Translations under genes and position numbers: made by a program | Shown here: in pieces, positions 1 through 64,000 of the stretch | Layout of the letters: every line of letters begins with the position of its first letter | Position numbering within the stretch: position 1 is the stretch's first letter | Origin: a virus | IMG/VR virus record: IMGVR_UViG_3300037475_000162 | Coordinates: 1 to 64,000 of that record | Length of the DNA stretch: 64,000 bases | Reading direction: 5' to 3' (one strand) | The notes under the pieces: generated by a model | Told to the model about the DNA's origin: nothing | Databases searched by the model: none | What the model saw: the letters and a program-made list of their open reading frames with translations, nothing else

Positions 1-75
1 GACGACGAAATCGGCGACCCGATGCACTTCTGCACGATGAAATGCAAGCGATGCGGCAAGGACTTTATCATCTGA
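1..75 (+). CDS. C-terminal fragment of a small zinc-ribbon-like protein
   Basis: Reading frame 1 is open from the window edge to a TGA at 73-75 and gives the last 24 residues of a protein. It carries a CxxxCxxC cluster (CTMKCKRCG), which suggests a metal-binding ribbon like several other small proteins of this genome. The start lies outside the window, so function cannot be judged. It is followed after 12 bases by the next gene. Confidence 0.5.
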   Translation, partial: DDEIGDPMHFCTMKCKRCGKDFII

Positions 76-87
76 GGAAGCAAAGCG

Positions 88-339
88 ATGCACTACCGAA
101 ACGGTCGGGAAGCGAAGAACGGCGACAAGATCGTGAAGCTCGGCGGCTATGGCAGCGGGGCAAGGATCGTTTCCTTCGGCGTCTTGTACGACGCGGTTGC
201 CGGCAACGACTACTGCAACGGAAGCATCGCGCCGATCACCAACGACACCGGCGCGTGCATCTGCGATTGTCTGCACGTCGATGACGTGGCCGAGGTGCTC
301 AAGCAGGCCGGGCTCGACAAGCGGCCCGAGGGCAAGTGA
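88..339 (+). CDS. Hypothetical small phage protein
   Basis: An 83-residue protein with an AGGAAG ribosome-binding site 8 bases before the ATG. It opens MHYRNGREAKNGDKI, which reads like a small beta-rich domain (a 'GDKIVKLGGYGSG' strand-turn) and contains a CICDC cysteine cluster near residues 58-62. I do not recognise a family. It lies in a series of short same-strand genes ahead of the packaging module. Confidence 0.6.
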   Translation: MHYRNGREAKNGDKIVKLGGYGSGARIVSFGVLYDAVAGNDYCNGSIAPITNDTGACICDCLHVDDVAEVLKQAGLDKRPEGK

Positions 340-373
340 CGGCGGACCTGGGGAGCTTTGAGGCGAAGTAAAC

Positions 374-757
374 ATGCAAGACTCTGCTCGCATAACCGCG
401 GCCGCGCTGCTCTTTGTTGTCGTCGTCGTCCTGTTTGCCGCGTGCATCAGGATGGGCTCTGACCTGGCGACGGCAAACGACCAGGCGGTGAAGAACGCCA
501 GGCTCTACTACGAGGAAAAGGATCGCTGGATTCACTGGACGGATGACGGCGGCGGGACGCTTAAGCTGACCTTTATGCGCCAGGACTCCAGCCTGTTTTA
601 CCTCAAGGGGAAGCGACTGACGTGGGAGCAGTTCAAGCAAATGCCGAAGGACGGCCTTGTCATCGACCGTTTCGAGGGGGATGCCCGCGGCGTCGGCGTT
701 CTGGTGCTCTCGCCTCGCGACACAAGTGAAGTGCTGCCGGCGCCTGACGCGAAGTGA
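374..757 (+). CDS. Membrane-anchored hypothetical protein
   Basis: A 127-residue protein. Residues about 7-28 form one strongly hydrophobic segment (ITAAALLFVVVVVLFAACI) followed by a soluble beta-rich domain with WIHWTDDGGGTLKLTF and later hydrophobic strands. The helix looks like an uncleaved signal anchor; a lipobox reading (LFAAC) is possible but the residues after the Cys are not typical. Its outer domain resembles, in composition only, that of the gene at 35326. Function unknown. Confidence 0.65.
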   Translation: MQDSARITAAALLFVVVVVLFAACIRMGSDLATANDQAVKNARLYYEEKDRWIHWTDDGGGTLKLTFMRQDSSLFYLKGKRLTWEQFKQMPKDGLVIDRFEGDARGVGVLVLSPRDTSEVLPAPDAK

Positions 758-764
758 GAAGCGG

Positions 765-1010
765 ATGAAGTATCAACCGACCGAACAGGACATGGACCGG
801 GACGAGAACAACGTCAACCACCATGTCCCCTTCGGCGACCAGGCCGAGCGGTATCAGGGCAACAGGGCGTGCGCCCTCGTTCTGATCGCCAGTTTCCGCG
901 GCAACTGCCCGCCGTCGCGCGAGTTGTCCCTTGCCCTGACGAAGGTGGAAGAGGCGCTCTTCTGGGCCAACGCCGCCATCGCCCGCAACGAAAAGGACCC
1001 CCGACCATGA
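765..1010 (+). CDS. acb2: Acb2/Tad1-family cyclic-nucleotide sponge (anti-CBASS/anti-Thoeris)
   Basis: An 81-residue protein matching the family pattern: an H-[HP]-x-P-x-GDQ-x-RY segment (residues about 20-30), then P-SRE-LSLALT (about 51-60), then EEALFWANAAIARNE at the C-terminus. These are the hallmarks of the Acb2/Tad1 hairpin family, small helical hexamers that bind cyclic oligonucleotides or gcADPR and so blind CBASS or Thoeris defence. That activity is known for family members; here it is inferred. The ATG at 765 follows a GAGAAGCGG stretch, and the stop overlaps the next start (ATGA). An upstream in-frame extension to 657 is rejected because it would overlap the preceding gene by 100 bases. 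Confidence 0.78.
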   Translation: MKYQPTEQDMDRDENNVNHHVPFGDQAERYQGNRACALVLIASFRGNCPPSRELSLALTKVEEALFWANAAIARNEKDPRP

Positions 1011-1510
1011 AGTCTCTCGCAATCTTCCTGCTCGCTCTGCCCGCTCTGGGACTCATCAGCCCCACTGCGGAGGCCGGCAAGTTCGCCAGGGGCGGTAAGG
1101 CCAGGGCCGTCAAGGCTGCCAAGGCAGCCGCGGCGAAGGTCGCTCCCGCGACCCGCAGCACTCGCAGCGCCTCCCACCGCGGCAACTTCCGCCACGGCTA
1201 CTATCGCGACGGCCGCTTCCACGGTTACGGATCGGCCGGCTACGTCGCGCCGGCCGTCGCCGACCCCGGCGTTGTCGTGGTCCCTGCGCCCGCTCCTGTC
1301 CCCGTCGCCGACCCCGGGCTCACCGCTCGCATCGCTCGCATCGAGGCCGCCCTGGCCGCGCCGCCCGCATACGCACCCGCGCCGGCCTACGCGCCGCCGC
1401 TGTACTACAGCGCGCTGGTTTACAGCTACAGCTACCCGGCCTATTTCTCCGGCGGGTATTACGGCGGATACCGTGACGGCCGCGGAAGTTGCCGCGGCCG
1501 TCATCGCTGA
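1007..1510 (+). CDS. Secreted Gly/Tyr-rich protein
   Basis: A 167-residue protein whose ATG overlaps the stop of the sponge gene. Residues 1-23 are a clear signal peptide (MKSLAIFLLALPALGLISPTAEA), then a basic Ala/Lys-rich part, a Pro/Ala linker, and a C-terminal stretch rich in Tyr and Gly (SYSYPAYFSGGYYGGY). Such low-complexity exported proteins are common in planctomycetes. An enzymatic role is unlikely; it might be a cell-envelope moron product. Translational coupling to the sponge gene suggests co-expression. Confidence 0.65.
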   Translation: MKSLAIFLLALPALGLISPTAEAGKFARGGKARAVKAAKAAAAKVAPATRSTRSASHRGNFRHGYYRDGRFHGYGSAGYVAPAVADPGVVVVPAPAPVPVADPGLTARIARIEAALAAPPAYAPAPAYAPPLYYSALVYSYSYPAYFSGGYYGGYRDGRGSCRGRHR

Positions 1511-1598
1511 CCACCCGGGCCGCGCCGGGATGTGCGCGATACTCGCGCGGACTACCCCGGCGCCGGCCTGGACCATCTCGACCACTGAGGGACCGACC

Positions 1599-2180
1599 AT
1601 GCATGACTCGCTGTGGATCGCCCTGCTTGCGAAACTCGCCTGGCTCTGCCAGCACATCGGCCTGGATCTGACCGCCGGCCTGGCGCTGGTGAGCGCCGCG
1701 ACCGGATCGCTGACCGGCTGGGCAGTCCGCCGCACCGTGCCACCCATCGGCCGGCTGGCCTGGCGCGGCGTCAGCGGAGCCTGCCGCTGGGCGTTTAGCA
1801 CGCCCGAACTGTCGCCGGTCGCTGCGGGCGTCCTGAAGGCGCTGGAAGTCGGTCCGGTGCGATTGAACATGGGCGGCATCGACGCGCCGCGCATCCGGGC
1901 CGCATGGGGCAACACCGGCAACAAGCCCGCGAAGCGGCTGATGTCCTTGTGGCTGTTGCAGCCCGGCGCTTCCGCCCGGTGCATCCTGCCGCTGCTGGCT
2001 CGCCGCGAGCGCCGCCTGATCGAGGCGAAGGCCTACGAGATCGGCCGGCAGCTCCAGAGCGAGGCCGACGAGTACGCGAAGACCGAAGCGGCCGAGGCGC
2101 TGGACCCGCCGGCATGCACGATGACGGACGGCCTGACCGGCGACGCTGGCAAGTACGTCAACGGCCGCCGCGTCGGCTGA
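1599..2180 (+). CDS. Hypothetical protein with N-terminal membrane segment
   Basis: A 193-residue protein. Residues about 5-45 are hydrophobic (one or two helices: LWIALLAKLAWLCQHIGLDLTAG and LVSAATGSLTGWAV), and the rest is soluble with a basic, helical second half (RRERRLIEAKAYEIGRQLQSE). The ATG at 1599 is preceded by TGAGGGACC. A longer frame from 1272 would run through the preceding secreted-protein gene and is rejected. No family recognised. Confidence 0.55.
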   Translation: MHDSLWIALLAKLAWLCQHIGLDLTAGLALVSAATGSLTGWAVRRTVPPIGRLAWRGVSGACRWAFSTPELSPVAAGVLKALEVGPVRLNMGGIDAPRIRAAWGNTGNKPAKRLMSLWLLQPGASARCILPLLARRERRLIEAKAYEIGRQLQSEADEYAKTEAAEALDPPACTMTDGLTGDAGKYVNGRRVG

Positions 2181-2265
2181 GACCACGAGGGAACGGGTCC
2201 GCCAGCGCCGGCGTCGGGGAGAGGCCGCGGCGTCTGGCGGGCCTTCGATGGCGCGAGGAAGAGCG

Positions 2266-2352
2266 ATGCTCTGGCTGTCGCTGACGGGGCTGTACCTGCT
2301 GGTGCTGATCGGCGTCGCGGTGTGGCCGCGGAGGCCGCGGAGGCGAGACTGA
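2266..2352 (+). CDS. 28-residue single-helix membrane peptide
   Basis: A very short frame (28 residues) with GAGGAAGAGCG just before the ATG. It encodes one transmembrane helix (LWLSLTGLYLLVLIGVAVW) and a positively charged tail (PRRPRRRD). The stop overlaps the ATG of the next gene (ATGA), typical of coupled phage genes. It may be a real membrane peptide or a leader peptide. Confidence 0.45.
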   Translation: MLWLSLTGLYLLVLIGVAVWPRRPRRRD

Positions 2353-2708
2353 TGCCGGGCGGGTTCTTCAGGCGGCTGTTCGGCGCTCCGGAAGCGGAAC
2401 CCGTTCACGGGCCGATCGGGCACGACCCGCGCTATCACACCGTTTCGCCCGAGCGGTTCTTCGCCGACCCGGCCATGTGGGAAGCCGCCCCCTCCACGTC
2501 GCACCTGCACTCGTGGGCCTACTATGCCCAGGGCGGCGAGAGCGAGTTGCGGGTGCGGTTCAAGGACAAGCATTCGGGAGGCGTGTCGGCAGAGTATTTC
2601 TACCGCCGCGTGCCGCAGGCGGTGTTCGACGGCTTCCGCAAGGCGGCGCATCCGGGGCAGTTCGGGCATCGCTACATCTGGTACGCCTACGAGACGGGCG
2701 ACGTGTGA
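2352..2708 (+). CDS. KTSC-domain protein
   Basis: A 118-residue protein. Its second half (SELRVRFKDKHSGG...AEYFYRRVPQAVFDGF...GQFGHRYI) fits the KTSC domain, a short domain found in many phage genomes next to packaging genes and of unknown biochemical role. The position directly upstream of TerS fits. Start by ATGA overlap with the small membrane peptide. Confidence 0.65.
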   Translation: MPGGFFRRLFGAPEAEPVHGPIGHDPRYHTVSPERFFADPAMWEAAPSTSHLHSWAYYAQGGESELRVRFKDKHSGGVSAEYFYRRVPQAVFDGFRKAAHPGQFGHRYIWYAYETGDV

Positions 2709-2711
2709 AAT

Positions 2712-3275
2712 ATGGCCGACAAGGGCAAGCTGCCGCCGCTGCAAGAGCGGTTCTGCGAGGAATGGCTCAAGGACCCTTGCGGCGCCCGCGCTTACATGGC
2801 GGCCGGTTACAAGGCGAAGAACGCCGACGTTGCCAATGCCGCCGCCGCCCGCCTGTTAGGGAATGTTAGGGTTCAGGAGCGCATCGCCGAGCTGCAAGCC
2901 GAGCGCAAGAAGCGCGTCGAGATCAAGGCCGACGACGTCCTCCGCGAGCTGCTGCTCATTGCGACATCGGACATCGGGCAGGTACTCGACTTCACCAGGG
3001 GCGATCCGACGCTGCGGCCCGCGAACGAGATTCCGGAGAACGCCCGCCGGGCGCTTGCCTCGGTCAAGGTGAAGCGGACGGTGGAAGGATCGGGCGAGAA
3101 CGCCCGCAACGTGGAGATCACGGAGTTTCGCTTCTGGGACAAGCTCGGGGCGCTGGACCGCCTGGCGAAGCATCTGGACCTGCTCAAGGATCGCGTGGAA
3201 GTGACGGGCAAGGACGGCGAGGCGATTGCATTTATCGAGGTGCGCCATCGCGACAGCAGCGGCGAGCCTGGTTGA
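2712..3275 (+). CDS. terS: Terminase small subunit
   Basis: A 187-residue protein of the Terminase_2 type. The N-terminus has the usual order: LPPLQERFCEEWLKDP, then G-ARAYMAAGY (helix-turn-helix), then a LLGNVRVQERIAELQAE helix and a conserved DDVLRELLLIATSDIGQV segment. Family members bind the packaging-initiation site and feed DNA to the large subunit. It overlaps the start of terL by about 50 bases. The length is normal for the family. Confidence 0.9.
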   Translation: MADKGKLPPLQERFCEEWLKDPCGARAYMAAGYKAKNADVANAAAARLLGNVRVQERIAELQAERKKRVEIKADDVLRELLLIATSDIGQVLDFTRGDPTLRPANEIPENARRALASVKVKRTVEGSGENARNVEITEFRFWDKLGALDRLAKHLDLLKDRVEVTGKDGEAIAFIEVRHRDSSGEPG

Positions 3276-4707
3276 GGAAGGCGAGCGCGGCGGCAAGCGC
3301 TTCCTCGCCTACAACTTCCATCCCGGGCAATCCCGCGCGTGGGCGTCGAAGAAGCGCATCGTCGCCGTCATCGCCGGAGCCCGAAGCGGCAAGACCAGCT
3401 TCGGGCCGCTGTGGCTTCACCGCGAGATGCGGTCGCAGAGGCCGCGCGACGCCATCGTGGCCGCACCGAGTTTCAAGCTGCTCGACAAGGCGGCCGTGCC
3501 GGAGACCGAACAGTTCTTCGCCCGCATGCTTCGCCTGGGAACGCTGAATCGCCAGCCGCTGGAGTTCCGCTTTTCCGACGAGGGGTGCAGGCGGATGTGG
3601 CGGTGCGTCCCGGACCGCCGGCCGCGCATCCTGTTCGGCCACGCCGACGATCCCGATTCGCTGGAAGCGATGACGGCCGGCGCCGGTTGGCTTGACGAGT
3701 GCGGCCAGAACCGCTTCAAGCTCGGCTCGTGGGAAGCCGTGCAGCGCCGCCTCAGCATCGACCAGGGCCGCGTCTTGCTGACCACGACACCCTACAACCT
3801 GGGATGGCTGAAGCAGCTCATTTACGACAAGTGGGAGGAGGAGAAGAGGAATCACCCGGAGATCGACCTGATCCGCTTCGATTCAACGCTGAACCCGGCG
3901 TTCCCGCCTGACGAGTGGGAGCGGGCGCGGCGCGACTTGCCGCGGTGGAAGTTCGACATGTTTTACCGGGGGATCTTCACCCGGCCGCCGGGGCTGATTT
4001 ACGACAGCTTCGACAGCAAGGACCACGTTCGTCCGCCGTTCAAGATCGAGGACGCCTGGGAGCGTTTCGTCGGCATCGACTTCGGCGGGGTCAACACGGC
4101 TGCGACGTTTTTTGCCGCGGAGCAGGACCGGCGGGGCGCGCCGACCGGCCGGCTGATCTGCTACCGGGAGTACCACCCGGGCAAGAAATCCCCTGCCGAG
4201 CACGTCAAGGCGATCCTCGAAGGCGAGCCGCGCATTCCGACGTGCGTGGGCGGCGCCGGCAGCGAGGACGACTGGCGGGACAGGTTTGCCGAAGCCGGAC
4301 TGCCGATCCTGAAGCCAGAGGTGCGGGACGTCGAGGTCGGCATCGATGCGGTGTGGAGCTGCTTCAGCCGCGGCATGGTCAAGGTCTTCTCGACCCTGAC
4401 GGGCCTGCTGGACGAACTGGCCAGCTACTCGCGCGTGCTCGACGATTCCGGCGAGCCAACGGAAAAGATCGACGCCAAGGATACTTACCACCTCCTTGAC
4501 AGCGCCAGATACATCCTCGGCTGGCTGCGCGGCGACGCCGAGGACACCGGTGATCTGACGCAGCCCGCCGCCGCCCGCTCGATGATGTCGCGTCTCGTCG
4601 AGGAGATCGAGCCCGGCACGTTTGCCGCGGACCGCGACGAGCCCGCTTCGGCCGGCGACATCGGCATGGGCCAGTGGGGCGATGCGGGAATAATGCCGTG
4701 GCGGTGA
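3226..4707 (+). CDS. terL: Terminase large subunit (ATPase-nuclease)
   Basis: A 493-residue packaging motor. Walker A is GARSGKTS (residues about 51-58), Walker B/catalytic Glu is WLDE (Asp157, Glu158), the coupling motif is LLTTTPY, and the RNase-H-fold nuclease has FVGIDFGG (Asp285) and a C-terminal DSARYILGWL (Asp425). It cleaves concatemers and pumps DNA into the prohead. The first frame start is TTG at 3226, within terS; a start somewhat further in is possible because the ATPase core begins only near residue 30. Confidence 0.92.
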   Translation: MHLSRCAIATAAASLVEEGERGGKRFLAYNFHPGQSRAWASKKRIVAVIAGARSGKTSFGPLWLHREMRSQRPRDAIVAAPSFKLLDKAAVPETEQFFARMLRLGTLNRQPLEFRFSDEGCRRMWRCVPDRRPRILFGHADDPDSLEAMTAGAGWLDECGQNRFKLGSWEAVQRRLSIDQGRVLLTTTPYNLGWLKQLIYDKWEEEKRNHPEIDLIRFDSTLNPAFPPDEWERARRDLPRWKFDMFYRGIFTRPPGLIYDSFDSKDHVRPPFKIEDAWERFVGIDFGGVNTAATFFAAEQDRRGAPTGRLICYREYHPGKKSPAEHVKAILEGEPRIPTCVGGAGSEDDWRDRFAEAGLPILKPEVRDVEVGIDAVWSCFSRGMVKVFSTLTGLLDELASYSRVLDDSGEPTEKIDAKDTYHLLDSARYILGWLRGDAEDTGDLTQPAAARSMMSRLVEEIEPGTFAADRDEPASAGDIGMGQWGDAGIMPWR

Positions 4708-4717
4708 GGACCGACGC

Positions 4718-6238
4718 TTGATCGCGCAGACGCTATCCCTGATCGGCCGGGCCGCCAACAACGTGGCGAAGGCCCTGCTGCCGCCGCGGAACGAGTTGCC
4801 CGCCGGCGGCGACTACGGCGCCGGCCAGGCCCCCGGACCCAACAGGGGCGGCATTCCGGCCGAGCTGAAGCGCGAGGGCCTCCCCTGGCGCGGCCCGGAG
4901 ATCGAGGCGCGCAGCGAGGTCGGCCGCGAGGTCGCCCAGGAGCGGCTGCGCAGCGGGCCGGCGGGGGTGGTGTACCCGTGGTTCACCAGCAACGCGATCA
5001 ACGACGGCAGCCGCGAGACGCAGACGATGCGCGGCGACTACCGGATGATGGAGAGCGACCCCAACGTCAGCGCCGCCGTCAAGGGGCTGATTTTCTCGGT
5101 GGCGACCCAGGACCTGACCATCACGCCGGCGAAGCGCGGCGACCCGGCCAGCGAGATGCACGCGGAATTCATCCGCTGGAATGTGACGAAGCGCCTCGCG
5201 GGCGGCAGTTTCGGGCTGATCTGGGACATGCTCTCGGGAGGATTGCGCGACGGCTACAGCCTGCTCTACAAGAGCTACGGCGTGCAGCGCGACGGCCTGT
5301 GGGGCAACCCGGCGAAGTGGCCGCTGCGGCAGGTCAAGGCCGTGGACGTCGGCAACGACGCAGTGCCGCAAACGGACAGCCACAGGAATGTTGTCGGCGT
5401 TCTCGGGCTGAGGTACAATGCGGGAGTTGAACTGTCTCCTTCCGAGTTCATCTACTTCCGCCACTGCCCCTCGTACAACAACCCGCTCGGCGTCTCGGCC
5501 TTCCGCTGCGTGTGGAGGGCGTGGAAGTTTACGCAGGCGATCTGGCTGCTGCGCGGGATTGCCAGCGAGAAACGGACGACGCCGTTCATTCACGGCTCTT
5601 ACCGCACGTCGAGCCAGAAGGCGCAGCTCGAGGCGATGCTGGCGAAGGTGTCGTCGCAGAACTGGGCCAGCCTGCCCGAGGGCGTGCTGCTGAAGGCGCT
5701 CGACATCGCCCAGGGCAGCGAGGAGCATTACAAGAGCGTAATAGGCGACTTGCAGGAGCTCATCTATCTCGGCATCCAGCACGGAACGCTTCAGGCGCTG
5801 ACGGGCGGCGAGGGCGAGGAGCGCGGCAACAGCAAGGTCCACAAGTCGCAGACCGACCTCGTCCGGACGGCCCTCTCCAAGATGGTCGAGGCGTGCCTCA
5901 ACGACTACGAGGCGGGCTGGATTCGCGAGTGCATCGATCTGAATTTCCCCGACGCGGACGATTACCCCGTCGCCACGCTGGGCAATCCCAGCGTGGAGGA
6001 GTTGATCCAGCTGATGCAGCTCTACAAGGGATTGCAGGAGCTGGGGCTGAAGCTCGGCAAGGATCGGACCTACGAACAGTTCGCGATCCAGCCGCCGGAG
6101 AGCGACGACGACGTGCTGGAGCCTGCGGCGAAGGAGCAGACGCCTGTACCCGGACTGCCCGGTCCGGGAGCGCCGTCCGACGATGTGCAGCCGCCCGAAC
6201 CCGAGCCGGTCGGGGGAGGGGTGAAGCATGCCGCATAG
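4718..6238 (+). CDS. Portal protein (DUF935 / Mu gp29-like)
   Basis: A 506-residue protein. The middle (MRGDYRMMESDPNVSAAVKG, the GYSLLYKSYG strand, FIYFRHCPSYNNPLG, SEKRTTPFIHG, LGIQHGTLQALTGG) has the order of motifs of DUF935 portal proteins, the type used by Mu-like heads. The C-terminus is acidic and Pro-rich (PESDDDVLEPA). It forms the ring at the capsid vertex for DNA entry and exit. The start is TTG with GTGAGGAC upstream, 10 bases after terL. Confidence 0.85.
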   Translation: MIAQTLSLIGRAANNVAKALLPPRNELPAGGDYGAGQAPGPNRGGIPAELKREGLPWRGPEIEARSEVGREVAQERLRSGPAGVVYPWFTSNAINDGSRETQTMRGDYRMMESDPNVSAAVKGLIFSVATQDLTITPAKRGDPASEMHAEFIRWNVTKRLAGGSFGLIWDMLSGGLRDGYSLLYKSYGVQRDGLWGNPAKWPLRQVKAVDVGNDAVPQTDSHRNVVGVLGLRYNAGVELSPSEFIYFRHCPSYNNPLGVSAFRCVWRAWKFTQAIWLLRGIASEKRTTPFIHGSYRTSSQKAQLEAMLAKVSSQNWASLPEGVLLKALDIAQGSEEHYKSVIGDLQELIYLGIQHGTLQALTGGEGEERGNSKVHKSQTDLVRTALSKMVEACLNDYEAGWIRECIDLNFPDADDYPVATLGNPSVEELIQLMQLYKGLQELGLKLGKDRTYEQFAIQPPESDDDVLEPAAKEQTPVPGLPGPGAPSDDVQPPEPEPVGGGVKHAA

Positions 6239-7085
6239 CAGCGTGTTCCCCCGGCTGACGGAGGCCTTGCGACCGCGGCTGTTCCCACGGCTGGCGCACG
6301 CGCTGGAGCGATTCGCGGAGAAGGGCTGGGACGAGAAGAAGCATCCGCGCGGCCAGCCGGGCAACAAGGGAGAGTTCGGCCCGGGCGGCGCAGACAGCAG
6401 CAAGAAAGAGACGAAGCCGGGAGGCAAAGAGACGAAGCCGGCCGCGGGCAAGACGGAGAAACCGAAGCTGGCCGGCAAGCCGCAGAAGCCGCCGCCGCAA
6501 AAGCAGATGAGCGAGAAGGCGCTTCGTGCAAAGGCCGCTCACGTCATGGTGGACAGGGACATTCAGCGATACACGGAGGAGCATAACGAGCCGCGTTTCG
6601 CAAAGGTGGTCGGCGGCGAGAGCCTCCCCGACAGCGAACCGTACGACGTCGGAACGGCTCGCGATCTGATCGAGCTGAAGACGCTGGTGAAGAACGGCAA
6701 TGGCAAGCTCACGATGGACAAGTACGCCCAGGTGCGGAAGGTCGTCAAGGAAGAGGAAACCGGCAAGGTCTTCCACACGGTTGTCAGCGACGATCAGCAG
6801 GTGTTCAACAGCCTGGGCGAGGGGCGGCACGACGACAGCAAGCGAGTGTACTACTACCGCCGCGGCGTGGCCGGCAGCGCCCGTATAGCGGCCATGCTCA
6901 AAGTCGAGAGCGAGGCCGAGTTGAAGAAGCTGATGGCCATGCCGGAGGACCAACTTCCGCCAGCGGCGAAACGCACAGACGGCAAGCTGCGATCCGGCAA
7001 GTGGGAATTCGTGCAGACGGGAAATCGCGGCGCGGGGTATTACCGCAACAAGGACACCGGCGAGGAGGCGCATCCCAAGAAATGA
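6228..7085 (+). CDS. Head-associated protein with PD-(D/E)xK-like C-terminal domain
   Basis: A 285-residue protein beginning inside the last codons of the portal gene. Residues about 34-50 contain the WDEKKHPRGQPGNKGEFGPGG element common in phage head morphogenesis proteins, followed by a Lys/Pro-rich linker. The C-terminal domain (SEPYDVGTARDLIELKTLV, then KVFHTVVSDD and YYYRRGVAGS) resembles the accessory domain fused to Mu F-like head proteins in other phages. PYD followed by ELK is compatible with a PD-(D/E)xK nuclease core, which is an inference. It also has an RFAE motif at residues 28-31, like the cleavage-site-like motifs in the next gene. Confidence 0.6.
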   Translation: MPHSSVFPRLTEALRPRLFPRLAHALERFAEKGWDEKKHPRGQPGNKGEFGPGGADSSKKETKPGGKETKPAAGKTEKPKLAGKPQKPPPQKQMSEKALRAKAAHVMVDRDIQRYTEEHNEPRFAKVVGGESLPDSEPYDVGTARDLIELKTLVKNGNGKLTMDKYAQVRKVVKEEETGKVFHTVVSDDQQVFNSLGEGRHDDSKRVYYYRRGVAGSARIAAMLKVESEAELKKLMAMPEDQLPPAAKRTDGKLRSGKWEFVQTGNRGAGYYRNKDTGEEAHPKK

Positions 7086-10000
7086 GCGTCTACATCGCCA
7101 CCTCCGAAGCGCCGCCCGCATTCGTCGCCAGCAACACCGGCTGGGGAGAGTTCTGCCGCTGGGCCGAGCATCTCGAAGGCGCGCCTGCGGCGGCGCACCT
7201 CGCGGCCTACGGATGGACGGACGACGTGGAGGAGTTGGCCGGCGAACTGCAAGACGCGACCGGTGCGGACGACGACGTCAAGGCTGTGGCGGCCACGCTT
7301 TGCGGTTTGCTCGACGGCGCCGAGACCGTGGTTGTCACGGACGGCGTGTCGCCCGGCGACGGCGGCAGCGACCCCGACAGCTTCGGCGAAGACCATCCGT
7401 CTCCTGACGACGCCCCGGATCTCGCCGAGTTTTACGCCTCCCTCTGCAACGACCTCGCCGCGGCCGGCGACGACCCCGGCGACGTCGCCGACGAGGCGAG
7501 CGAGGAGCTTGCCGCCGACGGCTGGAGCATCGTGGAGGACGGCGGGAAGTGGAAGGCGAGCCATGAGAGCGAGGCGGACGCCGACGAGGAAGCGGAAAAG
7601 TTCACCGAGCGGGCGCCGAAAGGCGGCGTGTCGATCGGGGGCAAGTTCTTCGCCGGCGGCAAATGGATTCCCAACAAGGATCTCGCCAACGCCTCCCCGG
7701 AAGACAAGGCGAAGCTCGCCGCCGCGAAGGCTGACTCCGACACGAAGGCCGCCGGCCGCAAGCAGGAGCGCGCCGGTCGCGGCAGCATCGACGTCAGGGG
7801 CCTGCAAGACCGCCTGGCGAAGCACGCCGGCGCCCACACGCTGACAGGCAGGGAGCGGGGCGGGGCGGCTGCGATTGCCACGCTCTTGCACCGGCACCAC
7901 GGCGAGCTGGCGCTGCACCGCGTCGAGGAACTGGCCGACCGCGTCGAGCGGACGCTGAAGACCATCGGCGACGACCACCCCAACAGCGAGGGGCTGCGGC
8001 AGCAGTTCGGGAAGAGGCTGGCGCAACTGCACGCGGCGGCGGAGCGGCTGGGCGCGAAGGGCGTCACTGGCAAGGTGGAGAAGCCGAAGCAGGCTGCTTC
8101 ACCGCAGGCAAATAAATCCGCCAATCCGGCGGCCGACGCCGCGGCGCTGCACGGCGACGTCGCCCGGCGACTGATAGCGATGAACAAGATGCCGCCGGAA
8201 GAGGCGAAGGAAGCCTACGCCGCGCTGCACAAGGACGTGGTCGATCGATTGCGGGCGATGGACGTGGCGCACCAGCCCTTGAGCGGGCTTCGCGAGATTG
8301 CCAGGGCGGTGCCCGGGGCCAACCCGCGCGGCAGCGCCCACGACGTGGCTGACTCCATTGTGCGGACCATCCTCTCGCCCATGATGATCAGCCTGGAGGG
8401 GCATGGCACGACGGGGGCGCAGTTCCCCGAGGACGTCTTCCCTTCGCGGCCGGAGAAGACGGACCGCCGCCAGGCGGCCGAGCAAGCGAAGGCCGACCGG
8501 CAGCAGGCCGGCCTGAAGCGGCAGGAGCAGGAGCGGCAGCAGCAGGCCGCCGCCGCCTCGCCGCAGGCAAAAACCGCCGCCGCCGCCGTCAAGGCCGTCC
8601 AGCATGGAGCGGCGAACGGAACGGGCAAGGCCGACCTCGACGCGAAGCTCGACGCGCTCGATCTGCCGTCCATGTCCCCGGCCGACCTACAAGGCGCGGC
8701 GCGCGTGCTGGGGGTGAACGCCTCTGGCGGCAAGGCCGAGCTGATCGGCCGAATTCGCCGATCGGTCCATGAGATACCCGAGATCCGCCTGGCCGGCGCA
8801 GGCAGCGTATCGCCCGCGCCCGCAGCGAAGCCCGAAGGCGAGGGCGCGGCATACCTCGCCGCGAAGCTCAAGGGCATGGGCGTTCCTGACGGTCCGCGCG
8901 CCCTTCCCGCCTCGCGGCCGGGCAAGACCCCGGCCGAGCATCAGGCGGCGGTGATGGAGTCGATCCGCCGGGCCGGGCTGAAGCCGGGCGGACTGCTGTC
9001 GCTGGCGAAACTGCACCTCGCCACGGGCTTGCCGCTGGCCGACATGCACGCCGCCGTCAACGACCTGCGCCGGCAGGGCAAGCTGACGGGCACGCGGCAC
9101 GAAAGCCGTGGCGGCCTGCCGCGGGACGTGGCCGCGGCGGCGCTGACGGACCCCGGCGGCGGGCAGATTCACCATGTGAGCGTGCGGGAGGAAGGCGGCG
9201 GGCATGGGCCGGCCAGGCACGCCGAACGCTTCCCCCGCCTTGCATCCGCCCTGCTGCGGTTCAGCGAGGGCGGCGGCAGCGACCTGCACCGGATCAACGG
9301 CATCGAGTTGTTCGCCACGGGCAACCACCGCGGCGTGGACTACACCCTCGACGACCTGAAGGACATGGTGCGGAATTTCGAGGAGTACAGCGCCCCGCGA
9401 GAGAACAGGGCGCCGCGGCAAGCGATGCCGTTTGTGATTGGCCACGGCGAGGACCAGTCCATCCTCGAGCGCAGCGACCTGCCCGCGGCGGGATGGTTCA
9501 AGCAGCTGGGAATTCGCCCGTCGCCGATCCCGGAAGACCCCGGCCGGTACGTCCTGGAGGGGGACGCGGCCGACGTGCCGGGCAAGGTGGCGCGGCTGAT
9601 CAGGAGCCGCGCCTACCCGAAGGTCAGCCTGGAGATTTACCCTCCGGAACTGCACCCGTTCAAGGGACGGGGAATGATGGCGCGTCGCGCGGCCATGCTC
9701 GGCGGCGACGTGCCCCAGGTGAAGGACCTCGACGACATCCCGAGGCCCGAGCCGATGAGCGAGCCGGCGCGACGCTGGCCGACAATCTTACGATTCAGCG
9801 AGTCCGCCACGGTTCGCGGCTGTCTCGCCTTCTTTTCCGAGGTGATCGACATGGACCCCGAACAGTTGAAAAGCAAGCTGGTCGAGCAGCACGGCATGGA
9901 TCCGGCGGCCGTCGAGAAGATGCACCCCGACGCGATGGCCGAGGTGTGTAGGAAAATGGACGAGAAGGACGCGAAGGCCGGCATGGACGACGACAAGGCC

Positions 10001-10795
10001 GACGGCTGGATGGCCAGCAAGCTCGACGAGGAGATGCCCGACGACGAGGAGAGCATGGAGAAGTACGGCGAGGCGTGGAAGAAGTTCGGCGAGTTCCGCC
10101 GCGCCTTCGGCGAGCGCTGCGCCAAGAAGTATGGCGAGCGGTTCAAGAAATTTTCCGACGGCGGGGACATGTACCAGGGCGCGAAGGACGCCGGCTATCC
10201 CGCCGACCAGGCGGCGGCGATGGCACACAAGACGCTCAAGGACGAGGGAAAGGATCACAAGATGAGCGAGGGCGCGTTGACGGCGCTGATCCAGAAGACC
10301 GTGGCCGACGCTCTGAAAAAGGAGGTCGGCAGCAGCATCAGCAAGCTGGAGAAGTTCGACGAGGAGCTGCGCAGGGAGAAGCGCAAGGAACTGGTCGAGG
10401 GCGTCCTCGATCGGCTGGCCGACCGCATCCCGCCCGGCGAGCGCGACAACGAGCGGGCTGTGCTGGAACTGCTGGCCGACGATGCGTCCGTCCACAAGTT
10501 CAGCGAGGCCGGCGGCAAGACGTGGCAGGGCACGCGCTACCAGCAGCGCATCAAGGCGCTGGAGAAGCGCAGCCCGATCACGGCCCAGCGGATGAAGTTC
10601 GCGGAGGCCGGCGGCAGTGCGGCCGACGACGACGTTGCCCGGGTCGAGCGCTTCAGCGAGTCGCCGATCCTGGCGTCCGCGCTGGCCGCCGCGAACAAGA
10701 CGCCCGCGAAGTACGTCGAGGACTTCAAGGAATTGCGCAAGAAGAACCCCCAGCTGACCGCCACGCAGTACGGGGTGCCGGCCAACGTGGCCTGA
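7082..10795 (+). CDS. Giant fusion: SAP-containing N-terminus + Mu-I-type head maturation protease + scaffold
   Basis: A 1237-residue protein starting by ATGA overlap. Residues 1-170 are acidic. About 525-560 resemble a SAP DNA-binding helix pair (LDLPSMSPADLQGAARVLG, GGKAELIGRI), and about 635-690 a winged-helix-like segment. Residues about 735-880 fit the Mu gpI-type prohead protease (INGIELFATGNH, DDLKDMVRNFEEY, MPFVIGHGED, AAGWFKQL, AYPKVSLEIYP). From about 925 follows a highly charged helical scaffold ending in LTATQYGVPANVA. F[ST/A][E/D] motifs recur at F174, F727, F905, F918, F1024, F1140, F1173 and F1191, at the domain borders. Most Mu-like protease/scaffold proteins are about 350-400 residues, so the 700-residue extension is unusual. 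Confidence 0.8.
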   Translation: MSVYIATSEAPPAFVASNTGWGEFCRWAEHLEGAPAAAHLAAYGWTDDVEELAGELQDATGADDDVKAVAATLCGLLDGAETVVVTDGVSPGDGGSDPDSFGEDHPSPDDAPDLAEFYASLCNDLAAAGDDPGDVADEASEELAADGWSIVEDGGKWKASHESEADADEEAEKFTERAPKGGVSIGGKFFAGGKWIPNKDLANASPEDKAKLAAAKADSDTKAAGRKQERAGRGSIDVRGLQDRLAKHAGAHTLTGRERGGAAAIATLLHRHHGELALHRVEELADRVERTLKTIGDDHPNSEGLRQQFGKRLAQLHAAAERLGAKGVTGKVEKPKQAASPQANKSANPAADAAALHGDVARRLIAMNKMPPEEAKEAYAALHKDVVDRLRAMDVAHQPLSGLREIARAVPGANPRGSAHDVADSIVRTILSPMMISLEGHGTTGAQFPEDVFPSRPEKTDRRQAAEQAKADRQQAGLKRQEQERQQQAAAASPQAKTAAAAVKAVQHGAANGTGKADLDAKLDALDLPSMSPADLQGAARVLGVNASGGKAELIGRIRRSVHEIPEIRLAGAGSVSPAPAAKPEGEGAAYLAAKLKGMGVPDGPRALPASRPGKTPAEHQAAVMESIRRAGLKPGGLLSLAKLHLATGLPLADMHAAVNDLRRQGKLTGTRHESRGGLPRDVAAAALTDPGGGQIHHVSVREEGGGHGPARHAERFPRLASALLRFSEGGGSDLHRINGIELFATGNHRGVDYTLDDLKDMVRNFEEYSAPRENRAPRQAMPFVIGHGEDQSILERSDLPAAGWFKQLGIRPSPIPEDPGRYVLEGDAADVPGKVARLIRSRAYPKVSLEIYPPELHPFKGRGMMARRAAMLGGDVPQVKDLDDIPRPEPMSEPARRWPTILRFSESATVRGCLAFFSEVIDMDPEQLKSKLVEQHGMDPAAVEKMHPDAMAEVCRKMDEKDAKAGMDDDKADGWMASKLDEEMPDDEESMEKYGEAWKKFGEFRRAFGERCAKKYGERFKKFSDGGDMYQGAKDAGYPADQAAAMAHKTLKDEGKDHKMSEGALTALIQKTVADALKKEVGSSISKLEKFDEELRREKRKELVEGVLDRLADRIPPGERDNERAVLELLADDASVHKFSEAGGKTWQGTRYQQRIKALEKRSPITAQRMKFAEAGGSAADDDVARVERFSESPILASALAAANKTPAKYVEDFKELRKKNPQLTATQYGVPANVA

Positions 10796-10851
10796 CCCGG
10801 ACCCGCGGCAACGCGCAACCCACAATGAGACATAGAAGAGAGAGGTAAACA

Positions 10852-11643
10852 GTGGCGAATGCAACCTCCAGGGTGGCCCGCGCGGTCCGCGGCTACCGCG
10901 ACGAGATCCTCACCCACAGCTACGGGACCGTCAGCAGCAAGACGCAGCTGTACACGACGGCCATGCTCGGCCTGAACGCCGGCTATCTGACCAAGTTCGA
11001 CGACACCGGCGCCTACACGTTCTTCGGCCTGGTCAACGAGGACGAGGGCAACCCGGTCGTGCCCAGCGACGGCACGACCTCGGCCACGGCCGGGGCGAAC
11101 AGTCTCGGCGTGGACGTGCGACAGCCGCCCGCCTTCGAGCTGAACATCGCCAGCGTCGCCATCACCGACATCGGCCGCCGCGTCTACGCGCTGGACGATC
11201 AGACGGGGACGCTCGATCCGTCGGCCACGACGTACGGCAACCTGATCGGCACGGTAAAGGATCTGATCTTCGCGGCGGACGGCGGCAGTCCGGTGGCGAA
11301 CTACGCCCTGGTTGCGCCGATCTACGGAACGCCGGTGGGCGGCCGGTTGCAGGTCTTCAGCGCTTCAGGCGCCATCCAGCAGCGCAGCAGCATCGTGTGG
11401 CTGAAGGGCAACAGCGCCCTGGCGATGACGCTGGCCAACCCGACGACGCTCGTACAGGACGGCATGACGATCGAGATCATCGAGACGGGCACCGGCGCTC
11501 ACACTGTCACCACCGGCAGCAACGGCATCAACGGGGCCAGCCATATCGCCACCTTCGGCGGGGCCGCCGGCGACAACCTCGTGCTGATCGCCCTGGGCGG
11601 CAGCTGGTACGTGGAATCGTCCGTGGGCGTCGTCCTGAGTTGA
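10852..11643 (+). CDS. Probable capsid decoration or minor head protein
   Basis: A 263-residue protein with a GTG start behind a strong AGAGAGGT site. It sits between protease/scaffold and major capsid gene, the usual place for decoration protein. It is Gly/Ala/Thr-rich and beta-stranded; the first half (residues 1-150, with FFGLVNEDEGNPVVP and AITDIGRRVYALDD) is like decoration proteins of other phages, while the second half (from VASGAIQQRSSI to the end) reads like a separate beta domain. The assignment rests on position and composition. Confidence 0.5.
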   Translation: MANATSRVARAVRGYRDEILTHSYGTVSSKTQLYTTAMLGLNAGYLTKFDDTGAYTFFGLVNEDEGNPVVPSDGTTSATAGANSLGVDVRQPPAFELNIASVAITDIGRRVYALDDQTGTLDPSATTYGNLIGTVKDLIFAADGGSPVANYALVAPIYGTPVGGRLQVFSASGAIQQRSSIVWLKGNSALAMTLANPTTLVQDGMTIEIIETGTGAHTVTTGSNGINGASHIATFGGAAGDNLVLIALGGSWYVESSVGVVLS

Positions 11644-11665
11644 CCTGCGGGAATGGAGGCGGGCC

Positions 11666-11923
11666 TTGCGCATCAAGCGGACGAGAAACGGCGTCGTGGA
11701 CTGGATCGAGGGGCTGTCGCCTCTGGGCTTCGCCCTGGGCTTCACCTCCGACGGCGAGAAGGCGGGACGGTTCAGCCCGGACGTCTGTTCGCTGGTGCGC
11801 GAGAACTACGCGCCACACCCCGCCGCGGGCGTGCTGACCGCCGAGCCCGACGAGGAGCCGGCGGCGCCGGAACCGGTACGGGCCGAGCCGAAGAAACCAA
11901 GGGGCCAGAAGGCCGCCGTCTGA
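11666..11923 (+). CDS. Small hypothetical head-region protein
   Basis: An 85-residue protein with a TTG start preceded by GGAGGCGGGCC. It has an N-terminal folded part (MRIKRTRNGVVDWIEGLSP) and an acidic Pro/Ala/Glu tail ending PKKPRGQKAAV. Unrecognised. The tail composition is typical of small phage structural or assembly accessory proteins. Confidence 0.55.
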   Translation: MRIKRTRNGVVDWIEGLSPLGFALGFTSDGEKAGRFSPDVCSLVRENYAPHPAAGVLTAEPDEEPAAPEPVRAEPKKPRGQKAAV

Positions 11924-12035
11924 CCGGAACAGAGAACGACCATGCGGCCGGGGGTAGCTCCCCTTCATCACCTTCCCCGGGTGACGGTCGCTGGACACCA
12001 CGGGGCACCTGCTCGGGGAGCGGGCGAGAACTGAC
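11924..12035 (+). other. Structured spacer before the major capsid gene
   Basis: The 112-base gap contains a tight hairpin GGGG-TAGCT-CCCC near 11954-11966 and G/C-rich complementary blocks around it (a CCCC...GGGG pair flanking the base sequence at 11987-12010). No gene is visible. It may set capsid translation level or mRNA stability. The evidence is base complementarity only. Confidence 0.3.
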
Positions 12036-13004
12036 ATGGCCGTTGACGTGAATGCATTCTCCGCCCTCGCGCGGGCGGAGTTCAACAACCAGCTGCTGGG
12101 CGCGTACGCGCACCCCTACCCCGCCGACATCAACTCTCTGGTTGACGAGTGGCCGAGCAAGGTGGCCGTCGAGACGTACGCCTACATGACCAACATCCCG
12201 CGTTTGCGGGTCTTCAAACGGGACTCGCCCGCGGTGCAGATGGTCGCCGACAAGTGGACGGTGCCGAACGTCACCTACCGCGCCGGTCCGGTGGTCGTGC
12301 AGAAGGAGACGCTCGACGACGATCAGATCGGCGGCTACCTGCGATCCATCGCCGCATTGCCGCAGGGCGCGCAGAAGGACATCAAGTACAAGATCCTGAA
12401 CGTCTTCGCCAACGGCGACAGCAACACCTGCTTCGACGGCACGAACATGTTCGCCAGCAGTCACACCGTCGGGAGCGGCAATAACCTGATGACCGCCACG
12501 AGCGCGTCGAGCGATGCGGTCACGCACAAGATTATCGCCGTCATCACCGACGGACCGGCCAAGCCAGTCCTGTTCCAGAATCGCGAGCCGCTGAAGGACT
12601 TGCAAGACAACGGCACGCCGCAGGCGATGGAGGCCCGCGAGTTCCGCTACTGGGCCGACACGCGATTCGGCGTCAGCTGCGCCGCGTGGTTCACCGCGGT
12701 CAAGCTGACCATCACCAACACGCCGACGCTGACGGAGCTGACCACGGACATCCTTTCGATGTTCAACCGCCTGCGCACGTTCACATTGCCCAGGGGGGCG
12801 GACGTGGACGACCCCCTTTACTTCTGGGAAGGGTGGACCCCGGAAGGCAGCAACGTGACCCTGCTGTGCAACCTCCAGCTGGCGACCCTCCTCGAAACCA
12901 TTCGTGACTCGGCGCTGATCGCCAGCGGCACGGGCGGCGGCGTGGTGACGAACTACCTGGCCAACAAGTTCAAGGTGATCCCGACGAGCGCCCTGGGAGC
13001 GTAA
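12036..13004 (+). CDS. Major capsid protein (Mu gpT-like)
   Basis: A 322-residue protein. Its sequence order is that of Mu gpT-type capsid proteins: VNAFSALARAEFNNQLL at the start, then a PSKVAVETYAYMTNIPRLR region, VQKETLDDDQIGGYLRSI (spine helix), DGTNMFASSH, a long central helix and a C-terminal KFKVIPTSALGA. This forms the HK97-fold shell. No FSE-like motif is seen near its N-terminus, so its own processing is doubtful. Confidence 0.85.
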   Translation: MAVDVNAFSALARAEFNNQLLGAYAHPYPADINSLVDEWPSKVAVETYAYMTNIPRLRVFKRDSPAVQMVADKWTVPNVTYRAGPVVVQKETLDDDQIGGYLRSIAALPQGAQKDIKYKILNVFANGDSNTCFDGTNMFASSHTVGSGNNLMTATSASSDAVTHKIIAVITDGPAKPVLFQNREPLKDLQDNGTPQAMEAREFRYWADTRFGVSCAAWFTAVKLTITNTPTLTELTTDILSMFNRLRTFTLPRGADVDDPLYFWEGWTPEGSNVTLLCNLQLATLLETIRDSALIASGTGGGVVTNYLANKFKVIPTSALGA

Positions 13005-13102
13005 GCCCGAGGGGGAACCGGAGACGTAACCGGGCTGGCCAAAGCGTCCGGGGCGAGTAGCCGGCAAGCCCGTCCCCTGAAACCAGGCAGGAGTGTGTCA
13101 GC
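13005..13102 (+). ncRNA. Candidate structured RNA between capsid gene and next gene
   Basis: The 98-base spacer folds on paper into nested helices: AGGGG (13010-13014) with CCCCT (13075-13079), and CGGGCT (13031-13036) with AGCCCG (13066-13071), enclosing a smaller GGC/GCC stem. It ends just before the GCAGGAG ribosome-binding site at 13087-13093, so it could be a leader affecting translation or a processing signal. I do not recognise a known riboswitch class. Confidence 0.35.
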
Positions 13103-13498
13103 ATGGCCGCATCACCCTCGTTCCTGCAAAGCTGCCAGGCGGCAATCGTCCTGCTGCCGCAGTACGCCGCGTTTCAGGCGGCCTGCGCAGCGCTGTCAGC
13201 CGCCGGCGAGGCCGGCCGGGCGGCAGCCTGGCAGGCGTGCTACGGCGACGGGCAGATCGGGTTGAGCCCGGCCCACGGGCTGCGCCGGGCAATCCGCGAC
13301 GTGATCGTCAACGAGCAGTACGCACTGGCCGTCACGCTGTCCCAGGCTGACGCCGAGGCGGCCTACCAGCAGCTTGCGGCGCTGCTGGCTCCCGACGCGG
13401 CGCAGCCGGAGCCGGGACCGCAGGCGCGTTCCGCGGTCATGACGCAAGAAGACCTCGACCTGATCCGCACGGCCGCCGCACGGCTGGCGAGCGACTGA
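13103..13498 (+). CDS. Hypothetical head/connector protein
   Basis: A 131-residue, helical, Ala-rich protein (ATG with GCAGGAG upstream). Conserved-looking parts are PQYAAFQAACAAL, GLRRAIRDVIVNEQYALAV and a C-terminal TQEDLDLIRTAAARLASD helix. The position after the capsid gene suggests a head-completion or connector role, but no family is recognised. Confidence 0.55.
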   Translation: MAASPSFLQSCQAAIVLLPQYAAFQAACAALSAAGEAGRAAAWQACYGDGQIGLSPAHGLRRAIRDVIVNEQYALAVTLSQADAEAAYQQLAALLAPDAAQPEPGPQARSAVMTQEDLDLIRTAAARLASD

Positions 13499-13512
13499 GT
13501 GAGGGATATTCA

Positions 13513-13929
13513 ATGTCCGAATTCATGGGGCCGTTGACAAAAAACCTTGTCGTCGCCGACGGCCAGGTCGGGACTGTCGCCGCAGCGGTCACGAGCAACC
13601 CCGGCAGCTGGGCGGAGCGGTACAACCTGCTCTTTTCCAACGTCGGCGCCCAGACGGAGACGCTGATCGTCACGCAGACGCGCAACGGCGGGACGCCGCG
13701 GCGGGTGCGGATCGCCGTGCTGGACCCCGGCGAGGCGCTGGAGATCACGGGGTTGCCCGTCAATGTGGCCGACATGGTGCTGGCCGTCACGACCGACGCC
13801 GGCAGCGTGGACTACCTGGTGAGCAAGGCCGGCTACGAGACGCACATGGAGTCGCGCGTCTATGACGCGAGCGGCTTGCCGAAGTCGTATCCGCAGATCT
13901 TTGAGCAGCTCGCGGCGGCGCTGGGCTGA
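13513..13929 (+). CDS. Hypothetical structural protein
   Basis: A 138-residue protein. The first 105 residues are beta-rich and contain a typical phage structural pattern (YNLLFSNVGAQTETLIVTQ, RVRIAVLDPGEALEITGLPV, DMVLAVTTDAGSVDYLV). It could be a head-decoration or spike-like protein. It ends in a short helix (QIFEQLAAALG). Spacing of 14 bases to the preceding gene suggests co-translation. Confidence 0.55.
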   Translation: MSEFMGPLTKNLVVADGQVGTVAAAVTSNPGSWAERYNLLFSNVGAQTETLIVTQTRNGGTPRRVRIAVLDPGEALEITGLPVNVADMVLAVTTDAGSVDYLVSKAGYETHMESRVYDASGLPKSYPQIFEQLAAALG

Positions 13930-13977
13930 GAACGGAACCGACGAGACAACCATTCCCCCTGAAAGGCAGAGGCGCAC

Positions 13978-14646
13978 ATGGCAATCACGATGACTTTCCA
14001 GGCGAACGTCCGCAAGACGGCTCCCGAGGTGTACGGTTCCGGCGCGTTCCCGGTCGATCAAAACAACCGCGGCGACCTGTGCTTTGCTCAGGCGCTGCCC
14101 GAACGGGCTGAGCTGGTTCGGCTCGGCAATTCCTACGGCGCGCAGATCAAGGAAGGCAACGCCTTCACGGCGCTCATCACGATTCCGACAACCCTGGCGG
14201 AACTGGCGCTGCAGAACGGCGAGTCGGCCGGCGGCAAGTCCTACGTCATCGACCGCGTGTGGGTCAAGGACGTGACGACCACGGCCGCGGCCAACTACGT
14301 CACCATCCTCGGGCAGGTGGTTGTCCCGGGAACGGCCCTGGTGGCCGATTCGGCAAACAAGACGATTCAGTCGCTCTCGGGCAAGCCCAACTACGGCGGC
14401 AAGGCGCAGCTCGCCGTGCATTCCTCTTCGGTCGGCGCGCTGCAAGACAAGTGGTTTACGCTGGGCGCCGCCGGCATCAGCCAGCCGACCTCGACATCCA
14501 TCGCCGCGGCTTACGAGGCGCTGTGCTACGGGCGGTACGTCATTCCGCCAGGCGGTACGTTCGCGCTCAACGCGCAGGAAGCGGTGTCGGGTGGAACCTG
14601 CATCCTCGGCGTGGAATGGCATGAGGTGCAGCTCGATCTCGGTTGA
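13978..14646 (+). CDS. Hypothetical structural protein
   Basis: A 222-residue protein with AAAGGCAGAGG before the ATG. It reads as a beta-sandwich (FTALITIPTTLAELALQNGE, SYVIDRVWVKDVTT, NYVTILGQVVVPGTAL, GGTFALNAQEAVSGGTCIL). Its size and neighbours suggest a virion protein, perhaps decoration. No family assignment possible. Confidence 0.55.
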   Translation: MAITMTFQANVRKTAPEVYGSGAFPVDQNNRGDLCFAQALPERAELVRLGNSYGAQIKEGNAFTALITIPTTLAELALQNGESAGGKSYVIDRVWVKDVTTTAAANYVTILGQVVVPGTALVADSANKTIQSLSGKPNYGGKAQLAVHSSSVGALQDKWFTLGAAGISQPTSTSIAAAYEALCYGRYVIPPGGTFALNAQEAVSGGTCILGVEWHEVQLDLG

Positions 14647-14648
14647 TC

Positions 14649-14693
14649 AAGGGCGGAGAGGGCGCGAACAGTTCGCGCCCTCTCCGCGGCGTC
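14649..14693 (+). terminator. Strong hairpin in the 14647-14710 spacer
   Basis: GGGCGGAGAGGGCGCGAA and the following TTCGCGCCCTCTCCGC are near-perfect complements (about 15-16 base pairs, short AC loop). There is no U-run after it, so it could be a processing or stability element rather than a factor-independent terminator. Confidence 0.5.
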
Positions 14694-14710
14694 CGCAAGC
14701 GGGAGACTCC

Positions 14711-14923
14711 ATGCAGATCGTGATTACCGAGCGCCCCGACGGCACGTTCGCCCTGGCCTGCGACGAGGACAGACCGTTCGAGACGCTGCGCCTGCTCCGG
14801 CAGGCGGCCGATGTCTTCCTCCAGCAGCAGGCGCACGCGGAGACACAGGCGCAGGCCGGCAAGATCGTGCTGGCGCGCGGCACGGTTGGGCCGCCGAACG
14901 GACGCAGGGGGCAAGCAGGATGA
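14711..14923 (+). CDS. Small hypothetical protein
   Basis: A 70-residue protein; a beta hairpin at the start (MQIVITERPDGTFALAC) and an amphipathic helix follow (ETLRLLRQAADVFLQQQAH). Its stop overlaps the next ATG. A CGCGCCCTCTCCGC/GGGCGGAGAGGGCGCG pair around 14649-14690 forms a strong hairpin in front of this gene. Function unknown. Confidence 0.55.
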   Translation: MQIVITERPDGTFALACDEDRPFETLRLLRQAADVFLQQQAHAETQAQAGKIVLARGTVGPPNGRRGQAG

Positions 14924-15177
14924 CCCGCGAGCGCCTGCTCCTGCGCCACGGCCAGCTCCTGCAGCGCCTCGCGGACCTGGGCGCGGAGGCAGCCGCCGTG
15001 CAGCGGGCGATCGATCGCGTCGAGGAGCTGCTGCGGGAGGGGGCCGGCGATGACGGAGCAACTGTGGCAGGCGGCAACGGCCGTGGCGGCAATAACCATC
15101 GTGCTGCTGGCGCTGCTGGTGGTGTACCGGACGGCAATGGCCGAGGACGACGAGTTCGAGCGGCAGGCAAGGGGTGA
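14920..15177 (+). CDS. Small coiled-coil protein with long 3' overlap
   Basis: An 85-residue frame starting in the stop of the previous gene (ATGA). Its first 42 residues look coding (RLLLRHGQLLQRLADLGAEAAAVQRAI..., a coiled coil), but the remainder is Gly/Arg-rich and overlaps the membrane peptide frame that starts at 15050. Either both frames are translated or the upstream protein has an unusual low-complexity tail. Confidence 0.4.
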   Translation: MTRERLLLRHGQLLQRLADLGAEAAAVQRAIDRVEELLREGAGDDGATVAGGNGRGGNNHRAAGAAGGVPDGNGRGRRVRAAGKG

Positions 15178-15217
15178 GGACGAGGCGGGGCGGCAGGACG
15201 ACGGGAGGGGAAAGTGA
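15050..15217 (+). CDS. Small single-helix membrane protein
   Basis: A 55-residue frame with GGAGGGGG upstream. It has one transmembrane segment at residues 7-25 (AATAVAAITIVLLALLVVY) and an acidic C-terminus. The GTG of the methyltransferase overlaps its stop (GTGA), which supports its translation. It lies within the previous frame in a different register. Confidence 0.5.
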   Translation: MTEQLWQAATAVAAITIVLLALLVVYRTAMAEDDEFERQARGEDEAGRQDDGRGK

Positions 15218-16023
15218 GCGAGGCGCGGATCATTCACGGCGACTGCCTGGAGGTGCTGCCGACGCTCCAGAGCGGCAGCGTGGACGCGGTGGTGACTTCG
15301 CCGCCTTACGATTCCATGCGGCAGTATCGCGGCGTCGCCGCCTTTGTATTTATTCCTCTGGCGTCTGAATTGTTTCGCGTTGTCGCGAACGGCGGCGTGG
15401 TGGTATGGGTCGTTGGGGACGGCGTCAAGGACGGTTCGGAATCGGGAACCTCTTGCCGGCAAGCGCTCGGGTTCATGGACGTTGGGTTTCGCCTTCACGA
15501 CACAATGATTTACGCAAAGAAGAATCCGGTTCCGAGGTCGATTGCTTCGCATCGGCGATACGAGCAAGCGTTCGAGTTCATGTTCGTGTTCAGCAAGGGA
15601 AGGCCGAAGACGTTCAACGGTCTGCGCGAACCGTGCAAGGAAGCTGGCAAGGTGCGAGCGACGGGGCCGACGCATCGGGGTTCCGGGCACGACCCAATCC
15701 GGTTCAATGGAGCGGGAAGGCCGATCGGTGAAACCAAACCGCGCGGCAACATCTGGTACTACTCGGTGAAGCATGTGAAGGCGATCGGACACCCGGCAAC
15801 CTTCCCCGTTCAACTGGCGATCGACCACGTCAAGACCTGGACGCTCCACGGCGACATCGTCCTCGACCCCTTCGCGGGCAGCGGCACAACAGGCGTTGCC
15901 TGTCTGCGCGAAGGTCGGTCGTTCATCGGCGTCGAACAGGAAGCAGGATACGTCGAGATTGCCCGCAAGCGGCTGGCGGAGGAAGAGGCAAAGCAACCGT
16001 TATTCGCGGGGACCAAGCGATGA
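15214..16023 (+). CDS. DNA methyltransferase (N4-cytosine or N6-adenine, beta-class order)
   Basis: A 269-residue MTase of the N6_N4_Mtase family. Motif IV SPPY is at residues 29-32 and the SAM-binding motif I DPFAGSGTTG at 218-227, an order of catalytic before cofactor motif (beta class). SPPY fits either N4-cytosine or N6-adenine specificity. It could protect phage DNA from restriction; no cognate restriction enzyme is visible. It is inserted in the structural operon and translationally coupled on both sides, so is expressed late. Confidence 0.85.
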   Translation: MSEARIIHGDCLEVLPTLQSGSVDAVVTSPPYDSMRQYRGVAAFVFIPLASELFRVVANGGVVVWVVGDGVKDGSESGTSCRQALGFMDVGFRLHDTMIYAKKNPVPRSIASHRRYEQAFEFMFVFSKGRPKTFNGLREPCKEAGKVRATGPTHRGSGHDPIRFNGAGRPIGETKPRGNIWYYSVKHVKAIGHPATFPVQLAIDHVKTWTLHGDIVLDPFAGSGTTGVACLREGRSFIGVEQEAGYVEIARKRLAEEEAKQPLFAGTKR

Positions 16024-16220
16024 CCCGCGCCGACATCGACAACCGCCGCGCCGAACTGCTCGCCGTCCGCGCCGTCGAGGTCGCGGCCCTGGAGCGGGCG
16101 GCGGCGCACCTCGCGGCGATCGACGGCGCCATCGGCCAGGTGGACTGGACGCTCGCGCGACTCGACGAGGAGCGCGAAGAGGAACGGCGGGCGGCGCGGG
16201 AGGCGGCCAGGCGGAACTGA
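16020..16220 (+). CDS. Small coiled-coil protein
   Basis: A 66-residue, charged, fully helical protein beginning in the MTase stop (ATGA). It ends DEEREEERRAAREAARRN. Presumably a small accessory protein; unrecognised. Its stop codon is followed immediately by the 16-base G tract. Confidence 0.5.
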   Translation: MTRADIDNRRAELLAVRAVEVAALERAAAHLAAIDGAIGQVDWTLARLDEEREEERRAAREAARRN

Positions 16221-16236
16221 GGGGGGGGGGGGGGGG
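16221..16236 (+). repeat. Homopolymer of 16 G between stop and next start
   Basis: Sixteen consecutive G lie directly after the TGA of the small gene and 7 bases before the ATG at 16244 (spacer TGGGGCG). This occupies the ribosome-binding site of the downstream structural gene. Long G tracts are prone to slipped-strand change, and a change of length here would move the ribosome-binding site rather than shift a reading frame. Sequencing error in the length is also possible. Confidence 0.85.
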
Positions 16237-16243
16237 TGGGGCG

Positions 16244-16690
16244 ATGTTCGTGAGCGACAACGTCATCCTGAGCGACATAGCCGGCCTGCTGAAGCTCCAG
16301 GCCGGCGCGCCCGCTCTGCCAAGCTACTGGCCCACGATCGTATCGCTGACGCACCAGCAGGCGTACGACGACATCGTTGCCGCCCTGCTGGCGCGCGGCT
16401 ACGCTCCCGCTGACGTGGCGACGTGGGGCGCCGGCGCGGGGCAGTTCTACGAGCGGAAGCTGGCCCTGTTCCACGCGGCGAACGAGGGCGGCGGCTTCAG
16501 CGGCGTCAGCGACAAGTTCATCATGTCGCTGGACGTCCGCAAGCAGCTCGAAACGCTGCAACTGATGGACGGAAACAACAAGCCCATCCTGACGACGGCC
16601 GGCCAGGTGGGCACGGTGGGCGTCGGACCGATGGACAACAGCAGCGTCTTCCGCTGGGACAGCGACGGAAGCTGGAGAGGAGAGTGGTAG
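16244..16690 (+). CDS. Hypothetical structural protein, possible connector
   Basis: A 148-residue protein with a helical N-terminal half (QQAYDDIVAALLARGYAPADVATW) and a beta-rich end (TAGQVGTVGVGPMDNSSVFRW). It sits between head and tail genes, where head-tail connectors (Mu gp36-like) are expected. That role is positional only. Confidence 0.55.
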   Translation: MFVSDNVILSDIAGLLKLQAGAPALPSYWPTIVSLTHQQAYDDIVAALLARGYAPADVATWGAGAGQFYERKLALFHAANEGGGFSGVSDKFIMSLDVRKQLETLQLMDGNNKPILTTAGQVGTVGVGPMDNSSVFRWDSDGSWRGEW

Positions 16691-16693
16691 TCG

Positions 16694-17431
16694 ATGACGC
16701 TGGCGCTCTCCATTATCGACGCGGCCGACGGCACGGGCGGCACGGCGACCGTCAGCGGTTCGGCGGGCGGCAGCGCGAACAGCGTTTACTGCGCAACATT
16801 CGCCGCAGGCGTCGGCGCGCTGGCCTGGACGCTGGCGGGGTCGCGAACAGGAGACGGGACGGTCGCAGTGGCCCCGGGGACGGGCTACTACCTGTGGTAT
16901 CTGGACTCGCTCTCCGGCGGCTCGCATGCGGTCGCGCCGCCCGTGTATCAGAACCTCAGCAGCGGCGAGCAGTCGGTTCACTACCGCTGTCTGCTGGCCG
17001 TGCAGAATCTCGTTCAGGCGCTGGGCCTGGCCGGAATGAACGCCGGGCAGATCCAGATTACCTGGCTCGATGCGGCGCGGTGTCAGCAGCTCTACTCGCT
17101 GCCTTGTGTCAGCATCAGTCCGCTGGGCCGCGAGGGACAGCCGGGGCTGCTGACCGGGCTGGACGACATCGAGTATCCGGTGCTCGTCAGCATCGAGGAC
17201 GCCGGCCAGGGCGACATGAGCCTGGACATTCCAGGCCGGACGCTGTGGCGACAAAGCATCTTCCGATGCTTCCGGCATCAGAGATTGAGCGGCGTTCCGG
17301 AGATCATCACGACGGACGTGGACCCGAACCCGGTTCTCGACGAGAGATGGTTCGTGGGGCAGGATCTGCGGTTTGTGTCGTCGCTGCTGTTCCGGTTCAG
17401 GAGTCGCGAGCCCAGAGGCTTTGGCAGATAG
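16694..17431 (+). CDS. Hypothetical tail-completion/terminator-like protein
   Basis: A 245-residue protein, 3 bases after the previous stop. Residues 1-75 form an Ig-like beta domain (GTGGTATVSGSAGGS). The C-terminal part has SIEDAGQGDMSLDIPGRTLWRQSIFRCFRHQ and LLFRFRSREP, reminiscent of tail terminator proteins. The order (just before the tail tube) supports tail completion. Confidence 0.5.
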   Translation: MTLALSIIDAADGTGGTATVSGSAGGSANSVYCATFAAGVGALAWTLAGSRTGDGTVAVAPGTGYYLWYLDSLSGGSHAVAPPVYQNLSSGEQSVHYRCLLAVQNLVQALGLAGMNAGQIQITWLDAARCQQLYSLPCVSISPLGREGQPGLLTGLDDIEYPVLVSIEDAGQGDMSLDIPGRTLWRQSIFRCFRHQRLSGVPEIITTDVDPNPVLDERWFVGQDLRFVSSLLFRFRSREPRGFGR

Positions 17432-17443
17432 CGAGGAGCGGTC

Positions 17444-18313
17444 ATGGCAGGCGTATACGGCTATCAGGGACAGCTGGCGATCGACGCGGGAGCGACCCCC
17501 ACCCTGCGCTACGACTTCCAGAACGAATCATTGATCTGCGACGAGAACTTCATCGACACCAACGGGCTGCGCGGCACGCGAGCGCGCGCCTCCGAGCGCA
17601 TCCGCCAGGGCAACCGCAGGGTTCACGGGCAGCTCAAGCTGATTCCGACCACGCAGGAGCTGGCGCAGCTCCTGCCGTGGATTCTCGGCACGGCCGTCAG
17701 CGGCACCACGTACGCGCTGGCGGACACCGTGCCGACGCGCTACGTCACCATCGACCGGGTGTCAAAGGTGTTCGCCTATAACGGCTGCGTCGTGGACAGG
17801 GCGACCTTCCACGGAACGCAGGGCGGGGCGCTGGAGCTGATCCTCGACCTCGTCGGCGTTGACGAGACGATCACGAATTCCGGGACGTTCGGCAGTCTGA
17901 GTCTGGACCTCAGCACGCCGCCGCTGATCTTCACCGACCTCTCGCTATCCGTCAACAGCGCGACGGACCAGTGCAAGGAGTTCACGCTGGTCGTGGACAA
18001 CGACATCGATAAGGAGCGGTTCTTCAACAGTCCGACGCTCACCAGCGGCTATCCCAGGGACCGGCACATCACGATCACGCACCCCGTGCCCTACGGGGAT
18101 TCGTCGGCGAGTTACGCCACGGGCGTTGCCGGCGTTGCCGTCACGGCAACCTTCACCGACAGCGCCCACGTTCTCACGTTCACGTTCGCCAATGTGAAGT
18201 ACCCGCGGCGCAGCCCGACCGTGCCGGGCCGCGAGGAGATCATGCTGCCCCTGGTGGGCCAATGTTATAAAAGTGGATCTACTTTGGAGCTTGTTACGAC
18301 TCTGGCGATTTAA
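17444..18313 (+). CDS. Major tail tube protein
   Basis: A 289-residue protein. The beginning (GYQGQLAIDAGATPTLRYDFQNESL) and the alternating strands with ALELILDLVGVDE and FTLVVDNDIDKERFFNS match the style of siphovirus tube proteins (tail tube fold). Position before the tail chaperone pair is diagnostic. The polymer of this protein forms the hollow tail. Confidence 0.75.
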   Translation: MAGVYGYQGQLAIDAGATPTLRYDFQNESLICDENFIDTNGLRGTRARASERIRQGNRRVHGQLKLIPTTQELAQLLPWILGTAVSGTTYALADTVPTRYVTIDRVSKVFAYNGCVVDRATFHGTQGGALELILDLVGVDETITNSGTFGSLSLDLSTPPLIFTDLSLSVNSATDQCKEFTLVVDNDIDKERFFNSPTLTSGYPRDRHITITHPVPYGDSSASYATGVAGVAVTATFTDSAHVLTFTFANVKYPRRSPTVPGREEIMLPLVGQCYKSGSTLELVTTLAI

Positions 18314-18325
18314 CGGAGGAACGGA

Positions 18326-18655
18326 ATGGGTCTCTTGATCAACGACGGCTTCACCCTGACGGCGAAGATCGCCCCGCGCGGCCCGTGGCCGGCGCTGACA
18401 GCGCGGTTCCGGCCGGCCCTGCCCGCGGCGTGCTACGAATTCCTGGAGGCGTCGCGGCCCGGCGCCGCGGCAAGGCATTCGGCCGCGGTCAAGCTGCTGA
18501 CGGCGCAGCTCGTTTCGTGGGACGTGACCGACGACAAGGGCGAGGTTCTGGCGGTGACCCCCGCGAACCTGCGCAAGCTGCCCATGAGCTACATGGAGGA
18601 GCTGATCAACCAGGTCACCGGCTACGGCGACGCGGAGGCGGACGAAAAAAACTGA
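18326..18655 (+). CDS. Tail assembly chaperone, short product (G-like)
   Basis: A 109-residue protein that starts after AACGGAGGAACGG. By position it is the 'G' chaperone that binds the tape measure. It ends in DEADEKN, decoded by gaA AAA AAC TGA, a perfect slippery heptamer at 18646-18652. When the ribosome stays in frame it ends here; a -1 slip gives the longer product listed separately. Confidence 0.8.
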   Translation: MGLLINDGFTLTAKIAPRGPWPALTARFRPALPAACYEFLEASRPGAAARHSAAVKLLTAQLVSWDVTDDKGEVLAVTPANLRKLPMSYMEELINQVTGYGDAEADEKN

Positions 18656-19053
18656 GGCTGCTCGTGGTGATCCGCCGCTTTCGCCCCGAGTTCGCCGGCC
18701 GGTCCTGTGCGGACTGCAAGCGCTGGCTCTACCGGCCCGACGGGAGCAAGATGGTGCGCGGCCGGCCGCAGGACGGCGGACTGCCCATGCTCCGGCCGCA
18801 GGGGCAGCCGACGCCCTGCCACGAGTGCCCCAAGGTGCCGAGCGACGCGCCGGAACGAACGTCGGCCCACGCGATCGAGCCCAGCGAAAAGAGCTGGCTG
18901 GCCTACCAGCACTACCTGGAGTGCGCGGCGGTGGGAAGCTTCCCGGACGACCCCATCGTAAAACGCAACGCCCGGGTGATTCGCCAGGTGGAGCAGATGT
19001 GGGAGCGACAGCCGCTGCAAACGCTGCTGACGCTGCTGACGAGGGTGGACTGA
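18326..19053 (+). CDS. Tail assembly chaperone, -1 frameshift product (GT-like)
   Basis: A -1 slip on A AAA AAC (18646-18652) joins the first 109 residues to 133 residues of the second frame, about 242 in total. The added part begins KLRLLVVIRRFRPEFAGRS and contains two CxxC pairs (CADC, CHEC), likely a zinc site, followed by helices. The second frame is open to 19053 and has no good start of its own near the join. This is the known GT arrangement of long-tailed phages. Confidence 0.78.
18646..18652 (+). promoter_or_regulatory. -1 frameshift slippery site AAAAAAC
   Basis: Heptamer A AAA AAC in the frame of the first chaperone, with the TGA of the 0 frame directly after it. It is one of the most efficient known -1 slippery sites, and lies at the place and order expected for lambda-like G/GT. 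Confidence 0.85.
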
Positions 19054-19054
19054 A

Positions 19055-20716
19055 ATGCCGAGCCTGACGGAACTGATCGCCGCCGACCGCGACCTGGTGG
19101 ACGCCATGCAGAGCCTGCCGGATCGGCTGGCCGCGCAGCAGCGCATCGACCGCCGCGACGAGGCCCGCGCGGTCGGCGAGCGGCAGGGCGTCCTCGACCC
19201 GTACGCCGACGGCGGCAGCAAGGCGGAGCAGGCATACCGCAAGATCCAGGCGCTGGAATCGCGGATGCTGGGCGAGCACATCGGCCGCATTCAGGCGCTG
19301 GGCGCAGGGGCGCAGCAGATCGGTTCCGGCATCGGCGGCGCGGCGGGCTTTGCCGGCAAGGGCCTGGGCAACGCCCTGGGAGGAGCGGCCGGCGGGGCCG
19401 CAATGGGAACGGCAGGCGCCGTGTACCTGGCGACGACGGAGGCGCTGGGCAAGACGGCGCAGGCCATGAACATCTTCGCCAACGGCGCGATGAGCGACGC
19501 GCAGAAGCGAGATGCGTTTGCCTCGGAGTTCCTTCCTGGCGCGGACAAGCTGATTGCCTTCCGCGACGCCCTCAACGGAGTGACGGAGGCCCTGCGAAAG
19601 ACCGAGCTGCGGTTTCAATTGCGCGGCCTGGAGCAGCAGCAGCAGTTTCGCGAGCGACAGACGACGGCGCAGGGGGCTGCCGAGGTGGCGCTGCACGCCA
19701 CCCGGGCGACCGCCTTCGGGGCCATTGTGACGCCGCCGACGCCGCTGGGCGACCGGACGACGTGGCAAGGCGATCTGGCGCATCAGGAAGCGCTGCGGCG
19801 GATGGAGCGGCAGGACGAAATTGCCCGCGCCCGCGCCGGAGTGACGGGCGCAGGCGCGGCGCTCGAGGAAAGCCAGAAGCGCCTGGAAGGACTGGAAGGA
19901 TACCGCCACAGGATCGGCGTTACCCTTGGCCTGCGGGAGAGACAGTTACGCAAGCAGCAATGGATCGAGAGGGACACACCCGAAAAGCGGCGGATGGTGG
20001 AGCGCAAGCTCGTCGAGGGCGGGTCGAACCCGTTCCTGGCCCGGACCGCCGTGGCGGCTCTCGGCGCCGGCGTCAGCAACAAGGCGGGCGTCATTGCCGC
20101 CGGCCGCGAGGTCCAGTTGGCCGCGACCGACGCGGCCAACAACGAGAAGCTGATCCAGGGCGAGATCAACCGTCAGAAGGAGCTGGGGGTGCAGCTCGCC
20201 GAAAAAGAAAGCGCCCTGCGCAAGGCGAACATCGGCGCGGCCCGGACGGAACTGGAGATCACGCGGGCGCGCATCCAGCTTGGCGTCAACCAGTCCGTCC
20301 GCGCAGGAGGGATGCAGCCCTGGGAGAGACAGCAAAGCCTGATGGCGGCGCGCTTTATCAAGCAGCACGGCCTCGCCGCGACCCCGGCATTCATGCAGCA
20401 GCAGGCCGGGGCGATGTTCCCGGAATATGTGCAAAAAGAGCGCGAAAAGTTCGGCCGGACCACGGAGGAGTACAAGGCGGGCGTCAAGGAGGGGTTCGCG
20501 AAGGACATTGACATCGTTGCGGAGCGGGCCAAGGAAGCAAAAATCTCAACGGAGGTGCGAGTGGCCGTGAACCTCGACGAGGCGGCGCTGGGCAAGCGGA
20601 TCGCCGAAGCCATCAGCGACAACTTCCGCGAACTGCTCAAGAGCATCAAGGCTGAGTTCGACGCGCAGCGGAAGCATCTGGAGGCGGGAAACATCATCCG
20701 CAACCGGAGCGGCTGA
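19055..20716 (+). CDS. Tail tape measure protein
   Basis: A 553-residue, mostly helical protein with a hydrophobic Gly/Ala-rich block (about residues 87-130: QQIGSGIGGAAGFAG, GGAAGGAAMGTAGAVYL) flanked by coiled coil. This is the usual tape measure organisation. At about 1.5 Angstrom per residue it would set a tail of roughly 80 nm. It follows the chaperones by one base. No lysozyme domain is seen. Confidence 0.85.
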   Translation: MPSLTELIAADRDLVDAMQSLPDRLAAQQRIDRRDEARAVGERQGVLDPYADGGSKAEQAYRKIQALESRMLGEHIGRIQALGAGAQQIGSGIGGAAGFAGKGLGNALGGAAGGAAMGTAGAVYLATTEALGKTAQAMNIFANGAMSDAQKRDAFASEFLPGADKLIAFRDALNGVTEALRKTELRFQLRGLEQQQQFRERQTTAQGAAEVALHATRATAFGAIVTPPTPLGDRTTWQGDLAHQEALRRMERQDEIARARAGVTGAGAALEESQKRLEGLEGYRHRIGVTLGLRERQLRKQQWIERDTPEKRRMVERKLVEGGSNPFLARTAVAALGAGVSNKAGVIAAGREVQLAATDAANNEKLIQGEINRQKELGVQLAEKESALRKANIGAARTELEITRARIQLGVNQSVRAGGMQPWERQQSLMAARFIKQHGLAATPAFMQQQAGAMFPEYVQKEREKFGRTTEEYKAGVKEGFAKDIDIVAERAKEAKISTEVRVAVNLDEAALGKRIAEAISDNFRELLKSIKAEFDAQRKHLEAGNIIRNRSG

Positions 20717-20724
20717 CAGGCTTG

Positions 20725-21483
20725 CTACTTGACCTCTTCCGCCAGCGCCTTGACGGACAGCAAAGACATCGCCCGGGAGCGGACGGCTTTTATTCCGGAG
20801 GGTACTTCAGAGCGAAGCAGTTCGGTTCTGAACTTCCAGAACTGTTCGTCAAGAGCTTCTATTTCCTCCCGTGTTGTCCCGCCGGGTGGAAGACGAAAAA
20901 GCCGAGTAGCTTCGCTGCCAAGTTTAAGAATGAGGGGCGATGACCGCAAACGGGCGACCTTGCCGGTTTCTTCGACGATCTCGTCAAAGATCAGTTTTGT
21001 TTGCGGATGACGCTCGTTGAAGCTGGCCTTGTAGTCTGGGTAATCGATCCTGTGCCGATCGAAGAACCTTTTGCGGAGTTCGAGCTTCCTGGACGCGAGA
21101 TCGGCTGACGTCTGCCCGCATAGTTCGACGGCGAAGAGGCACGCTTGGGTTCCGGCGGTATCGTTCCTGATCGACTTTGGATCGTGGAACCAGGGTAACT
21201 TTCCAGCATCCCGGAGCCAGTAGAGCTTATAGGCGTCAACGGCCTGCTCCTCAAAGCTGACGGCAAGAACTGAATGGTAGTCGGCATCGGCTCCTGACGT
21301 GGTGGCAATAGCATGACGGCCAATGGAAGGCCGTATGAGAAAGAAGCTGACCAGCCCGACGCCTACCAGTAGCAGCAGGGCAATGACGGCAAGCAGCCAG
21401 GCAACGGCGGACGGGCCTTCTCTTCGCCGGCGACGTACAGGCGCCTGCTCCTCGCGGCTGGTGAAGTCGAGCGGATCGGACAT
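20725..21483 (-). CDS. Minus-strand membrane protein (moron) inside tail operon
   Basis: A 252-residue protein read against all its neighbours. Residues 1-26 are cytoplasmic and basic (PVRRRRREGP), about 27-50 form one transmembrane helix (AVAWLLAVIALLLLVGVGLV), and the rest is an extracellular or periplasmic helical domain of about 200 residues with a Cys pair (CLFAVELC). The ATG at 21483 has CCTGGAGACAG upstream. Base composition is lower in GC than adjacent tail genes. It is a typical moron: a separately expressed gene for lysogenic conversion. Function unknown. Confidence 0.75.
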   Translation of the reverse strand: MSDPLDFTSREEQAPVRRRRREGPSAVAWLLAVIALLLLVGVGLVSFFLIRPSIGRHAIATTSGADADYHSVLAVSFEEQAVDAYKLYWLRDAGKLPWFHDPKSIRNDTAGTQACLFAVELCGQTSADLASRKLELRKRFFDRHRIDYPDYKASFNERHPQTKLIFDEIVEETGKVARLRSSPLILKLGSEATRLFRLPPGGTTREEIEALDEQFWKFRTELLRSEVPSGIKAVRSRAMSLLSVKALAEEVK

Positions 21484-21574
21484 CGGGGCTGTCTCCAGGG
21501 GTGTGCGTCTCTGCTGTGATCTTGAGGCGCCGGCCCGCAACCGGCAAGGGAAGAGGGCGGCGAGGTGATGCGCC

Positions 21575-22300
21575 ATGCAGCTTTCCTACGGCAATTTCTC
21601 GTTCGACCCGAACTCAACGGAGATGAGTTCGCGCGTCGAGACGCTGTGGAACAGCGGCGGCCAGCCGTACGCGCAGCGGCGGACGCTCAAGGTCACGGGG
21701 TACCTCTCGGGCAACGGCCAGGATGCGCTGATCCAGCAGGAATCGGCCCTGCGGACGGCGCTGTCGGTGAGCTTCAGCGACCTGCTCTTTGTCAGCGATT
21801 CCGGGCAGCAATCGCCCGTGTCGATCCTGGGCGCGGGCAGCACGACCGGCGTGCAGATTCACAGCCTGGAGTTCTCGGCGACCAGCAAGGAGGGGGAATA
21901 CACGACCGTCCGCAACTTCTCCTTCGTCGCCGAGGCGGAGTATCCGCTGGCCAACAGCGTCCCGCTGCTGCTGGCGTTCCGCGAGACGATCACCGTCTGG
22001 GGCGGCGGCCCCATCTGGAAGTTCCGCATGGCGGTCAACGGCCCGCCGCAGAAGCAGCTCGTCTACCCGCAGTCGATCTATTACGCGACCCAGCAGGGCG
22101 AGCTGACCGGCTATCTGGTGGCGCGGACGCCGCCGCCGCCGCTCTGGCCGGGGGCGCTGATGCACGCGGGGCGGATCGGCGACCGCGGCCCCGACCGCAA
22201 GGGCTTCGGCCATTACCAGGGTGAGACGATCACGTGGCAGTACGATTTCGAGGCGTCGGCGCCGTTCCCCAATGCCCGGCCGAACGTGTGGATCAAGTGA
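21575..22300 (+). CDS. Distal tail-like protein
   Basis: A 241-residue, beta-rich protein after the tape measure. Motifs such as LSYGNFSFDPNSTEM, RTLKVTGYLSGNGQ, SLEFSATSKEGEYTTVRNFSF are consistent with phage distal tail (Dit-like) proteins. Its start, only 91 bases from the divergent moron start, shares the intergenic with it. Confidence 0.5.
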   Translation: MQLSYGNFSFDPNSTEMSSRVETLWNSGGQPYAQRRTLKVTGYLSGNGQDALIQQESALRTALSVSFSDLLFVSDSGQQSPVSILGAGSTTGVQIHSLEFSATSKEGEYTTVRNFSFVAEAEYPLANSVPLLLAFRETITVWGGGPIWKFRMAVNGPPQKQLVYPQSIYYATQQGELTGYLVARTPPPPLWPGALMHAGRIGDRGPDRKGFGHYQGETITWQYDFEASAPFPNARPNVWIK

Positions 22301-22307
22301 GGGACTG

Positions 22308-22496
22308 ATGCGAACCCGGCGGGAAACAGAGGAACGTCAGGCCTCGCTGCGCAAGCTCCTGGAAGACCTGGAGCATCGCCGCCAGTCTGCCGGCGATCGT
22401 CGGGACTGGGACGGCGTCACTGATTTGCAGGAGCAGATCGACAGCGCCCGGACAAGACTGACCGTCCTTGCGTGGGTTCTCGGGGAGGCGGACTGA
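22308..22496 (+). CDS. Small coiled-coil protein
   Basis: A 62-residue, highly charged helical protein (TRRETEERQASLRKLLEDLEHRRQ). Its stop overlaps the start of the following fibre gene (TGATG). It may be an assembly chaperone or a bridging factor. Confidence 0.5.
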   Translation: MRTRRETEERQASLRKLLEDLEHRRQSAGDRRDWDGVTDLQEQIDSARTRLTVLAWVLGEAD

Positions 22497-24088
22497 TGGC
22501 AACCATCCTCTGGCGAGGCGGCGCGGCAGCCGTGGCCCAGGTCGTCAACCTGACGGTCGGCGGCCAGCCGCTGCCGGGCGACCTCTTCAGCGTGACGATC
22601 AACGGCAACGCCGTCTCGTTTACCGAGGGGGCGACGGCGACGATCGCCGACGTGGTGGTGGGCGTGCAAACCGCCCTGGCCGCCAGCCTGACCCCGGAGT
22701 TTCAGGAGGCGACGTGGACGGCGGCAAGCCCGGCCGTCGCCGGCACGGCCGTCGCCCCCGGCTCGCCGTTCACGGCCTCGGTCAACCTGACGAAGGCGAA
22801 CCTCGCCGTCCCCGTGCAGGCGGCGACCAGCGGCACGACGGGCGGGAGCCTGACCAACGGGACCAGCTACTACTACGTCGTCACCGCCACCAACAGCAAC
22901 GGCGAGACGACGGCGAGCAACGAGCAGAGCTATGCGGCGACGACCCTGGACCCGACGGCGATCCTGACGTGGGCCGCCGTGCCCGGCGCGACGGGCTACA
23001 AGATTTATCGCTCGACCAGCAGCGGCGCCTATGGGGCCTCGTCGCTTTTGCACACGGTCGGCAGCGGCGCGACGGTGACGTACAACGACACGGGAACGGC
23101 GACCGGGGCCGGCCAGCCGCCGGGTTCCAACGGGGCGCTGTCCACCGCGACCTTCGCCCTGACCACGCCGACGGCGAGCAGCGGGCCCAACGACGTCAGC
23201 GTGCCGGGCAACTGGAGCACGGGCAGTCTGCCGGCCAACGGCGACAGCGTCTATCTGACCAGCTCGGCCGTGCCGCTGTTGTGGAACCTGGACGCGCTGG
23301 CGGCCGTGACGCCGGCGCTCGTGCAGGGCGACAGCACGTTCACGGCCAACGTGGGCCTGCCGCGGACCAACCCCAACGGCTATCCCGAGTACCGGCCGCA
23401 ATACCTGCAGTTCAGCGGCGCGACGGCGTTCAACCTCGTCGTGGGGGCCGGCGGCGGCTCGCAGATGCTCCAGTTCGATTTCGGCGCGGGACAGGTCGCC
23501 GCCAACGTCGCCGCGCCCGGCTCGCCGTCGGTCCAGGGCCGGCCCGCGGTCATCCTCAAGGGGACGCACGCCGCCAACACGCTCAATGTGACGCTGGGCA
23601 ACGTCGGCAGCGCCATCGACCCGGGCGAGGTGAGCACCTGGGCGACGGTAAGCAGCGGCTACCAGAGCAGCCCGACGACCGACGTGACGCTGCTGCTGGG
23701 CGCCGGCTGCACGCTGACGACGATCACGCAGGACGGCGGCCAGCTCACCGTGCAGTCCAACACAACCACGCACACCGTCCGCGGCGGCGCGGCAACGATC
23801 CTGGGGGCCGCCACGGTCGGGACGCTCGACGTGGAGAACGGCACCGTCTACGACCAGTCCACCGGCACGAAGACAACGGTGACCGTCGGGCCCTTCGGAA
23901 CGATCGACGCGCGGAGCAACCCGCAAACCAAGACGTACACGAACACCACGGTCAACGGCGGCGGGACGCTGCTGGATCCCAACAAGACGATCACGTTCAC
24001 CAACCCGATCAGCGTCCCCGACGGCGTGGGGGGTCAGTTCGGGGCGAACATCGACTTCGGCACCAATACGCATCTTCAGAGGTCGTAA
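22496..24088 (+). CDS. Tail fibre-like protein with fibronectin type III domain
   Basis: A 530-residue virion protein. Residues about 115-195 form an FnIII-type domain (GTSYYYVVTATNSNGETTASNEQSY, then LTWAAVPGATGYKIYRS). The remainder is a long Thr/Gly/Asn-rich series of short strands (TLTTITQDGGQLTVQSN, ATVGTLDVENGTVYDQ) that reads as a right-handed beta-helix. These are typical of receptor-binding or baseplate peripheral proteins; FnIII domains aid carbohydrate contact. Confidence 0.65.
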   Translation: MATILWRGGAAAVAQVVNLTVGGQPLPGDLFSVTINGNAVSFTEGATATIADVVVGVQTALAASLTPEFQEATWTAASPAVAGTAVAPGSPFTASVNLTKANLAVPVQAATSGTTGGSLTNGTSYYYVVTATNSNGETTASNEQSYAATTLDPTAILTWAAVPGATGYKIYRSTSSGAYGASSLLHTVGSGATVTYNDTGTATGAGQPPGSNGALSTATFALTTPTASSGPNDVSVPGNWSTGSLPANGDSVYLTSSAVPLLWNLDALAAVTPALVQGDSTFTANVGLPRTNPNGYPEYRPQYLQFSGATAFNLVVGAGGGSQMLQFDFGAGQVAANVAAPGSPSVQGRPAVILKGTHAANTLNVTLGNVGSAIDPGEVSTWATVSSGYQSSPTTDVTLLLGAGCTLTTITQDGGQLTVQSNTTTHTVRGGAATILGAATVGTLDVENGTVYDQSTGTKTTVTVGPFGTIDARSNPQTKTYTNTTVNGGGTLLDPNKTITFTNPISVPDGVGGQFGANIDFGTNTHLQRS

Positions 24089-24090
24089 CG

Positions 24091-26076
24091 ATGGCGGGCG
24101 GCGTCATTCACGGAACGGCAAGCTGGCCTGGCGTTATCGCCGTGGAAAGTTGCGTCTATACCATCAGCCATGGCGTCACGCCCGGCACGGCCGTCCTGCG
24201 CGTGCAGCCGCAGTTGACCGCCATCCCGCCCTACGGGAACCTGACGATCAGCGACGGGCAGCGGCTGATTTTGATTCGCGACGCGCGCATGGACGCGCTG
24301 AAGATGCACCAGGACGAGTCCGGCGTGTACTGGACGCTGGAGATCGTCGATCGCCGCTGGCGGTGGCGCGACCTGGGGGCGCTGTCGGGCTGCTACAACC
24401 AGCTCGACCCGTTCGGCAAGCTGATCCCGTTCACGATCCGCAGCCCGAAGGAGCTGGCGAAGATTTGCCTCGACGCGATGGGAGAGGCGAGTTACGTCAT
24501 CGACTTCCCCGAGGGGCTGAACTACCCCGGACCCTTGACCAGCCTGCCCATCACGAACATCACGGGGACGAACCCGCCGGTCAACTGGGTGGGCGTGCCG
24601 CCGGTGCAGGCGCTGGCCCAGCTCGCCGAGCAGTACAGCCTCCGCGTGATCCTGCGTCTGTCGGACAACACGGTCCTGGTGACCGTCCCGGGGGTGGGCG
24701 GCAAGCTGCCGCCCGGCAGCGTCCACCGCGCCGGCCCCAGCCTGAAGAACCCCGAGGCGCCGGACAGTATCGCCGTGCTGGGCTCGCCGACCAAGTACCA
24801 GGCGCGGCTGGTCATGCGCGCCGTGGGCGAGGAGTGGGACGGCAGCTATCGGCCCATCGACGAACTGTCCTATGCGCCGCCGAAGCGCAAGGACGGCAAG
24901 TCGCCGTGGATCACCTGTTTCCCGCCGATGTTCGGCATGAACCTTGACGGCACGACAAAGGTAGGCATCCAGGCGACCCAGCGGCTGACCATCGCCGACG
25001 CACTGAAGCTGGCGCAGCGGTCGGTCTACAAGTGCTACCAGCTGGTGAACCTGGCCGGGGACTGGTCGTATGGCATCGCCGTGCCCGGGATCACGGGGAG
25101 ACTCATCCGTCCGCAGCAGGTGGTGTTGCAGGACACGCAGGTTGATCAGATCGTGCCGACCGCCAACGACCTGGGGATCATCGACAAGTTCACGGGCCAG
25201 CCCTTCACGGTGAACCTCTACAACGGCTGGTCGCGCGACAAGCCGGCGGCGGCCTACGGGGCGCACTACAAGGATTTGAACCCCGGCGTCTGGTACAAGA
25301 AGCGCGCCAAGCAGGTCAACACCCTGCCGACCGATCAGATTTTCGTGCCGTTCAGTCTCGACCCGGCGCGCTACCTGATGACCTTCAGCGACTACGTCTA
25401 CCAGCTTGTGGCGCCGAAGAGTACGCCGCCGTCGCCCTTTGTCCCGCCGCAGACGACCGGCTCGCTGCTCGACGGCTTCGGCACCACCACGTTGACGTTC
25501 AAGGACGACCCCGACCCCAGGCCGGACGGCTTCATCTATCCCACGGTCGTCACCCTGCAAACGGGCATTTTCGTCCGCGACCCGCTGACCAACAGCCCCT
25601 ACTGCTACTTCAAGGTGATTCCCACGGGCAACGCCGCGGGAACCACCCCCCGCGTCTATTCGCACCCCGACGTGCAATTGAACATCACCTGCGACTTCGA
25701 CCCAAAAAACATGCCGGTGAAGGCGCGGATTCTGGAGGCCGACCCGCTGCTCCGCGCCGACAGCTACCTGGCGGCGCACCTGGCGGAGTTCCTCGTCTCC
25801 GGCGGCACGACGGTCGATTACAACGGCATCATGGCGATCGACCTGGACGGGGCCGTCCAGCAGGTGACGTGGTCGATCGGCGGCGACGGCGCGACGACGA
25901 CGGCGAGCGTCAACAGCGAGCATTCCGCGTGGATTCCGCCCTACCCGGTGCGACGCCGCGCGGAGGCGCTGCCGCCGGAACTGTCCTCCTCGCCCGGCGC
26001 GGGCGTCAGCGACGGCCTGGTCAGCATGCCCACGACGACTGGCGCGCCGGGCGCAGCCCCGGGGGAGGCCCGATGA
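24091..26076 (+). CDS. Baseplate hub / tail-associated structural protein
   Basis: A 661-residue protein with parts resembling gp27-like hub modules (LTISDGQRLILIRDARMDAL, YWTLEIVDRRWRWRD, PPVQALAQLAEQYSLRVILR). A central part with RSVYKCYQLVNL is a predicted alpha/beta insertion. It lies between fibre genes, start after GGTCGTAACG. No lytic domain is visible. Confidence 0.55.
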   Translation: MAGGVIHGTASWPGVIAVESCVYTISHGVTPGTAVLRVQPQLTAIPPYGNLTISDGQRLILIRDARMDALKMHQDESGVYWTLEIVDRRWRWRDLGALSGCYNQLDPFGKLIPFTIRSPKELAKICLDAMGEASYVIDFPEGLNYPGPLTSLPITNITGTNPPVNWVGVPPVQALAQLAEQYSLRVILRLSDNTVLVTVPGVGGKLPPGSVHRAGPSLKNPEAPDSIAVLGSPTKYQARLVMRAVGEEWDGSYRPIDELSYAPPKRKDGKSPWITCFPPMFGMNLDGTTKVGIQATQRLTIADALKLAQRSVYKCYQLVNLAGDWSYGIAVPGITGRLIRPQQVVLQDTQVDQIVPTANDLGIIDKFTGQPFTVNLYNGWSRDKPAAAYGAHYKDLNPGVWYKKRAKQVNTLPTDQIFVPFSLDPARYLMTFSDYVYQLVAPKSTPPSPFVPPQTTGSLLDGFGTTTLTFKDDPDPRPDGFIYPTVVTLQTGIFVRDPLTNSPYCYFKVIPTGNAAGTTPRVYSHPDVQLNITCDFDPKNMPVKARILEADPLLRADSYLAAHLAEFLVSGGTTVDYNGIMAIDLDGAVQQVTWSIGGDGATTTASVNSEHSAWIPPYPVRRRAEALPPELSSSPGAGVSDGLVSMPTTTGAPGAAPGEAR

Positions 26077-27497
26077 ACCGCATCCAGCAGCAGGCGCAGA
26101 GCCAGGGGTGGATTCCGCCGATCAACTGGATGATCGTGCAGAACACCGACGACACGCCCGTTCCCCCCTACGGGGTGATGGGCGTTGACGACATCGACGA
26201 CGACGGCAACATCCAGATCAGCCAGTACGACGGCACGCAGGTTACGTTCCTCATCAACAGCGGCGGCTCGATTGCCCCGCAGGCGAACGGCCAGGGACAC
26301 ACGACCTTTCCGGCGATCGTGGCGTATGACGGCGACGACGACCCCGAGGCCGGCGAGACGTGGGGGCCGGTCAAGGGGTCGTGGAAGCTGGGGGCGGCCG
26401 GCAGCGGCTTTACGATCCTGGGCGGCAGCAGCAAGGGACTGACCACGGCGACGGACAGAGGCGCGGAGGACTGCTGCACGGCCTGGGTGCGCATTCTCTG
26501 CGCCGCGGCAGGGGCGGCCGGCTATCCCGGGCTGGTGCAGTTCTATGACACCACCTTTTTCCCCGGGTCGTTCGTTGATTTGGACGGCCGCAGCACGACG
26601 GCCGGGGCCTCGGTGGCGTCGGGCAAGCAGACCGTGACGCCCGCGTCGATGGCGGGCATCCGCATCGGCCAGACGCTCATGCTGGTGGACGGCAACTGCA
26701 AGACCGTGGTGGCGACGGTTACGGGCACGAACACCACCGCCCGCGGCACGGCAAACCTGACCGACGACGCAGTGGCGTCCGTCACCGTGACCCAGGGCGG
26801 CAGCGGCTACACGTCGGCGCCCAGCGTGACGTTCAGCGGCGGCGGCGGCTCGGGGGCCAGCGGCACGGCAACGATTGCCGGCGGCGCGGTGACGGGCGTG
26901 GCGATGACCAGCACCGGCAGCGGCTATACGTCGGCGCCGACGGTGACGTTCGCCGCCTCGCCCGCAGCGGCAAGCAGTTTCACGGCCGACTTCGGCAGCG
27001 CCCTTGCCGCCTACCCCGTGACCGGCGTGACGATCACCGACGGCGGTTCGGGCTACGGCGGCACGGCCCCCACGGTTACGTTCAGCGGCGGCTCGGGCAG
27101 CGGGGCGGCCGGCACGGCAAACCTCGACCCGACGGGCGATTTCGTGGTCTCGGTCACGATGGACACGACCGGCAGCGGCTACAACCCCACGGCCCCGGAC
27201 GTGAGCTTCAGCGCGCCCGGGGGCATGGGCGGCGTGACGGCGACAGGCACGGCGGACGTGGGCGGTCCGGTAACGATTTATCTCTCTGGCGTGTGGGTGC
27301 AGTTCTGGCCGCAGGATTACACGCCGGAGAAGAACGACGTGAGTGAACCCGTGGTCTTCCTCGCCACGCGCGAGGAAGACGCGCCCGACGGCGTGGCGGT
27401 GTACCTGGCCGAGGGCGGCATAACGGCCGTCTGGCTTTGCCCGAACGGCAAGAGCGTCACCACCTACACGGGAAAGGCGGTGGCGCAAAGTGGGTAG
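26073..27497 (+). CDS. Virion protein with GGSGY beta-repeats
   Basis: A 474-residue protein. Residues about 235-390 have four imperfect repeats of the type VTxxGSGYTSAPTVTFSGG, a turn-rich module found in phage and bacterial surface proteins. It begins with ATGA overlap and has a well-formed N-terminal beta domain (NWMIVQNTDDTPVPPYGVMGV). Likely a tail fibre or collar component. The repeats could recombine. Confidence 0.6.
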   Translation: MNRIQQQAQSQGWIPPINWMIVQNTDDTPVPPYGVMGVDDIDDDGNIQISQYDGTQVTFLINSGGSIAPQANGQGHTTFPAIVAYDGDDDPEAGETWGPVKGSWKLGAAGSGFTILGGSSKGLTTATDRGAEDCCTAWVRILCAAAGAAGYPGLVQFYDTTFFPGSFVDLDGRSTTAGASVASGKQTVTPASMAGIRIGQTLMLVDGNCKTVVATVTGTNTTARGTANLTDDAVASVTVTQGGSGYTSAPSVTFSGGGGSGASGTATIAGGAVTGVAMTSTGSGYTSAPTVTFAASPAAASSFTADFGSALAAYPVTGVTITDGGSGYGGTAPTVTFSGGSGSGAAGTANLDPTGDFVVSVTMDTTGSGYNPTAPDVSFSAPGGMGGVTATGTADVGGPVTIYLSGVWVQFWPQDYTPEKNDVSEPVVFLATREEDAPDGVAVYLAEGGITAVWLCPNGKSVTTYTGKAVAQSG

Positions 27498-27990
27498 ACG
27501 AATCATCCCGCAGGGCTGGCCGTGCTGCTGTCCGGAGTCGAGCAGCAGCAACTCCAGCTCCAGCGGTAGTTCGCGGTCGGGGGGCGGCCCGTGCGACCCG
27601 GGGGCGTTCAACGCCCTTGATCTAGACATCGTTTACACGGGGTCCTTTTTCCTGACCGTCAGCGCCCCGGGGTTCCCCTTTGACGGGGTAGTGGTGGAGT
27701 TAACCTACCAGGGGCCGCCGGCCCCGCCGCCACCCATCGGAGGACCCGTCGTATGGTCGGGGACCGCCCTGGGGTGCGAGGTGGACCTTGTGCTCGCCAC
27801 GTTCACCAGCGAATTCGACTCGACGGTGTACTGCGCCGTATGGGAGATCGGCTTCATCAACTGCTGTCCACAGACGATCACCGGGCAGGCGGACGTTAGC
27901 CCCAGCCGCATCACGTCCTCGACGACGATGGCGTTCAGCAACTGGGTCAGCAACGGCTGCGGCATCACCAGCGCGACACTCACGCCATGA
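27490..27990 (+). CDS. Ser-rich, Cys-containing virion-region protein
   Basis: A 166-residue protein with GTG start overlapping the previous stop. A short CCC cluster and a Ser/Asn-rich linker (SSSSNSSSSGSSRSGGG) lead into a beta-sandwich domain with several cysteines. Possibly a small fibre head or adhesin. Unrecognised. Confidence 0.5.
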   Translation: MGRRIIPQGWPCCCPESSSSNSSSSGSSRSGGGPCDPGAFNALDLDIVYTGSFFLTVSAPGFPFDGVVVELTYQGPPAPPPPIGGPVVWSGTALGCEVDLVLATFTSEFDSTVYCAVWEIGFINCCPQTITGQADVSPSRITSSTTMAFSNWVSNGCGITSATLTP

Positions 27991-28196
27991 TCTGCAAACT
28001 CGACAGGCGCGGCTACTGCAAGCGGCATGGCGAAATTCATCAGGGCCGCGTCCTGTACTGGTCGCAACTGGACACGGAGCAGGGCGAGCAGGTGCGGCTC
28101 AGTCTGGACCAGGCGGCGCCGGGACGAAGCAACAAGCGGCGGCGCGGCAAGCCCCGGCTGTCCTTCGACGAACTGGCCCGGCAGAGGAAGCACTGA
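27987..28196 (+). CDS. Small basic protein
   Basis: A 69-residue, strongly basic protein (SNKRRRGKPRLSFDELARQRKH) with ATGA start overlap. It contains CKLDRRGYCKRHGE, a possible metal site. Function unknown. Confidence 0.5.
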   Translation: MICKLDRRGYCKRHGEIHQGRVLYWSQLDTEQGEQVRLSLDQAAPGRSNKRRRGKPRLSFDELARQRKH

Positions 28197-28217
28197 TGCG
28201 AGCAGAAGGCGGCAGGC

Positions 28218-29651
28218 GTGCCCTGCCCGGAGACAACGACGGTGTTTGATCGCGTGTACCTCATCAATCTGGAGAGCCGGCCCGACCGCCTGGAGGCGTT
28301 CCGCGAGCGGCAGAAACTGCGCGGCTGGAAACTACCCGACCCCATCGTTTATCCGGCGATCCACGGGGACACGGTGGGGGCGCCGAAGCGGTTCACCGAG
28401 GGGGGCGGGGCGCACGGATGCCGGCAGAGCCATGTTCGCATCCTTGAGGACTGCCTCATGGACGGCGTCGAGAGCGTGCTTGTGATGGAGGACGACGCCG
28501 AGTGGTTTGACGAGGTGTGGCTGCGCCTGGAGTCGTTCTTGAAAGTGGTTCCCGCCGATTGGGACTGTCTCATGCTGGGCGGCTGGCACGAGCGGCCGTC
28601 CACGCCGGTCGGGCCGGGCGTCTGCCGGGCGGTGAAGGTGGGAGGAACCCACGCCTACGCCGTGCGCGGCCGGGCCATGAAATCCTTGCTTGCTCTGTGG
28701 TACGACTGCACGGTGCATATCGACTGGGCGATGAGCGACCACTGGCAGAAGAAATGGAACACCTACTGCCCGACGCCCTTCCTGTTCGGGCAGGGGGCGG
28801 GCCGCAGCGACATCAGCGGCCGATCGCGACTTCAGCCGCAGTTCGGCGGCCCCGCCGCGCCCATCGCCGCAGTTCCCGGCGATCGCGTCTACAGCCACGC
28901 CGGGGACTGCGGCGATCTGATTGCCGCGCTGCCCGTACTGGCGGCGCGGCCGGGCGCGCTGCGGCTGGTGCAGCACGCCTGCACGGGCAAGCGCATGACC
29001 CGCGACCGGGTCGAATCGCTGCGGCCCTTGCTCGAAGCGCAGAGCTACGTTCGCGGCGTCGAGTGGGCCGACGCCTACGACGGCGAGCGCCTCGACAAGG
29101 GAATCCGCCAGTATTACCAGCCGCATTTGAACATCGCGGACATGCAATGTGACGCCTTCCACGTCGCCCACTGGCCGCGCGGGAAACCGTGGCTCCGCGT
29201 GCCAGAGGTGCGCAAGGTCGCCCGCGTGGCCCTGGCCCGCAGCGCCCGCTACCACACCGCCGCCTTCCCGTGGAAAGAGGTGCTGGCGAAGTACGGGTCG
29301 GAGGCTGTGTTTCTCGGGACCGTCCAGGAGCATGCGGCGTTCTGCGCGGAGGTGGGGCCAGTCCCCTACCATCCCACGGCCGACTTCCTGGCGCTGGCGG
29401 AAGTGATTGCCGGCGCGGAACTGGTCGCCGTGAACCAGACGGCGATCTTCTGGCTGGCGGAGGGATTGAAAAAGCCCGTGCTGCTGGAAGTCTTCCCCCC
29501 GGCCGACAACTGCAACTTCGCCCGGCCGGCCCACGTCCACGGCCTGTCGGAGGGCGCATTGCCGGAGATCGAGGATCTTGCGGCGGCGAACGTCGCCACG
29601 CCCCCGGCGGTTGTGCGGACGGGGCGGCGGGTGATCGGAGGCGCCCCATGA
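28218..29651 (+). CDS. Two-domain glycosyltransferase (GT25 + GT9-like)
   Basis: A 477-residue protein. Residues about 11-200 fit the GT25 family (VYLINLESRPDRLEAF, Gly/His motif GAHGCRQSH, EDD at 91-93 as nucleotide-sugar/metal site). Residues about 215-460 resemble a GT-B fold of the heptosyltransferase (GT9) kind (GDRVYSHAGDCGDLIAALP, AVNQTAIFWLAEGLKKPVLLEVF). GT25 enzymes add galactose or similar sugars to LPS or collagen-like residues. Located between fibre genes and coupled to the next enzyme, so may modify the phage fibre or the host envelope. GTG start with GGCGGCAGG upstream. Confidence 0.75.
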   Translation: MPCPETTTVFDRVYLINLESRPDRLEAFRERQKLRGWKLPDPIVYPAIHGDTVGAPKRFTEGGGAHGCRQSHVRILEDCLMDGVESVLVMEDDAEWFDEVWLRLESFLKVVPADWDCLMLGGWHERPSTPVGPGVCRAVKVGGTHAYAVRGRAMKSLLALWYDCTVHIDWAMSDHWQKKWNTYCPTPFLFGQGAGRSDISGRSRLQPQFGGPAAPIAAVPGDRVYSHAGDCGDLIAALPVLAARPGALRLVQHACTGKRMTRDRVESLRPLLEAQSYVRGVEWADAYDGERLDKGIRQYYQPHLNIADMQCDAFHVAHWPRGKPWLRVPEVRKVARVALARSARYHTAAFPWKEVLAKYGSEAVFLGTVQEHAAFCAEVGPVPYHPTADFLALAEVIAGAELVAVNQTAIFWLAEGLKKPVLLEVFPPADNCNFARPAHVHGLSEGALPEIEDLAAANVATPPAVVRTGRRVIGGAP

Positions 29652-30769
29652 AGGCGGTCGTGGTCCTGGGAGCGGCAAGCAGCGGCACGAAGATGCTCAC
29701 GGAGTGCCTGGTGCGCGGCGGCTACTGGGGGGACTTCGGGTTCGAGCAGCGCCTGGACAGCCTGGATTTCGCCCAGGCGGGGAAGTGCGACATCGTCTTC
29801 CGCCGCAGCTATCCGCACGGCGAGGACTGGCCCGACCTGGCGGAGGTCGTGCAGCGCCTGCGCCGGGCCGGTTACGAGGATGTCGAGCCGTGCGTGGTCC
29901 AGCGCGACCGGGAGTGCGCGGCGCGGTCGCAGGTGCGCATGGGACACAGCCCGAGCCTTGCCGAGGCGCGGCGGAAGGTGGACCAGGCGACGGCGCTGAT
30001 CCTCCGGCAGATCGCCGCCTGCGGGGCGGTCCCCCACGTCGTGAGCTACGAGGCGTTTGTCGCGGACGCCCAGGTGCGCGACGCCTTCTGCGCCCGCTTC
30101 CGGATCGCCCCGCCGGAGATGGATTTCCGCGACGAGAACCAGAAGTATCAGGCCGGGTCAACGGCCTTCGACGTGGCCGAATACTTCTGGGACCGCGACC
30201 CCTGGCCGGGCAACGATCCCACGGTGGACTGGCGGCGGCTCTATCAGGAGAAGCACCGGCTCGCCGTGTTGCTCCAGCCGCAGAGCGTGGCCGAGATCGG
30301 CGTGCGGGCGGGCTATTCGGCGGCGGCGTTCCTGGCGGCCGGGGCGGCCGGGGCGATGTCTTACACGGGCTTCGACCGGGGCGACACGGGCGGCTGGGGC
30401 GGCACTCCGGGGGCGCTGGCGCACGCCCGGCGCATGCTGCCGGAGCGGTTCCCCGGCGCGGCCGTCGCGATCACCGAATGCGACACGCAGAAGGTCGCGG
30501 AACTGTCGGCGCGGGACGTGGACCTCTTTCACGTCGATGGGGACCACTCGCGAGACGGTTGCCTCCGGGATCTGGAGCTGGCCCTGGCGTGCCGGCCCCG
30601 GTGGATCCTGGTGGACGACTGCACTCACCACGCCGACACGGTGGGCCGGGCCGTCGCGGCGTTTCTCCAGCGGCACGCGCTGCCGCATGTCATGCTGGAC
30701 ACCGTGCGCGGCGACTGCCTCATGCAGGTTTGCCCGGCGACTGGAAAACGGCGCAGGATCGAGGGGTGA
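29648..30769 (+). CDS. Two-domain sulfotransferase-like + SAM methyltransferase
   Basis: A 373-residue protein coupled to the glycosyltransferase by ATGA. Residues 4-16 (VVVLGAASSGTKM) form a P-loop-like PAPS-binding motif of sulfotransferases. The second half is a class I SAM methyltransferase of the Methyltransf_24 kind (VAEIGVRAGYSAAAFL with Glu216-Gly218, then VDLFHVDGDHSRDGC and ILVDDCTHH). It would sulfate and methylate the same target, likely a sugar. Both partners are in one polypeptide, so coordinated modification is likely. Confidence 0.7.
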   Translation: MKAVVVLGAASSGTKMLTECLVRGGYWGDFGFEQRLDSLDFAQAGKCDIVFRRSYPHGEDWPDLAEVVQRLRRAGYEDVEPCVVQRDRECAARSQVRMGHSPSLAEARRKVDQATALILRQIAACGAVPHVVSYEAFVADAQVRDAFCARFRIAPPEMDFRDENQKYQAGSTAFDVAEYFWDRDPWPGNDPTVDWRRLYQEKHRLAVLLQPQSVAEIGVRAGYSAAAFLAAGAAGAMSYTGFDRGDTGGWGGTPGALAHARRMLPERFPGAAVAITECDTQKVAELSARDVDLFHVDGDHSRDGCLRDLELALACRPRWILVDDCTHHADTVGRAVAAFLQRHALPHVMLDTVRGDCLMQVCPATGKRRRIEG

Positions 30770-30779
30770 GGGACAAACC

Positions 30780-31229
30780 ATGAGTGATACAGACCTTCTC
30801 ACGCTCATCAAGGCCACGCCGGCGCTGCGGGCGCTCGCGGATTCCGGGCAGGACAACACCCTGGCGGCGGCGGTGCCGAGCTACGCCACGACAGCCGTTC
30901 CCGCGCCCTTCAGTGCGGCGCAGATCATGGGGGCCGTCAGCGCGGCCAGCCGCAAGGCCATCGTCTCCAGCGGCGTCTATCTCGGCATTCAGCAGACGAT
31001 CGCCGCGCAGGACCGCACGGCGGCGGCGGCGGAAACCGCCCTCTGCGCCAGCACGGGATTGATCACCGCCGACGAGGCGACGGCCATCATGGCGATCCTC
31101 GCCGCCACGGTGACAACGCCGGATACTTCCGTGACGCATCAGCAGGCGTCGCGCGTGCTGGCGCCGCTGCGGGCGAGGGACGAGGGCGGCAGCGTCCGGG
31201 CCGCGCCGATCGACTGGAGCGCCGCGTGA
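30780..31229 (+). CDS. Hypothetical tail-region protein
   Basis: A 149-residue, Ala/Thr-rich, helical protein (SDTDLLTLIKATPALRALADSG, then repeated Ala-rich helices). It shows general similarity in style to the gene at 31659. Its stop overlaps the next GTG (GTGA). Probably virion or baseplate; unrecognised. Confidence 0.5.
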   Translation: MSDTDLLTLIKATPALRALADSGQDNTLAAAVPSYATTAVPAPFSAAQIMGAVSAASRKAIVSSGVYLGIQQTIAAQDRTAAAAETALCASTGLITADEATAIMAILAATVTTPDTSVTHQQASRVLAPLRARDEGGSVRAAPIDWSAA

Positions 31230-31657
31230 GAATCCACACGCGGCAAACCATGTTCGCCCAGAGCGACGGACCCGCCGGCTCGCTGGCCGTAACGCTGGCC
31301 AGCCCGACGACGGTCGGCAACGCGGTGCAGGTGTACCTGCGGTTCTCGCCACTCACGGGGACGCCGACGCTCATGGACAGCTTCGGCAACCCGTACACGC
31401 GCACGGCAATCTTTACGCTTGTCGATGGCGAGGCGATGGGGTTCTGGCTCGCCGATATCGTGCGCGGCGGGGCCTATCACACGCTGACCATCAGCTCACA
31501 GGGCGGGTCGCAGAACCTGGAGTGCGCCTTCAGCGAGCTCGCCACGGCAGGACACGGCGAGCAGCACAGCGAGCGGGAAATCCTGCTCGCGATCCTCGGA
31601 GAGTCTTCCCAGCAAACGGCGCTGCTTCAGCGCCTTGTGACAGCCGAAAGGGCGTAA
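31226..31657 (+). CDS. Hypothetical beta-rich virion protein
   Basis: A 143-residue protein with a GTG start. The first 100 residues look like a small beta-sandwich (SLAVTLASPTTVGNAVQVYLR, DGEAMGFWLADIV), then a C-terminal helix (EREILLAILGESSQQTALLQ). It may be a fibre head or fastener domain. Unrecognised. Confidence 0.5.
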   Translation: MRIHTRQTMFAQSDGPAGSLAVTLASPTTVGNAVQVYLRFSPLTGTPTLMDSFGNPYTRTAIFTLVDGEAMGFWLADIVRGGAYHTLTISSQGGSQNLECAFSELATAGHGEQHSEREILLAILGESSQQTALLQRLVTAERA

Positions 31658-31658
31658 C

Positions 31659-32135
31659 ATGACGATTCCCGCATACAGTCCGGTCCCGGTCAACAATGCC
31701 AGCATCGTGAGCTTCATCACGACCGATCCGCTTTCCCTGGGCCTGGCGGCGATCCGCACGGCCAGCCCGGGGGCCGACGCGCCGCTGCTGGCCGTGCTGA
31801 CGCCGGCCGGGGCGAGCTATCCGGTTCCCAGCAGTCCGATCACGGCGGCGGCGCTCCTGGATCTCGTCAACGCAGGCGAGTTCAGCAGCATGACCAACGC
31901 CGAATTGACCCAGCTCCAGACGCTCCTGACGGCGGGGTCGATCAACGTGGGAACGGCGCCCGCCCAGGCGAAGCTGAATTCCCTCTTCGCCGACTTCCCC
32001 ACCTCCCTCGCGGCGATCCGGGCGACGTACACGCGCAACGGCTCGCCGTGGGAATACTGGTTCGGCGCGGGGGCCGCGCCGACGACCAGCATCCTCGACG
32101 CGGCGCGGAACAGCGGCGGCGGGAGCCAGTTCTGA
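31659..32135 (+). CDS. Hypothetical virion-region protein
   Basis: A 158-residue helical protein one base after the previous gene. Residues 85-140 contain TNAELTQLQTLLTAGSINVG and FPTSLAAIRATYTRNGSPWEYWFG. Weakly resembles the gene at 30780 in composition. No function can be assigned. Confidence 0.5.
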   Translation: MTIPAYSPVPVNNASIVSFITTDPLSLGLAAIRTASPGADAPLLAVLTPAGASYPVPSSPITAAALLDLVNAGEFSSMTNAELTQLQTLLTAGSINVGTAPAQAKLNSLFADFPTSLAAIRATYTRNGSPWEYWFGAGAAPTTSILDAARNSGGGSQF

Positions 32136-32173
32136 TTCCGGTCTGGCGGAAATAACACCACGGGAGATAGAAA

Positions 32174-32647
32174 ATGGCCGCCGTGCCGACGCTTGAAGGG
32201 CTACTCAACAGCGCAAATCCGCAAACCGTCGTCACAGGCGCGAACCTTAACGCGCTTTCGAGCGGCAGTTTCGTGCTGGGCGCTGCGTTCAGCAACGTCA
32301 CGGCCGACGGCAAGGGCGGCGGGTTCCCGTGGGCCTACGCACAACTGCACCTGGACTCGATGACGGTGTCGGCCGGCGGGGCGGTCAGCGGCTGGTTTCT
32401 CACCGCGCCCGACGGCAGCACCTACGAGCAGGGCGGGACGGGGGTGCAACCAAACCGCCCCTTCGACTTCAACTTCACCCCGGTCGCGCAAACGGCGGCC
32501 GTGGACGTGGACCAGCTGGTGCGCGTGCCGATCTGCGCGAACATCAAGGTGCTGCTGTGGAACAACAGCCTGGGGGCGGCGACGCCTTCCAACACCAATG
32601 GCTATCTGAAATTATGGTACGTCACCGAGATGCTGCCGACGGTGTAA
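32174..32647 (+). CDS. Hypothetical virion-region protein
   Basis: A 157-residue protein, beta-rich (GSFVLGAAFSNVTADGKGGG, AYAQLHLDSMTVSAGGAVSG), with AAATGG start behind a purine-rich site. Such proteins often are small tail fibres. Unrecognised. Confidence 0.5.
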   Translation: MAAVPTLEGLLNSANPQTVVTGANLNALSSGSFVLGAAFSNVTADGKGGGFPWAYAQLHLDSMTVSAGGAVSGWFLTAPDGSTYEQGGTGVQPNRPFDFNFTPVAQTAAVDVDQLVRVPICANIKVLLWNNSLGAATPSNTNGYLKLWYVTEMLPTV

Positions 32648-32650
32648 GCC

Positions 32651-33505
32651 ATGACCAACGACCTTTACCCTGACCGCTTCAACCGGGATGAGTTCGGCCT
32701 GATCGACGGCGAGCAGCCGATCGACTGGACAAACCGCCTGAATGACGGGCTCGTCTTCGCCCCGGCGATCGGGCAGGCGCCGCCGGGGTGGACCGGCTCG
32801 CCGACGACCGTTTTCGACATGGTTCGCGGCGGAAAGACGCCAAACGACGGCGTGATTCACGGCGGCGTGACGTGGCAGCCGGGGCCGTTCGGGTCGTGCC
32901 TGGCGTTTGATGGGAGTACAGAGTATGTGAGTATCCCAGATTCGCCGTCGCTGCGTCCAGCGCAAATTTCTCTGGCGCTGTGGACCTGCTCTTTTAGCTA
33001 TTCCACGCTAACCGTGCTGTGCGGAAAACAGCGCTCGGGCAGCCTTTTCCCCACGTCAGCCAGCTACGGCCTGGTTTTTCGCACCGGACCGGCGCGCATG
33101 ACTTTTACGATATGCGACGGGTCGGACAACGAATATTATGCCGCGTCCACGGGTCAGGTTACGGGTGTGTGGCAACACTGGGTGGGAACGTATGACGGGA
33201 CCACGCAAAAACTGTATCTGGACGGAGTCCTGCAAGATATGCAGTCGCAAGGAATAGCGATTGCTCAAACGGCAAGCAAGCCTTTCCTGGTGGGTGGGTA
33301 CACGCCCATTGGTATGTTGACGATTCCGAATTTCCCGTTCAACGGTTCCCTGGACGGCCTCCGCATCTTCTCCCGCGCCCTCTCGCCCGCCGAGATCGCC
33401 CAGGACTACGCCGACCCGTTCCGCTGGTGCCGGCGTGGGCGGCGGGTGCTGCGGGGGGCGGCGGCAAGCGGATTGCTGCTCAGGCGACGGAGGGCGATGG
33501 CATGA
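32651..33505 (+). CDS. LamG/concanavalin-like lectin domain protein
   Basis: A 284-residue protein. From about residue 85 (CLAFDGSTEYVSIPDSPSL) to 250 it has the order of a LamG/ConA-like jelly roll: ISLALWTCSF, GVWQHWVGTYDGTTQKLYLDG and FNGSLDGLRIFSRALSPAEI. Such domains bind carbohydrates. Position in the fibre cluster suggests a receptor-binding component. The last 25 residues are Arg-rich. Confidence 0.75.
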   Translation: MTNDLYPDRFNRDEFGLIDGEQPIDWTNRLNDGLVFAPAIGQAPPGWTGSPTTVFDMVRGGKTPNDGVIHGGVTWQPGPFGSCLAFDGSTEYVSIPDSPSLRPAQISLALWTCSFSYSTLTVLCGKQRSGSLFPTSASYGLVFRTGPARMTFTICDGSDNEYYAASTGQVTGVWQHWVGTYDGTTQKLYLDGVLQDMQSQGIAIAQTASKPFLVGGYTPIGMLTIPNFPFNGSLDGLRIFSRALSPAEIAQDYADPFRWCRRGRRVLRGAAASGLLLRRRRAMA

Positions 33506-34332
33506 TCCACTCGCTGAACGCGACAAGCCAATCAATTGATGTCCAGATCGTGGACGACGCCGGCTTACCAGTTCTCGGCCTGGTCGCCGCAACCTTCCCG
33601 GCCGTGATGTACTCGCTGGCCGGCGCAAACGCGGACGTATCCGTCACGCTCTCGGACCTGGCGACGATCACGACGGCCTGGAGCGCCGGCGGGGTGAAGG
33701 AGCGGGCCAACGGGGTCTATCGCCTCGATCTGCCGGATGCCGCGTTCGCCGCGGCCGGCGAGGTGAAGGTGTTCGGCGAGACGAGCGGCAAGCACCTGCT
33801 CAGTCCGTGGATCGACGTTGGCGTGCTGCCAGCGAATATCACCGCCTTGCTCATCACCAGCAGCGGACACATTGCGAATGTGGACACGCTCGCGACCTAC
33901 ACCGGCAACACGGTGCAGACCGGCGACGCCTACGCGGCCGTCACGGCGCTTGGCGCCCGCCTCAACGCCGGCAGCGTGCAGTACGTCGGCCCGGCCGTCG
34001 GCGTCGGCGGTGCAGTGAAGCTGTACCAGGGCAGCGCCAACCTCATCGCGCTGGGAAACCCGATCGGCCCCATCCCGATTCCGCTGGCGGTGCAGGACCT
34101 GACCGGATACCTGCCGTCGGCAATCCAGATGCGATGGCAGGGGGTGACGCTGACAGCAAGCGCCATCACCTCGCCGGGGACGAGCAATCAGAGCGTCACC
34201 TTCGAGGCGAATTCCATCGCCACGGCCGCAATGCAGCCCGACGTAACCACGTACTTCATCTGGGCGCTGTCCGGCACAACGTCGAATCGGCTCGACGTGA
34301 CCGGCACGATTCAGATAGTAGCGACCATCTAG
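33502..34332 (+). CDS. Beta-rich fibre or upper-baseplate-like protein
   Basis: A 276-residue protein started by ATGA overlap. The C-terminal part has a BppU-like arrangement (PIPLAVQDLTGYLPSAIQMR), which in other phages connects fibres to the baseplate. The N-terminal 120 residues form an Ig-like beta domain (DVQIVDDAGLPVLGLVAA). Assignment is weak. Confidence 0.45.
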   Translation: MIHSLNATSQSIDVQIVDDAGLPVLGLVAATFPAVMYSLAGANADVSVTLSDLATITTAWSAGGVKERANGVYRLDLPDAAFAAAGEVKVFGETSGKHLLSPWIDVGVLPANITALLITSSGHIANVDTLATYTGNTVQTGDAYAAVTALGARLNAGSVQYVGPAVGVGGAVKLYQGSANLIALGNPIGPIPIPLAVQDLTGYLPSAIQMRWQGVTLTASAITSPGTSNQSVTFEANSIATAAMQPDVTTYFIWALSGTTSNRLDVTGTIQIVATI

Positions 34333-34364
34333 CAGACGCTTCACCCTTTTGCAGGAGCATCATC

Positions 34365-34595
34365 ATGGCAGCCATTCCGCAGACAATCCTCGACGCACTC
34401 TCTTCGGTCCAGTCCGACGCCGACGCGCTCGCCTCCGCCGTCGCCGCCGACCAGTCGGCCGACGCAGCGCTCGCCGCGGCGCAGGCCAACAAGCAGGGCA
34501 CGGCCGCTGCCGTGGTCGCGGCGAAATCGCACCTGGCGACGGACCTCGGCGCGCTGATCGGCCTGGAGCAGCAGACCTACGCGCCGCCTGCGTAA
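34365..34595 (+). CDS. Small Ala-rich coiled-coil protein
   Basis: A 76-residue, Ala-rich amphipathic helical protein (DALSSVQSDADALASAVAADQ) with GCAGGAG upstream. It lies before two holin-like genes, so may be a small structural or lysis accessory protein. It resembles phage proteins with AAxxA heptads. Confidence 0.5.
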   Translation: MAAIPQTILDALSSVQSDADALASAVAADQSADAALAAAQANKQGTAAAVVAAKSHLATDLGALIGLEQQTYAPPA

Positions 34596-34662
34596 CAGAC
34601 GCTGTCGCAGAGGCGCTGAATCAGGTATCATCGGGACATCGGACACAGAGAGGTGAACCGCC

Positions 34663-34944
34663 ATGAGCACCGACAAGAGCGGAGCGGGCGCGCCTGCGCC
34701 GGACGGAGCCGTTCTGCTGCGCGGCGTGGAGGAGCCGGCGGCCGTGCAGCAGCGATGCGAGGACGCCCTGCCCGAGCGGCTGACCGTGGCTGGCCTGGGA
34801 GCGACGGCGGTGATCTGCGTGGCGTGCATCGGCGTCGCCAACGTCGTCGGCCGCGAGGCCTCGCCCATGCTGGAGCGGCTGGCCACGGCGGCGATGTGTT
34901 TGCTCGGCGGGTACCTGAGCCGGACGATGAAGCAGGGGAAGTAA
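34663..34944 (+). CDS. Holin-like membrane protein 1
   Basis: A 93-residue protein with AGAGAGGTG at its start. Two hydrophobic segments lie at about residues 41-62 (TVAGLGATAVICVACIGVANV) and 70-87 (LERLATAAMCLLGGYLS), with a charged C-terminus. Size and topology match small phage holins, and its position after the tail genes fits. No lysin is adjacent. Confidence 0.55.
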   Translation: MSTDKSGAGAPAPDGAVLLRGVEEPAAVQQRCEDALPERLTVAGLGATAVICVACIGVANVVGREASPMLERLATAAMCLLGGYLSRTMKQGK

Positions 34945-34961
34945 GAGGATGGAGCGAAGCA

Positions 34962-35225
34962 ATGAACCTCACGCCGGATCGCATCTGCTGGCTGGCGGCG
35001 ATTGTCGGAACGATTGCCGCCCCGGTCAACATGCTGGGCCTGTGCGTCGCCTTGCATCTGGGGAGCCGGCCCTGGGCCGTCGTGGAGGCTGTCGCCTTTG
35101 TGGGCGGAGCATGGGGCGCGATCGTCGCGATTGACGAACTGAAAGAACGATGCGTGACGCGATTTTGGGCGCAGATGAAGGAACTGCACGACCCACGCAT
35201 CGGCGCCCGGGAATCCGAGGAATGA
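34962..35225 (+). CDS. Holin-like membrane protein 2
   Basis: An 87-residue protein with two hydrophobic segments at about 7-31 and 38-58 (ICWLAAIVGTIAAPVNMLGL; WAVVEAVAFVGGAWGAIVAI) and a charged tail. It follows holin-like 1 by 17 bases. Holin plus antiholin or a pair of membrane effectors are both possible. Confidence 0.55.
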   Translation: MNLTPDRICWLAAIVGTIAAPVNMLGLCVALHLGSRPWAVVEAVAFVGGAWGAIVAIDELKERCVTRFWAQMKELHDPRIGARESEE

Positions 35226-35228
35226 AAC

Positions 35229-35285
35229 GGGCCGCCCGTCGCAGTGAACGACCGGCGGCCCAGAGTACGCGAGCCCGACAGGCTC
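35229..35285 (+). terminator. Paired hairpins after the late operon
   Basis: GGGCCGCC (35229-35236) pairs with GGCGGCCC (35254-35261), extended inside by GTCG/CGAC. A second hairpin, GAGCC-CGACA-GGCTC (35271-35285), is followed by TTT. Together they are a plausible terminator for the late operon. Confidence 0.55.
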
Positions 35286-35325
35286 TTTCAGGGATAATAC
35301 CACCCCGCAAGGAGCTTGACAAGCC

Positions 35326-35934
35326 ATGAGCGACGTCAGTGAACCGATCTTCGGCGGCGACGAGCCGAGCACGGCGGAAGTGATCGCCGGCTACATGCGC
35401 CGCGCCCGCCGCGAATCCATCGAGCGGACCCGGCGGATTTCGCCTGCCGCGCCGGTTGCCGCCGCGCCTGCGCCGTCCGCCGTGCGGAGCTGGAGCAGGC
35501 GCCTGTACCTGGCTCCGATTCTGCTCGTGCTGACGGGCGTGGTGCTGCTGGAGGCGCGGGGCTGCACGGCAGGCGGGGCCCCAGTCCCGAGGAAGAAGGC
35601 CGCGCCGCCGGCGAAGGCGCTGACGGCTGACGACCTGGGCGGCGAATGGTCGGTGATGTGGGACGGGAACGATGGACGCATGAGTTTCGGCATCGGCGGG
35701 GTGTACAGCCACGGCGACGGCGGATATCTGTTTGTCGGCCGCTGGGAGGTGCGAGACGGCCGGCTCTACGTCGTCGAGGCGATGCTCCGCTCTGACGGCA
35801 GTTACGGGGCGTGGGTGGAGTGGTCGAGCGCGCCGGTGAAGGACGGCGCCGGATGGAAGGGCGCGGCGGAGGGAGCGTATCCCGGGGCAAGGTGGTCGCT
35901 GAGTCCGCCGGCGAAGATCAAGCCCGACGCCTGA
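35326..35934 (+). CDS. Membrane-anchored hypothetical protein
   Basis: A 202-residue protein. Residues about 60-80 form a transmembrane helix (LYLAPILLVLTGVVLLEARGC), with a Lys/Ala linker and a C-terminal beta domain (GEWSVMWDGNDGRMSFGIGG, GYLFVGRWEVRDGRLYVVEA). The C-terminal domain has the style of a lipocalin-like fold, somewhat like the gene at 374. A moron product is likely; function unknown. Confidence 0.6.
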   Translation: MSDVSEPIFGGDEPSTAEVIAGYMRRARRESIERTRRISPAAPVAAAPAPSAVRSWSRRLYLAPILLVLTGVVLLEARGCTAGGAPVPRKKAAPPAKALTADDLGGEWSVMWDGNDGRMSFGIGGVYSHGDGGYLFVGRWEVRDGRLYVVEAMLRSDGSYGAWVEWSSAPVKDGAGWKGAAEGAYPGARWSLSPPAKIKPDA

Positions 35935-35950
35935 GCGGCGCGCAACAGAA

Positions 35951-35979
35951 AGGGGCGCAGGTATCAAACCTGCGCCCCT
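35951..35979. terminator. 12-bp perfect hairpin between convergent genes
   Basis: AGGGGCGCAGGT pairs with ACCTGCGCCCCT (12 base pairs, loop ATCAA). It separates the end of the + gene at 35934 from the end of the - gene at 35999. It would terminate transcription from both sides, though no U-run is present. Confidence 0.75.
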
Positions 35980-35998
35980 CTGCGTTCTGCCCCGACGG

Positions 35999-36196
35999 TC
36001 AGTTCGCGACCGCCGCCTTCGCCGGCTTCGCCCTCGCGTGGCCGTTGCTTCCGGCTTTCTTCGCGGCATTCTTCGCGCCGGCAAGCTGCTCCTTCGCCTC
36101 GGCGAGGTCGCGGGTGATCGCGCCGAGCTGGTCGCGGCACGCTTCGCGGCGAGTGGACAGGCGCTCGACCTTCTTCGTCAACTGCTTCACGGACAT
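35999..36196 (-). CDS. Small basic coiled-coil protein
   Basis: A 65-residue protein on the minus strand with AAGGGAGAAGCA before the ATG. It is a charged helix (KQLTKKVERLSTRREACRDQL) and ends with a basic Ala/Lys tail. It could be a small DNA-binding or histone-like protein; unrecognised. Confidence 0.55.
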   Translation of the reverse strand: MSVKQLTKKVERLSTRREACRDQLGAITRDLAEAKEQLAGAKNAAKKAGSNGHARAKPAKAAVAN

Positions 36197-36320
36197 TGCT
36201 TCTCCCTTCGTGTCGTGATTCGGGGCGACGCGCTCGCGCGCGATGCGCCAGTGTACCCGGAGACAGCGGAGAGCGGAAGGCTGATTCCGCTACGAAGGTG
36301 GGCGCCGGAGGGCGGGAGGA

Positions 36321-36872
36321 TCACCATGACAGCCTTCCGTTGGCATCGATGTTGTACTCCGGCCGAAGAGTCCTCACGAAGTTCTCTTCCAGAGCTTCGT
36401 GCTGGCGAGGATGAGCCGGAAGGAAGAAGACGGAATCAAATCGCTTACGGCCCTCCCCGATGTGATTGAGCATCCGGCTGAAGAGGCAGACGGTCGCGCC
36501 AACGTATACGACAGCTCTCTTTCGACAGAGGAAGTAGACGCAGGGGATGCGCTGGATCAGCGAAGCCTGCATGAGGCCCTCGACGCTGGCCAGTTCACGC
36601 GGGGCGTTCTCGTTCGCCGGCTCGGAAGGGTCAACGAAATTCAGGACGTCAACCCGTTCGACAACCAGCGTGCCGGGAACGTATCGGACCTGGGTGGCGT
36701 GAAACCATTCCGAAAACTCGCGGAGACGAAAGTAACGATAGCGGCCGCCGACGATGTAGTGAGGACACTCGCCAGCGGCGCACCACTCCTCGAGGAGTTC
36801 GGGCGGAAGATGGAAGTGGGCAGCGATGTCGGAGAGGGGCAGAAGCTCTTTGCTTGACGCTTTGTGCGGCAT
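36321..36872 (-). CDS. GIY-YIG nuclease-like protein with N-terminal HTH
   Basis: A 183-residue protein. Residues about 10-60 look like an excisionase/MerR-type helix-turn-helix (LLPLSDIAAHFHLPPELLEEW, then FRLREFSEWF). Residues about 108-178 have a GIY-YIG-like domain: CVYFLCRK...VVYVGATVCLFSRMLNH, and EENFVRTLRPEYN with the Glu/Asn of the motif. This could be a homing-type nuclease or a nuclease regulator. It is on the strand opposite to the integrase, near the attachment core. Confidence 0.6.
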   Translation of the reverse strand: MPHKASSKELLPLSDIAAHFHLPPELLEEWCAAGECPHYIVGGRYRYFRLREFSEWFHATQVRYVPGTLVVERVDVLNFVDPSEPANENAPRELASVEGLMQASLIQRIPCVYFLCRKRAVVYVGATVCLFSRMLNHIGEGRKRFDSVFFLPAHPRQHEALEENFVRTLRPEYNIDANGRLSW

Positions 36873-37234
36873 GGAGAAACCCTCGCGCCGGGACTACCGC
36901 ATTTCTACCGGAAACCCTTCGGTAGGTACAGGGAAAGTTATCGAGTTTTCTCGTCTTTCGGTCCGGTGAAATCTTGTTTGGCGCATACCACTGAATACTG
37001 TATCCTCTTGTGGTTCGGCCGGTTGAGCAAACGGCGTTCATCCGGACGCGAACCGAAACGCTCGCGCGCCGCTCTTTCATACGGAGAAGGTCGCTGGTTC
37101 GATCCCAGCCATCGGCACTAACTGAAAAGTCTTTCCACATAGTCACTTACATCATGACAGCGCGGCAGCCTACCGGCCTGGGAAAGACGCGCGAATCGCG
37201 GTAGAATACCGAAGTCCCTGCCGGAGCCAGCCTC
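36873..37234. other. Spacer with tRNA 3'-half and attachment-core candidate
   Basis: This 362-base gap has no gene. Its 3' part holds the anticodon and T-arm sequence described separately. GGTTCG (37013-37018) and CGAACC (37060-37065) form a helix enclosing two small hairpins (GCCG/CGGC; CGT/ACG), so the whole stretch is rich in secondary structure. Confidence 0.4.
37072..37120 (+). other. Candidate attachment core: 3' half of a CAT-anticodon tRNA
   Basis: CTCT-TTCATAC-GGAG resembles an anticodon arm with anticodon CAT. AGGTC follows, then the T arm GCTGG-TTCGATC-CCAGC (37093-37109) and the acceptor strand CATCGGC, then ACTA. There is no matching 5' half upstream, so it looks like the tRNA-derived core of an integrase attachment site (attP or a prophage end). 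The integrase gene starts 115 bases downstream. Confidence 0.55.
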
Positions 37235-38407
37235 ATGGCGCGAGCCCCGCGAGTGCCCAGCTACCGACTCCACAAGGCCAGCGGCCAGGCCGTCGTCACC
37301 TTTAGCCGCCACGACGTATACCTGGGCGCCCACGATTCCCCCGAATCCCATGCGCTCTACAAGCGAAAGGTAGCCGAGTGGCTGGCGGCCGGTTGCCGCC
37401 AGCCGCCGCCGGCGGGATCGGCCCTGACAGTGGCCGAATTGATGGCCGCGTACTGGGCGCACGCCAAGACGTACTACGTCAAACACGGCAAGCCCACCGG
37501 ACCGCAGAGCCGCATCAGGAGCACCATCTCCATCGTGAACGAGTTGTACGGCGACGATCCGGCCGTGGGATTCAGTCCGCGCGCGCTGAAGGTTGTGCGG
37601 GAAGCGATGGTGGCAAAGGGCTGGAAGCGGAGCACGGTCAACCAGTACACCCAGCTCGTCGTGCAGTCGTTCGCGTGGGCTGTAGAGGAGGAGTTGGTTG
37701 CCGCGAGCGTGCATCACGCGCTCATGGCTGTCGCGCCGCTGAGGAAGGGGCGCACCGCGGCTCCGGAGTCGGAGAAGGTCGATCCGGCGCCGGAAACATC
37801 CATCGACGCCGTACGCCCGGTGCTGACGCCGATGCTCTCCGATGTGATGGACTTCCAGATCCTGACCGCCGCACGGCCTGGCGAGGCGCTGGCGGTGCGA
37901 CCGTGCGACCTGGACCGCGAAAGCGAGGTGTGGCTGTACCGGCCGCGGGCGTTCAAGACGGAGCATCACGAGGACGCCGAGCGAGTCATCTACATTGGCC
38001 CCCGCTGTCAGGCGATTCTGCGTAGGCGGTGGCCGGCCGGGGAAGAGGAGTTCTTCTTTTCGGCAGCGGCCGCAATGGAGGAGCGCTCGCAGGCGCTACG
38101 GGCCGCGAGAAAAACGCCCGTGCCGCTGTCCCAGCAGAACCGCCGCGCCAGGCGGCGAAAGCGACCGTGGGGAAAGCAGTACCGCGTCTCCAGCTATCAG
38201 CACGCCGTTGCCAGGGCGTGCGAGCGGGTCGGGTGCGAACACTTTTACCCCCACCAGCTTCGCCACAACGCCGGAACGCGGATCAGGGCGGAATTCGGTC
38301 TGGAGGTTGCCGCAGTGATCATGGGGCACGCACACCTCTCCACCGCAGAAATCTACGCGGAACAGGATCTTGCCGCAGCCGTCAAGGCCATGAAGGTCGT
38401 TGGCTGA
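37235..38407 (+). CDS. int: Tyrosine site-specific integrase
   Basis: A 390-residue tyrosine recombinase. The catalytic residues are Arg214 (TAARPGE), His340-Arg343 (HQLRHNAG), His365 (MGHAHLS) and Tyr374 (EIYAEQDL). The N-terminal 180 residues carry the SAM-like core-binding domain (TVAELMAAYWAHAKTYYVK). The catalytic domain has an insertion rich in Arg at about residues 285-320. It integrates phage DNA, likely at the tRNA target found just upstream. The ATG follows GGAGCCAGCC, and TAGAAT at 37202-37207 may be its -10. Confidence 0.9.
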   Translation: MARAPRVPSYRLHKASGQAVVTFSRHDVYLGAHDSPESHALYKRKVAEWLAAGCRQPPPAGSALTVAELMAAYWAHAKTYYVKHGKPTGPQSRIRSTISIVNELYGDDPAVGFSPRALKVVREAMVAKGWKRSTVNQYTQLVVQSFAWAVEEELVAASVHHALMAVAPLRKGRTAAPESEKVDPAPETSIDAVRPVLTPMLSDVMDFQILTAARPGEALAVRPCDLDRESEVWLYRPRAFKTEHHEDAERVIYIGPRCQAILRRRWPAGEEEFFFSAAAAMEERSQALRAARKTPVPLSQQNRRARRRKRPWGKQYRVSSYQHAVARACERVGCEHFYPHQLRHNAGTRIRAEFGLEVAAVIMGHAHLSTAEIYAEQDLAAAVKAMKVVG

Positions 38408-38491
38408 CGGAAAGCGCAATCGCGTCAATGTCCGTTGAGATTCCGTGAAGTCCGGCATAGACTGACGGGGAGTCCCCGAGGGCCGCCCCAC

Positions 38492-38842
38492 ATGTCTCCA
38501 GAAGATCCGGTCATCCTCCGCATCCGCGAGGCGCTCGACGCGGCCATGCATCGACAAGAAGATCCGTGCGCCGCCGCCCGGCTGTGCCGGATCGAGCGGG
38601 CCGTGGTCGAATCCCTGCTGCACATCGACAGCCGCCGCACCCTCCCCCAGCTCCGCGATCTGATCGAGGAACGCCTCGGCGAGCCGGTCAGCGAGGGAAC
38701 GCTCAAGGCGCTCCTGGCTCGCATGACCGCGCCCGAAGTCGGCATCCTCGACAGCAGCCGCCACAAGCGCCCCCACGGCTACGGACTCACCCCTTCCTTC
38801 CGCTCCCTTTTTCATCCCGAAGAGCGCAACGGCAGCGGCTGA
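38492..38842 (+). CDS. Small winged-helix-like protein
   Basis: A 116-residue, helical protein (LCRIERAVVESLLHIDSRRTL, LRDLIEERLGEPVSEGTLKALLARMTAPEVG). The arrangement resembles a DNA-binding winged helix. Start at 38492 chosen because the upstream in-frame part overlaps with noncoding sequence. Function unknown; near the integrase, so may be an excisionase or regulator. Confidence 0.5.
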   Translation: MSPEDPVILRIREALDAAMHRQEDPCAAARLCRIERAVVESLLHIDSRRTLPQLRDLIEERLGEPVSEGTLKALLARMTAPEVGILDSSRHKRPHGYGLTPSFRSLFHPEERNGSG

Positions 38843-39070
38843 CGCCCGACCGCCGTTGTACGACTTTGCACGATCTCACCGGACTTCACCGAGCGCAAAC
38901 CAACGTCGTACGATCAGACCATAATCAAGACTCGCCTTGTAGCGTTTTCGCGCGCAGATAGCTGCTGCGCACGCGATTTTTGCGAAATCTGGCAAAGTCT
39001 CGTGGTCCGACAACGACGGGAGAGATTATCCTGCATCAGCCAAGTCGGAACACGAAAGGCAGGTGAGGCG
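38843..39070. promoter_or_regulatory. 228-base spacer with repeated GTACGA motifs
   Basis: No gene is visible. The motif GTACGA occurs at about 38858 and 38908, with GCACGA at about 38869. The same sequence (TTGTACGATC) recurs in the terminator near 52594. The repeats may be operator sites. AT-richer than average near 38930-38990. Confidence 0.3.
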
Positions 39071-39454
39071 ATGGCAAGCGAGACGATCAGCCTGGAACCC
39101 CTCGAGGAGTTCGACGGCGAGAAGAGCATCGACTTCCGGGAAGCGCGAAAAATGATCCGGGGCCGCGGCGGCATGGTGTCGCTGGAGGTGCTCAGGCGGT
39201 GGGCGAACCCCGAACGGGGGCACAAGCCGCGGGGAGAGACGGGCCCGACGCTGGTGTTCCCGGCAGTCAAGCTGGCCGGCGAGTGGCGGACCATGCCGAG
39301 CTGGGTCGAGGCCTTCGAGCGGGAACGGGTGCGCCAGGGCCGGGGAGCGAGCCGGCCGCAGCCTGTGCGCCCGGAGAGGACGCCACGGCGGGCAACCGCT
39401 GACCACCGCCGGGCCCAGGAGTACCTGAAGAAAGAGGGGATGGGGGCGAAGTAA
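39071..39454 (+). CDS. DUF1580-like helix-turn-helix protein
   Basis: A 127-residue protein. DFREARKMIRGRGG, SLEVLRRWANPERGHKPRGE and the FPAVKLAGEWRTMPSWVEAF section follow the plan of DUF1580, an excisionase-like HTH family mainly found in planctomycetes. Its tail is basic and Pro-rich. It could bind att or operator DNA. Confidence 0.5.
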   Translation: MASETISLEPLEEFDGEKSIDFREARKMIRGRGGMVSLEVLRRWANPERGHKPRGETGPTLVFPAVKLAGEWRTMPSWVEAFERERVRQGRGASRPQPVRPERTPRRATADHRRAQEYLKKEGMGAK

Positions 39455-39470
39455 CGGGCCATGCGCTGAC

Positions 39471-39488
39471 GCGCCGCCAGGCCGGCGG
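39471..39488. repeat. 18-base intergenic palindrome-containing repeat, copy 1
   Basis: GCGCCGCCAGGCCGGCGG occurs here and again at 40035-40052, identical over 18 bases. It can form a short hairpin. Both copies are intergenic. Confidence 0.7.
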
Positions 39489-39510
39489 CTGAACCTACGG
39501 GAGATCGACC

Positions 39511-39741
39511 ATGAGCGACGAGCAGACGGCAGAGCAGCTCCAACCCGGCGACGTCGCCGTGCTGAAGTCAGGAGGCCCGTTGCTGACCGTTCTTGACGTC
39601 GGCCGGCACACCAGCTTTGTCTGGTGCCGGTGGGCGAACAGCGACGGTGGCATCAACGAGTCAATGTTTCCGGCCTGGTCTCTCACGAAGGAGACGGCGC
39701 TGGCGCTGTCGCGGGAATGGCAGCAGGAGCGGAATCGCTGA
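39511..39741 (+). CDS. DUF2158 (YodC-like) protein
   Basis: A 76-residue protein; QPGDVAVLKSGGPLLTVLDV and WCRWA...FPAWSL are the pattern of DUF2158. The family is of unknown role and is widespread in phages and bacteria. It runs head-on into a second, minus-strand member (39661-39906). Confidence 0.7.
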   Translation: MSDEQTAEQLQPGDVAVLKSGGPLLTVLDVGRHTSFVWCRWANSDGGINESMFPAWSLTKETALALSREWQQERNR

Positions 39742-39906
39742 CCACGACGAGGGCGTCCTGGGGAACATGGCCTTGAGCAGAACGTGATCGCCGGAAAACC
39801 ACATGCAGTTGACGTCGGTGGTCGAACGTGCGTCGTGGCCGGTGATCGTCATGTTCGGACCGCCCGACGCCAGGCGCACGACAGCGCCGATCTCGTGTTT
39901 CGCCAT
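39661..39906 (-). CDS. Second DUF2158 (YodC-like) protein, convergent
   Basis: An 81-residue protein with AAGGGAGACC before the ATG. EIGAVVRLASGGPNMTITGH and NCMWFSGDHVLLKAMF are DUF2158 hallmarks. Its 3' end overlaps the 3' end of the convergent + paralogue by 81 bases; the tail (GRKH) is outside the domain. Confidence 0.65.
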   Translation of the reverse strand: MAKHEIGAVVRLASGGPNMTITGHDARSTTDVNCMWFSGDHVLLKAMFPRTPSSWSAIPLLLPFPRQRQRRLLRERPGRKH

Positions 39907-40084
39907 GACTGGTCTCCCTTGGCGGGATGCGCCTGCCCTCGGCCGCAGAAGGAGTGCCGCAGTACGAGGGCAGGCCGGCCGGTTCATGAGGCCAGCCGTC
40001 CCGCTGCGGAGCATTGTACGCGAAAGGAGGGAAAGCGCCGCCAGGCCGGCGGACGCGAGGAGGTGGGGCGGCCCGGAGGGAGGG
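39907..40084. other. 178-base spacer without a visible gene
   Basis: Both strands were read and no plausible gene found. It contains the second copy of the 18-base repeat (40035-40052) and GGAGG-like purine tracts. No promoter is obvious. Confidence 0.4.
40035..40052. repeat. 18-base intergenic repeat, copy 2
   Basis: Identical to 39471-39488 (GCGCCGCCAGGCCGGCGG). The two copies are 564 bases apart. Confidence 0.7.
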
Positions 40085-40354
40085 TCAGGAGTCGGAGGAG
40101 CGGCCGTGCTCATGCTGGATCGCCTTGGCCTGCTCCTCGTACTCGTGAAGGTGCTTGGAAAGCACGAGCCGGACAAGGTTGGAGACATCCAGCTCAAGCC
40201 ATTCAGCGATGAAGTCGAGCCGATCGGCGAGCTTCTGAGAGGCGCGAAAGCTGATTGGCCGGCCGTCGCTGGCCGCAGCGTTCGGCGATTCCTGTTTTTT
40301 CTTCGCCACGGGAGAAACCTGTCTGACATCAGGCGACGTTGTTGCCACAGGCAT
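40085..40354 (-). CDS. Ribbon-helix-helix-type regulator
   Basis: An 89-residue protein with AAAGGAG before its ATG. A flexible N-terminus precedes PISFRASQKLADRLDFIAE and LELDVSNLVRLVLSKHLHEY, compatible with an RHH domain (short strand, two helices). It is divergent from the gene at 40575, and the space between them has two promoter-like sites and repeated operator-like dyads, the usual layout for a repressor. Confidence 0.6.
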   Translation of the reverse strand: MPVATTSPDVRQVSPVAKKKQESPNAAASDGRPISFRASQKLADRLDFIAEWLELDVSNLVRLVLSKHLHEYEEQAKAIQHEHGRSSDS

Positions 40355-40410
40355 AGCGTAACTCCTTTGCTGTATACCGGATAGGTGGATAGCGCAAATT
40401 CCTTGCCAAA

Positions 40411-40419
40411 CTGTCAGAC
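40411..40419. promoter_or_regulatory. Operator-like half-site CTGTCAGAC
   Basis: CTGTCAGAC is the exact reverse complement of GTCTGACAG at 40503-40511. On the minus strand it lies just downstream of a possible promoter for the RHH gene (-35 TTGACG at 40452-40457, -10 TAAAAT at 40427-40432, spacer 19). Confidence 0.5.
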
Positions 40420-40494
40420 GTGGTATATTTTACCCGTTTTTTCTCAGTCAGCGTCAAAGAAAAGCGCCTCATTCTGATTTTATGTATTTCTAGC

Positions 40495-40532
40495 TTGACG
40501 GAGTCTGACAGAAGAGTATACTACTCTCAGAC
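40495..40532 (+). promoter_or_regulatory. Consensus-like promoter with embedded operator dyad
   Basis: TTGACG (40495-40500), 16-base spacer, TATACT (40517-40522). Overlapping it are GTCTGACAG (40503-40511) and the perfect dyad AGAGTA-TAC-TACTCT (40513-40527), and CAGAC at 40528-40532 closes a wider dyad. This fits a repressor-controlled promoter for the gene set starting at 40575. Confidence 0.7.
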
Positions 40533-40574
40533 GCGAAACGCAAGCCGACGCCCCCAACCCGCGAGGCCCCGACC

Positions 40575-40787
40575 ATGACGACCGCTGCCCCCCGACGCGG
40601 GTTCAAGCACACCCCCTGCCCGAAGTGCGGGGAGGATGGGATTATCCAGATCAGCCTCGACGACGTCGGGGACTGCCACTGCAACGAGTGCGGCGAGGAC
40701 TTCACCCTCGCCGACATTCGCGCCTTCATCGAGGCGTGGACGCCGATCATGGCGTGGCTTGCAACGTGCCCCGTCCGCGCCGAGTAG
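40575..40787 (+). CDS. Small zinc-ribbon protein
   Basis: A 70-residue protein with two CxxC pairs (CPKCG at about 15-19 and CNECGEDF at about 36-43). It is the first gene of the + accessory operon and follows the regulated promoter. Probably a small DNA- or RNA-binding regulator. Confidence 0.65.
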   Translation: MTTAAPRRGFKHTPCPKCGEDGIIQISLDDVGDCHCNECGEDFTLADIRAFIEAWTPIMAWLATCPVRAE

Positions 40788-40823
40788 CCCCCGAACCTTC
40801 GCCCCACAACCCATCGGTGCCCC

Positions 40824-41312
40824 ATGTGCCAGATCACAAGTCCGACCGCCCCGCCCGCAGCAAAGCCAGCGCCCGCCGATCGGTCGGCCGGCTATGACCA
40901 CCAGGGCTGTTCCTGGACCTCGCCCGGCCCCGCAGACGCTCTCCGCGCCGGCAACGGAGCCTTTCTCCGAATCACCGTCATGCGGCAACGCCAGGAGAAG
41001 CGGTACGGGCCGTACACGATGGTTCCCTACACCGAGTTCTACCTCGTCACCTGGGATGCCCGCGCCCGCGAGTGGGTTCTCCAGCACGACGCGGAGGGAT
41101 CGGGTTCCGGCGAGGGGTTCGTCACCTACCGACTCGATCTGTCCTGGGGCTCGTGCGAGCGGGTCAATCCGCTGGGCGACCGCGAGCTGTGCCCGGCGAT
41201 GGCGCACGGGCAGAAGCAGCTGTGCAAGCATTTGAGATCACTCAGGGCGGCGTTGACGCACATCGGGGTTGACCCGGTCGCCGGGCCGGTCGCGAAAGTG
41301 GGTGCCGCATGA
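40824..41312 (+). CDS. Hypothetical protein with SWIM-like zinc site
   Basis: A 162-residue protein. Its C-terminal half has CERVNPLGDRELC and QLCKHLRSLRAAL, with a CxH pair reminiscent of a SWIM zinc finger, similar to the gene at 50244. It has a beta-rich middle (PYTEFYLVTWDARAREWVLQ). Role unknown. Confidence 0.55.
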   Translation: MCQITSPTAPPAAKPAPADRSAGYDHQGCSWTSPGPADALRAGNGAFLRITVMRQRQEKRYGPYTMVPYTEFYLVTWDARAREWVLQHDAEGSGSGEGFVTYRLDLSWGSCERVNPLGDRELCPAMAHGQKQLCKHLRSLRAALTHIGVDPVAGPVAKVGAA

Positions 41313-41518
41313 GCACCAGCATGAAGGACCGCATCGCCGCCCTGGAGCAGCAGCACGCCGAAGACGAGCGGCTGCTCGCCGCTTGCGAGGCGGCCCTTCC
41401 TGCAATGGAGAAAGCCCTGTCCATCCGTCGCGCCATGATCGGCCCGGTTGATGGCGGCATCAGCCGGACGGTCGAGATGCTTCGGGCGGCAATCGAGACG
41501 GCGAAAGGCGGTGCGTGA
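41309..41518 (+). CDS. Small coiled-coil protein
   Basis: A 69-residue charged helical protein starting with ATGA overlap (MKDRIAALEQQHAEDERLL). Typical of phage accessory proteins that form small helical oligomers. Unrecognised. Confidence 0.55.
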   Translation: MSTSMKDRIAALEQQHAEDERLLAACEAALPAMEKALSIRRAMIGPVDGGISRTVEMLRAAIETAKGGA

Positions 41519-41814
41519 TGCCCGGCCCCTACGAGGTCTACGCCCTGATGCACCACGGCGCGATCTACACCCTCCGTCCCACCGTGGGCGACCTCAAGAA
41601 GGCTTTCCGCTGGGTGGGGTTCCGCGACGGCGACCGATGCGGCTTCTTCAAGACGCGGAAGGCGTTCGAGGAGTTCGTCGCCCGCGAGCCGGCCCTTGCC
41701 CCGCTGGGGCCGCACGCGGAGGCGAGTTTCCGCGCGGAGACGTGGAGCACCTATGAGGGATCGCGCGTGCTCCAGCAGCTCGCGGAGAACGCGAAGAAAG
41801 CGGGTGGGCAATGA
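41518..41814 (+). CDS. Hypothetical accessory protein
   Basis: A 98-residue protein starting at the ATG that overlaps the previous stop (TGATG); GTG at 41515 is an alternative. It has an alpha/beta start (YEVYALMHHGAIYTLRPTVG) and is helical afterwards. No family recognised. Confidence 0.55.
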   Translation: MPGPYEVYALMHHGAIYTLRPTVGDLKKAFRWVGFRDGDRCGFFKTRKAFEEFVAREPALAPLGPHAEASFRAETWSTYEGSRVLQQLAENAKKAGGQ

Positions 41815-42140
41815 CCGCAAGAACGTGGCGGACATGGACGCACCGGGGAGAGCAAAGGCTGATCGAGTTGCGCAACGCCGGCTGCACGCGGCAGCAGATC
41901 GCCGACGATCTCGGCCGGACGTTCGGCTCGGTTGCGAACCGCTTGCAGCAGATGGGGATTGTCTGGGAGCGGCCCCTCTCGGATCTGACCCTTGCGCTGA
42001 TTCGCCCGCACAAGGTCAAGGACGTGGCCCGCCGCTTCGGGATAACGCGGTGGGCCGTGAGCAAGGCGAAGCGCGAGATGCGCCTTCGCGGCGTCGGCGT
42101 CTGGTACGGGCGTCCTCGCCCGCGCCGGGCCGTCGCCTGA
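41811..42140 (+). CDS. Putative HTH DNA-binding protein
   Basis: A 109-residue basic protein with two helix-turn-helix-like segments: RLIELRNAGCTRQQIADDLG...SVANRLQQMG (residues 16-50) and KVKDVARRFGITRWAVSKAKREM (about 66-90). The first resembles Myb/GcrA-like DNA-binding helices. It may regulate the accessory genes. Confidence 0.6.
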   Translation: MTARTWRTWTHRGEQRLIELRNAGCTRQQIADDLGRTFGSVANRLQQMGIVWERPLSDLTLALIRPHKVKDVARRFGITRWAVSKAKREMRLRGVGVWYGRPRPRRAVA

Positions 42141-42180
42141 GAACACCGGCTGGGGGCCGCGTTTAACCGAGCGCGACCAC

Positions 42181-42207
42181 CTCCTGCGACAGGGGCAACC
42201 GCAGGAG
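42181..42207. other. Hairpin in front of the SG-repeat gene
   Basis: CTCCTGCG (42181-42188) pairs with CGCAGGAG (42200-42207). It lies 42 bases before the GTG start of the next gene. Confidence 0.5.
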
Positions 42208-42249
42208 CGCCCCCGGCCGGCGAATACAGCCTGGAGAGGAGACTGCCGA

Positions 42250-42897
42250 GTGAGCGACTGGACCAATCTCCTGAGCGCCGCCGCCGCCGATCCGGCCGAC
42301 GTGCTGCCCCGCATGCAGATGGCGGACCATCTGCGCGACGAGGGGCGCAGCGAGGCGGTTGCCCTGGAGTCGTTCGGGCCGATGCCGTTTTCGTGGTGGT
42401 CGAACGAACGGCTGTTTTTCGACAGCAGCAGCGGCAGCGGCAGCGGCAGAGGCAGCGGCAGCGGCATCGGCAGCGGCATCGGCAGAGGCAGCGGCATCGG
42501 CAGAGGCAGCGGCAGAGGCAGCGGCAGCGGCAGCGGCAGCGGCAGCGGCATCGGCAGCGGCATCGGCAGCGGCATCGGCAGCGGCAGCGGCAGCGGCAGC
42601 GGCAGCGGCAGCGGAGTCTTCTTCATGGAAACCGGCAAGGCGTACCTCGTTCACTGCGGCGACTGGCACACGATTGTCGGGCGCGTCGTCCGCCAGGCCG
42701 GCCCATTTCTCTACGAGATGGAGACGGTCTCAAAAATCTCCGAGACGAACAACGGAGATTGCTGGGAGGAACTGGCGGGCGGAAACGTACAGATGCGCGC
42801 CGCCTGCAACTACAAGCACTACAAGGTGCGCGCCCTGGTGCCCTTGAATGTGCTCTGTTTTGAATGGCTCGGATTACTTCCACAGGAGGCCCTCTGA
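42250..42897 (+). CDS. Ser-Gly repeat protein with TIGR02996-like N-terminus
   Basis: A 215-residue protein with a GTG start behind GGAGAGGAGAC. Residues 1-45 match the planctomycete repeat-companion pattern (ADPADVLPRMQMADHLRDEGR). Residues about 59-122 are almost pure Gly-Ser with scattered Ile and Arg, encoded by tandem GGCAGC-type hexamers. Residues about 125-215 form a compact alpha/beta domain (KAYLVHCGDWHTIVGRVV...). The linker length is expected to vary by slippage. Function unknown. Confidence 0.65.
   Translation: MSDWTNLLSAAAADPADVLPRMQMADHLRDEGRSEAVALESFGPMPFSWWSNERLFFDSSSGSGSGRGSGSGIGSGIGRGSGIGRGSGRGSGSGSGSGSGIGSGIGSGIGSGSGSGSGSGSGVFFMETGKAYLVHCGDWHTIVGRVVRQAGPFLYEMETVSKISETNNGDCWEELAGGNVQMRAACNYKHYKVRALVPLNVLCFEWLGLLPQEAL
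42424..42615 (+). repeat. Tandem hexanucleotide (GGCAGC)n repeat, coding
   Basis: About 32 copies of GGCAGC with variants GGCATC and GGCAGA over 192 bases. Insertion or deletion of whole units keeps frame in the SG-repeat gene. All six frames are open across it, hence the many spurious frames seen here. Confidence 0.9.
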
Positions 42898-42913
42898 CGG
42901 GAGAGGAGCAAGG

Positions 42914-43048
42914 ATGCTCGATGACTGGCAGTTGGTGTCGCAGATCGTGGCCGTGGAGATCGCCGGTCCCTGCCTGTTGGCGGCCCTGGGGCTGGCGGTG
43001 TACCTGATGGAGCGGTGGACCCGGCCGGCAGGAGATCCGAGACGATGA
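42914..43048 (+). CDS. Small single-helix membrane protein
   Basis: A 44-residue protein with GGAGCAAGG upstream. One hydrophobic helix (IVAVEIAGPCLLAALGLAVYL) and a short basic tail. Its stop overlaps the ATG of the next gene (ATGA). Confidence 0.55.
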   Translation: MLDDWQLVSQIVAVEIAGPCLLAALGLAVYLMERWTRPAGDPRR

Positions 43049-44166
43049 ATTTGCCCCTACTCGCTCCGACCACTGACAACACCATCGCCTCGACGCCCGA
43101 GGTGGACGGACTGCTTGCCGCTGAGGCCCCCGTGGCAATCGGTGTCAGCGGCGGAAAGGACTCCTGCGCCATGGCCTTCGCTCTCGTCGAGCAACTCGAC
43201 GGCATCGGGCACGCTGGCCCGCGAATCCTCATCCACAGCGACCTGGGGCGGACGGAGTGGAAGGACAGCCTCCCCACCTGCGAGAGGCTGGCGAAGGCAA
43301 CCGGCGTTGAACTCGTCGTCGTCCGCCGCAAGGCCGGCGACATGCTGGCCCGCTGGCAGGGCCGGTGGACGAACAACGTCGAGCGATACCTGACGCTCTC
43401 CTGCGTCAAGCTGATCCTACCCTGGTCCACGCCGTCGATGCGGTTCTGCACGTCGGAACTCAAGATGGACGTGATCTGTGCGGAGCTGGTCCGCCGGTTT
43501 GGCGGCCGGACCATCCTCAGCGCCAGCGGCATCCGCGCCGATGAGAGCGCCAACCGGGCCCAGGCCCCTGTTGCCAAGCGGCAGCCGAAGCTGTGCCGCG
43601 CGTCGCGCAAGCCGGTGCGGATCACAACCGGCCTGGACTGGCACCCCATTCTCCGCTGGTCGGTCGATGACGTGTGGAGTCTGTGCCGGCAGCGGGGCTT
43701 CCTCATGCATGAGGCGTACACGCGCTACGGCAGCAGCCGGGTTTCCTGCTGCTTCTGCATCCTGGGAAACAACGGCGACCTTCTCGCCGCCGCCGGGTGC
43801 GACGACAACCACGACCTGTACCGGCAGATGGTTGCCCTTGAGGCTGTGTCCACGTTCGCCTTCCAGGGCGGCGAATGGCTTGGAGACGTGGCCCCGCACC
43901 TGCTCACAGCCGAAATACTGGACGGCGTCCGGCAGGCCAAGGAGGCGGGCAAGCGTCGTGAGGCAGCAGAGGCTCGCATCCCGAAGCACCTGCTCTACAC
44001 CAAGGGCTGGCCTACCTGTGTGCCGGCCCACGAAGAGGCGGTCCTGCTGGCGTCCGTCCGGCTCGCCGTGGCGACCGCCGTTGGCCTGACACCTACATTC
44101 ACCGACCCCGACCAGATCATCGCCCGTTATGAGGAGCTTATGCGCATGAAGGCAGAACGAAACTGA
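43045..44166 (+). CDS. PAPS-reductase-like PP-loop protein
   Basis: A 373-residue protein of the phosphoadenosine phosphosulfate reductase family. The PP-loop motif is SGGKDS at residues 35-40. The downstream part has RFCTSELKMDVI, and a cysteine cluster CCFC near residue 234 with other Cys that could hold a cluster or zinc. Phage members of this family are known but their true substrate is often unclear; possibilities are sulfate reduction or transfer of sulfur/AMP to nucleic acids. Standard DndC-type partners are not present. Confidence 0.7.
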   Translation: MNLPLLAPTTDNTIASTPEVDGLLAAEAPVAIGVSGGKDSCAMAFALVEQLDGIGHAGPRILIHSDLGRTEWKDSLPTCERLAKATGVELVVVRRKAGDMLARWQGRWTNNVERYLTLSCVKLILPWSTPSMRFCTSELKMDVICAELVRRFGGRTILSASGIRADESANRAQAPVAKRQPKLCRASRKPVRITTGLDWHPILRWSVDDVWSLCRQRGFLMHEAYTRYGSSRVSCCFCILGNNGDLLAAAGCDDNHDLYRQMVALEAVSTFAFQGGEWLGDVAPHLLTAEILDGVRQAKEAGKRREAAEARIPKHLLYTKGWPTCVPAHEEAVLLASVRLAVATAVGLTPTFTDPDQIIARYEELMRMKAERN

Positions 44167-44456
44167 CAGCCCCTCCCCTCCGCGCCGTCGGGACGTTCCC
44201 GGCGGGAGCCACGTGGGAATCGGGTCTGCGGAGGGGAGGCGACCCACGAGGCAAGACGGAGTCCAGCGTCCGATGTCGCGACCAGCAGCCTTCCGCGAGT
44301 CTCTGGTCCACCTCCTGGCACGAGGTCGCGACGATCGGCGCTCCGTTACGGCGCCCCGCGAGGGGGCAGGTCATGGCGGCCTGGCCGAAGCCGGTTCAAT
44401 CCCGGCGCGTGGGACTGAGACGAAACGATGACTTCGCCCGAGCAATGGAGGCAATC
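44167..44456 (+). ncRNA. Candidate structured RNA region 1 with T-arm-like 3' end
   Basis: A gene-poor 290-base stretch. CCTCCCCTCCGC (44172-44183) and GCGGAGGGGAGG (44228-44239) pair perfectly over 12 bases around an inner hairpin. Near the end lies a perfect tRNA-like T arm GCCGG-TTCAATC-CCGGC (44390-44406), then GCGTGGG and ACT. The 7-base strand can pair with CCCACGA (44243-44249; 6 of 7). A normal anticodon arm is not found, so it is not a standard tRNA. Confidence 0.4.
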
Positions 44457-44831
44457 GTGACGCATCCGAACGGACTGCACATCACCGGCGACGAGAGCAT
44501 GGAGGAGGACTACGGCACAGCCTACTTCAGGGACGAGCTGCTGCTGCACGTCCTGCCGAACTGTCTGATCGCGGACGGCGGGCTCCGCTACCGCGACCCG
44601 CCGGAAGCCGTCAGCCACGCCTTCGCCATCGTGGACGAGGTCATGCGGCGACGGCGGGACGGCAGCATGCCGCAGCCGGACATGCACGCCGCTTGCGACA
44701 GCGAGACGGATCTCATCGACCTGAGCGCCGCGCCGGCGCTGGACGGCATGGGGGATCCGCTGGTGCTGCGGACAGAGCAAGCCCGGCGCATCCCGATCGC
44801 GAAGCATCACGAGATCGATCCGAGGGACTGA
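44457..44831 (+). CDS. Hypothetical accessory protein
   Basis: A 124-residue protein. The start is placed at GTG 44457, behind an ideal GGAGG site, rather than at the ATG 44373 that would run through the T-arm-like sequence. It has a mixed alpha/beta pattern (HPNGLHITGDESMEEDYGTAY, LLHVLPNCLIADGGLRYRD). Unrecognised. Confidence 0.5.
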   Translation: MTHPNGLHITGDESMEEDYGTAYFRDELLLHVLPNCLIADGGLRYRDPPEAVSHAFAIVDEVMRRRRDGSMPQPDMHAACDSETDLIDLSAAPALDGMGDPLVLRTEQARRIPIAKHHEIDPRD

Positions 44832-44836
44832 AAGCC

Positions 44837-45112
44837 ATGAACTGCCCCAACTGCGGCGAAGAGTGCGAGCGGGACGAGGTCGATGTCGGCGTCGGCATCA
44901 TTTACGGTCCCTGGGGCTGCTCCTCGTGCTGCTGGTCGTCTGATCCGCGATACGACCGCTCGGGGGGCGTCTCGCCCAAAGCAAAAGAGAACCCCGGCTG
45001 GTATGTGGACCAGTGGGGCGGCATGCAGCGCATCAGCGCCATCGCGGAGAGCGCCGAACGGTTCGGCATTCCCCGCGAAGTTGTTGAGGAAGCATTCCGG
45101 GAGGACGGCTGA
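44837..45112 (+). CDS. Zinc-ribbon protein with Cys-rich motif
   Basis: A 91-residue protein beginning MNCPNCGEEC with more cysteines in GCSSCCWSSD. Two possible Zn ribbons; helical C-terminus. Its stop overlaps the next start (TGATG). Unrecognised. Confidence 0.6.
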   Translation: MNCPNCGEECERDEVDVGVGIIYGPWGCSSCCWSSDPRYDRSGGVSPKAKENPGWYVDQWGGMQRISAIAESAERFGIPREVVEEAFREDG

Positions 45113-45396
45113 TGCCCTTCTTCCACGATCGAACCTGCCCCTGTCCGGTCTGCCGCGAGCAGCTTCGCCAGACGCTGCGTCCGCGCCGCATTCCCGCGCC
45201 GCGCTATCGGACCTGCGACCTGTGCGGCGACCTGGTGGAGGTGCTGCCGGGCCAGCCGTCGCCGTGTCCGACGTGCGAGGCGGCCCAGCAGCGGGCGGCG
45301 AAAGTGAGCTTTCGGCCCGTGGACGTGCAGGCGCCTGCGGTGGACGCGGCCGATCTGCACCGATGGGCGGATGACGGAGGACAATGCCATGCCTGA
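45112..45396 (+). CDS. Multi-CxxC zinc-binding protein
   Basis: A 94-residue protein with three CxxC-type motifs (CPCPVC, CDLCG, CPTCE), so probably two zinc ribbons, followed by an acidic/Ala tail. TGATG start. Possibly a regulator or DNA/RNA-binding protein. Confidence 0.6.
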   Translation: MPFFHDRTCPCPVCREQLRQTLRPRRIPAPRYRTCDLCGDLVEVLPGQPSPCPTCEAAQQRAAKVSFRPVDVQAPAVDAADLHRWADDGGQCHA

Positions 45397-45637
45397 AGGC
45401 GTCCCGGATTACATCGGCTACGGCCCCATTGACCCGCGCATGGCCGCACTCCGTTGTGCGGAGAAGACGGCGCGGGAGAACGTGTATCGGGACAAGCGGT
45501 ATGCAAAAGCGAAGGCGAGTCAGATGCGGAGAGCGACGGGCGAGCCGAAGCTGATGAGTTTCAGGTGCCACCACTGCGGCAAGTACCACCTGGGGAAGCG
45601 GAAGCCGCCCCAGAGCGCAGAAGACCACGGAGGGTAA
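45389..45637 (+). CDS. Small Zn-binding protein
   Basis: An 82-residue protein. The ATG at 45389 is preferred because GGAGG lies 8 bases upstream; ATG 45371 is possible. It has basic helices and a C-terminal CHHCGKYHLGK metal motif. Confidence 0.6.
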   Translation: MPEGVPDYIGYGPIDPRMAALRCAEKTARENVYRDKRYAKAKASQMRRATGEPKLMSFRCHHCGKYHLGKRKPPQSAEDHGG

Positions 45638-45848
45638 CGCGGCCACGGAACGGCTGCGAGGAATCGCGGGCGCGGGCCAGCACAGGAGATACCCGCCCCG
45701 CCGGTGTGAGCGATGGAGGCAGGGGCCGACCCCCGCCAACCCCGCGGTTCCGACAAGACAGTGAGGGAGAAGCGTGCCGAGCTTCCACGCCCCGCTTGCG
45801 GGAGTGACCATGATCGGCCCCAGTACCTTGCTCGGGTTAGCTTGCGGG

Positions 45849-45969
45849 GTGACAGCCCGGAGAGACGGGATCGGGGGGCAGCGATCTGCCGGACAAATGG
45901 GAGAGACCACTGGGAAAACGTCCGGCCTCTGGTGTAAAGAGACGTGACAGCCGGAGAGACGGCAGATCC
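45849..45969 (+). repeat. Two covarying GTGACA-hairpin repeats
   Basis: Copy 1 at 45849-45872, copy 2 at 45944-45969, 95 bases apart. Both have GTGACA, a 4-base stem, GAGAGA loop, and ATC/AGATC after it. The stems differ by compensatory changes (CCCG/CGGG versus GCCG/CGGC), which indicates selection on structure. Confidence 0.6.
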
Positions 45970-46036
45970 CCTGGACGCCGGCCCTTTGCGGCCGGGCCCC
46001 GCCGAGAGGCGGGCCGTAGCGACGGTCGGGGGACTT

Positions 46037-46145
46037 GGGGCTTGGGCGGGCACGGCGACCCGCGGTAATCCTGCAAAGACCACACGACAGGAACCGGCCG
46101 AAAGAGGCTCAAGATAGGTAGCTGGTTCGACTCCAGCAAGCTCCA
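46037..46145 (+). ncRNA. tRNA-like element (T arm, D arm, acceptor; no clear anticodon arm)
   Basis: T arm GCTGG-TTCGACT-CCAGC (46121-46137) is followed by AAGCTCC, which can pair with GGGGCTT (46037-46043, one G-U). A D-arm-like hairpin GCGG-CCGC lies at 46046-46063. The part between is long and lacks a good anticodon stem (a GCA-like loop is seen). It could be a degenerate tRNA or a tRNA-like domain of a larger RNA. Antisense frames over it read ELAGVEPAT and MLESNQLP, well-known antisense-tRNA signatures. Confidence 0.4.
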
Positions 46146-46237
46146 CTGCCCGGCGGCAGCACTTCGCGGGGTGTACCCACGAAGTCAGGACATGATGGCT
46201 GGGCCTGCCGCCGGGCAAGACACACGGGAGACGGCAA

Positions 46238-46633
46238 ATGTACACGGACGTATCGACCGCGGGCAGGACGCCGCGCCAACCGCCCGACAGGATCGTGAGC
46301 ATGGGAACGCAACTCAGAGATTGGCTGGATTCCGCCGCCAACCTTTCCGACGGCCCGGACTACCTGCGCCGCTGGGGCGAGCAGGCCGTCGCCGGCGAGG
46401 CCGCGCTCCGCGCCGCGGGACGCGCCGACCTGGCCGAGCTGGTCGCCGTGCAGGGGCGGACGTGCGCCCTGGTCGCGGTGTGGCTGCACGATCTGTTGAC
46501 CGCGCCGCGCCTGCTGCCGTTCCCCGTGCGGCCGGCGCCGCGGCGATTCTGGCAGCGCGGATCGTCGCTCTGGTCGCGCCTGCGGACGGCGGCGCGAAAC
46601 GTGTTGCTCGGCCGGCCGCGGAGGGGATTCTAA
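46238..46633 (+). CDS. Hypothetical helical protein
   Basis: A 131-residue protein with CGGGAGACGG upstream of the ATG; ATG 46301 is an alternative. The core (TQLRDWLDSAANLSDGPDYL, GEQAVAGEAALRAAGRADL, AVQGRTCALVAVWLHDLL) is helical. The C-terminus is basic. Function unknown. Confidence 0.5.
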   Translation: MYTDVSTAGRTPRQPPDRIVSMGTQLRDWLDSAANLSDGPDYLRRWGEQAVAGEAALRAAGRADLAELVAVQGRTCALVAVWLHDLLTAPRLLPFPVRPAPRRFWQRGSSLWSRLRTAARNVLLGRPRRGF

Positions 46634-46900
46634 ATGCAGCACAGCCCCCACCCCTGGCGTCTCGGCCCGCACAATCGCGCCCTGCTGGACGCCGACAGCC
46701 GGAGAATCGCCACGCTGGAGTACGACGCGACCGAGACCGACGGCCGGCTGCTGGCCGAGGCCCCGCGGATGCTCCTTCAGCTCCGCGGCCTGCTGACGAT
46801 GCTGGAGCACGCCCCCGACGGACGGGTGGTGATCGAGGAAGGCGGCGAGCTGCACCACGAGATCCTGGAGACGCTCGGCCGCTGCGCCGATGGGAGGTGA
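46634..46900 (+). CDS. Hypothetical alpha/beta protein
   Basis: An 88-residue protein (PHPWRLGPHNRALLDADSRRI, EAPRMLLQLRGLLTMLEHAP) that follows the previous stop directly. A common phage type of unknown function with a conserved Trp near the N-terminus. Confidence 0.55.
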   Translation: MQHSPHPWRLGPHNRALLDADSRRIATLEYDATETDGRLLAEAPRMLLQLRGLLTMLEHAPDGRVVIEEGGELHHEILETLGRCADGR

Positions 46901-47099
46901 GTCCGATGGACGCAACGAAGCTGCCGCCGCTGTCCGGCATCATGGTCATGCCGTGGAGCACCGACCGCCCCGGCTGAGGTGCGGCAGGTGCGGACGGATC
47001 ATCTCGCCCGGCCAGCGGTATCGCCAGCACAGGCGCGGCCTGTCCCTGCATCCGCTGCTCGGAATCAGCGGATGCAGGACGCGGAAGCGCGAGCGATAG
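46890..47099 (+). CDS. Small zinc-ribbon protein, start uncertain
   Basis: The frame from 46890 ends in a Cys-rich part (LRCGRCGRIISPGQRY...ISGC) resembling phage zinc ribbons. The N-terminal 25 residues look like an out-of-frame shadow; GTG 46953 is a likely start. A 23-residue frame from 46906 in another register lies in the same area. Confidence 0.4.
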   Translation: MGGESDGRNEAAAAVRHHGHAVEHRPPRLRCGRCGRIISPGQRYRQHRRGLSLHPLLGISGCRTRKRER

Positions 47100-47117
47100 G
47101 GAGCAGCGAAGAGGCGG

Positions 47118-47146
47118 TCCCGCCGGCCCCGGAACGGCCGGCGGGA
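47118..47146. terminator. 11-bp perfect hairpin
   Basis: TCCCGCCGGCC (47118-47128) pairs with GGCCGGCGGGA (47136-47146), loop CCGGAAC. No U-run follows. It lies between two small genes. Confidence 0.5.
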
Positions 47147-47174
47147 ACAACCCCTTACCCGATAGGAGATTGTA

Positions 47175-47429
47175 GTGTACAGCATCAATTTCGGCGAGTA
47201 CATGGATGCGGAATATCCCGACGAGCTGTCCGGCCGGACGGTGATCGGGCCGAGCTTCGACAGCGAGGAGGAGGCCGCGGAAGCTGTCCGCATCCTCGAT
47301 GCTCTGAAGGCTGCGCCCGCCAGGCTGCGCCGCTGGCTGAAGATCGACGCTCTTCCGCCGGTGGTGCTGGTCACCGCGGATTTCGTCACGACTGACGAGG
47401 TCGAGAAGGGCCTTGTCGCCGTGGCATGA
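47175..47429 (+). CDS. Hypothetical small protein
   Basis: An 84-residue protein with a GTG start and GGAGA upstream. It has YSINFGEYMDAEYPDELSGR and EEEAAEAVRILDALKA, an alpha/beta type. Unrecognised. Confidence 0.5.
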   Translation: MYSINFGEYMDAEYPDELSGRTVIGPSFDSEEEAAEAVRILDALKAAPARLRRWLKIDALPPVVLVTADFVTTDEVEKGLVAVA

Positions 47430-47498
47430 CGGACCCGACTCGGGGGCGGAACGGAGAAGAGGCGTCTCAATTCCAACCCAGGAGAACAGTAGTCATGG

Positions 47499-47699
47499 AT
47501 GACGACCGAGAATCCGCCGACCATCAAGGCCCTGACGCTGCGGATCGGCGAGGGGGTCGAGATCACCACCCGCGAGGGCGAGGTGTACGAGCTACAGCTG
47601 GTGTGGATCGGCAGGACGGCGCAGAAGGCGAGACTGGTGGCCCTGGCCCCGCTGGACGTACGGGTGAGGGCGGTGAAGCGGACCAGGTCGAGCGCCTGA
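47499..47699 (+). CDS. CsrA-like RNA-binding protein
   Basis: A 66-residue protein with the layout of CsrA: RIGEGVEITTREGEVYELQL, then ARLVALAPLDVRVRAVKR. In CsrA the first and last strands bind GGA motifs in mRNA leaders. This would be a phage-encoded post-transcriptional regulator. Start ATG 47499 follows AGGAGAAC by about 10 bases; an ATG at 47495 is in another frame. Confidence 0.55.
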   Translation: MTTENPPTIKALTLRIGEGVEITTREGEVYELQLVWIGRTAQKARLVALAPLDVRVRAVKRTRSSA

Positions 47700-47725
47700 C
47701 GGACTGCTGCTCGACGCTGATCGTG

Positions 47726-47848
47726 ATGCTCGGCGACGTGATCGGACTCTACGTCCCGGCAAAGCTGAAAGAACCGTACCGGCGGCGCATGGCCCGATGC
47801 CTGGCGAAGATCGACGAGGCCCGCGGGCCGCTGCCGAAGAAAGGGTAA
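47726..47848 (+). CDS. Small hypothetical protein, start uncertain
   Basis: The C-terminal part of a frame (VMLGDVIGLYVPAKLKEPYR, RRMARCLAKIDEARG) looks coding, with one hydrophobic helix. The long upstream part of this frame from 47426 is a shadow of the CsrA-like gene. The ATG at 47726 is a guess; CTG 47696 is possible. Confidence 0.35.
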   Translation: MLGDVIGLYVPAKLKEPYRRRMARCLAKIDEARGPLPKKG

Positions 47849-47852
47849 ATCC

Positions 47853-48155
47853 ATGCTCGACAGCATCACCGAAAAGCTGCTGGAGATGGCGGCGCAGAAG
47901 AAGCCCGGGAAGATGGCCAACATGAAGCTGAACGCCCAGTACACCGCCGCGGCGTGGCGAGCGCGAACCTCGATCGCGGAGAAGATCCGGCGCGGCCGCG
48001 AGGCAATGGGGTTGTCGCAGACGCAGCTTGCCGTACGCATCGGCGTGCTGCCGACCGTCGTCCACCAGGCCGAGAACCGCCGCGGCAAGGTCGAGCACCT
48101 GCGGACGATCCTGCTGGCGATCGCGGAGAACCAGCCGGCCGCACAGACAACGTGA
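47853..48155 (+). CDS. XRE-family transcriptional regulator
   Basis: A 100-residue protein with a Cro/CI-type HTH: KIRRGREAMGLSQTQLAVRIGVLPTVVHQAENRRGKV, plus an N-terminal extension. It could be a regulator of the early replication genes downstream. Confidence 0.75.
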   Translation: MLDSITEKLLEMAAQKKPGKMANMKLNAQYTAAAWRARTSIAEKIRRGREAMGLSQTQLAVRIGVLPTVVHQAENRRGKVEHLRTILLAIAENQPAAQTT

Positions 48156-48185
48156 AACCACCCCGCGCCCTGGCGAACCGTCCCG

Positions 48186-48533
48186 GTGGGCGAACGCGAC
48201 GCCCGGCCATTGCGCAGCAGGATCCGCGCCAGCAGCAAGGCGCTCGCCTGGTCGCTGCGGGCGCTGGACGAGATCAAGCAGCCCATGATCGCGCAGGCGG
48301 CCGATAAACGGCTCCCGGCGACGGTCCGGGCGGTCTACGCCGAGCAGGTCCGGGGGATCGTCGGCCGCGAGGTCGAACTGCTAACCAAGGCCGGCGTGCC
48401 CGTGGAAGCGGCGCAGGCGGCGGTCGCCGCGAAGGCCGAGCCGACGCCCCTGCCTGGACCGACGCGACCGGCGACGAAGCCGGCGGCCGGGCGGAACGGC
48501 GTGCATGAGGGAGAGAAAGACATTCCCGTTTGA
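48186..48533 (+). CDS. Hypothetical replication-region protein
   Basis: A 115-residue helical protein with a GTG start; first part SSKALAWSLRALDEIKQPMI, later Pro-rich tail. It precedes the RecT-like gene by 15 bases. May be an accessory recombination factor. Unrecognised. Confidence 0.5.
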   Translation: MGERDARPLRSRIRASSKALAWSLRALDEIKQPMIAQAADKRLPATVRAVYAEQVRGIVGREVELLTKAGVPVEAAQAAVAAKAEPTPLPGPTRPATKPAAGRNGVHEGEKDIPV

Positions 48534-48548
48534 GATCCAGAGGTCACC

Positions 48549-49484
48549 ATGAACGAAGTCAAGAACGGTCTGAGTGAAAGCACTCCGGGCGCCGCGATTG
48601 TCGAAGTGCTGCCCCGTCCGGCCAGCGGCTTGAGCGTCGTACGCAACCTCGAGCATGCGGTGCAGGTCGGCGAGATCATCTTCCGCAGCAACGCCGTGGA
48701 CGGAATCCGTAACGCCCACCAGGCCGTGGTCAAGATCATAGCCGGCATGGAGCTGGGCTTCGGCCCGCTCGCCAGCGTCATGAACGTCCATTTCATCGAA
48801 GGCAAGCCCTCGATCGGCGCTCACCTGCGCGCCGCGCTCGTCAAGGCCAGCGACAAATACGATTACGAGATCATTCAGAACGATCCGACCGTCTGTGAAC
48901 TGGCCTTTTACGAGCGGTCATTGACGAGCGGCGGAGATGTGCGGAAACGCGGAGCCGGCTGGATCAAGAAGCCGCACACCATCAAGATCACGATTCAGCA
49001 CGCCCAGGAGAAGGGCTGGACCGTGAGCCGGGGCGGCAAGGACAAAAGCAACTGGTCCACGGTCCCGGAGGACATGCTCTTCGCTCGCGCCATCTCCCGC
49101 GGCCAGCGCCAGCACTGCCCCGACCTGACGGGCGGACTGGTGCTCTACGATCCCGACGAGCTGGACAACGGCGGCGCTGTGGTCGATGCCAGCTTCACCG
49201 TCACCGAGCCGGCCAGGATACCCTTGCAGGTCGAGACGGTTGCGGCGCCAGCGCCTGAGACGCCTCCCGTTCGAGAGGCCCCGAAGCCGCAGCCCGCCGG
49301 CGCGAGCGTTCATCAGGTCGCCCGCATCGACGAGCTGATCGCCCAGACGGGCAGGACGCGGGCCGACATGGGCGCGACGTGGAACTATTTCGACGTGTCT
49401 GGGCCGGAACTGCTGACCGCCGATCAGGCGGCAAGGCTGATCGGCCAGATGGAGAAGAAACTTCAGCCGGCCGCCGCCGGCTGA
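48549..49484 (+). CDS. RecT-like single-strand annealing protein
   Basis: A 311-residue protein of the phage RecT/recombinase kind. AHQAVVKIIAGMELGFGPLASV, VHFIEGKPSIGAHLRAALV, and WSTVPEDMLFARAISRGQRQHCPDL, then a GGLVLYDPDELDNGG tail, are the usual order. The C-terminal 70 residues add a helical domain (VARIDELIAQTGRTR). Works with SSB and primase-helicase of this operon in replication and recombination. Promotes annealing of ssDNA. Confidence 0.75.
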   Translation: MNEVKNGLSESTPGAAIVEVLPRPASGLSVVRNLEHAVQVGEIIFRSNAVDGIRNAHQAVVKIIAGMELGFGPLASVMNVHFIEGKPSIGAHLRAALVKASDKYDYEIIQNDPTVCELAFYERSLTSGGDVRKRGAGWIKKPHTIKITIQHAQEKGWTVSRGGKDKSNWSTVPEDMLFARAISRGQRQHCPDLTGGLVLYDPDELDNGGAVVDASFTVTEPARIPLQVETVAAPAPETPPVREAPKPQPAGASVHQVARIDELIAQTGRTRADMGATWNYFDVSGPELLTADQAARLIGQMEKKLQPAAAG

Positions 49485-49609
49485 AGAGGATGGCATCGAC
49501 GGCAGGGACGCCGCTGGCGGGAGTTGTGCGCCGCCGCCGAATGGGCGGAATGCTGGCAACTCCTGAAAGCCGCCGTTGGCTTTGCCTCCGGCGAATTGAC
49601 TGTGATACA

Positions 49610-49629
49610 GGCCGGGCGATCGCCCGGCC
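49610..49629. other. 20-base perfect palindrome
   Basis: GGCCGGGCGATCGCCCGGCC is a perfect dyad in the 181-base gap between the RecT-like and the SSB-like gene. It may be a hairpin or a binding site. The gap has no convincing gene. Confidence 0.7.
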
Positions 49630-49665
49630 GCAAGAGTCCCGTTGTACCTTTTTCGGAGAAGAACC

Positions 49666-50244
49666 GTGAACGACGTGATCGAGGAACTGGCCCGCTTTGA
49701 CAGCGACTATCGGCCGGCGGAGCGCTTCAGCAGCCTGCCCAGCACGCAGGATCTCGCCGAAGGCATCTACGCCTGCACGATCCAGAGCGCGATTCTGGCG
49801 CGCACATACAACAGCAAGGAACCCATCCTCCGCTTGCAGATCGAGGCCAGCCAGTCAGTTGGCTCGATGCTCTGCGAGCACGCCTACCTCCTGGGCAATC
49901 AGCAGAACTACGATCGTCTCGGCGCGGATCTGATCGCGCTGGGCTTCGACGCCGACCGGTGGAGCGCTTCCCAGGGCCGGCCCTTCTCGGCCGAACTGCT
50001 CAAACTGCTCTCCTCTGGCAAGCTCAACGGCATTCGCTTCCAGGCCAAGCGGCGCAACTACACGAGCAACGGCAAGGCCGGCTGGTCGTTCGACGTGTGC
50101 GGACGGCTCAAGGACGGGGGCCGCCCGGCGGCCCCCGCTCCAGCGCCTGTCACACCGCGGAACAGCACCCCCGCACCGGCCGCAAGGCCGCAGCCAGTTC
50201 CCGCCGCCGCCTCGCAGGAGGCGGAAGAAACCATCCCTTTCTGA
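49666..50244 (+). CDS. SSB-like DNA-binding protein (DUF669-type)
   Basis: A 192-residue protein. Start at GTG 49666 with GGAGAAG upstream. It has an OB-like core (GIYACTIQSAILARTYNSKEPI, GIRFQAKRRNYTSNGK) and a disordered Pro/Ala tail ending EETIPF, the acidic-hydrophobic tip typical of SSB. It should protect single-stranded DNA and recruit partner proteins. Confidence 0.7.
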   Translation: MNDVIEELARFDSDYRPAERFSSLPSTQDLAEGIYACTIQSAILARTYNSKEPILRLQIEASQSVGSMLCEHAYLLGNQQNYDRLGADLIALGFDADRWSASQGRPFSAELLKLLSSGKLNGIRFQAKRRNYTSNGKAGWSFDVCGRLKDGGRPAAPAPAPVTPRNSTPAPAARPQPVPAAASQEAEETIPF

Positions 50245-50486
50245 TGGAGCCCACCGTTGTTCGCGACGTGGGCCTCGTCGTGACGGGCGGAACCGGCGGG
50301 CCGCTGGGGCGCCTGTGGTTCGTCCGCCGCACGAGCAACTTCCCAGGGAAGAGGGGTCCGGGCTCGGGCGACGTCCACGAGGTTCGCCTGGCTGCTGGCC
50401 AGTGGAGTTGTGACTGTCGCGCATGGCTCTACAAGCGTGCATGTCGCCACGTCGATGCGGCAAAGGATCTCTTTGAGGATGCGTAG
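50244..50486 (+). CDS. SWIM-type zinc finger protein
   Basis: An 80-residue protein that starts in the stop of the SSB-like gene. WSCDCRAWLYKRACRHVDAA fits CxC...CxH of SWIM domains. It may bind DNA or partner proteins in recombination. Confidence 0.65.
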   Translation: MEPTVVRDVGLVVTGGTGGPLGRLWFVRRTSNFPGKRGPGSGDVHEVRLAAGQWSCDCRAWLYKRACRHVDAAKDLFEDA

Positions 50487-50488
50487 CT

Positions 50489-50499
50489 GGGGGGGGGGG
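50489..50499 (+). repeat. 11-base G tract before primase-helicase gene
   Basis: Eleven G lie between the previous stop and a start at 50508 (an out-of-frame ATG at 50501 is closer). The tract overlaps the expected ribosome-binding site. Confidence 0.8.
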
Positions 50500-50507
50500 C
50501 ATGAACG

Positions 50508-52592
50508 ATGACAGCAGCAACAGGTGCGGCGGCAGCGGTGATTCTTGACGCTCTGCGGATCTTCGCGCCGCCGGACCAGTTGACCACGCTGTCGGCGTTC
50601 AAGGAAGGCCTGGAAAAGCCCGTTTACCGCAGGCTCTTCCGCGATCACGAGCTGCTGGCCGCAAGGGCGGCGGCTCTCGACGCGGAAGCCGAGACAACAG
50701 CGGTTTTCGGCATCTACTTTACCCTGAACCCGATTCTCTCCGATCTTCTTCCGGTCGGAAGCAAGGAAGGCCGCGCAACAGTTGTCGCCGAATCCATTGC
50801 CTTCCGGCGATGGCTGCCCATCGACATCGATCCGGTACGGCCCAAGGACGTCTCCAGCACGGACGCGGAGCGAGAGGCTGCCTGGGATGTGCTGTGTACT
50901 TGCCGCGAACTGTGCGACGGCGCCGGACTCTCCGGCGCCGTCGTCGGCGACAGCGGCAACGGCTGGCACCTCTGCTATCCCATCGACATGCCCAACGATC
51001 CGGCGTCCTATGCCGCCGTCGAGGCGCTCCTGAAGGGTTTGCAGGAGCGATGCGGCAACGAAGCCGCAAAGATCGACCAGAAACCCAAGGACGCCTGCCG
51101 CATCTGGAAGCTCTACGGGACTGTGGCCCGCAAGGGCGCACCGACCCAGGAGAGGCCGCACCGCCTCTCCTGTGTGGTCGAGGGGACGCCCTGGAGCGAG
51201 CATGCAGCACAAAGCAACAATGCTGCCCTGAATCGGATGCTGGCGATCTGGGCGGCGCAGGAGAAGGCCCGCGGCGGCAAGGCGCAAGGCGAGCCGCCAA
51301 CGACCTACGCCCGGGCGCTTGAGTATCTCAAGACGTGCGAGCCCGCCGTGTCGGGCCAGCGTGGCTCGGACAAGCTCATGTGGGCGGCGCGGGTCGTTAC
51401 CTATGGGTTCGACCTCGGCCCGGTGCTGGGCGCGCAGGCGATCCGCGAGGGCTACAACCACCGCTGCACGCCGCCTTGGTCCGACAGCGAGATCGAACAC
51501 AAGTGCCAGGACGCTGATGTAAAGCCATTCGGCCGGCCAAGGGGCTGGTTGCTGGCGGAGCAAGGACGCAACGGCCATTCTCCATCGGCCAGCAGCGCGA
51601 CGGCCGAGAAGCCGATCCCGAAGATCACCCTGGACGACGTCGCCACCATCGACGACCTCATCCTGGCCGGCGCTGAGGTCCGCTGGCTCTGGCCCGGCTG
51701 GATACAGATTGGCGTCCTCACCCTGCTTGCCGCCGAGGGAGGGACCGGAAAGACCCGGTTCTGCGCCGACCTGCTGCGGCGCATCCGCCACGGCCTGACC
51801 TGGCCTGACGGCGCGCCCATCGACATTCCGCTCGAATCGCTGGCCATGTGGGTAATGAGCGACAACCACCACGACGAGCTGGTCGGTCTGTCGCAGGCCT
51901 TCGGGATCAAGGACGCCGTCCGGCTCAACGCCAGCAAGTCCGATCCCTTCGGCGGCGTCATGCTCGATTCCGCCGACGACCTGGCGGCGCTCGACGCCCG
52001 GATCGGCGTCGTCAAGCCGGTGCTCGTTGCCGTGGACACGGTCGGCAATGCGACGGACAAGAACCTCTCCCGGCAGGAAGACGCGAAGCTCTTTTACCAG
52101 CCGCTCCAGATCATCGCCCGGAAGCACAGGACGGCCATTATCTGCTTGACTCACCTGAACGCCGCCGGGGCCGTGCTGGGCCGGCGGGCGACGGAGAAGT
52201 GCCGCGTGGTCCTCCGCATGGACAAGCCGGACCCGGTCCAGATCAACCGCCGCCGGCTGGAAATCGTCAAGACAAACTCCCGCTACCCGACCCCGCTGGG
52301 GGTCACCATGCAGGACCGCGGCAACGAGTACGACAACGACCCGCCCAAGGCGCCGGAAGACGGCCCCAGCGCGACCCGGACAAGCCCCAAGGTGGCCGAG
52401 GCGGCGGACTGGCTGAAGGAGCGTCTGAGCAACGGCGCAGCCCGTGTTTCCGTGATCAGAAACGAAGCGGAAAACGCAGGGATCAAGGCCCCCGCGTTGT
52501 ACAAGGCTCGCGATCTGCTGTCCGTCCACGAATGCGAGACGCAAGGCAAGAAGTGGTGGTCACTTGCGGCAGACGACAAGCGCCAGGAGTAA
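50508..52592 (+). CDS. Primase-helicase (AEP + RepA-like ATPase)
   Basis: A 694-residue replication protein. The N-terminal part is an archaeo-eukaryotic primase fold: LPIDIDP with Asp106 and Asp108, GDSGNGWHLCYPIDMP, and DACRIWKLYGT. The C-terminal part is a RecA-like ATPase of the RepA/AAA_25 kind: GGTGKT at 411-416 and LVAVDTVG with Asp510. It would prime and unwind DNA at the phage origin. Overlapping minus-strand frames are shadows. Confidence 0.85.
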   Translation: MTAATGAAAAVILDALRIFAPPDQLTTLSAFKEGLEKPVYRRLFRDHELLAARAAALDAEAETTAVFGIYFTLNPILSDLLPVGSKEGRATVVAESIAFRRWLPIDIDPVRPKDVSSTDAEREAAWDVLCTCRELCDGAGLSGAVVGDSGNGWHLCYPIDMPNDPASYAAVEALLKGLQERCGNEAAKIDQKPKDACRIWKLYGTVARKGAPTQERPHRLSCVVEGTPWSEHAAQSNNAALNRMLAIWAAQEKARGGKAQGEPPTTYARALEYLKTCEPAVSGQRGSDKLMWAARVVTYGFDLGPVLGAQAIREGYNHRCTPPWSDSEIEHKCQDADVKPFGRPRGWLLAEQGRNGHSPSASSATAEKPIPKITLDDVATIDDLILAGAEVRWLWPGWIQIGVLTLLAAEGGTGKTRFCADLLRRIRHGLTWPDGAPIDIPLESLAMWVMSDNHHDELVGLSQAFGIKDAVRLNASKSDPFGGVMLDSADDLAALDARIGVVKPVLVAVDTVGNATDKNLSRQEDAKLFYQPLQIIARKHRTAIICLTHLNAAGAVLGRRATEKCRVVLRMDKPDPVQINRRRLEIVKTNSRYPTPLGVTMQDRGNEYDNDPPKAPEDGPSATRTSPKVAEAADWLKERLSNGAARVSVIRNEAENAGIKAPALYKARDLLSVHECETQGKKWWSLAADDKRQE

Positions 52593-52593
52593 G

Positions 52594-52646
52594 TTGTACG
52601 ATCTGTACAGCCTCCTAGGACCCTGTACAAGCCGTACAAGTTTTTG
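52594..52646 (+). terminator. Intrinsic terminator with GTACA repeats
   Basis: TTGTACG (52594-52600) pairs with CGTACAA (52633-52639); CTGTACAG (52603-52610) with CTGTACA (52623-52629). A TTTTT follows, giving a good intrinsic terminator for the primase-helicase gene. TTGTACGATC is also seen near 38858-38910. Confidence 0.7.
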
Positions 52647-52690
52647 TGAGAAGCCAGGTTCCCGTCGGAAGTGAGAAGCGAGGTTCTCAG

Positions 52691-52887
52691 ATGAAAGACG
52701 ACAACCGGCTCTGCATCATCTGCCCTGCGGCCGGGCGCTGTTCGTGGAAGGAAAGACGCTCGGCGACCGGCTCAGCGCCGATCAGATCGCCTGGCACGCC
52801 AGAGCCCGAGCCGCCGGGGCCGTGGTGCTCGTCGTTTCTTCGGCCCAGGAGCTTGACGCCCTGCTGAAAGAGGAAGGGATTACATGA
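52691..52887 (+). pseudogene. VRR-NUC-like nuclease, apparently frameshifted or truncated
   Basis: Frame 1 from 52738 reads LFVEGKTLGDRLSADQIAWH and AVVLVVSSAQELDALLKEEG, which is the C-terminal half of a VRR-NUC domain including ExK. The only ATG frame (52691) is in another register and reads MKDDNRLCIICPAAGRC before it diverges; joining the two requires a -1 shift near 52735. The stop (52885-52887) overlaps the next ATG, which argues that this frame is or was translated. It is either a recent frameshift or a recoding site. Confidence 0.45.
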
Positions 52888-53039
52888 GCAAGCCAAGCAA
52901 GTCCGCCGCCCCCACTCCCGCCGAACGCATGGGCCGCATTCTGCGGGACAGCTATCTGAGCGCCTACGTCGCCGGGAACGAGCAGCACCACGACCCCGAG
53001 TGGGAGGACGCCGTCCGGCTGGGGCAGGCGCGTGGGTGA
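52884..53039 (+). CDS. Small hypothetical protein
   Basis: A 51-residue helical protein starting by ATGA overlap (SKSAAPTPAERMGRILRDSY, EWEDAVRLGQARG). Unrecognised. Confidence 0.5.
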   Translation: MSKPSKSAAPTPAERMGRILRDSYLSAYVAGNEQHHDPEWEDAVRLGQARG

Positions 53040-53091
53040 GCATTGGCGCGGAAATGCTGAGAAGAGGCGTGAAACTGCCGGAGGACAAGCC

Positions 53092-53394
53092 ATGAGCAAG
53101 AAGCATTCCCTCCCCCGTTTCGCCCAGCTCGTCCTGACGCAGCTCGACTTGCCCTGCGCCGCCTGCAAGCGGCCCGTCGGCGCGGTCGCCTGCCTGGTGA
53201 AGCGCGAAGGGGTGATCTGCAAGAAGTGCTGGCGGAAGCGAGCGAAGGCGAAGCAGGCGGAGAAGGACGACGCCCCCGTGACGCCGCCAGGAACGTGTCC
53301 GAAGTGCGGCGCCGCGCCCGGACAGAAGTGCAAGAACTACAAGGGGCAGAACAAGCAGGATTGCCCCGGGCGAAAGCCCCCCCCCCGAACGTGA
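53092..53394 (+). CDS. Zinc-ribbon protein with C-terminal C-tract
   Basis: A 100-residue protein starting at ATG 53092 (GGAGGACAAGCC upstream). Two CxxC pairs (CAACK and CKKC at about 19-47) and two more (CPKCG, C...C) near the end. The C-terminal GRKPPPRT is coded by a run of 10 C (53377-53386). Slippage there would change the tail. Confidence 0.6.
   Translation: MSKKHSLPRFAQLVLTQLDLPCAACKRPVGAVACLVKREGVICKKCWRKRAKAKQAEKDDAPVTPPGTCPKCGAAPGQKCKNYKGQNKQDCPGRKPPPRT
53377..53386 (+). repeat. 10-base C tract at the 3' end of a coding gene
   Basis: CCCCCCCCCC encodes the three prolines near the end of the zinc-ribbon protein. It is a third homopolymer tract of this genome (with 16221 and 50489). 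Confidence 0.75.
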
Positions 53395-53403
53395 GGACCC
53401 ACA

Positions 53404-53565
53404 ATGACCGCATCCACCAGACTGCTCGCCCTGCTGTCCACCGCGCCCCCGGAGGACGTCGAGGCCCTGGCCGCCGAGATCGCCGAGCTGAAAAGCCGGC
53501 TCGCCGGACTGGAGGCGCTGCAGAGCGTCGCCGTCCTTGCCCGGCGGAACACACCAGGAGCCTGA
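53404..53565 (+). CDS. Small coiled-coil protein
   Basis: A 53-residue helical protein (APPEDVEALAAEIAELKSRL) starting soon after the previous gene. Unrecognised. Confidence 0.45.
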   Translation: MTASTRLLALLSTAPPEDVEALAAEIAELKSRLAGLEALQSVAVLARRNTPGA

Positions 53566-53567
53566 AA

Positions 53568-53996
53568 ATGCCGACGCCAGTCCCGACAAACCCCGAGCCG
53601 CTCCCTGCCCTGCGCGCCCGCTACGCTCGTGCGCTGGAGCACGTCTACGACGTGGCCGGCATCCGCGACCGCGGATTGATCAGGCCCGGCGAGGTCCCGG
53701 CCAACGTCTTCGACTTCGATGACGGATTGCGACTGATCATCAGCCGCGAGAAGCTCCTCGACGGTGAAGTCACCCTGCACGTCAGCGCCTCGTTTCCGTC
53801 CGAATGCAGGATCGCCGACGAGTTCCGTCTGCTCCTGCCGTATCAGGACCGCAAGCGACTCCTGGCGAAATGGCGCGACAGCATCCCCGACCGGTTCGCC
53901 GGGCTGGCCGGCCCTGAAACCGCCGCCCGCCTGCACTACCTCGGCAGCAGCGAGGCGGACATTCCCCACTGGATCATCCCGGAGTTCGACCCATGA
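53568..53996 (+). CDS. Hypothetical protein
   Basis: A 142-residue alpha/beta protein: VYDVAGIRDRGLIRPGEVPA, FDDGLRLIISREKLLDGEV, LLLPYQDRKRLLAKWRDSI. The next gene starts inside its stop (ATGA). It is a phage-type conserved-looking protein of unknown role. Confidence 0.55.
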   Translation: MPTPVPTNPEPLPALRARYARALEHVYDVAGIRDRGLIRPGEVPANVFDFDDGLRLIISREKLLDGEVTLHVSASFPSECRIADEFRLLLPYQDRKRLLAKWRDSIPDRFAGLAGPETAARLHYLGSSEADIPHWIIPEFDP

Positions 53997-54436
53997 GCAC
54001 CGCTCCAACTCTCCTGTCTTCCGCCGCCGGCGCGTCCGCAGCCGAATGGTCCGGCCTGTGGCAGGACTACCGGCTGCGGGGAGCCGACCAGGCGTCCCTC
54101 CGGATCATGGGCGACTGGTGCGAGGAGCACGGCGCGCCTGCCGACGCACTCCTGTATCGCTGGATGGCCCGTCACAACCGCCGGCCCGCGTTCCGCGACC
54201 GCCACCCCGTGACCGGCAAGCGCGTGCCGGCCCGCTTCTCCTGGCAGTGGCGGCGCGAGCTGAAGCAGCGGCCGTCCTCGAGCGGCCGCGACGTGCTCCC
54301 GCGCCTGCCCTTCATGGCCCTGCCCCAGGTCGGCGCGTGGGACTTCAAGGAGCACTGCTACTACCCCAGCGAGGCCGAAGCTCTTGCCGCCCTGCGTGCT
54401 GCACTGATTGCCCTGTCGCTCGTGATTCAGATTTGA
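53993..54436 (+). CDS. TIGR02996-like repeat-companion protein
   Basis: A 147-residue protein. Residues about 27-60 contain SLRIMGDWCEEHGAPADALL, the pattern of planctomycete repeat-companion domains. A basic, Arg-rich middle follows. Role unknown; same family motif as the genes at 42250, 58586 and 58880. Confidence 0.5.
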   Translation: MSTAPTLLSSAAGASAAEWSGLWQDYRLRGADQASLRIMGDWCEEHGAPADALLYRWMARHNRRPAFRDRHPVTGKRVPARFSWQWRRELKQRPSSSGRDVLPRLPFMALPQVGAWDFKEHCYYPSEAEALAALRAALIALSLVIQI

Positions 54437-54454
54437 TCCCCTGGAGCAACCCGT

Positions 54455-54907
54455 ATGGCCCAGCACATCTCCGCTCTGGTGCGCCGGCTGCAGCCAAAAC
54501 CGGCCGACTGCTTCGGCGATTGGATTGGGCGCGCGTCCATGCGGGACTGGACCCCCGAATTCCGCAAGCAGATGGAGCAGGCCATGACGACTCGATCCTG
54601 GCACACGACCGCCGCCATCTGGCGAGACAGCAACATTCAGCTCCTCGTCCGGGCCGCCAAACTGATCGATCAGGGCCACTTCAACAATGACATCCGCGAC
54701 CGTCTGACGTCGATCATGGACGCGGATGGAAAATCCGAGCTGGCCGCCAGGGTCCGCGCCTTGCCCGACCGCACCGTCTGCGGCGTGGAGGAGTCCTGGG
54801 TCGAAGCGGCGCTGCTCACGTTCTGTCGCGAGGAGGCGGCCAGGCTGATGCATCTGCGCGCCGACCTCGCCCGTCCTGACCCTGTTCCCCCTGGAGACCC
54901 GTCATGA
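54455..54907 (+). CDS. Hypothetical helical protein
   Basis: A 150-residue helical protein (ISALVRRLQPKPADCFGDWI, WRDSNIQLLVRAAKLIDQGH). It ends by ATGA overlap with the next gene. Unrecognised. Confidence 0.5.
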   Translation: MAQHISALVRRLQPKPADCFGDWIGRASMRDWTPEFRKQMEQAMTTRSWHTTAAIWRDSNIQLLVRAAKLIDQGHFNNDIRDRLTSIMDADGKSELAARVRALPDRTVCGVEESWVEAALLTFCREEAARLMHLRADLARPDPVPPGDPS

Positions 54908-55311
54908 AGATCTTCCTCAGCAGCAGATACTCTCGCCGCCTTGAGATGTGCGACGTGCGGGAAGTGCTGGAGGCGAAAGGCCACACGGTCACAAGCCGCT
55001 GGCTCGACACCATGTGGCGCGAAACCGACGAGCACGGGAGCGCGTCGGCCCCGCCTGCACACCGTGCGGAGTACGCCGTCAAGGACCTCGAAGACGTGGC
55101 CGCGGCCCAGTGCCTGATCGCCTTCACCGAACCGCCGCGCAGCAACGGCCGCGGCGGACGGCACGTGGAACTGGGCGCCGCGCTGGCGCTGGGCAAGCGG
55201 GTCGTGGTGGTTGGGTTCCGGGAGAACCTCTTCTGCCACCATCCAGCCGTGGAGTTCTTCGACTCGGCCCAGATCATGCTGCACACCCTCTTCTTCCGTC
55301 CCCTGGAGTAA
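54904..55311 (+). CDS. Nucleoside 2-deoxyribosyltransferase-like protein
   Basis: A 135-residue protein with MKIFLSSRYSRRLEM at the N-terminus, DLEDVAAAQCLIAFTEPP and GGRHVELGAALALGKRVVVVG. These resemble the nucleoside 2-deoxyribosyltransferase fold (also similar to TIR-like and DUF4406 proteins). Acid His-Glu residues are in place. Possible roles: nucleotide metabolism or processing of a signalling nucleotide. Confidence 0.6.
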   Translation: MKIFLSSRYSRRLEMCDVREVLEAKGHTVTSRWLDTMWRETDEHGSASAPPAHRAEYAVKDLEDVAAAQCLIAFTEPPRSNGRGGRHVELGAALALGKRVVVVGFRENLFCHHPAVEFFDSAQIMLHTLFFRPLE

Positions 55312-55317
55312 CCTGTT

Positions 55318-55806
55318 ATGGCAACCGCCTCTCCCCTGAAACCGCCCATCGACGTCCTGGAGATCCCCCTCGAGGACCTGGTCCTGCCCCGCGGCGTCCT
55401 GCGCAAGCTCCAGGACGTCGGCTATCGCACGCTCGGCCAGCTGTGGAAGCTGGCCCCGTCGGGCCCCGACGAGCTGACCGAGGCCCTTGCGTCGATCAAG
55501 GGCATCACGGCCCAGAAGGCCGGCGAGGCCTCCGAGGCTGTCTGGGCGATGATCGCCGCCCGCGAGATCGCCGCCCGGCAGGATGGCGCAGAGCAGGCGC
55601 CTGCACCCGCCGCCGACGGCGCCCCCTTCGACGCGCTCCTGGCCGAGATCATGCCGCCGGAGTGGGCCCAGGCGCTGGACCGCGCCGGCATGGTCACCAT
55701 CCAGGATGCCCGCGACGCCGCGGCGATGGCGCAGACGCCGCTGGCGCTGGAACTGGCGAAGCACCCAATTGGAGGAAGACCATGCAGCCAACGCCTGAAG
55801 ACATGA
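55318..55806 (+). CDS. RNA polymerase alpha-CTD-like HhH protein
   Basis: A 162-residue protein. LPRGVLRKLQDVGYRTLGQL followed by IKGITAQKAGEA looks like the helix-hairpin-helix of the RNAP alpha C-terminal domain. A second weaker HhH is at WAQALDRAGMVTIQDARD. Such a protein may bind UP-element DNA or act on host RNA polymerase. Confidence 0.5.
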   Translation: MATASPLKPPIDVLEIPLEDLVLPRGVLRKLQDVGYRTLGQLWKLAPSGPDELTEALASIKGITAQKAGEASEAVWAMIAAREIAARQDGAEQAPAPAADGAPFDALLAEIMPPEWAQALDRAGMVTIQDARDAAAMAQTPLALELAKHPIGGRPCSQRLKT

Positions 55807-56045
55807 GCCGCGATCTTGTGGCCGACCTCGCCGTGATCGAGGCAAGGCCGCAGGATGTGGCTGGTATCACAGCAAAACTGATCTGCCGGGAGCAGGCGTG
55901 CCCCGCCGCGATCCGCCGCGCCTGGGCGGCCGAGGCGATCCTGGCGCGGCTGGTCGAATATTGCCCCAGAGGGAACGACGACGTGGGCGCTCTGTGGCAG
56001 ATCGTCCAGGACGCCCGGGTGCTGCTGGGGAAGGAGCAGTCATGA
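55782..56045 (+). CDS. Small hypothetical protein
   Basis: An 87-residue protein with GGAGGAAGACC before the ATG at 55782. Overlaps the previous gene by 25 bases. Helical; unrecognised. Confidence 0.55.
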   Translation: MQPTPEDMSRDLVADLAVIEARPQDVAGITAKLICREQACPAAIRRAWAAEAILARLVEYCPRGNDDVGALWQIVQDARVLLGKEQS

Positions 56046-56287
56046 TCCCCACCCAGGAGCTGCTCGACGCCGTCCGCGCCGTCTTTCGCGACGAGCTGGA
56101 CACGTCCGCCTTCCTCGAAGACGCCGCGCGCTGGGAGAAGATCGCGCTGCAGGCCCGCGAAATTCGCCGGCTGCGCGCCGAGCTGCGGACGCTCCGGCGG
56201 ATGCTGCTGGGGTTTGCGGAGCGGATTTATCTCCAATCGGAACTGCTGAGCCGGAAGGCGGAGAAGGTGGACGCCGGCAGGGAGTAA
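56042..56287 (+). CDS. Small coiled-coil protein
   Basis: An 81-residue charged helical protein (EKIALQAREIRRLRAELRTL) coupled by ATGA. Unrecognised. Confidence 0.5.
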   Translation: MIPTQELLDAVRAVFRDELDTSAFLEDAARWEKIALQAREIRRLRAELRTLRRMLLGFAERIYLQSELLSRKAEKVDAGRE

Positions 56288-56291
56288 CGCC

Positions 56292-56630
56292 ATGACCCAG
56301 AAAGAACACGCCAAACTGATCCAGCTTCTCGACCAACCCGGCGCCGTCCAGGTCGCAGTGCGCCACCTCTGGCAGCGCCACGTTCAATTTCTCGCCGTCG
56401 TGCAGATCGTCCGCGAGCTGGAAGACATCCATGCCCGCACGCGGTTGTGTCAGCTCAAAAAGCTGATCCAGCAGGCCTGGGACCGCATCGAGAGTCGCCA
56501 CGAACGCTCGGGGGCCCCGATGCCTCCCGAGATTTGCGAGGCGCAGGACGATTTCCGACGTGCGATCCGTGACTGGTTTTCGCTGGACTGCACTTGCAGC
56601 GCCTGTCAGTCCAGCGACCCAAAAGAGTAG
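56292..56630 (+). CDS. Hypothetical helical protein
   Basis: A 112-residue protein with LIQLLDQPGAVQVAVRHLWQ and CTCSACQ at the C-terminus. It is the last gene of the replication operon. Unrecognised. Confidence 0.5.
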   Translation: MTQKEHAKLIQLLDQPGAVQVAVRHLWQRHVQFLAVVQIVRELEDIHARTRLCQLKKLIQQAWDRIESRHERSGAPMPPEICEAQDDFRRAIRDWFSLDCTCSACQSSDPKE

Positions 56631-56836
56631 CGCCGCGCACGGACCGCGCGGCGGGGCGTCAGGACGACGCGCGCAGGGCCGGGGTCATGGCCGGGATTGA
56701 TACCTGACCATTTCCGCGCGCCGTCCGTCGAACTGCTGCCGCGGCGCGGGAACAGCAGAGGGAGGATGGCTGCGAAGCTGGCGTTTGGACAGTCACCACG
56801 GTAGACTACGGTACTCTAGTATGGTAGACTATCGGC
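56631..56836 (+). promoter_or_regulatory. Promoter/operator region of the XRE gene
   Basis: The 206-base spacer has a GC-rich first half and an AT-rich end. GGTAGACTA occurs at 56800-56808 and again at 56823-56831, and TACTCTAGTA (56812-56821) is a dyad. GATAC...GTATC lies downstream near 57130-57155. These are likely operators for the XRE regulator that follows. Confidence 0.5.
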
Positions 56837-57133
56837 ATGAGCGACACACCATCTATCCCTGAGTCCTACTTCTCCCGGCGACTGGTCGAGTTGCGCGAGG
56901 CTCGCGGCCTGAGCCGCTACCGGCTGGCGCAGCTTGCCACCGCGGCCGGTTATCCGATTACGGACGCCGCGCTCGCCAAGCTGGAGCGCGACAGCCGGCC
57001 CTATCTGGAGACGGCCGCTGCACTGGCCGCCGCACTTGGCGTCCAGATCGCCGAACTTGTTGACCCGGACCGTTTTCCGCAGGCCGAAAAGAAAAGCGGA
57101 AAAAATCCGAAGAAAATGCAAAACTGCGGTTGA
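56837..57133 (+). CDS. XRE-family repressor-like protein
   Basis: A 98-residue protein with a full Cro/CI HTH (RRLVELREARGLSRYRLAQLA, DAALAKLERDSRPYLETAAAL). It lacks the C-terminal dimer/protease domain of CI repressors. The C-terminus is basic. It is flanked by operator-like repeats, suggesting autoregulation. Confidence 0.75.
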   Translation: MSDTPSIPESYFSRRLVELREARGLSRYRLAQLATAAGYPITDAALAKLERDSRPYLETAAALAAALGVQIAELVDPDRFPQAEKKSGKNPKKMQNCG

Positions 57134-57224
57134 CTACGATACCGCAGTAGCGTATCATTGAGCATGTGAGACAACGAGGACGCCGGCCCGCAACACGCGG
57201 CCGGCAGACGAAGGAGACGAGACG

Positions 57225-57482
57225 ATGGCGATTCCAATTCCGTGCGGCCCAGGGCGCATACAACTCAGCGATGGCCGGATCGTGGATGTCCCTCCGCGAT
57301 CCCACCAGATCGCAGAGGAGGTGCGGATTCGCTGGACTGACCACCGGTTTACCCCGCCGTTGGTCAGCGAGCATATCGCGTTCGGCTGCTCGCGCAGCGA
57401 GCCGGCGTGCTGGATCACCCAGCGGCCGAACGGCACGCGATTGTGGATCTTGTGCAGCGAGTGCGAGGTTGTCTCCTCCTGA
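57225..57482 (+). CDS. Hypothetical small protein
   Basis: An 85-residue beta-rich protein with GAAGGAGACGAGACG before the ATG. It contains a few Cys (FGCSRSEPACW, ILCSECEVV). Unrecognised. First of a set of small genes with hairpin leaders. Confidence 0.55.
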   Translation: MAIPIPCGPGRIQLSDGRIVDVPPRSHQIAEEVRIRWTDHRFTPPLVSEHIAFGCSRSEPACWITQRPNGTRLWILCSECEVVSS

Positions 57483-57490
57483 CCCCCTCC

Positions 57491-57520
57491 CCCCGCCTCC
57501 CCGGACGTTCCGGGGCGGCG
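57491..57520 (+). other. Hairpin leader, variant form
   Basis: CCCGCC-T-CCCCGGA-CGT-TCCGGGG-C-GGCGGG forms a 13-base-pair helix with one mismatch. It is in the leader of the gene at 57568 and resembles the GCCGGC leaders below in position. Confidence 0.55.
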
Positions 57521-57567
57521 GGATCGAGACGCCTGATGAGTGACCCCCATCTCTGGAGACGAGAGCG

Positions 57568-57780
57568 ATGGACGAGCACTTCCTGGTTCTCCGCCGAGAG
57601 TTCGGCGGAAACTCTGGCCCGGGAAATGGGTGGGCGGCCCGGGACGAGGTGCAGATTATGGCTGCTGCGCGCACGGAGGCGGCGGCCCGCCGCCTCCAGA
57701 AGAACCTCGGCGGCTGGGTCGAGCGGGCCAAGGGTCCGCTCCGGAAATACGAGAGGAACGAATTCCTCCGGTACTGCTGA
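57568..57780 (+). CDS. Hypothetical small protein
   Basis: A 70-residue basic, helical protein (DEHFLVLRREFGGNSGPGNG, ARTEAAARRLQKNLGGW). Unrecognised. Confidence 0.5.
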   Translation: MDEHFLVLRREFGGNSGPGNGWAARDEVQIMAAARTEAAARRLQKNLGGWVERAKGPLRKYERNEFLRYC

Positions 57781-57785
57781 CCCCA

Positions 57786-57834
57786 CCCCTTCGCCCGCCG
57801 CGCCGGCCGGTTGCCGGCAGGGAGGATTCAGACG
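57786..57834 (+). repeat. GCCGGC hairpin leader, copy 1
   Basis: CCTTCGCCCGCCGCGCCGGC then CGGTT and GCCGGC, followed by AGGGAGG and the ATG at 57835. It is the first of three near-identical leaders. Confidence 0.7.
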
Positions 57835-58254
57835 ATGGCAAAGGAACTGGAGATCGTCGCAGCGTCCTACCGGCGCGGCTTCACCGGCCGCGACCACCTT
57901 CTTGACGACGACGATTTCCGGCCCATCGTTGGCCGGATCTTCAGCAGCGAGGCGAAAGCCTACGCTGCCGCCGAAAAACTCAAGCGGAGTGGGGCGCCCG
58001 TCAGTCTGGTGCTGGTCGCGCCCAAGGAGCCGACCAGCGACTATTCCGGGGTGACCAGGGTGGCCGTGTCGTGGATCGGGTCGATCCACGACGGATATTA
58101 CGACGCGGAGGTTTGGGCGGGCGATCAGCAACTTGACGGCCCGTCGAATCCCCTCTTCCCGGTCGGCGTTCGCGACCGGGAATACGGCTACACAGACGAG
58201 TTGCGTCGGGAGTTGCGCCGGGCGTTCCCGCGGGCAGAAATCGATATCCGCTGA
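57835..58254 (+). CDS. Hypothetical protein
   Basis: A 139-residue alpha/beta protein: LEIVAASYRRGFTGRDHLLD, FSSEAKAYAAAEKLKRSGAP, VTRVAV and DREYGYTDELRRELRRAFPR. Unrecognised. Confidence 0.5.
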   Translation: MAKELEIVAASYRRGFTGRDHLLDDDDFRPIVGRIFSSEAKAYAAAEKLKRSGAPVSLVLVAPKEPTSDYSGVTRVAVSWIGSIHDGYYDAEVWAGDQQLDGPSNPLFPVGVRDREYGYTDELRRELRRAFPRAEIDIR

Positions 58255-58260
58255 GTGACC

Positions 58261-58310
58261 CCCTTCGCCCACCGCGCCGGCCGGCAGCCGGCAGGAAGGA
58301 TTGAGGCGAT
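58261..58310 (+). repeat. GCCGGC hairpin leader, copy 2
   Basis: A 33-base block (58261-58293) is identical to 58541-58573. It has a GCCGGC-CGGCA-GCCGGC hairpin, then an AGGAAGG site and the ATG at 58311. Confidence 0.75.
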
Positions 58311-58532
58311 ATGTGGGAGATCGAAGAACTGACCGAATCGGGCCAGTATTCCGGCGAGGGGATCGCCGATGGATCGACGACGGTGAGCCTCTACGACGCC
58401 GTCGCCATGATCGCGGATTTGGGACGGGACGGCGACTTTCGCGTCCTCTCCGAAGGAGAGGAAGCCTGGTCGGGCACTCGCGCCGAAGCGAACGAGTGGT
58501 GCGATGAGATGCTCGCCGCCAGGGGCCGCTGA
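58311..58532 (+). CDS. Hypothetical small acidic protein
   Basis: A 73-residue acidic protein (WEIEELTESGQYSGEGIADG) with a helical end. The AGGAAGG site is in the leader. Unrecognised. Confidence 0.5.
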   Translation: MWEIEELTESGQYSGEGIADGSTTVSLYDAVAMIADLGRDGDFRVLSEGEEAWSGTRAEANEWCDEMLAARGR

Positions 58533-58540
58533 CCCACGCC

Positions 58541-58585
58541 CCCTTCGCCCACCGCGCCGGCCGGCAGCCGGCATGGAGGATTGAG
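58541..58585 (+). repeat. GCCGGC hairpin leader, copy 3
   Basis: Same as copy 2 over 33 bases, then ATGGAGG and ATTGAGATG before the start at 58586. Confidence 0.75.
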
Positions 58586-58867
58586 ATGATGCCGACGACG
58601 GCCGATATCGCCTCCCTCTGCGCCGCCATCGACGCCGGGGACGCCGCCTGCCTGCCGATTCTGGCGGACGCCCTGGAGGAGGCTGGCGATCCGCGGGCGG
58701 CGGGGCTGCGGCGCAGCAAACGCCCTGGGTGCAGCGTGGGGCACTACTCGGATTACGGCTGGTATTACAGCTATGTGGTGGGGTGCGGCGGGATCACCCC
58801 GCCGACCTACTACCCCACCCGCCATGAGGCCTTCCTCGCCCTGGCGGCGGCGCTGGCCGACGTGTAA
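58586..58867 (+). CDS. TIGR02996-like repeat-companion protein, short
   Basis: A 93-residue protein. Residues about 6-40 (ADIASLCAAIDAGDAACLPI, LADALEEAGDPRAAGLRRS) match the repeat-companion motif and share 46 identical bases with the next gene. The rest is a small Tyr-rich domain (YSDYGWYYSYVVG). Confidence 0.6.
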   Translation: MMPTTADIASLCAAIDAGDAACLPILADALEEAGDPRAAGLRRSKRPGCSVGHYSDYGWYYSYVVGCGGITPPTYYPTRHEAFLALAAALADV

Positions 58868-58879
58868 AGGAGATACGCT

Positions 58880-59389
58880 ATGGTGCTGACGGCCGATATC
58901 GCCTCCCTCTGCGCCGCCATCGACGCCGGGGACGACGGCGCCCTGCCGATCCTGGCGGACGCCCTGGAAGAGGCTGGGCTGCTGCCGGAGATGTGCCTGT
59001 CCATCTGCATCCCGGAGGACAACCCCCACGGGCAGAATGCCGAATTCGACGTGCGGCCTGAAGGGGAACCCCACGCGCACGGCCGGCGTCTCGCGGCCCC
59101 GGGCCGGCCCTTCGACGGCGACGAAGGGCGCGCCAGCGGGGGCGGCCGGACCGGCTACTACGAGCCGGACGAGTGGCTCGTCCCCGAGGCGGCCGCTCGC
59201 CTCGTCTGGTCGTCATGGTCCGATGACGGCGACGGGACATACGCCTCCCTCACGGAGTGTCTGGCGTTCGTGCGGGAATATCGCGGCCGGCCCGGCGACT
59301 TCCCCGGGCTGGCCGAACATTACCCCCATGCCGCAGCTGCGTACAGGGCGGCCGCCGTGGCCGCCTACCAGGAGTCCGCCCATGGCTGA
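58880..59389 (+). CDS. TIGR02996-like repeat-companion protein, long
   Basis: A 169-residue protein with the same N-terminal motif (ADIASLCAAIDAGDDGALPI, LADALEEAG) and an unrelated C-terminal domain. A tandem duplication of the N-terminal unit is likely. Function unknown. Confidence 0.6.
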   Translation: MVLTADIASLCAAIDAGDDGALPILADALEEAGLLPEMCLSICIPEDNPHGQNAEFDVRPEGEPHAHGRRLAAPGRPFDGDEGRASGGGRTGYYEPDEWLVPEAAARLVWSSWSDDGDGTYASLTECLAFVREYRGRPGDFPGLAEHYPHAAAAYRAAAVAAYQESAHG

Positions 59390-59819
59390 GCCCCTCGTCC
59401 CTCGCGACCCGCTGGGCATACCCCGGCGGGTACTCTTCCGCTGCTGCGCGGACGTGCTGTTCGCGCAGGCCGACCGCCTGCGTTCGCTCACGCCCTCCCG
59501 GTCGGGAGGCCGGCGCGGCCCAGGCGCGTACGCCGGCGCGGCGGCCAAGGTCGAGGCGCGCCGGCGCATCGCCCAGAACCTGGCGGCGCACGCCGTGCGC
59601 CTCCGCGCGATGGACCGGGACGCCCTGGCCCTGGCCGGCCCCACCGTTGACGCCGCCGTGGCCGGCTACCTGCTGGCGTGGTGCGCCGGGGCGGAGGAGA
59701 TGTGGCGGGAGCTGGACCTGGAGCTCCTGGAGCAGTACGGGCGCAGTCCGCTGCCGAGCCTGGATCGGCACGACCTGAGCGGGGTGTGCCAGGCCGTGGC
59801 GGATGCGTGCCGGGAGTGA
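59382..59819 (+). CDS. Hypothetical helical protein
   Basis: A 145-residue Ala/Arg-rich protein, overlapping the previous gene by 8 bases. It has LFRCCADVLFAQADRLRSL and an acidic helix (EEMWRELDLELLEQYG). Unrecognised. Confidence 0.5.
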   Translation: MAEPLVPRDPLGIPRRVLFRCCADVLFAQADRLRSLTPSRSGGRRGPGAYAGAAAKVEARRRIAQNLAAHAVRLRAMDRDALALAGPTVDAAVAGYLLAWCAGAEEMWRELDLELLEQYGRSPLPSLDRHDLSGVCQAVADACRE

Positions 59820-59876
59820 GTCGCCCGACGTATATCATGTGCGGCCCACTGTTGGCCGCGAGAAAAGGAGACGGCA

Positions 59877-60065
59877 ATGGCAATTCCCGAGCGCGTCCTC
59901 AAAGCGGCGCGCGACGACAGCAAGCAGCTCTGGGAGGTGACCGAGTGGCAGGGTGGTGTGCTTGTGCGCATCGTCACCACAGAGGAGTACCGTTACGCCG
60001 CGATGGTCGCGGCAGACATGCGCCGTGCGGGGTTTGCTGCGGGTATTCGGCCTGCGGTGAGCTAG
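59877..60065 (+). CDS. Small conserved-looking protein
   Basis: A 62-residue protein with AAAAGGAG ahead of the ATG. It has WEVTEWQGGVLVRIVTTEEY and a short helix. Unrecognised. Confidence 0.55.
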   Translation: MAIPERVLKAARDDSKQLWEVTEWQGGVLVRIVTTEEYRYAAMVAADMRRAGFAAGIRPAVS

Positions 60066-60079
60066 CCCTGCCCCTCTCT

Positions 60080-60106
60080 CCAGCCTCTCCTTCGCGGGGA
60101 GGCTGG
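60080..60106. terminator. 11-bp hairpin after small gene
   Basis: CCAGCCTCTCC (60080-60090) pairs with GGGGAGGCTGG (60096-60106) with a TTCGC loop, one G-U pair. It lies just after the stop at 60065 and may terminate transcription. Confidence 0.55.
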
Positions 60107-60262
60107 GTGCGTTTCCGCCCCCTCCCCTCCTTTCCCATTCTTCCGCGCGGTACAATCCATCTGTCGGTGTCCTGTCCACGCCGCTTGGCGTCAATGCAGG
60201 ACGCGCGTTCTCCCCCGCGCCAGTCTGGGATCTCCACTCCCCTCCGCGAGGAGACGCGCGCC

Positions 60263-60775
60263 ATGTCCGCACCTGGCTCTTCCCCCGCGCCCGGACCGCG
60301 CCCCGAAGTCACACGCCCTGACGCCCTGGCTCACCTCGACCTCGTCCACCACGGCGTCCGCCGCTACCGGCGGCGCTACCGCAGCACGGTAACCGGCGAG
60401 GACCTCTTCCAGGAGGCCGCCGTGGCCGTCCTGCTGGCGCTGGCCGCGTACGATCCGCCGGCGCACGGCCCGATCGACGACTACATCTCGCGCAAGGTCG
60501 CCAGCCGGCTGCGCAGCTACTGCCGCCGCGAGGCCCGCCAGGCCGTCCGCGAGCAGCCGCTGGACGACGCCGCGGGCCCGGACGCCAGCGACGTCCGCGG
60601 CGAGGTCCTGGCGCTGGCGTCCGCCGTGCTGCCCGACGAGCAGCGAGAGATCGTCTGTCTGCTCATCGACGGCTGGACGGTGGCGCAAATCGCCGAGCTG
60701 CTCGGCTCTCCCGAGGGTACGATTCGCTGGCTGAAGGCCGAGGCCTTTGCCCGGCTGCGTGCGGCCGACGAATAA
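60263..60775 (+). CDS. RNA polymerase sigma-70 family (ECF-like) sigma factor
   Basis: A 170-residue protein. Region 2 is at about 45-95 (GEDLFQEAAVAVLLALAAYD, ISRKVASRLRSYCRREAR), region 4 at about 122-168 (LPDEQREIVCLLIDGWTVAQI, GSPEGTIRWLKAEAFARLR). It would direct host RNA polymerase to late phage promoters. A weak TACAAT (60151-60156) lies upstream. Confidence 0.8.
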   Translation: MSAPGSSPAPGPRPEVTRPDALAHLDLVHHGVRRYRRRYRSTVTGEDLFQEAAVAVLLALAAYDPPAHGPIDDYISRKVASRLRSYCRREARQAVREQPLDDAAGPDASDVRGEVLALASAVLPDEQREIVCLLIDGWTVAQIAELLGSPEGTIRWLKAEAFARLRAADE

Positions 60776-60894
60776 TTTTGCGAATCGCGCCAACACTTTT
60801 GCCCCGATCCTGTCCCTATATCTGTGGAGCAACAGAGAAGAGAATAAGCCACAAGGCTAGTCGCGTAAGAAATGCGCGCCGAGAGGAACCCCGC

Positions 60895-61986
60895 ATGACC
60901 GCACGTCGCAAGACCGGCGCTCGCCCTTCCCCGCGGCACGTCCTGGCCGGCGCCACCCCTCACCGGATCGTCGGCGCCACTCCGGCAGCGTGGATTCAAC
61001 TTCCGCAGAAGCTCTCCATGTGGCTCAACGACGTGGACGGCGACTGCGTGACGGCGGAAGAGGCGTTCGCTCGCGCCTGTTCCGGCATCCTGATTGCCGA
61101 CGCCACCGTGCAGGCCTGGGCGTCGGCCCACGGCGTTCTCAACGGCGCCGACCTGGCCGAAGTCCTCGACTGGATGGCGCAGAAGGGCTTTGCCCAGGAC
61201 GGCAACCTCTACGGCGCCGGCGGCAAGTCGTCCATCGACTACACCAGCGCCGCCGTGCTGCAAAACGCGATCTATCACGGCCCCGTCAAGATCGGCGTCG
61301 CTGCGGCTCAGCTCCAGAACGTGGTGGGCAACGGCAACGGCTGGTTCGCCGTGGGCTTCAGCACGGATCAGAACCTCGACCACTGCGTCTCGCTGTGCGG
61401 CTACGGTACGCTGTCCTGGCTCGCCCAGCAGCTCGGCGTCTCGGTCCCCGCCGGCATCGACGGGACGAAGCAGGGCTACGCCCTCTTTACCTGGGACACG
61501 GTCGGAATCATCGATGCGGCCAGCATGGTCGCCATCACCGGGGAGGCCTGGCTGCGGACTCCGACCACGGTTGTCGTCGGCGCCAACCCGGTTCCGGCCG
61601 ATCCGGTGTACACGCCGGTTCCGCTTCCGCCCGCGCCTCCAATCCCGGTTCCTCCCGTGCCGGTTCCCGCCGGCCCAACGGAGGAGCAGGTGCAGGGGGC
61701 GGTTGACGCCCTCTGGGCGCACCACCGGCTGGTGAGCAAGGCGCAGATCGACCAGGCGATTCAGCAGGTCTTTGCGGCGCACGCCCCCGCGGCGGCCGGC
61801 TTCGCCCTGCCGTCGATCGATTGGCGGAGTATCGAAGAGCAGGTTCGCGCCTGGATCGCGGAGTTCGGCCCGCTCGCGAAGCCCGCGATTCTGCAAGCCA
61901 TCGACGCCTCGTCCATGAGCGCCGCGGAGAAGATGCTGGCGACGTCGCTGGTCAACTACCTGCTGCCGGGAAGCGCGGCGGCCTGA
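60895..61986 (+). CDS. Papain-like cysteine hydrolase (putative lysin or virion peptidase)
   Basis: A 363-residue protein with GAGAGGAACC before the ATG. Residues about 33-60 (IQLPQKLSMWLNDVDGDCVT with Cys51) and LDHCVSLCGYG with His163 are a papain-fold catalytic pair. A Pro/Val linker (about 240-262) leads to a helical C-terminal domain. Could be the endolysin or a tail peptidase. Confidence 0.6.
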   Translation: MTARRKTGARPSPRHVLAGATPHRIVGATPAAWIQLPQKLSMWLNDVDGDCVTAEEAFARACSGILIADATVQAWASAHGVLNGADLAEVLDWMAQKGFAQDGNLYGAGGKSSIDYTSAAVLQNAIYHGPVKIGVAAAQLQNVVGNGNGWFAVGFSTDQNLDHCVSLCGYGTLSWLAQQLGVSVPAGIDGTKQGYALFTWDTVGIIDAASMVAITGEAWLRTPTTVVVGANPVPADPVYTPVPLPPAPPIPVPPVPVPAGPTEEQVQGAVDALWAHHRLVSKAQIDQAIQQVFAAHAPAAAGFALPSIDWRSIEEQVRAWIAEFGPLAKPAILQAIDASSMSAAEKMLATSLVNYLLPGSAAA

Positions 61987-61999
61987 CGCGGGAGCGTCC

Positions 62000-62209
62000 A
62001 TGAGCCTCACCGACGCCGGCCTGGCCGTCTTCGTCGTGGTCGTCGTCCTCGACGCGTTCGGCCTGCTGCTGGATCTGGCAATCCTCCTGGAGTACGGCCT
62101 CGAAGCCACGATCACGCGGCGGGTGAGACGGCGGCCCGTCCTGGGCCTGCCCATCGTTGCCGCGCAGATCGCGGCGGCGGCGGGGATCGTGGTCCACCTG
62201 TACGGGTAG
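62000..62209 (+). CDS. Small two-helix membrane protein
   Basis: A 69-residue protein with two hydrophobic segments (AGLAVFVVVVVLDAFGLLLD and LGLPIVAAQIAAAAGIVVHL). It follows the cysteine hydrolase by 13 bases; a holin-like function is possible. Confidence 0.55.
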   Translation: MSLTDAGLAVFVVVVVLDAFGLLLDLAILLEYGLEATITRRVRRRPVLGLPIVAAQIAAAAGIVVHLYG

Positions 62210-62234
62210 GAGTCTCACGGGGCGAGGGCAGGGG

Positions 62235-63818
62235 ATGCGCGGCACACTCGCTCCCCTGCTCCTCCTCTCGCTGCTGATGCTGGCTGCGGCGCCGGCCCCG
62301 CAAGGAGAGCCCTGGCAGGCTCCGGCGATCAAGGCGGCGCTGACAGACGCCCGAAGCCTGCCCAGATACGACGCCTGCTTCCATCGGTACTTCGCCTTTC
62401 CGCGAGCCCTGACGGAGAGCGACCTTGCGGCCTGGAGCTTCCACGTCAACCTGTTGTCCGACCAGGGAGACCTATGCAGGCCAGCCGTCGTCGCCCCCAA
62501 TCTGCTGCGGATTGACGTCCGCGAGCTTGGGTGGGACAGGCGGCTCGACGTGCTGGAGCGGTTCGCCGGGCTCGACCCGTACTTCCACGTCCGGGCAAAG
62601 CTGCTCCGAGACGCCGTCGTCGAGCAGGTCGTCACGAAGGGCGGCTTCGCGAAGAAAGGAAGGGGCCGGCAGCGGAACGTCTTCGAGATGGTCCGCAAGA
62701 AGCGCGGCGACACGGTCAACGTCGGTGGAATCGGAACCCCGCCGGTCGAACTGGACGAGCTGCGGCGGCTGCTGGTCACGGACGCCCCGGTGATCTCGGG
62801 GGACTTCTTCCTGAGCCGAACGGCGAGGCAATTCGACCTCGCCAACAACGACAACCCACGGATCGGGTACTACGACTGGCTCGGCCTGGTGGACCGCAAC
62901 GCCTACTTTCGCCTGATCGGCCTGGACGAACAGAAGGCGATCGCCCTGTTCAAGGAATGGCGGGCGCTGGTCGTCAAGAGCGGCGTCTCGCAGCAGAACC
63001 GGCAGATCGTCGCCCTGAACGCGATCACCGGAAGGGCCTGGGTCACACTCGACACGTTCAGCGAAACAGGACGGTCGATCGCCCGGCGGAACCTCAGACG
63101 AGGGGAGTTCGCCCACGATGCGGAGGAGTGGTACGGCTTTCTGCCCAACGGCCTGCCGGCCACGTTTCTCGCGGACAAGAACGGCGTTCGCCAGGCGGCG
63201 GCGCCGGACAAGATCGGCGGCGACGATTCGCCGCTGCGGACCGGGCGAGACGCCCGAATCCACGTCAACCTGAGCTGTCTCCGCTGCCACGGCGGCAACG
63301 ACCAGCTCAAGCCGGTGGACGACTGGGCAAGGAAGACGTTTGCCCGGCGCGGGGCGGTTCTGCGGTTGCAGGACCCCGACAAGCGGACGCTGCTGGAACT
63401 GCGGCGGCAGTACCTCAGCGACATCGACCGCGTGCTGCGGCGGGACCGCGAAGACTTCGTGGACGCCATCGAGCGAGCGACGCGGATCAACGGCAGGGAC
63501 GGGCTGACCAGCGCAGCGATCACGGCGGCCTACGGGCGCTACTGGAACCGCTACGTCGAGGCCCCGGTGACGCTGGACGACGCGGCCCGGGAACTGAGCG
63601 TGACGCCCGCCAGGCTGCAAGCGGCCCTGAAGCGATACCAGCGGACGCGGGGCGGCGGCGACCTGGTGCTCGACGGCTACCTGGACGATCCGCCGCAGAC
63701 GCTGAGCCGGCTGGAGTGGGAAGACAGCTATCAGACGGCCGCTGCGATCGCAGCGGGCTTGCAGCCGCCCGAACAGATCAGGCGGGTGAAGGCCAACGTG
63801 GACGAGGCGGGCAAATGA
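62235..63818 (+). CDS. Exported protein with c-type heme motif
   Basis: A 527-residue protein with a signal peptide at 1-22 (MRGTLAPLLLLSLLMLAAAP). One CxxCH heme site is at C348-H352 (NLSCLRCHGG). The C-terminal 150 residues are helical, with TWEDSYQTAAAIAAG-like ends. Planctomycetes have many such proteins, so this may be a host-derived moron. No other electron-transfer gene is nearby. Confidence 0.65.
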   Translation: MRGTLAPLLLLSLLMLAAAPAPQGEPWQAPAIKAALTDARSLPRYDACFHRYFAFPRALTESDLAAWSFHVNLLSDQGDLCRPAVVAPNLLRIDVRELGWDRRLDVLERFAGLDPYFHVRAKLLRDAVVEQVVTKGGFAKKGRGRQRNVFEMVRKKRGDTVNVGGIGTPPVELDELRRLLVTDAPVISGDFFLSRTARQFDLANNDNPRIGYYDWLGLVDRNAYFRLIGLDEQKAIALFKEWRALVVKSGVSQQNRQIVALNAITGRAWVTLDTFSETGRSIARRNLRRGEFAHDAEEWYGFLPNGLPATFLADKNGVRQAAAPDKIGGDDSPLRTGRDARIHVNLSCLRCHGGNDQLKPVDDWARKTFARRGAVLRLQDPDKRTLLELRRQYLSDIDRVLRRDREDFVDAIERATRINGRDGLTSAAITAAYGRYWNRYVEAPVTLDDAARELSVTPARLQAALKRYQRTRGGGDLVLDGYLDDPPQTLSRLEWEDSYQTAAAIAAGLQPPEQIRRVKANVDEAGK

Positions 63819-63931
63819 TCACGCAGGAGTTTGCCAACGGGGTCAGCGCCGGTGGAATCGCGATGGCCCTGTGCATTGCCTTCGTGTTGTGGATGAGTTT
63901 CCAGCGGGAGAAGAGGAGCAAGAGGCCATGA
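63815..63931 (+). CDS. 38-residue membrane peptide
   Basis: A short frame coupled to both neighbours by ATGA. One helix (AGGIAMALCIAFVLWMSF) and a basic tail (QREKRSKRP). Confidence 0.5.
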   Translation: MITQEFANGVSAGGIAMALCIAFVLWMSFQREKRSKRP

Positions 63932-64000
63932 TCCGATACGCTCTGGCACTCCTGGCCCTTCTCCTTCTCGGCGTCGAGTCGCGCGCCGGCTGCTACGCCC
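63928..64000 (+). CDS. Start of an exported protein (truncated by window edge)
   Basis: The first 24 codons are a signal peptide (MIRYALALLALLLLGVESRA) and GCYA. The frame continues beyond the window; the ATG overlaps the previous stop. Confidence 0.5.
   Translation, partial: MIRYALALLALLLLGVESRAGCYA

Follow-up and report, generated by a model that had tools for sequence, protein, structure and literature searches.

The window, by which we mean the whole stretch of DNA analysed here (64,000 bases of a viral record that is 64,887 bases long), carries at positions 765–1010 a small gene which probably (at a probability of roughly 0.78) encodes a compact cyclic-oligonucleotide sponge of the Acb2 family, belonging to a temperate planctomycete phage. 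Proteins of the Acb2/Tad1 family serve phages as sponges for the molecules with which bacterial immune systems raise the alarm. We report the gene, its family membership, a predicted helical monomer and invariant residues at positions that are ligand- or core-associated in Acb2, whereas hexamer assembly and messenger binding would follow from what is known of the family. The gene and its domain are located as follows:

765–1010, + strand: acb2-type gene, compact Acb2/Tad1 hairpin protein of 81 aa (PF24729, phrog_1454, profile match to PDB 9ptq, AF2 model)
819–986, + strand: Acb2/Tad1 hairpin domain proper (PF24729 positions 2–58, found by searching the record of the window in six frames)

The reading frame starts with ATG and ends with TGA, and its 81 aa product contains the motifs GDQAERY, SRELSLALT and WANAAIARNE, just as had been proposed from the sequence alone. 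In a family scan the protein matched PF24729 (Acb2/Tad1 hairpin) at 53.8 bits (E 2.3e-14), twice the curated cut-off of 27 bits, and phrog_1454 at E 7.4e-18. With a family HMM built leaving the window protein out it scored 92.3 bits, against 7.2 bits for the best of 1000 shuffles and 6.0 bits for the runner-up among the 1001 stop-to-stop segments of the window, while PADLOC and NCBIfam contained no model for it. A search of the PDB with the single sequence gave E 0.06 at best, and the link to solved members needed a profile of 51 relatives, which found PDB 9ptq ('Acb2 homolog 43') at E 1.7e-9 and the Tad1 chains at E 1.6e-3.

By sequence the protein is a member of a compact and very common subfamily (PHROG 1454, about 65–85 aa), which is also carried by prophages of many phyla. 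When viral contigs were scanned, 214 relatives came up, of which the best 80 were retained; a genome scan gave 45 loci from many phyla, and annotated phages provided 175 records, mainly from Paenibacillus, Mycobacterium and Gordonia phages. As most annotations in this abundant subfamily read hypothetical, and some even phosphomannomutase, correct naming would help annotation. The latter label is found on compact Acb2 homologs in Paenibacillus and Brevibacillus phages (KT151955.1, 78971–79177; KT361655.1), and is apparently a propagated misannotation. A separate observation concerns the 70-kb viral contig IMGVR_UViG_3300010401_000005, which contains two compact acb2 genes, diverged from each other and separated by about 12.5 kb (L003 and L004), that cluster together in the tree (support 96/96) and possibly represent two ligand specificities.

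The AF2 model of the 81 aa protein (mean pLDDT 91, pTM 0.68) is all helical, with helices at residues 7–17, 26–47 and 52–75, and the Tad1-type N-terminal beta domain is not present. This predicted monomer has the layout reported for Acb2, i.e. one short N-terminal helix and two long antiparallel helices (PMC12043709, PMC10419184). T4 Vs.4 (PDB 7uq2) ranked second in Foldseek with a probability of 0.91 but an E-value of 0.93, and the VIA-align Z of 6.7 falls among the values of helical hairpins that are unrelated; for a two-helix hairpin Foldseek gives E-values close to 1 and scores plain two-helix hairpins similarly, making the fold search weakly discriminating, and the predicted fold is consistent with Acb2 and no proof of it. 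The original prediction had staked the family call on an HMM match and on a helical hexamer of two-helix hairpins. Profile matches (to PF24729 and 9ptq) and an Acb2-like hairpin were both found, the latter in a model covering the monomer only, and the family call stands.

Invariant in 51 relatives are R34, R52, E53, T59, E62, W67–A70, I72, A73 and R74. The residues R34, R52 and T59 align with K26, R67 and T74 of PaMx33 Acb2, where K26 and R67 presumably contact ligands. T59 also aligns with T68 of T4 Acb2, in which the T68M substitution lowers binding (PMC12657230), while in the T4 protein dinucleotide binding requires Y8, and F82 is stacked on the base (PMC12657218). T4 Y8 is replaced by His20, which is nearly always His in the 51 relatives, and in the alignment with T4 Vs.4 and PaMx33 Acb2 T4 F82 is replaced by Ala73. 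Two of the three published residues of the T4 dinucleotide pocket are thus replaced across the subfamily and T68 alone is kept (as T59), although the roles of Y8, T68 and F82 are known from T4 only and bear on the choice of ligand more than on membership. Judged from the alignments, the invariant residues line up with ligand- or core-associated Acb2 positions, with the subfamily keeping part of the site and changing the rest; as the candidate pocket differs from those of the tested proteins, a single ligand cannot be named. In phage T2 the vs.4 product (LC348380.1, 60593–60832) is 100% identical to T4 Acb2 in a match which begins at residue 9, with Y8 outside it, and this fits the description of the T2 dinucleotide site as disrupted (PMC12657218).

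The window has a GC content of 67% and nearly all of its genes on the + strand, and family scans identified terminase, portal, major head, tail and baseplate genes. Together with a tyrosine integrase and a small sigma-like protein, these point to a temperate tailed phage. The genes referred to here are:

2712–3275, + strand: terminase small subunit (context; PF03592 E 7.8e-30, phrog_51)
3262–4707, + strand: terminase large subunit (context; phrog_2 E 3.4e-31, closest viral relatives 43%; the family scans used a longer start, 3226)
37253–38407, + strand: tyrosine integrase (PF00589 E 1.7e-10, planctomycete relatives 41–44%)
60263–60775: small sigma-like protein

The acb2 gene lies ahead of the packaging genes, in agreement with the original prediction, and a megablast search with positions 1–12000 found no close phage record. 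With regard to the host, integrase matches at E 2e-20 or better, mostly full-length, were present in 34/199 planctomycete genomes (best match 312 bits, nearly full length), often with several of this type per genome, e.g. six in G025, whereas 197 actinomycete genomes gave no full-length match (best 28 bits, C-terminal part only). The nearest Acb2 copy (68% identity) is located in a Singulisphaera (Planctomycetota) prophage and groups with the window protein at 97/90 in a low-resolution tree. The terminase was of no help (28–34% to planctomycete prophages). From these relationships, of which that of the integrase is the stronger evidence, the host very probably belongs to the planctomycetes, as had been proposed. 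Elsewhere in the window we noted a glucosyltransferase-like gene (28218–29651, phrog_2835) following the baseplate and tail genes, a PAPS-reductase-domain protein of a kind seen near phage DNA-modification genes (43102–44166), and a weak match to nucleoside 2-deoxyribosyltransferase (54904–55311, PF05014) just under the cut-off.

We also searched planctomycete genomes for SMODS and STALD markers. SMODS-type CD-NTases were found in 18/294 genomes and STALD, the marker of type I Thoeris, in 1/294, with PF24729 above the cut-off in 10/294; these genomes are samples and many are perhaps incomplete. In one planctomycete locus (L153, 1342–2980) the CD-NTase (SMODS) is directly followed by a SLATT_4 2TM effector, an arrangement which is, by gene content, a CBASS-like operon. 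The CD-NTase genes mean that a target for a CBASS-type sponge exists in the phylum, although the Singulisphaera genome with the nearest Acb2 copy gave no SMODS-type CD-NTase match. The suggestion that planctomycete hosts use such defence is therefore consistent with the CBASS-type signalling seen in their genomes, rather than something to be deduced from the sponge gene itself.

By analogy with the family, the subunits would assemble into a hexamer, and this putative hexamer would bind, and not degrade, cyclic oligonucleotides produced by host CD-NTases of CBASS systems. Effectors would thus not be activated, and a cell that has been infected or induced may live long enough to produce phage. 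We think that cyclic trinucleotides and/or dinucleotides are the likeliest ligands. The N-terminal beta domain of Tad1 forms much of its gcADPR pocket, and as this domain is absent from the window protein, gcADPR (Thoeris) is a less likely ligand.

A protein of the same fold family could have a ligand which is no CBASS messenger, and act as a sponge for Thoeris gcADPR or type III CRISPR cyclic oligoadenylate, or bind another host nucleotide. The replacement of two of the three T4 pocket residues throughout the subfamily would fit this, as would the spread of the subfamily over many phyla with different defences, and Tad1 has its hairpin in common with Acb2 and binds gcADPR (PMC12043709). We nevertheless consider it unlikely, given the difference in planctomycete genomes between the counts of STALD, which covers type I Thoeris, and of SMODS and the lack of the beta domain in a protein of only 81 aa. 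More doubtful still is a reading in which the altered pocket of the compact subfamily (His for Tyr, Ala for Phe) captures a messenger that has so far not been linked to Acb2 and that serves planctomycetes and other phyla which have been little studied; if true, these phages would reveal an as yet undescribed immune signal. That this member of the family has decayed or been repurposed, binds no messenger and serves in structure or regulation might be proposed from the location of the gene next to the packaging genes and from the Singulisphaera copy, which is directly behind a 394 aa gene in a seemingly structural region. This is very unlikely, as R34, R52, E53, T59, E62 and most of W67–R74, the binding half, are intact and invariant, and where the gene lies with respect to structural genes differs from phage to phage.

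The original prediction further coupled the sponge to a secreted Gly/Tyr-rich protein. The genes on either side of acb2 are:

374–757, + strand: upstream gene, 127 aa, hydrophobic N-terminus, lipobox-like LFAAC (by eye), no family
1007–1510, + strand: overlapping downstream gene, 167 aa, signal-peptide-like N-terminus, Gly/Tyr/Ala/Pro-rich, no family

A functional pair encoded on one message, e.g. a two-layer counter-defence or a lysogenic-conversion module, would be in keeping with the predicted ATGA overlap, which is indeed present at 1007–1010 (the downstream gene starts within the acb2 stop codon), with the signal-peptide-like start, with both genes being coding by composition (GC3 of 0.84 for acb2 and 0.81 for its neighbour, similar to the terminase and portal genes), and with the upstream product, which from its N-terminus also looks exported. 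A conserved or functional link did not emerge: the downstream product matched no family above the cut-off in Pfam, PHROG and NCBIfam scans, was without relatives in viral contigs, and when searched against 294 planctomycete genomes gave weak low-complexity matches only, none of them convincing. In 68 acb2 loci the downstream gene differs nearly everywhere; the same 4-base overlap occurs in 10/68, with differing partners, and the downstream gene passes a crude secretion rule in 4/68, the window included; acb2 without such a neighbour is already the rule. The neighbour of the Singulisphaera copy is unrelated as well, and a sponge acting in the cytosol would have no obvious step in common with a protein that is exported. 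We give such a pairing hardly any credence; the downstream gene is probably an unrelated accessory gene, and we read the 374–1510 region as several small accessory genes lined up ahead of the packaging operon, with no functional pair.

This counter-defence family has been described mainly from phages of proteobacteria, bacilli and actinobacteria, and the reading as a CBASS-type sponge extends it to a phage of planctomycetes. The Planctomycetota then have both the CD-NTase genes (in one case next to a 2TM effector) and a sponge to match them. The 765–1010 gene leaves the understanding of such sponges unchanged, and its gene neighbourhood is an ordinary one.

Finally, we compared the window protein with known systems. 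The compact Acb2 of the Singulisphaera sp. GP187 prophage (L086, L002) is the nearest copy, with the 68% identity extending over 63 residues, but differs in its location behind the 394 aa gene and in its next gene, which is non-secreted. Tad1 (CbTad1, PDB 7uav; CmTad1, PDB 8kbd) has the C-terminal hairpin motif SRE..ALT.VEEAL.W.N in common with the window protein (26–28% identity over 47 residues), but is about 125–140 aa long with its additional N-terminal domain. The Acb2 proteins of PaMx33 (p26, PDB 8h2j/8h2x) and T4 (Vs.4, found by PF24729 at 70 bits) belong to the same Pfam family and have the short helix and two antiparallel helices predicted for the window protein, whereas identity is only 11–22%, their hairpin is about 24 columns longer, and their Y8/Y11 correspond to His and T4 F82 to Ala. 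PDB 9ptq (76 aa, six chains), for which a literature search found no paper, is only about 25% identical over the aligned part, but has a compact hairpin of equal length, and the profile match spans positions 13–69, including the PEGREKS..TKLEEAMF core.

Follow-up and report, generated by a model that had tools for sequence, protein, structure and literature searches.

Gene order and domain families suggest a tail-protein glycosylation cassette of shuffled modules in an IMG/VR virus

The analyzed window (64,000 nucleotides, positions 1-64,000 of a 64,887-base IMG/VR virus record) carries among its tail genes two overlapping genes, P0001 and P0002, which we consider fairly probable to form a phage-encoded virion-decoration cassette, by which a tail protein would be glycosylated and the sugar subsequently O-methylated and probably sulfated. 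This reading is based on the open reading frames (ORFs), matches to the GT25 and methyltransferase families, a GT-B fold, the position within the tail module and the conserved association of these modules with one another and with Ser-rich proteins. The record encodes a Terminase_6N large subunit, a Mu-type portal, a gpT-type head protein and an integrase (as recognized by Pfam), the last of which suggests that the phage may be temperate. A DNA-level search of phages yielded no match.

Both genes are localized on the plus strand. P0001 (28218-29651; GTG start, 477 aa), in which GT25 and GT-B domains are combined, shows a coding-type GC content by codon position (0.71/0.49/0.87), and it is overlapped through an ATGA by P0002 (29648-30769; ATG start, 373 aa). 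The initial annotation had described this two-gene layout with four domains; both ORFs turned out to be complete and the overlap was confirmed, and the GT25, GT-B and methyltransferase domains were retained, whereas the sulfotransferase half is recognizable at the motif level only. In the profile libraries (Pfam, NCBIfam and PHROGs), the second half of P0001 and the first half of P0002 were unmatched.

The N-terminal part of P0001 (residues ~1-212, 28218-28853) was assigned to GT25, as previously claimed, since it exceeds the curated cut-off of PF01755 (5.5e-7; 30.1 bits vs. 24) and since the family motifs could be aligned with four relatives, GCxxSH and EDD being invariant and an S-[DN]-I-type motif also aligned. 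The domain additionally matches a glucosyltransferase PHROG (3.8e-9) and is 56% identical to its relative in L017. Scanning of viral contigs with the GT25 alignment gave 79 loci. Some of the GT25 proteins found (L017 7977-9311, L018 7983-9374, L021 2251-3579, L035 8007-9023 and L107 6995-8005) have, instead of GT-B, an additional region at the C-terminus, to which Pfam gives no match and in which an H-x-G-x-W/R-type motif recurs.

For the C-terminal part of P0001 (residues ~223-454, 28884-29648), no Pfam match was obtained at E-values up to 10, and a GT9 sequence-profile test did not place it in that family. An alignment search revealed relatives of this domain in 80 viral loci, on contigs partly shared with the GT25 loci, and in several of the 79 GT25 loci such a relative adjoins or is fused to GT25. 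The AlphaFold model, built from 22 sequences (the window and 21 viral relatives), was confident (pLDDT 87, pTM 0.86), and in the fold comparison it matched the GT9 structure 3tov (Z 15.2), WaaC (14.4) and TibC (14.1), with heptosyltransferase II also among the matches at Z 14-15. These GT9-type scores are higher by about 6 than those of the sugar 2-epimerases, which make up a large part of the lower list, and plant NDH-complex chains are placed between the two groups (Z 11.5-13.1). A GDxGD motif is invariant in the family. By its modeled fold, the second half of P0001 is therefore a GT-B of GT9 type, referred to here as GT9-like and not assigned as a GT9 member, which confirms and at the same time refines the earlier GT-B claim. 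The same GT-B family was also seen fused to DUF5672 (L104 390-2906 and L105 7374-8735) and, in L104, additionally to GT2, so this domain joins other sugar modules too.

The C-terminal part of P0002 (30167-30766) is a class I SAM methyltransferase, as had been claimed: residues 216-314 match Methyltransf_24 (PF13578; 3e-10 for the whole protein and 1e-10 for the domain alone) with 41.3 bits, over the curated cut-off of 26.3. The first ~170 residues (29648-30166) contain, ordered as in sulfotransferases, AVVVLGAASSGT at residue 3, corresponding to the sulfotransferase-type 5'-phosphosulfate P-loop, VQRDRECAARS at residue 84, corresponding to the R(x7)S 3'-phosphate motif, and Tyr-Glu at residue 134. 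An equal motif order occurred in none of 20,000 shuffles and in 2 of 2,683 genes of viral loci, these two being one gene on two contigs, by its motifs likely a sulfotransferase. No match of P0002 to the sulfotransferase profiles PF13469 and PF00685 was found, a profile comparison of its N-terminal half with viral sulfotransferase domains failed (2.7% probability), and the single-sequence fold model (pLDDT 41) was too poor for a fold search. The sulfotransferase-like claim thus stood as regards motif order but gained no profile or fold support, and we describe this half as sulfotransferase-like by motif without counting it as a family member. Homologs of P0002 were searched for by pattern and tblastn, with the whole or half protein, and none was found in phages, plasmids, viral contigs or genome contigs, nor in 16 cassette or GT-B records, the single weak match to the methyltransferase half (E 0.03) being located in a phage. 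As pattern-based scans reach close relatives only, this absence is weak evidence; with no homolog detected, the tie of P0002 to the kit rests on adjacency.

The place among tail genes was confirmed in the window and is conserved in relatives. Upstream of the cassette there are a weak tape-measure match (at 19055) and a fibre/baseplate-type repeat protein (26073-27497, plus strand; PHROG baseplate, tail and connector repeats, best 2.8e-22), and downstream of it a virion-type protein with the lectin fold Laminin_G_3 (32651-33505, plus strand; PF13385 2.5e-23, PHROG virion structural protein 5e-13). Two further tail-module genes of the plus strand, 17444-18313 (phmmer down to 5e-16) and 21575-22300 (down to 1.6e-7), have homologs in equal order upstream of the GT25/GT-B pair in L107, L035 and L067. 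Tail genes precede the cassette in six other contigs (L020, L024, L035, L036, L096 and L107); in L024, L036 and L096, PHROG matches of tape-measure or fibre type were obtained. The glycosyltransferase genes thus keep their linkage to virion genes across relatives, as expected of a virion-glycosylation system, and the tail position suggests late expression of the cassette.

The association of modules is likewise conserved in homologs, although not in the exact form seen in the window; this check could have refuted the initial annotation and did not. Eight other contigs (L020, L024, L035, L036, L067, L096, L099 and L107, with L035 and L067 closely related to each other) have GT-B directly after GT25 or fused to it, and in several a methyltransferase or sulfotransferase module adjoins GT25 or GT-B or forms a fusion with one of them. 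In L024, GT25, TylF methyltransferase and GT-B follow one another in a single 707-residue protein, L096 encodes GT25 and then GT-B-TylF, the order in L099 is GT25, GT-B, methyltransferase and radical SAM, and in L107 it is GT25, GT-B, nucleotide-sugar transferase and a methyltransferase-like ORF below the Pfam cut-off. TylF is a family of sugar O-methyltransferases. Fusions of GT25 with sulfotransferase domains occur in seven viral contigs, confirmed by Pfam in all five checked (L025, L026, L029, L042 and L043) and by a local profile in L022 and L031. The four-domain order of the window was absent from all other contigs examined; as the modules recur shuffled and P0002 is without a detected homolog, it is the kit that is conserved and not the exact set.

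The candidate acceptor is a 166-aa protein encoded two genes upstream of the cassette (27490-27990, plus strand), with the stretch ESSSSNSSSSGSSRSGGG (11 Ser of 15), which is the Ser-densest among the 50 window genes checked but is short and falls under the threshold of 16 in 25 used in the counts below. This gene occupies the place of the Ser-rich tail protein in L107 and L035, and a Ser-rich gene was detected in L017, L018 and L021, the closest relatives of the window's GT25 for which the upstream sequence is long enough. A Ser/Thr-rich tail protein was found just upstream in 10 of the 14 cassettes with GT-B or sulfotransferase, i.e., in 5/7 of the GT25+GT-B and 5/7 of the GT25-sulfotransferase ones, compared with 5/59 other GT25 loci and 0/53 loci with GT-B only (stop-to-stop ORFs; 16 Ser+Thr in 25 plus a Ser run of four). 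Called genes under slightly different rules, with downstream genes allowed, gave 6/8, 6/7, 4/60 and 0/55 for the same four classes, the gene caller having in some cases selected the frame antisense to a Ser tract. The Ser/Thr tract of L029 reaches up to several hundred residues, and the cassettes of L020, L024 and L043 are without a Ser-rich gene. All six Ser codons are used in 6 of 8 tracts inspected, five in one, and three in the short tract of the window; with such mixed codons, a simple DNA repeat does not explain the tracts. A side observation concerns L096, where a Ser-rich fibre-like region and GT25 share one uninterrupted reading frame (5566-7998), possibly a fused acceptor and enzyme.

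It should be stressed that in the GT25 tree all 16 positives are located within one set of 38 rows, which includes the window, and that the Ser-rich label changes 7 times, versus 14.9 in shuffles. Since the contigs are related, this pattern is one of clustering and not a set of independent events, and the Ser-rich genes may be no more than markers of a single tail type. L005, a phage with a related terminase (43% TerL), was the only control that has this tail type but lacks GT25; none of the ORFs in the 37 kb covered passed the Ser-rich threshold (most, 12/25), which, as a single and weak control, agrees with the link between GT25 and Ser-rich genes.

Taken as a mechanism, P0001 would put sugars on a tail protein through its two separate domains, GT25 and the GT9/TibC-like GT-B, TibC being a protein glycosyltransferase. 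The acceptor would most likely be the serines of the Ser-rich protein (27490-27990), or else the fibre-type protein at 26073, a second candidate for O-glycosylation, and P0002 would next O-methylate the sugar and probably sulfate it as well, using PAPS that would come from the host, as no APS kinase was found in the record. Enzyme activity, acceptor and donor sugars are what we infer from the genes, as are sulfation and the sequence in which the steps proceed. The earlier proposal had a sugar added first and then sulfate and methyl; neither this order nor the occurrence of sulfation was supported by the analysis, sulfation being backed by motifs only. Given that GT25/GT-B relatives lie beside Ser-rich tail proteins in other viruses, the cassette probably coats the phage's own tail with a modified sugar.

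As regards the chemistry, the main rival is that P0001 decorates the virion while the first half of P0002 is some other P-loop protein or a degenerate domain and the methyltransferase alone matters. We regard this as possible though rather unlikely: the failure of all sulfotransferase models and of the profile comparison speaks for it, and in L024, L096 and L099, all of them with a GT25/GT-B pair, it is a methyltransferase that accompanies the pair, but the three sulfotransferase motif elements with the right order and spacing, never reproduced in the shuffles, argue against it, as do the true sulfotransferase domains fused to the same GT25 clade elsewhere. As regards the target, the initial annotation had left virion proteins and host surface sugars side by side, and the main rival is the latter, i.e., the alteration of host surface polysaccharide in a lysogen (seroconversion), blocking other phages. 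Lipopolysaccharide synthesis is the setting in which GT25 and GT9 are best known (as in the Pfam name and the WaaC fold), and an integrase is present. However, the genes are inside the tail module, co-directional with tail genes, where relatives also have them, and their neighbors are Ser-rich tail-region proteins, with late expression suggested. Virion decoration is thus favored by the conserved association and tail position, and we judge the lysogen explanation unlikely.

A further rival, hypermodification of phage DNA bases by the cassette, appears highly improbable. Glycosyltransferases and sulfotransferases have been proposed for such hypermodification in phages (PMC10829341), and a phage DNA-methyltransferase PHROG matches P0002 weakly (5.6e-4). 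On the other hand, a Tet_JBP dioxygenase was not found in the record or in seven cassette records (a weak argument, as these are fragments), the genes are localized in the tail module and not among replication genes, and the methyltransferase belongs to Methyltransf_24 here and to TylF in relatives.

Virion glycosylation by phages and phage GT25 genes are already known. Glycans have been reported on the major capsid proteins of the mycobacteriophages Che8 and Rita (Freeman et al. 2023, cited in PMC11256854). Phage-encoded glycosyltransferases are involved there as proposed for the window, but their genes are situated close to the 3' genome end and a capsid protein serves as acceptor (PMC11256854), whereas the window has a tail-module cassette of GT25, GT9-like GT-B and methyltransferase, predicted here from the genes. 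In Burkholderia phage AP3 (L009), GT25 directly follows a tail gene, late control gene D, as a likeness; this GT25 is a single domain (27.8% identity over 39% of P0001) with no partner modules in the stretch shown. Known as well is the vicinity of GT25 and sulfotransferase-like genes in the huge phage LR756508 (L010), where by our own reading of the sequence a cluster (LR756508.1 306462-317040) comprises two GT25 genes, several sulfotransferase-like genes and a CMP-sugar synthase-like gene, but these are separate genes of an unannotated record, with no GT-B of the P0001 family seen. The GT25-Sulfotransfer_3 fusions (L025, L026, L029, L042 and L043) share the GT25 clade and mostly have a Ser-rich gene nearby, but their sulfotransferase is recognizable by Pfam, fused to GT25 and not alignable to P0002, and no GT-B or P0002-like gene was seen adjoining them. 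TibC and WaaC of the GT9 group share the GT-B fold over ~220 residues (Z 14.1-14.4) at 14% identity with the P0001 domain, which has no Pfam GT9 match. In Gram-positive bacteria, serine-rich repeat adhesins are glycosylated by dedicated glycosyltransferases encoded beside the Ser-rich surface protein and exported by accessory Sec; with other enzymes and a bacterial adhesin, the likeness is in logic only.

A literature search, with subscription journals mostly outside its reach, found neither a Ser-rich glycosylated phage tail nor the full enzyme set together described, so to our knowledge, and within the literature searched, a shuffled-module cassette beside a Ser-rich tail protein appears undescribed. 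Few cases of phage virion glycosylation are known and enzymes and acceptors are rarely linked in them; in many of the contigs studied here, the arrangement of genes indicates both, namely a domain-shuffled enzyme cassette and, beside it, a candidate Ser-rich acceptor. Should this hold, it would offer testable sugar-, methyl- and sulfate-adding enzymes with their natural protein acceptor, and a possible reason for cassette variation between phages, such as adsorption or escape from surface recognition. A family of GT9-like viral glycosyltransferases is also indicated, which in the window goes undetected by the models of Pfam, NCBIfam and PHROGs. More tentatively, at slightly under even chances, there may be a phage lineage with mucin-like tails, in whose proteins Ser-rich tracts, tens to hundreds of residues long, would be O-glycosylated by a dedicated GT25-based cassette. 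The GT-B, sulfotransferase and methyltransferase modules of this cassette would be reshuffled from phage to phage, so that each would have a capped, sometimes sulfated glycan coat of its own.

Three observations concern other parts of the window. A 553-aa ORF near the contig end (62157-63818), with a CLRCHG motif of the CxxCH haem type and no Pfam match, may be host DNA; a genome-contig search for the host with the terminal protein at 62235 found nothing. The protein encoded at 42250-42897 has a long Ser-Gly/Ile-Gly dipeptide repeat after a match to TIGR02996, a Gemmata-type domain, which is weak and below the cut-off (0.0025) and hints, without proof, at a Gemmata-like planctomycete as a putative host. 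Finally, 43015-44166 encodes a PAPS_reductase-family protein with weak DndC-like similarity.

Follow-up and report, generated by a model that had tools for sequence, protein, structure and literature searches.

What does a gap of 600 nucleotides between two open reading frames of a phage encode? The region, at 45638-46237 of the window (the whole 64,000-nucleotide stretch of DNA analysed here, contained in a 64.9-kb IMG/VR virus record), is present once in the record and had been read, in an earlier note on the sequence, as a possible large ornate RNA with internal covariation, similar to GOLLD and ROOL and perhaps a class of planctomycete phages. The region is indeed gene-free: it lies between an 88-codon ORF that ends at 45637 and the next ORF, which starts at 46238, and the ORFs that run through the gap on both strands (antisense up to 367 amino acids) match no Pfam or PHROG family, by which a coding reading was ruled out.

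Content of the gap

A search of the window against Rfam 15 returned nothing at the cut-offs, and neither the GOLLD nor the ROOL model matched, so that the proposed likeness in kind to these large RNAs was not borne out. The folding energy of the whole region is not unusual on either strand (z of −1.45, and −1.50 for the reverse strand); minimum energy gives no support for one large RNA, and the evidence for structure therefore has to come from relatives. None were found when they were sought via the neighbouring PAPS reductase.

The downstream part of the region, on the + strand, contains a tRNA-like fold at 46036-46145, made of an acceptor-like 8-bp helix (46036-46043 with 46138-46145), a D-arm-like hairpin (46046-46063) and a T arm (46121-46137, GCTGG-TTCGACT-CCAGC) that is continuous with the acceptor-like helix. 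The T arm reported previously is therefore present, but it belongs to no recognizable tRNA, as ARAGORN called none in the region and Rfam gave only a sub-threshold tRNA-Sec match to the fold (23 bits, where the cut-off is 47; E 0.05). A normal anticodon arm is absent and no complete cloverleaf with a 7-nt anticodon loop was found. The fold is followed by a long hairpin at 46147-46217 (+), identified by repeat search, whose closing helix is a perfect inverted repeat of 13 bp (46147-46159 with 46205-46217), in agreement with the earlier note; it has no U-run after it. No homologue connects the T arm or the 13-bp helix with the module of ~50 nt described below. Elsewhere in the window, at 42370-42640, a simple-repeat tract lies within apparently coding DNA; according to the frame read, the ORFs there encode long stretches of (GS)n, (AE/AS)n or (RQ)n.

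The repeated module and its helices

Judged by comparison of sequences, what is conserved in the region is a module of ~50 nt in tandem copies and not a 600-nt ornate RNA. On the same comparative evidence, each unit consists of an H-type pseudoknot, then a GACA linker, then a hairpin (P2) with a GARAGA loop; the stems of the pseudoknot are P1, ACNNN/NNNGU, and a second one that joins the 5' flank to the first bases of the P1 loop. A covariance model, R1, was trained on 36 sequences, window copies included, and scores strongly at exactly two positions of the window, both on the + strand. In copy 1 (45819-45876; cmsearch 38.2 bits, E 1.7e-7, the copy being in the training set), P1 is formed by ACCTT 45825-45829 with GGGGT 45846-45850, and by eye CCC 45819-45821 may pair with GGG 45834-45836 to complete the pseudoknot; the GACA linker occupies 45851-45854, and P2 pairs CCCG 45856-45859 with CGGG 45866-45869 around the loop GAGAGA 45860-45865. 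Copy 2 (45912-45970; 39.7 bits, E 7.4e-8, likewise a training sequence) has a P1 of ACGTC 45918-45922 with GACGT 45941-45945, the linker at 45946-45949 and a P2 of GCCG 45950-45953 with CGGC 45960-45963 around GAGAGA 45954-45959. It has no clear pseudoknot partner, and a 22-nt stretch of it is matched identically in Morganella and Providencia phages. The two P2 hairpins, 45856-45869 and 45950-45963, are the pair of GAGAGA-loop hairpins seen before. A possible degenerate third copy at 45877-45909 (+), with a GGCAG/CTGCC hairpin, GGACA and TGG-GAGAGA-CCA, was recognised by eye and is missed by R1. Because the window copies are in the R1 training set, the independent support is that the core recurs elsewhere. 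At least two units lie within 700 nt at 33 of 169 loci (~20%), where the background density is 0.008 units per kb.

The 20-nt pattern GTGACAGCCNGGAGAGACGG, taken from copy 1, recurs in at least 119 IMG/VR stretches, where fewer than one exact match would be expected by chance for its 19 specified bases (collection size assumed to be ~50 Gb). The flanks of these matches are unrelated in sequence, yet they carry a changing stem directly 5' of GACAG, with ACGCC/GGCGT, ACGTC/GACGT, ACGAC/GTCGT, ACCGC/GCGGT and other variants of P1. Among the matches listed, an AC-started helix of at least 5 bp was present within 40 nt in 46 of the 92 dereplicated and unselected flanks, compared with a mean of 16.3 and a maximum of 27 after shuffling (500 shuffles). 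A second pattern, in which the P1 stem was fixed and the hairpin left free, was run against IMG/VR; among the matches listed, the P2 stems vary in a compensating manner (CCG/CGG, GCC/GGC, CGT/ACG, GAC/GTC and CAA/TTG) and enclose a nearly invariant GGAGAGAC. A GAAAGA variant of the loop also exists (47 matches), and the loop is thus GARAGA.

For the pseudoknot, ACGCC is preceded by GA, and the bases just 5' of this GA can pair with the start of the P1 loop; among the listed matches of the second pattern, 48 of 81 form 3 bp or more in this way (shuffled mean 22.7, maximum 35, 1000 shuffles). Both junction-nearest pairs form in 38 of 79 sequences of a set chosen blind to this pairing (shuffled mean 13.6, maximum 26, 2000 shuffles). 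In a gap-free alignment of 60 sequences, P1 and the pseudoknot gave a covariation score of 0.398, against 0.125 when shuffled and at most 0.13 when slid, and each of the three pseudoknot pairs occurs as several standard pair types; since P1 was the selection criterion for this alignment, the fair tests are the 92 flanks for P1 and the 79 sequences for the pseudoknot. Taken together, the collected homologues indicate that P1, the pseudoknot and P2 all show compensatory changes, in excess of shuffled controls. The internal covariation proposed earlier is therefore genuine as far as homologues are concerned, whereas the two hairpins of one sequence, on which it had been based, are no test of covariation.

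Distribution and genomic setting

In bacterial data with one genome per species, the pattern GTGACAGCCNGGAGAGACGG gave 36 matches, many of them in MAGs, from about ten phyla, which by record titles are Pseudomonadota, Bacillota, Spirochaetota, Chloroflexota, Cyanobacteria, Acidobacteriota, Planctomycetota, Bacteroidota, Kiritimatiellae and Chlorobiota; the suggested restriction to planctomycete phages has thus to be abandoned. Nine of ten bacterial genomes searched contain exactly one locus and the tenth none at the cut-off, and some genes beside the element in bacterial genomes, one for a head-tail adaptor among them, are clearly those of phages. Of 52 virus records, nearly all carry a single locus, made up of one to three units, and the hosts of the annotated phages are Morganella, Providencia, Pseudomonas, Rhodobacter, Erwinia, Mannheimia, Rhizobium, Sinorhizobium, Stenotrophomonas, Bacteroides and a cyanobacterium. 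In the named phages, nothing is annotated at the match except for one promoter call and some hypothetical proteins. Rfam 15 has no family at the element, either in the window or at 36 related loci, and full-text literature searches, both for the sequence itself and for structured RNAs of phages, gave nothing relevant, most subscription journals and preprints lying outside the search, so that an earlier description is possible. What stands of the original proposal is a phage-borne structured RNA, often near tRNAs, that is absent from Rfam 15.

Genes around the element were predicted by a simple caller that relies on composition. Both neighbours run in the direction of the element at 115 loci and both run against it at 5, and at 32 of the 115 a start codon lies 20-29 nt past the hairpin, a sharp peak within one 10-nt bin, mostly with a Shine-Dalgarno-like sequence between the two. 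Such spacing would suit a 5' leader by which the downstream message is better translated or more stable, as a standby site or through protection of the 5' end, but this role appears improbable, as the element also precedes tRNAs, which are untranslated, and at many loci, that of the window among them, the next 60 nt contain no start codon. Intrinsic terminators are not enriched downstream (0.174 versus 0.185 per kb), nor are promoter-like sites just upstream, and the element therefore does not have the appearance of a simple promoter-proximal leader. No gene family prevails next to the element, the commonest accounting for 4 of 135 genes downstream and for 4 of 139 upstream, by which a gene-specific riboswitch was ruled out. 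The element looks gene-indifferent, residing in phage transcripts and usually between cistrons or tRNAs.

Known ribozyme classes are often indifferent to their neighbours and phage-borne as well, and the element could be a small self-cleaving ribozyme, or a site for a host RNase, that separates cistrons or tRNAs and sets the downstream 5' end. The compact pseudoknot with its invariant unpaired GACA and GARAGA is consistent with this, as is the position of the 3' end, which adjoins start codons at the above peak and also tRNA 5' ends, several tRNAs beginning 3-20 nt beyond the hairpin; on the upstream side, the spacing from the preceding gene varies widely (median near 200 nt). We nevertheless regard cleavage or processing as unlikely, given that there is usually a single locus per genome and that no Rfam ribozyme family is found at the element.

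A same-strand tRNA lies within 500 nt of the element at 18 of 101 loci and an opposite-strand one at none, and orphan T arms occur at 0.21 against 0.03 per kb. Together with the single locus per phage, the broad non-coding space upstream and, in the window, the tRNA-like fold and long helix downstream of the element, this association might mean that the unit serves as the 3' domain of a longer, GOLLD- or ROOL-like phage RNA that varies in its 5' part and acts in trans as a decoy or regulator. We consider this quite unlikely, since a sizeable minority of loci have almost no upstream room, the sequence shared between loci is limited to tRNA-like parts and self-repeats, no Rfam family matches and the folding energy is ordinary.

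In Erwinia phage phiEt88 the element is found just after a Q-like antiterminator gene. In Stenotrophomonas phage BUCT708 (L131:2380-3120, +), a leader of ~700 nt contains two R1 matches and several more look-alike GGGAAAGACC hairpins, with a strong intrinsic terminator, GCCCGGGCGCCCCGGGCATTTTTTT, between; this leader is a good natural test case for antitermination.

Some contigs that bear the element also carry other RNAs. In large-phage contigs we observed a non-coding RNA of ~380 nt with look-alikes of two parts of 23S rRNA. One resembles the GTPase centre to which L11 binds (GTTGGCTTAGGAGCAGCCATCATCTAAGGAGT) and the other the sarcin-ricin loop, with AGTACGAGAGGAAC in a GC hairpin; ~245 nt separate them. 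The RNA is found at L229:2300-2680 (+) and L037:9930-10330 (−), which align over their whole length; the sarcin-ricin hairpin is shared by L353 (+), and the GTPase-centre part occurs alone at L309:4405-4451 (−). A GARAGA element is nearby in L229, L037 and L309. The GTPase centre and the sarcin-ricin loop are far apart in the 23S sequence and together form the factor-binding site, and the ~380-nt RNA is possibly a ribosome mimic or decoy. L037 is a 358-kb phage contig with a tmRNA and 13 tRNAs in the stretch analysed, and an Rfam DUF3800-VI RNA (11039-11087, −) lies in the same long non-coding region as its ~380-nt RNA. Two Type-P5 twister ribozymes are present at L240:8709-8773 and 10161-10226 (+), on the strand opposite to the GARAGA element, and a permuted tmRNA at L219:2878-3196 (+), where the phage contig, of 221 kb, also has tRNAs and the element close by.

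Proposed action and comparison with known RNAs

The reading that we favour, tentatively and by analogy, is that the element may be an RNA that acts on RNA polymerase in the manner of the put RNA of phage HK022. The region would then be an untranslated stretch of a phage transcript with tandem copies of the element; the nascent element would fold on leaving RNA polymerase and bind around the RNA exit channel, as put does, and the bound polymerase would not stop at pauses or terminators, or within untranslated stretches, of which tRNA genes are an example. No phage protein would be needed, and any bacterium with the conserved polymerase surface would be suitable. Protein-free action on a conserved polymerase would explain why the hosts are so varied, why no partner gene accompanies the element and why each phage has a single locus. 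The broader claim, that phages of about ten phyla carry an unrecorded class of RNA that is either a protein-free universal modifier of RNA polymerase or a new self-cleaving ribozyme, falls in our estimate a little short of an even chance. If the element is put-like, RNA-only control of the host polymerase would be used by phages of many phyla and would not be an enterobacterial oddity, and if it is self-cleaving, it would add a class to the known ribozymes. In both cases, a conserved phage pseudoknot RNA is absent from current annotation, and it can now be searched for in phage genomes by a simple pattern or a covariance model.

Among known systems, GOLLD and ROOL are likewise phage-borne and often beside tRNAs, but their models do not match and the conserved unit of the element is ~50 nt, not hundreds. 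The ToxI RNAs of type III toxin-antitoxin systems, which are known from phages too, are tandem pseudoknot RNAs like the element; unlike them, its units are not near-identical repeats and share no common downstream gene. The boxB site of lambda, in a phage leader, is a GC hairpin with a purine-rich loop as is P2, whereas the loop of the element is the six-nucleotide GARAGA, a pseudoknot is attached and no N-like neighbour gene recurs. Two further candidates were rejected: a CsrA-type site, considered for the GGA loop, was set aside because the matches include hosts from which, to our knowledge, CsrA is mostly absent, and a likeness to helix 93 of 23S rRNA (GAACGUCGUGAGACAG) was ruled out because the base pairing differs.

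The closest comparison is with put. In the cryo-EM structure of put, nucleotides 3-7 pair with 15-19, A9 pairs with G35 and stem I continues into stem II, and the RNA sits on the zinc-binding domain of β′ and suppresses pausing without a protein (PMC9378689). The pairing of stem I, 10-14 with 30-34, was read from the putL sequence and the published pairs (PMC9378689), putL being located in HK022 by 26 of 26 published residues (AGACG-AA-CGGCG-CGTCT...CGTCG-G). Both put and the element are phage RNAs with two stems, an H-type pseudoknotted first stem and an A-rich linker, and the strands follow in the same order, the consensus x-GA-ACGCC-n-x' of the element corresponding to AGACG-AA-CGGCG-CGTCT of putL, with GAACG at the corresponding place and linker lengths that differ slightly. 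H-type pseudoknots are common, so the shared topology may be a result of convergence, and the lack of enrichment of terminators downstream and of promoter-like sites just upstream also weighs against a put-like role. Stem II of put is ~35 nt long with internal loops, in contrast to GACA and a GARAGA hairpin of 4-5 bp in the element; R1 gave no significant match in the put region of HK022 (best 9.4 bits), and blastn with putL found matches in enterobacterial phages only. As phiEt88 carries a true putL elsewhere than its GARAGA element, the two are distinct, and these differences together place the element outside the put family. Put is the best structural precedent for an element that is missing from Rfam 15, and the two also resemble each other in their setting, since the element is co-directional and may sit between cistrons near the next start codon, as does putR, 39 nt before cII in HK022.
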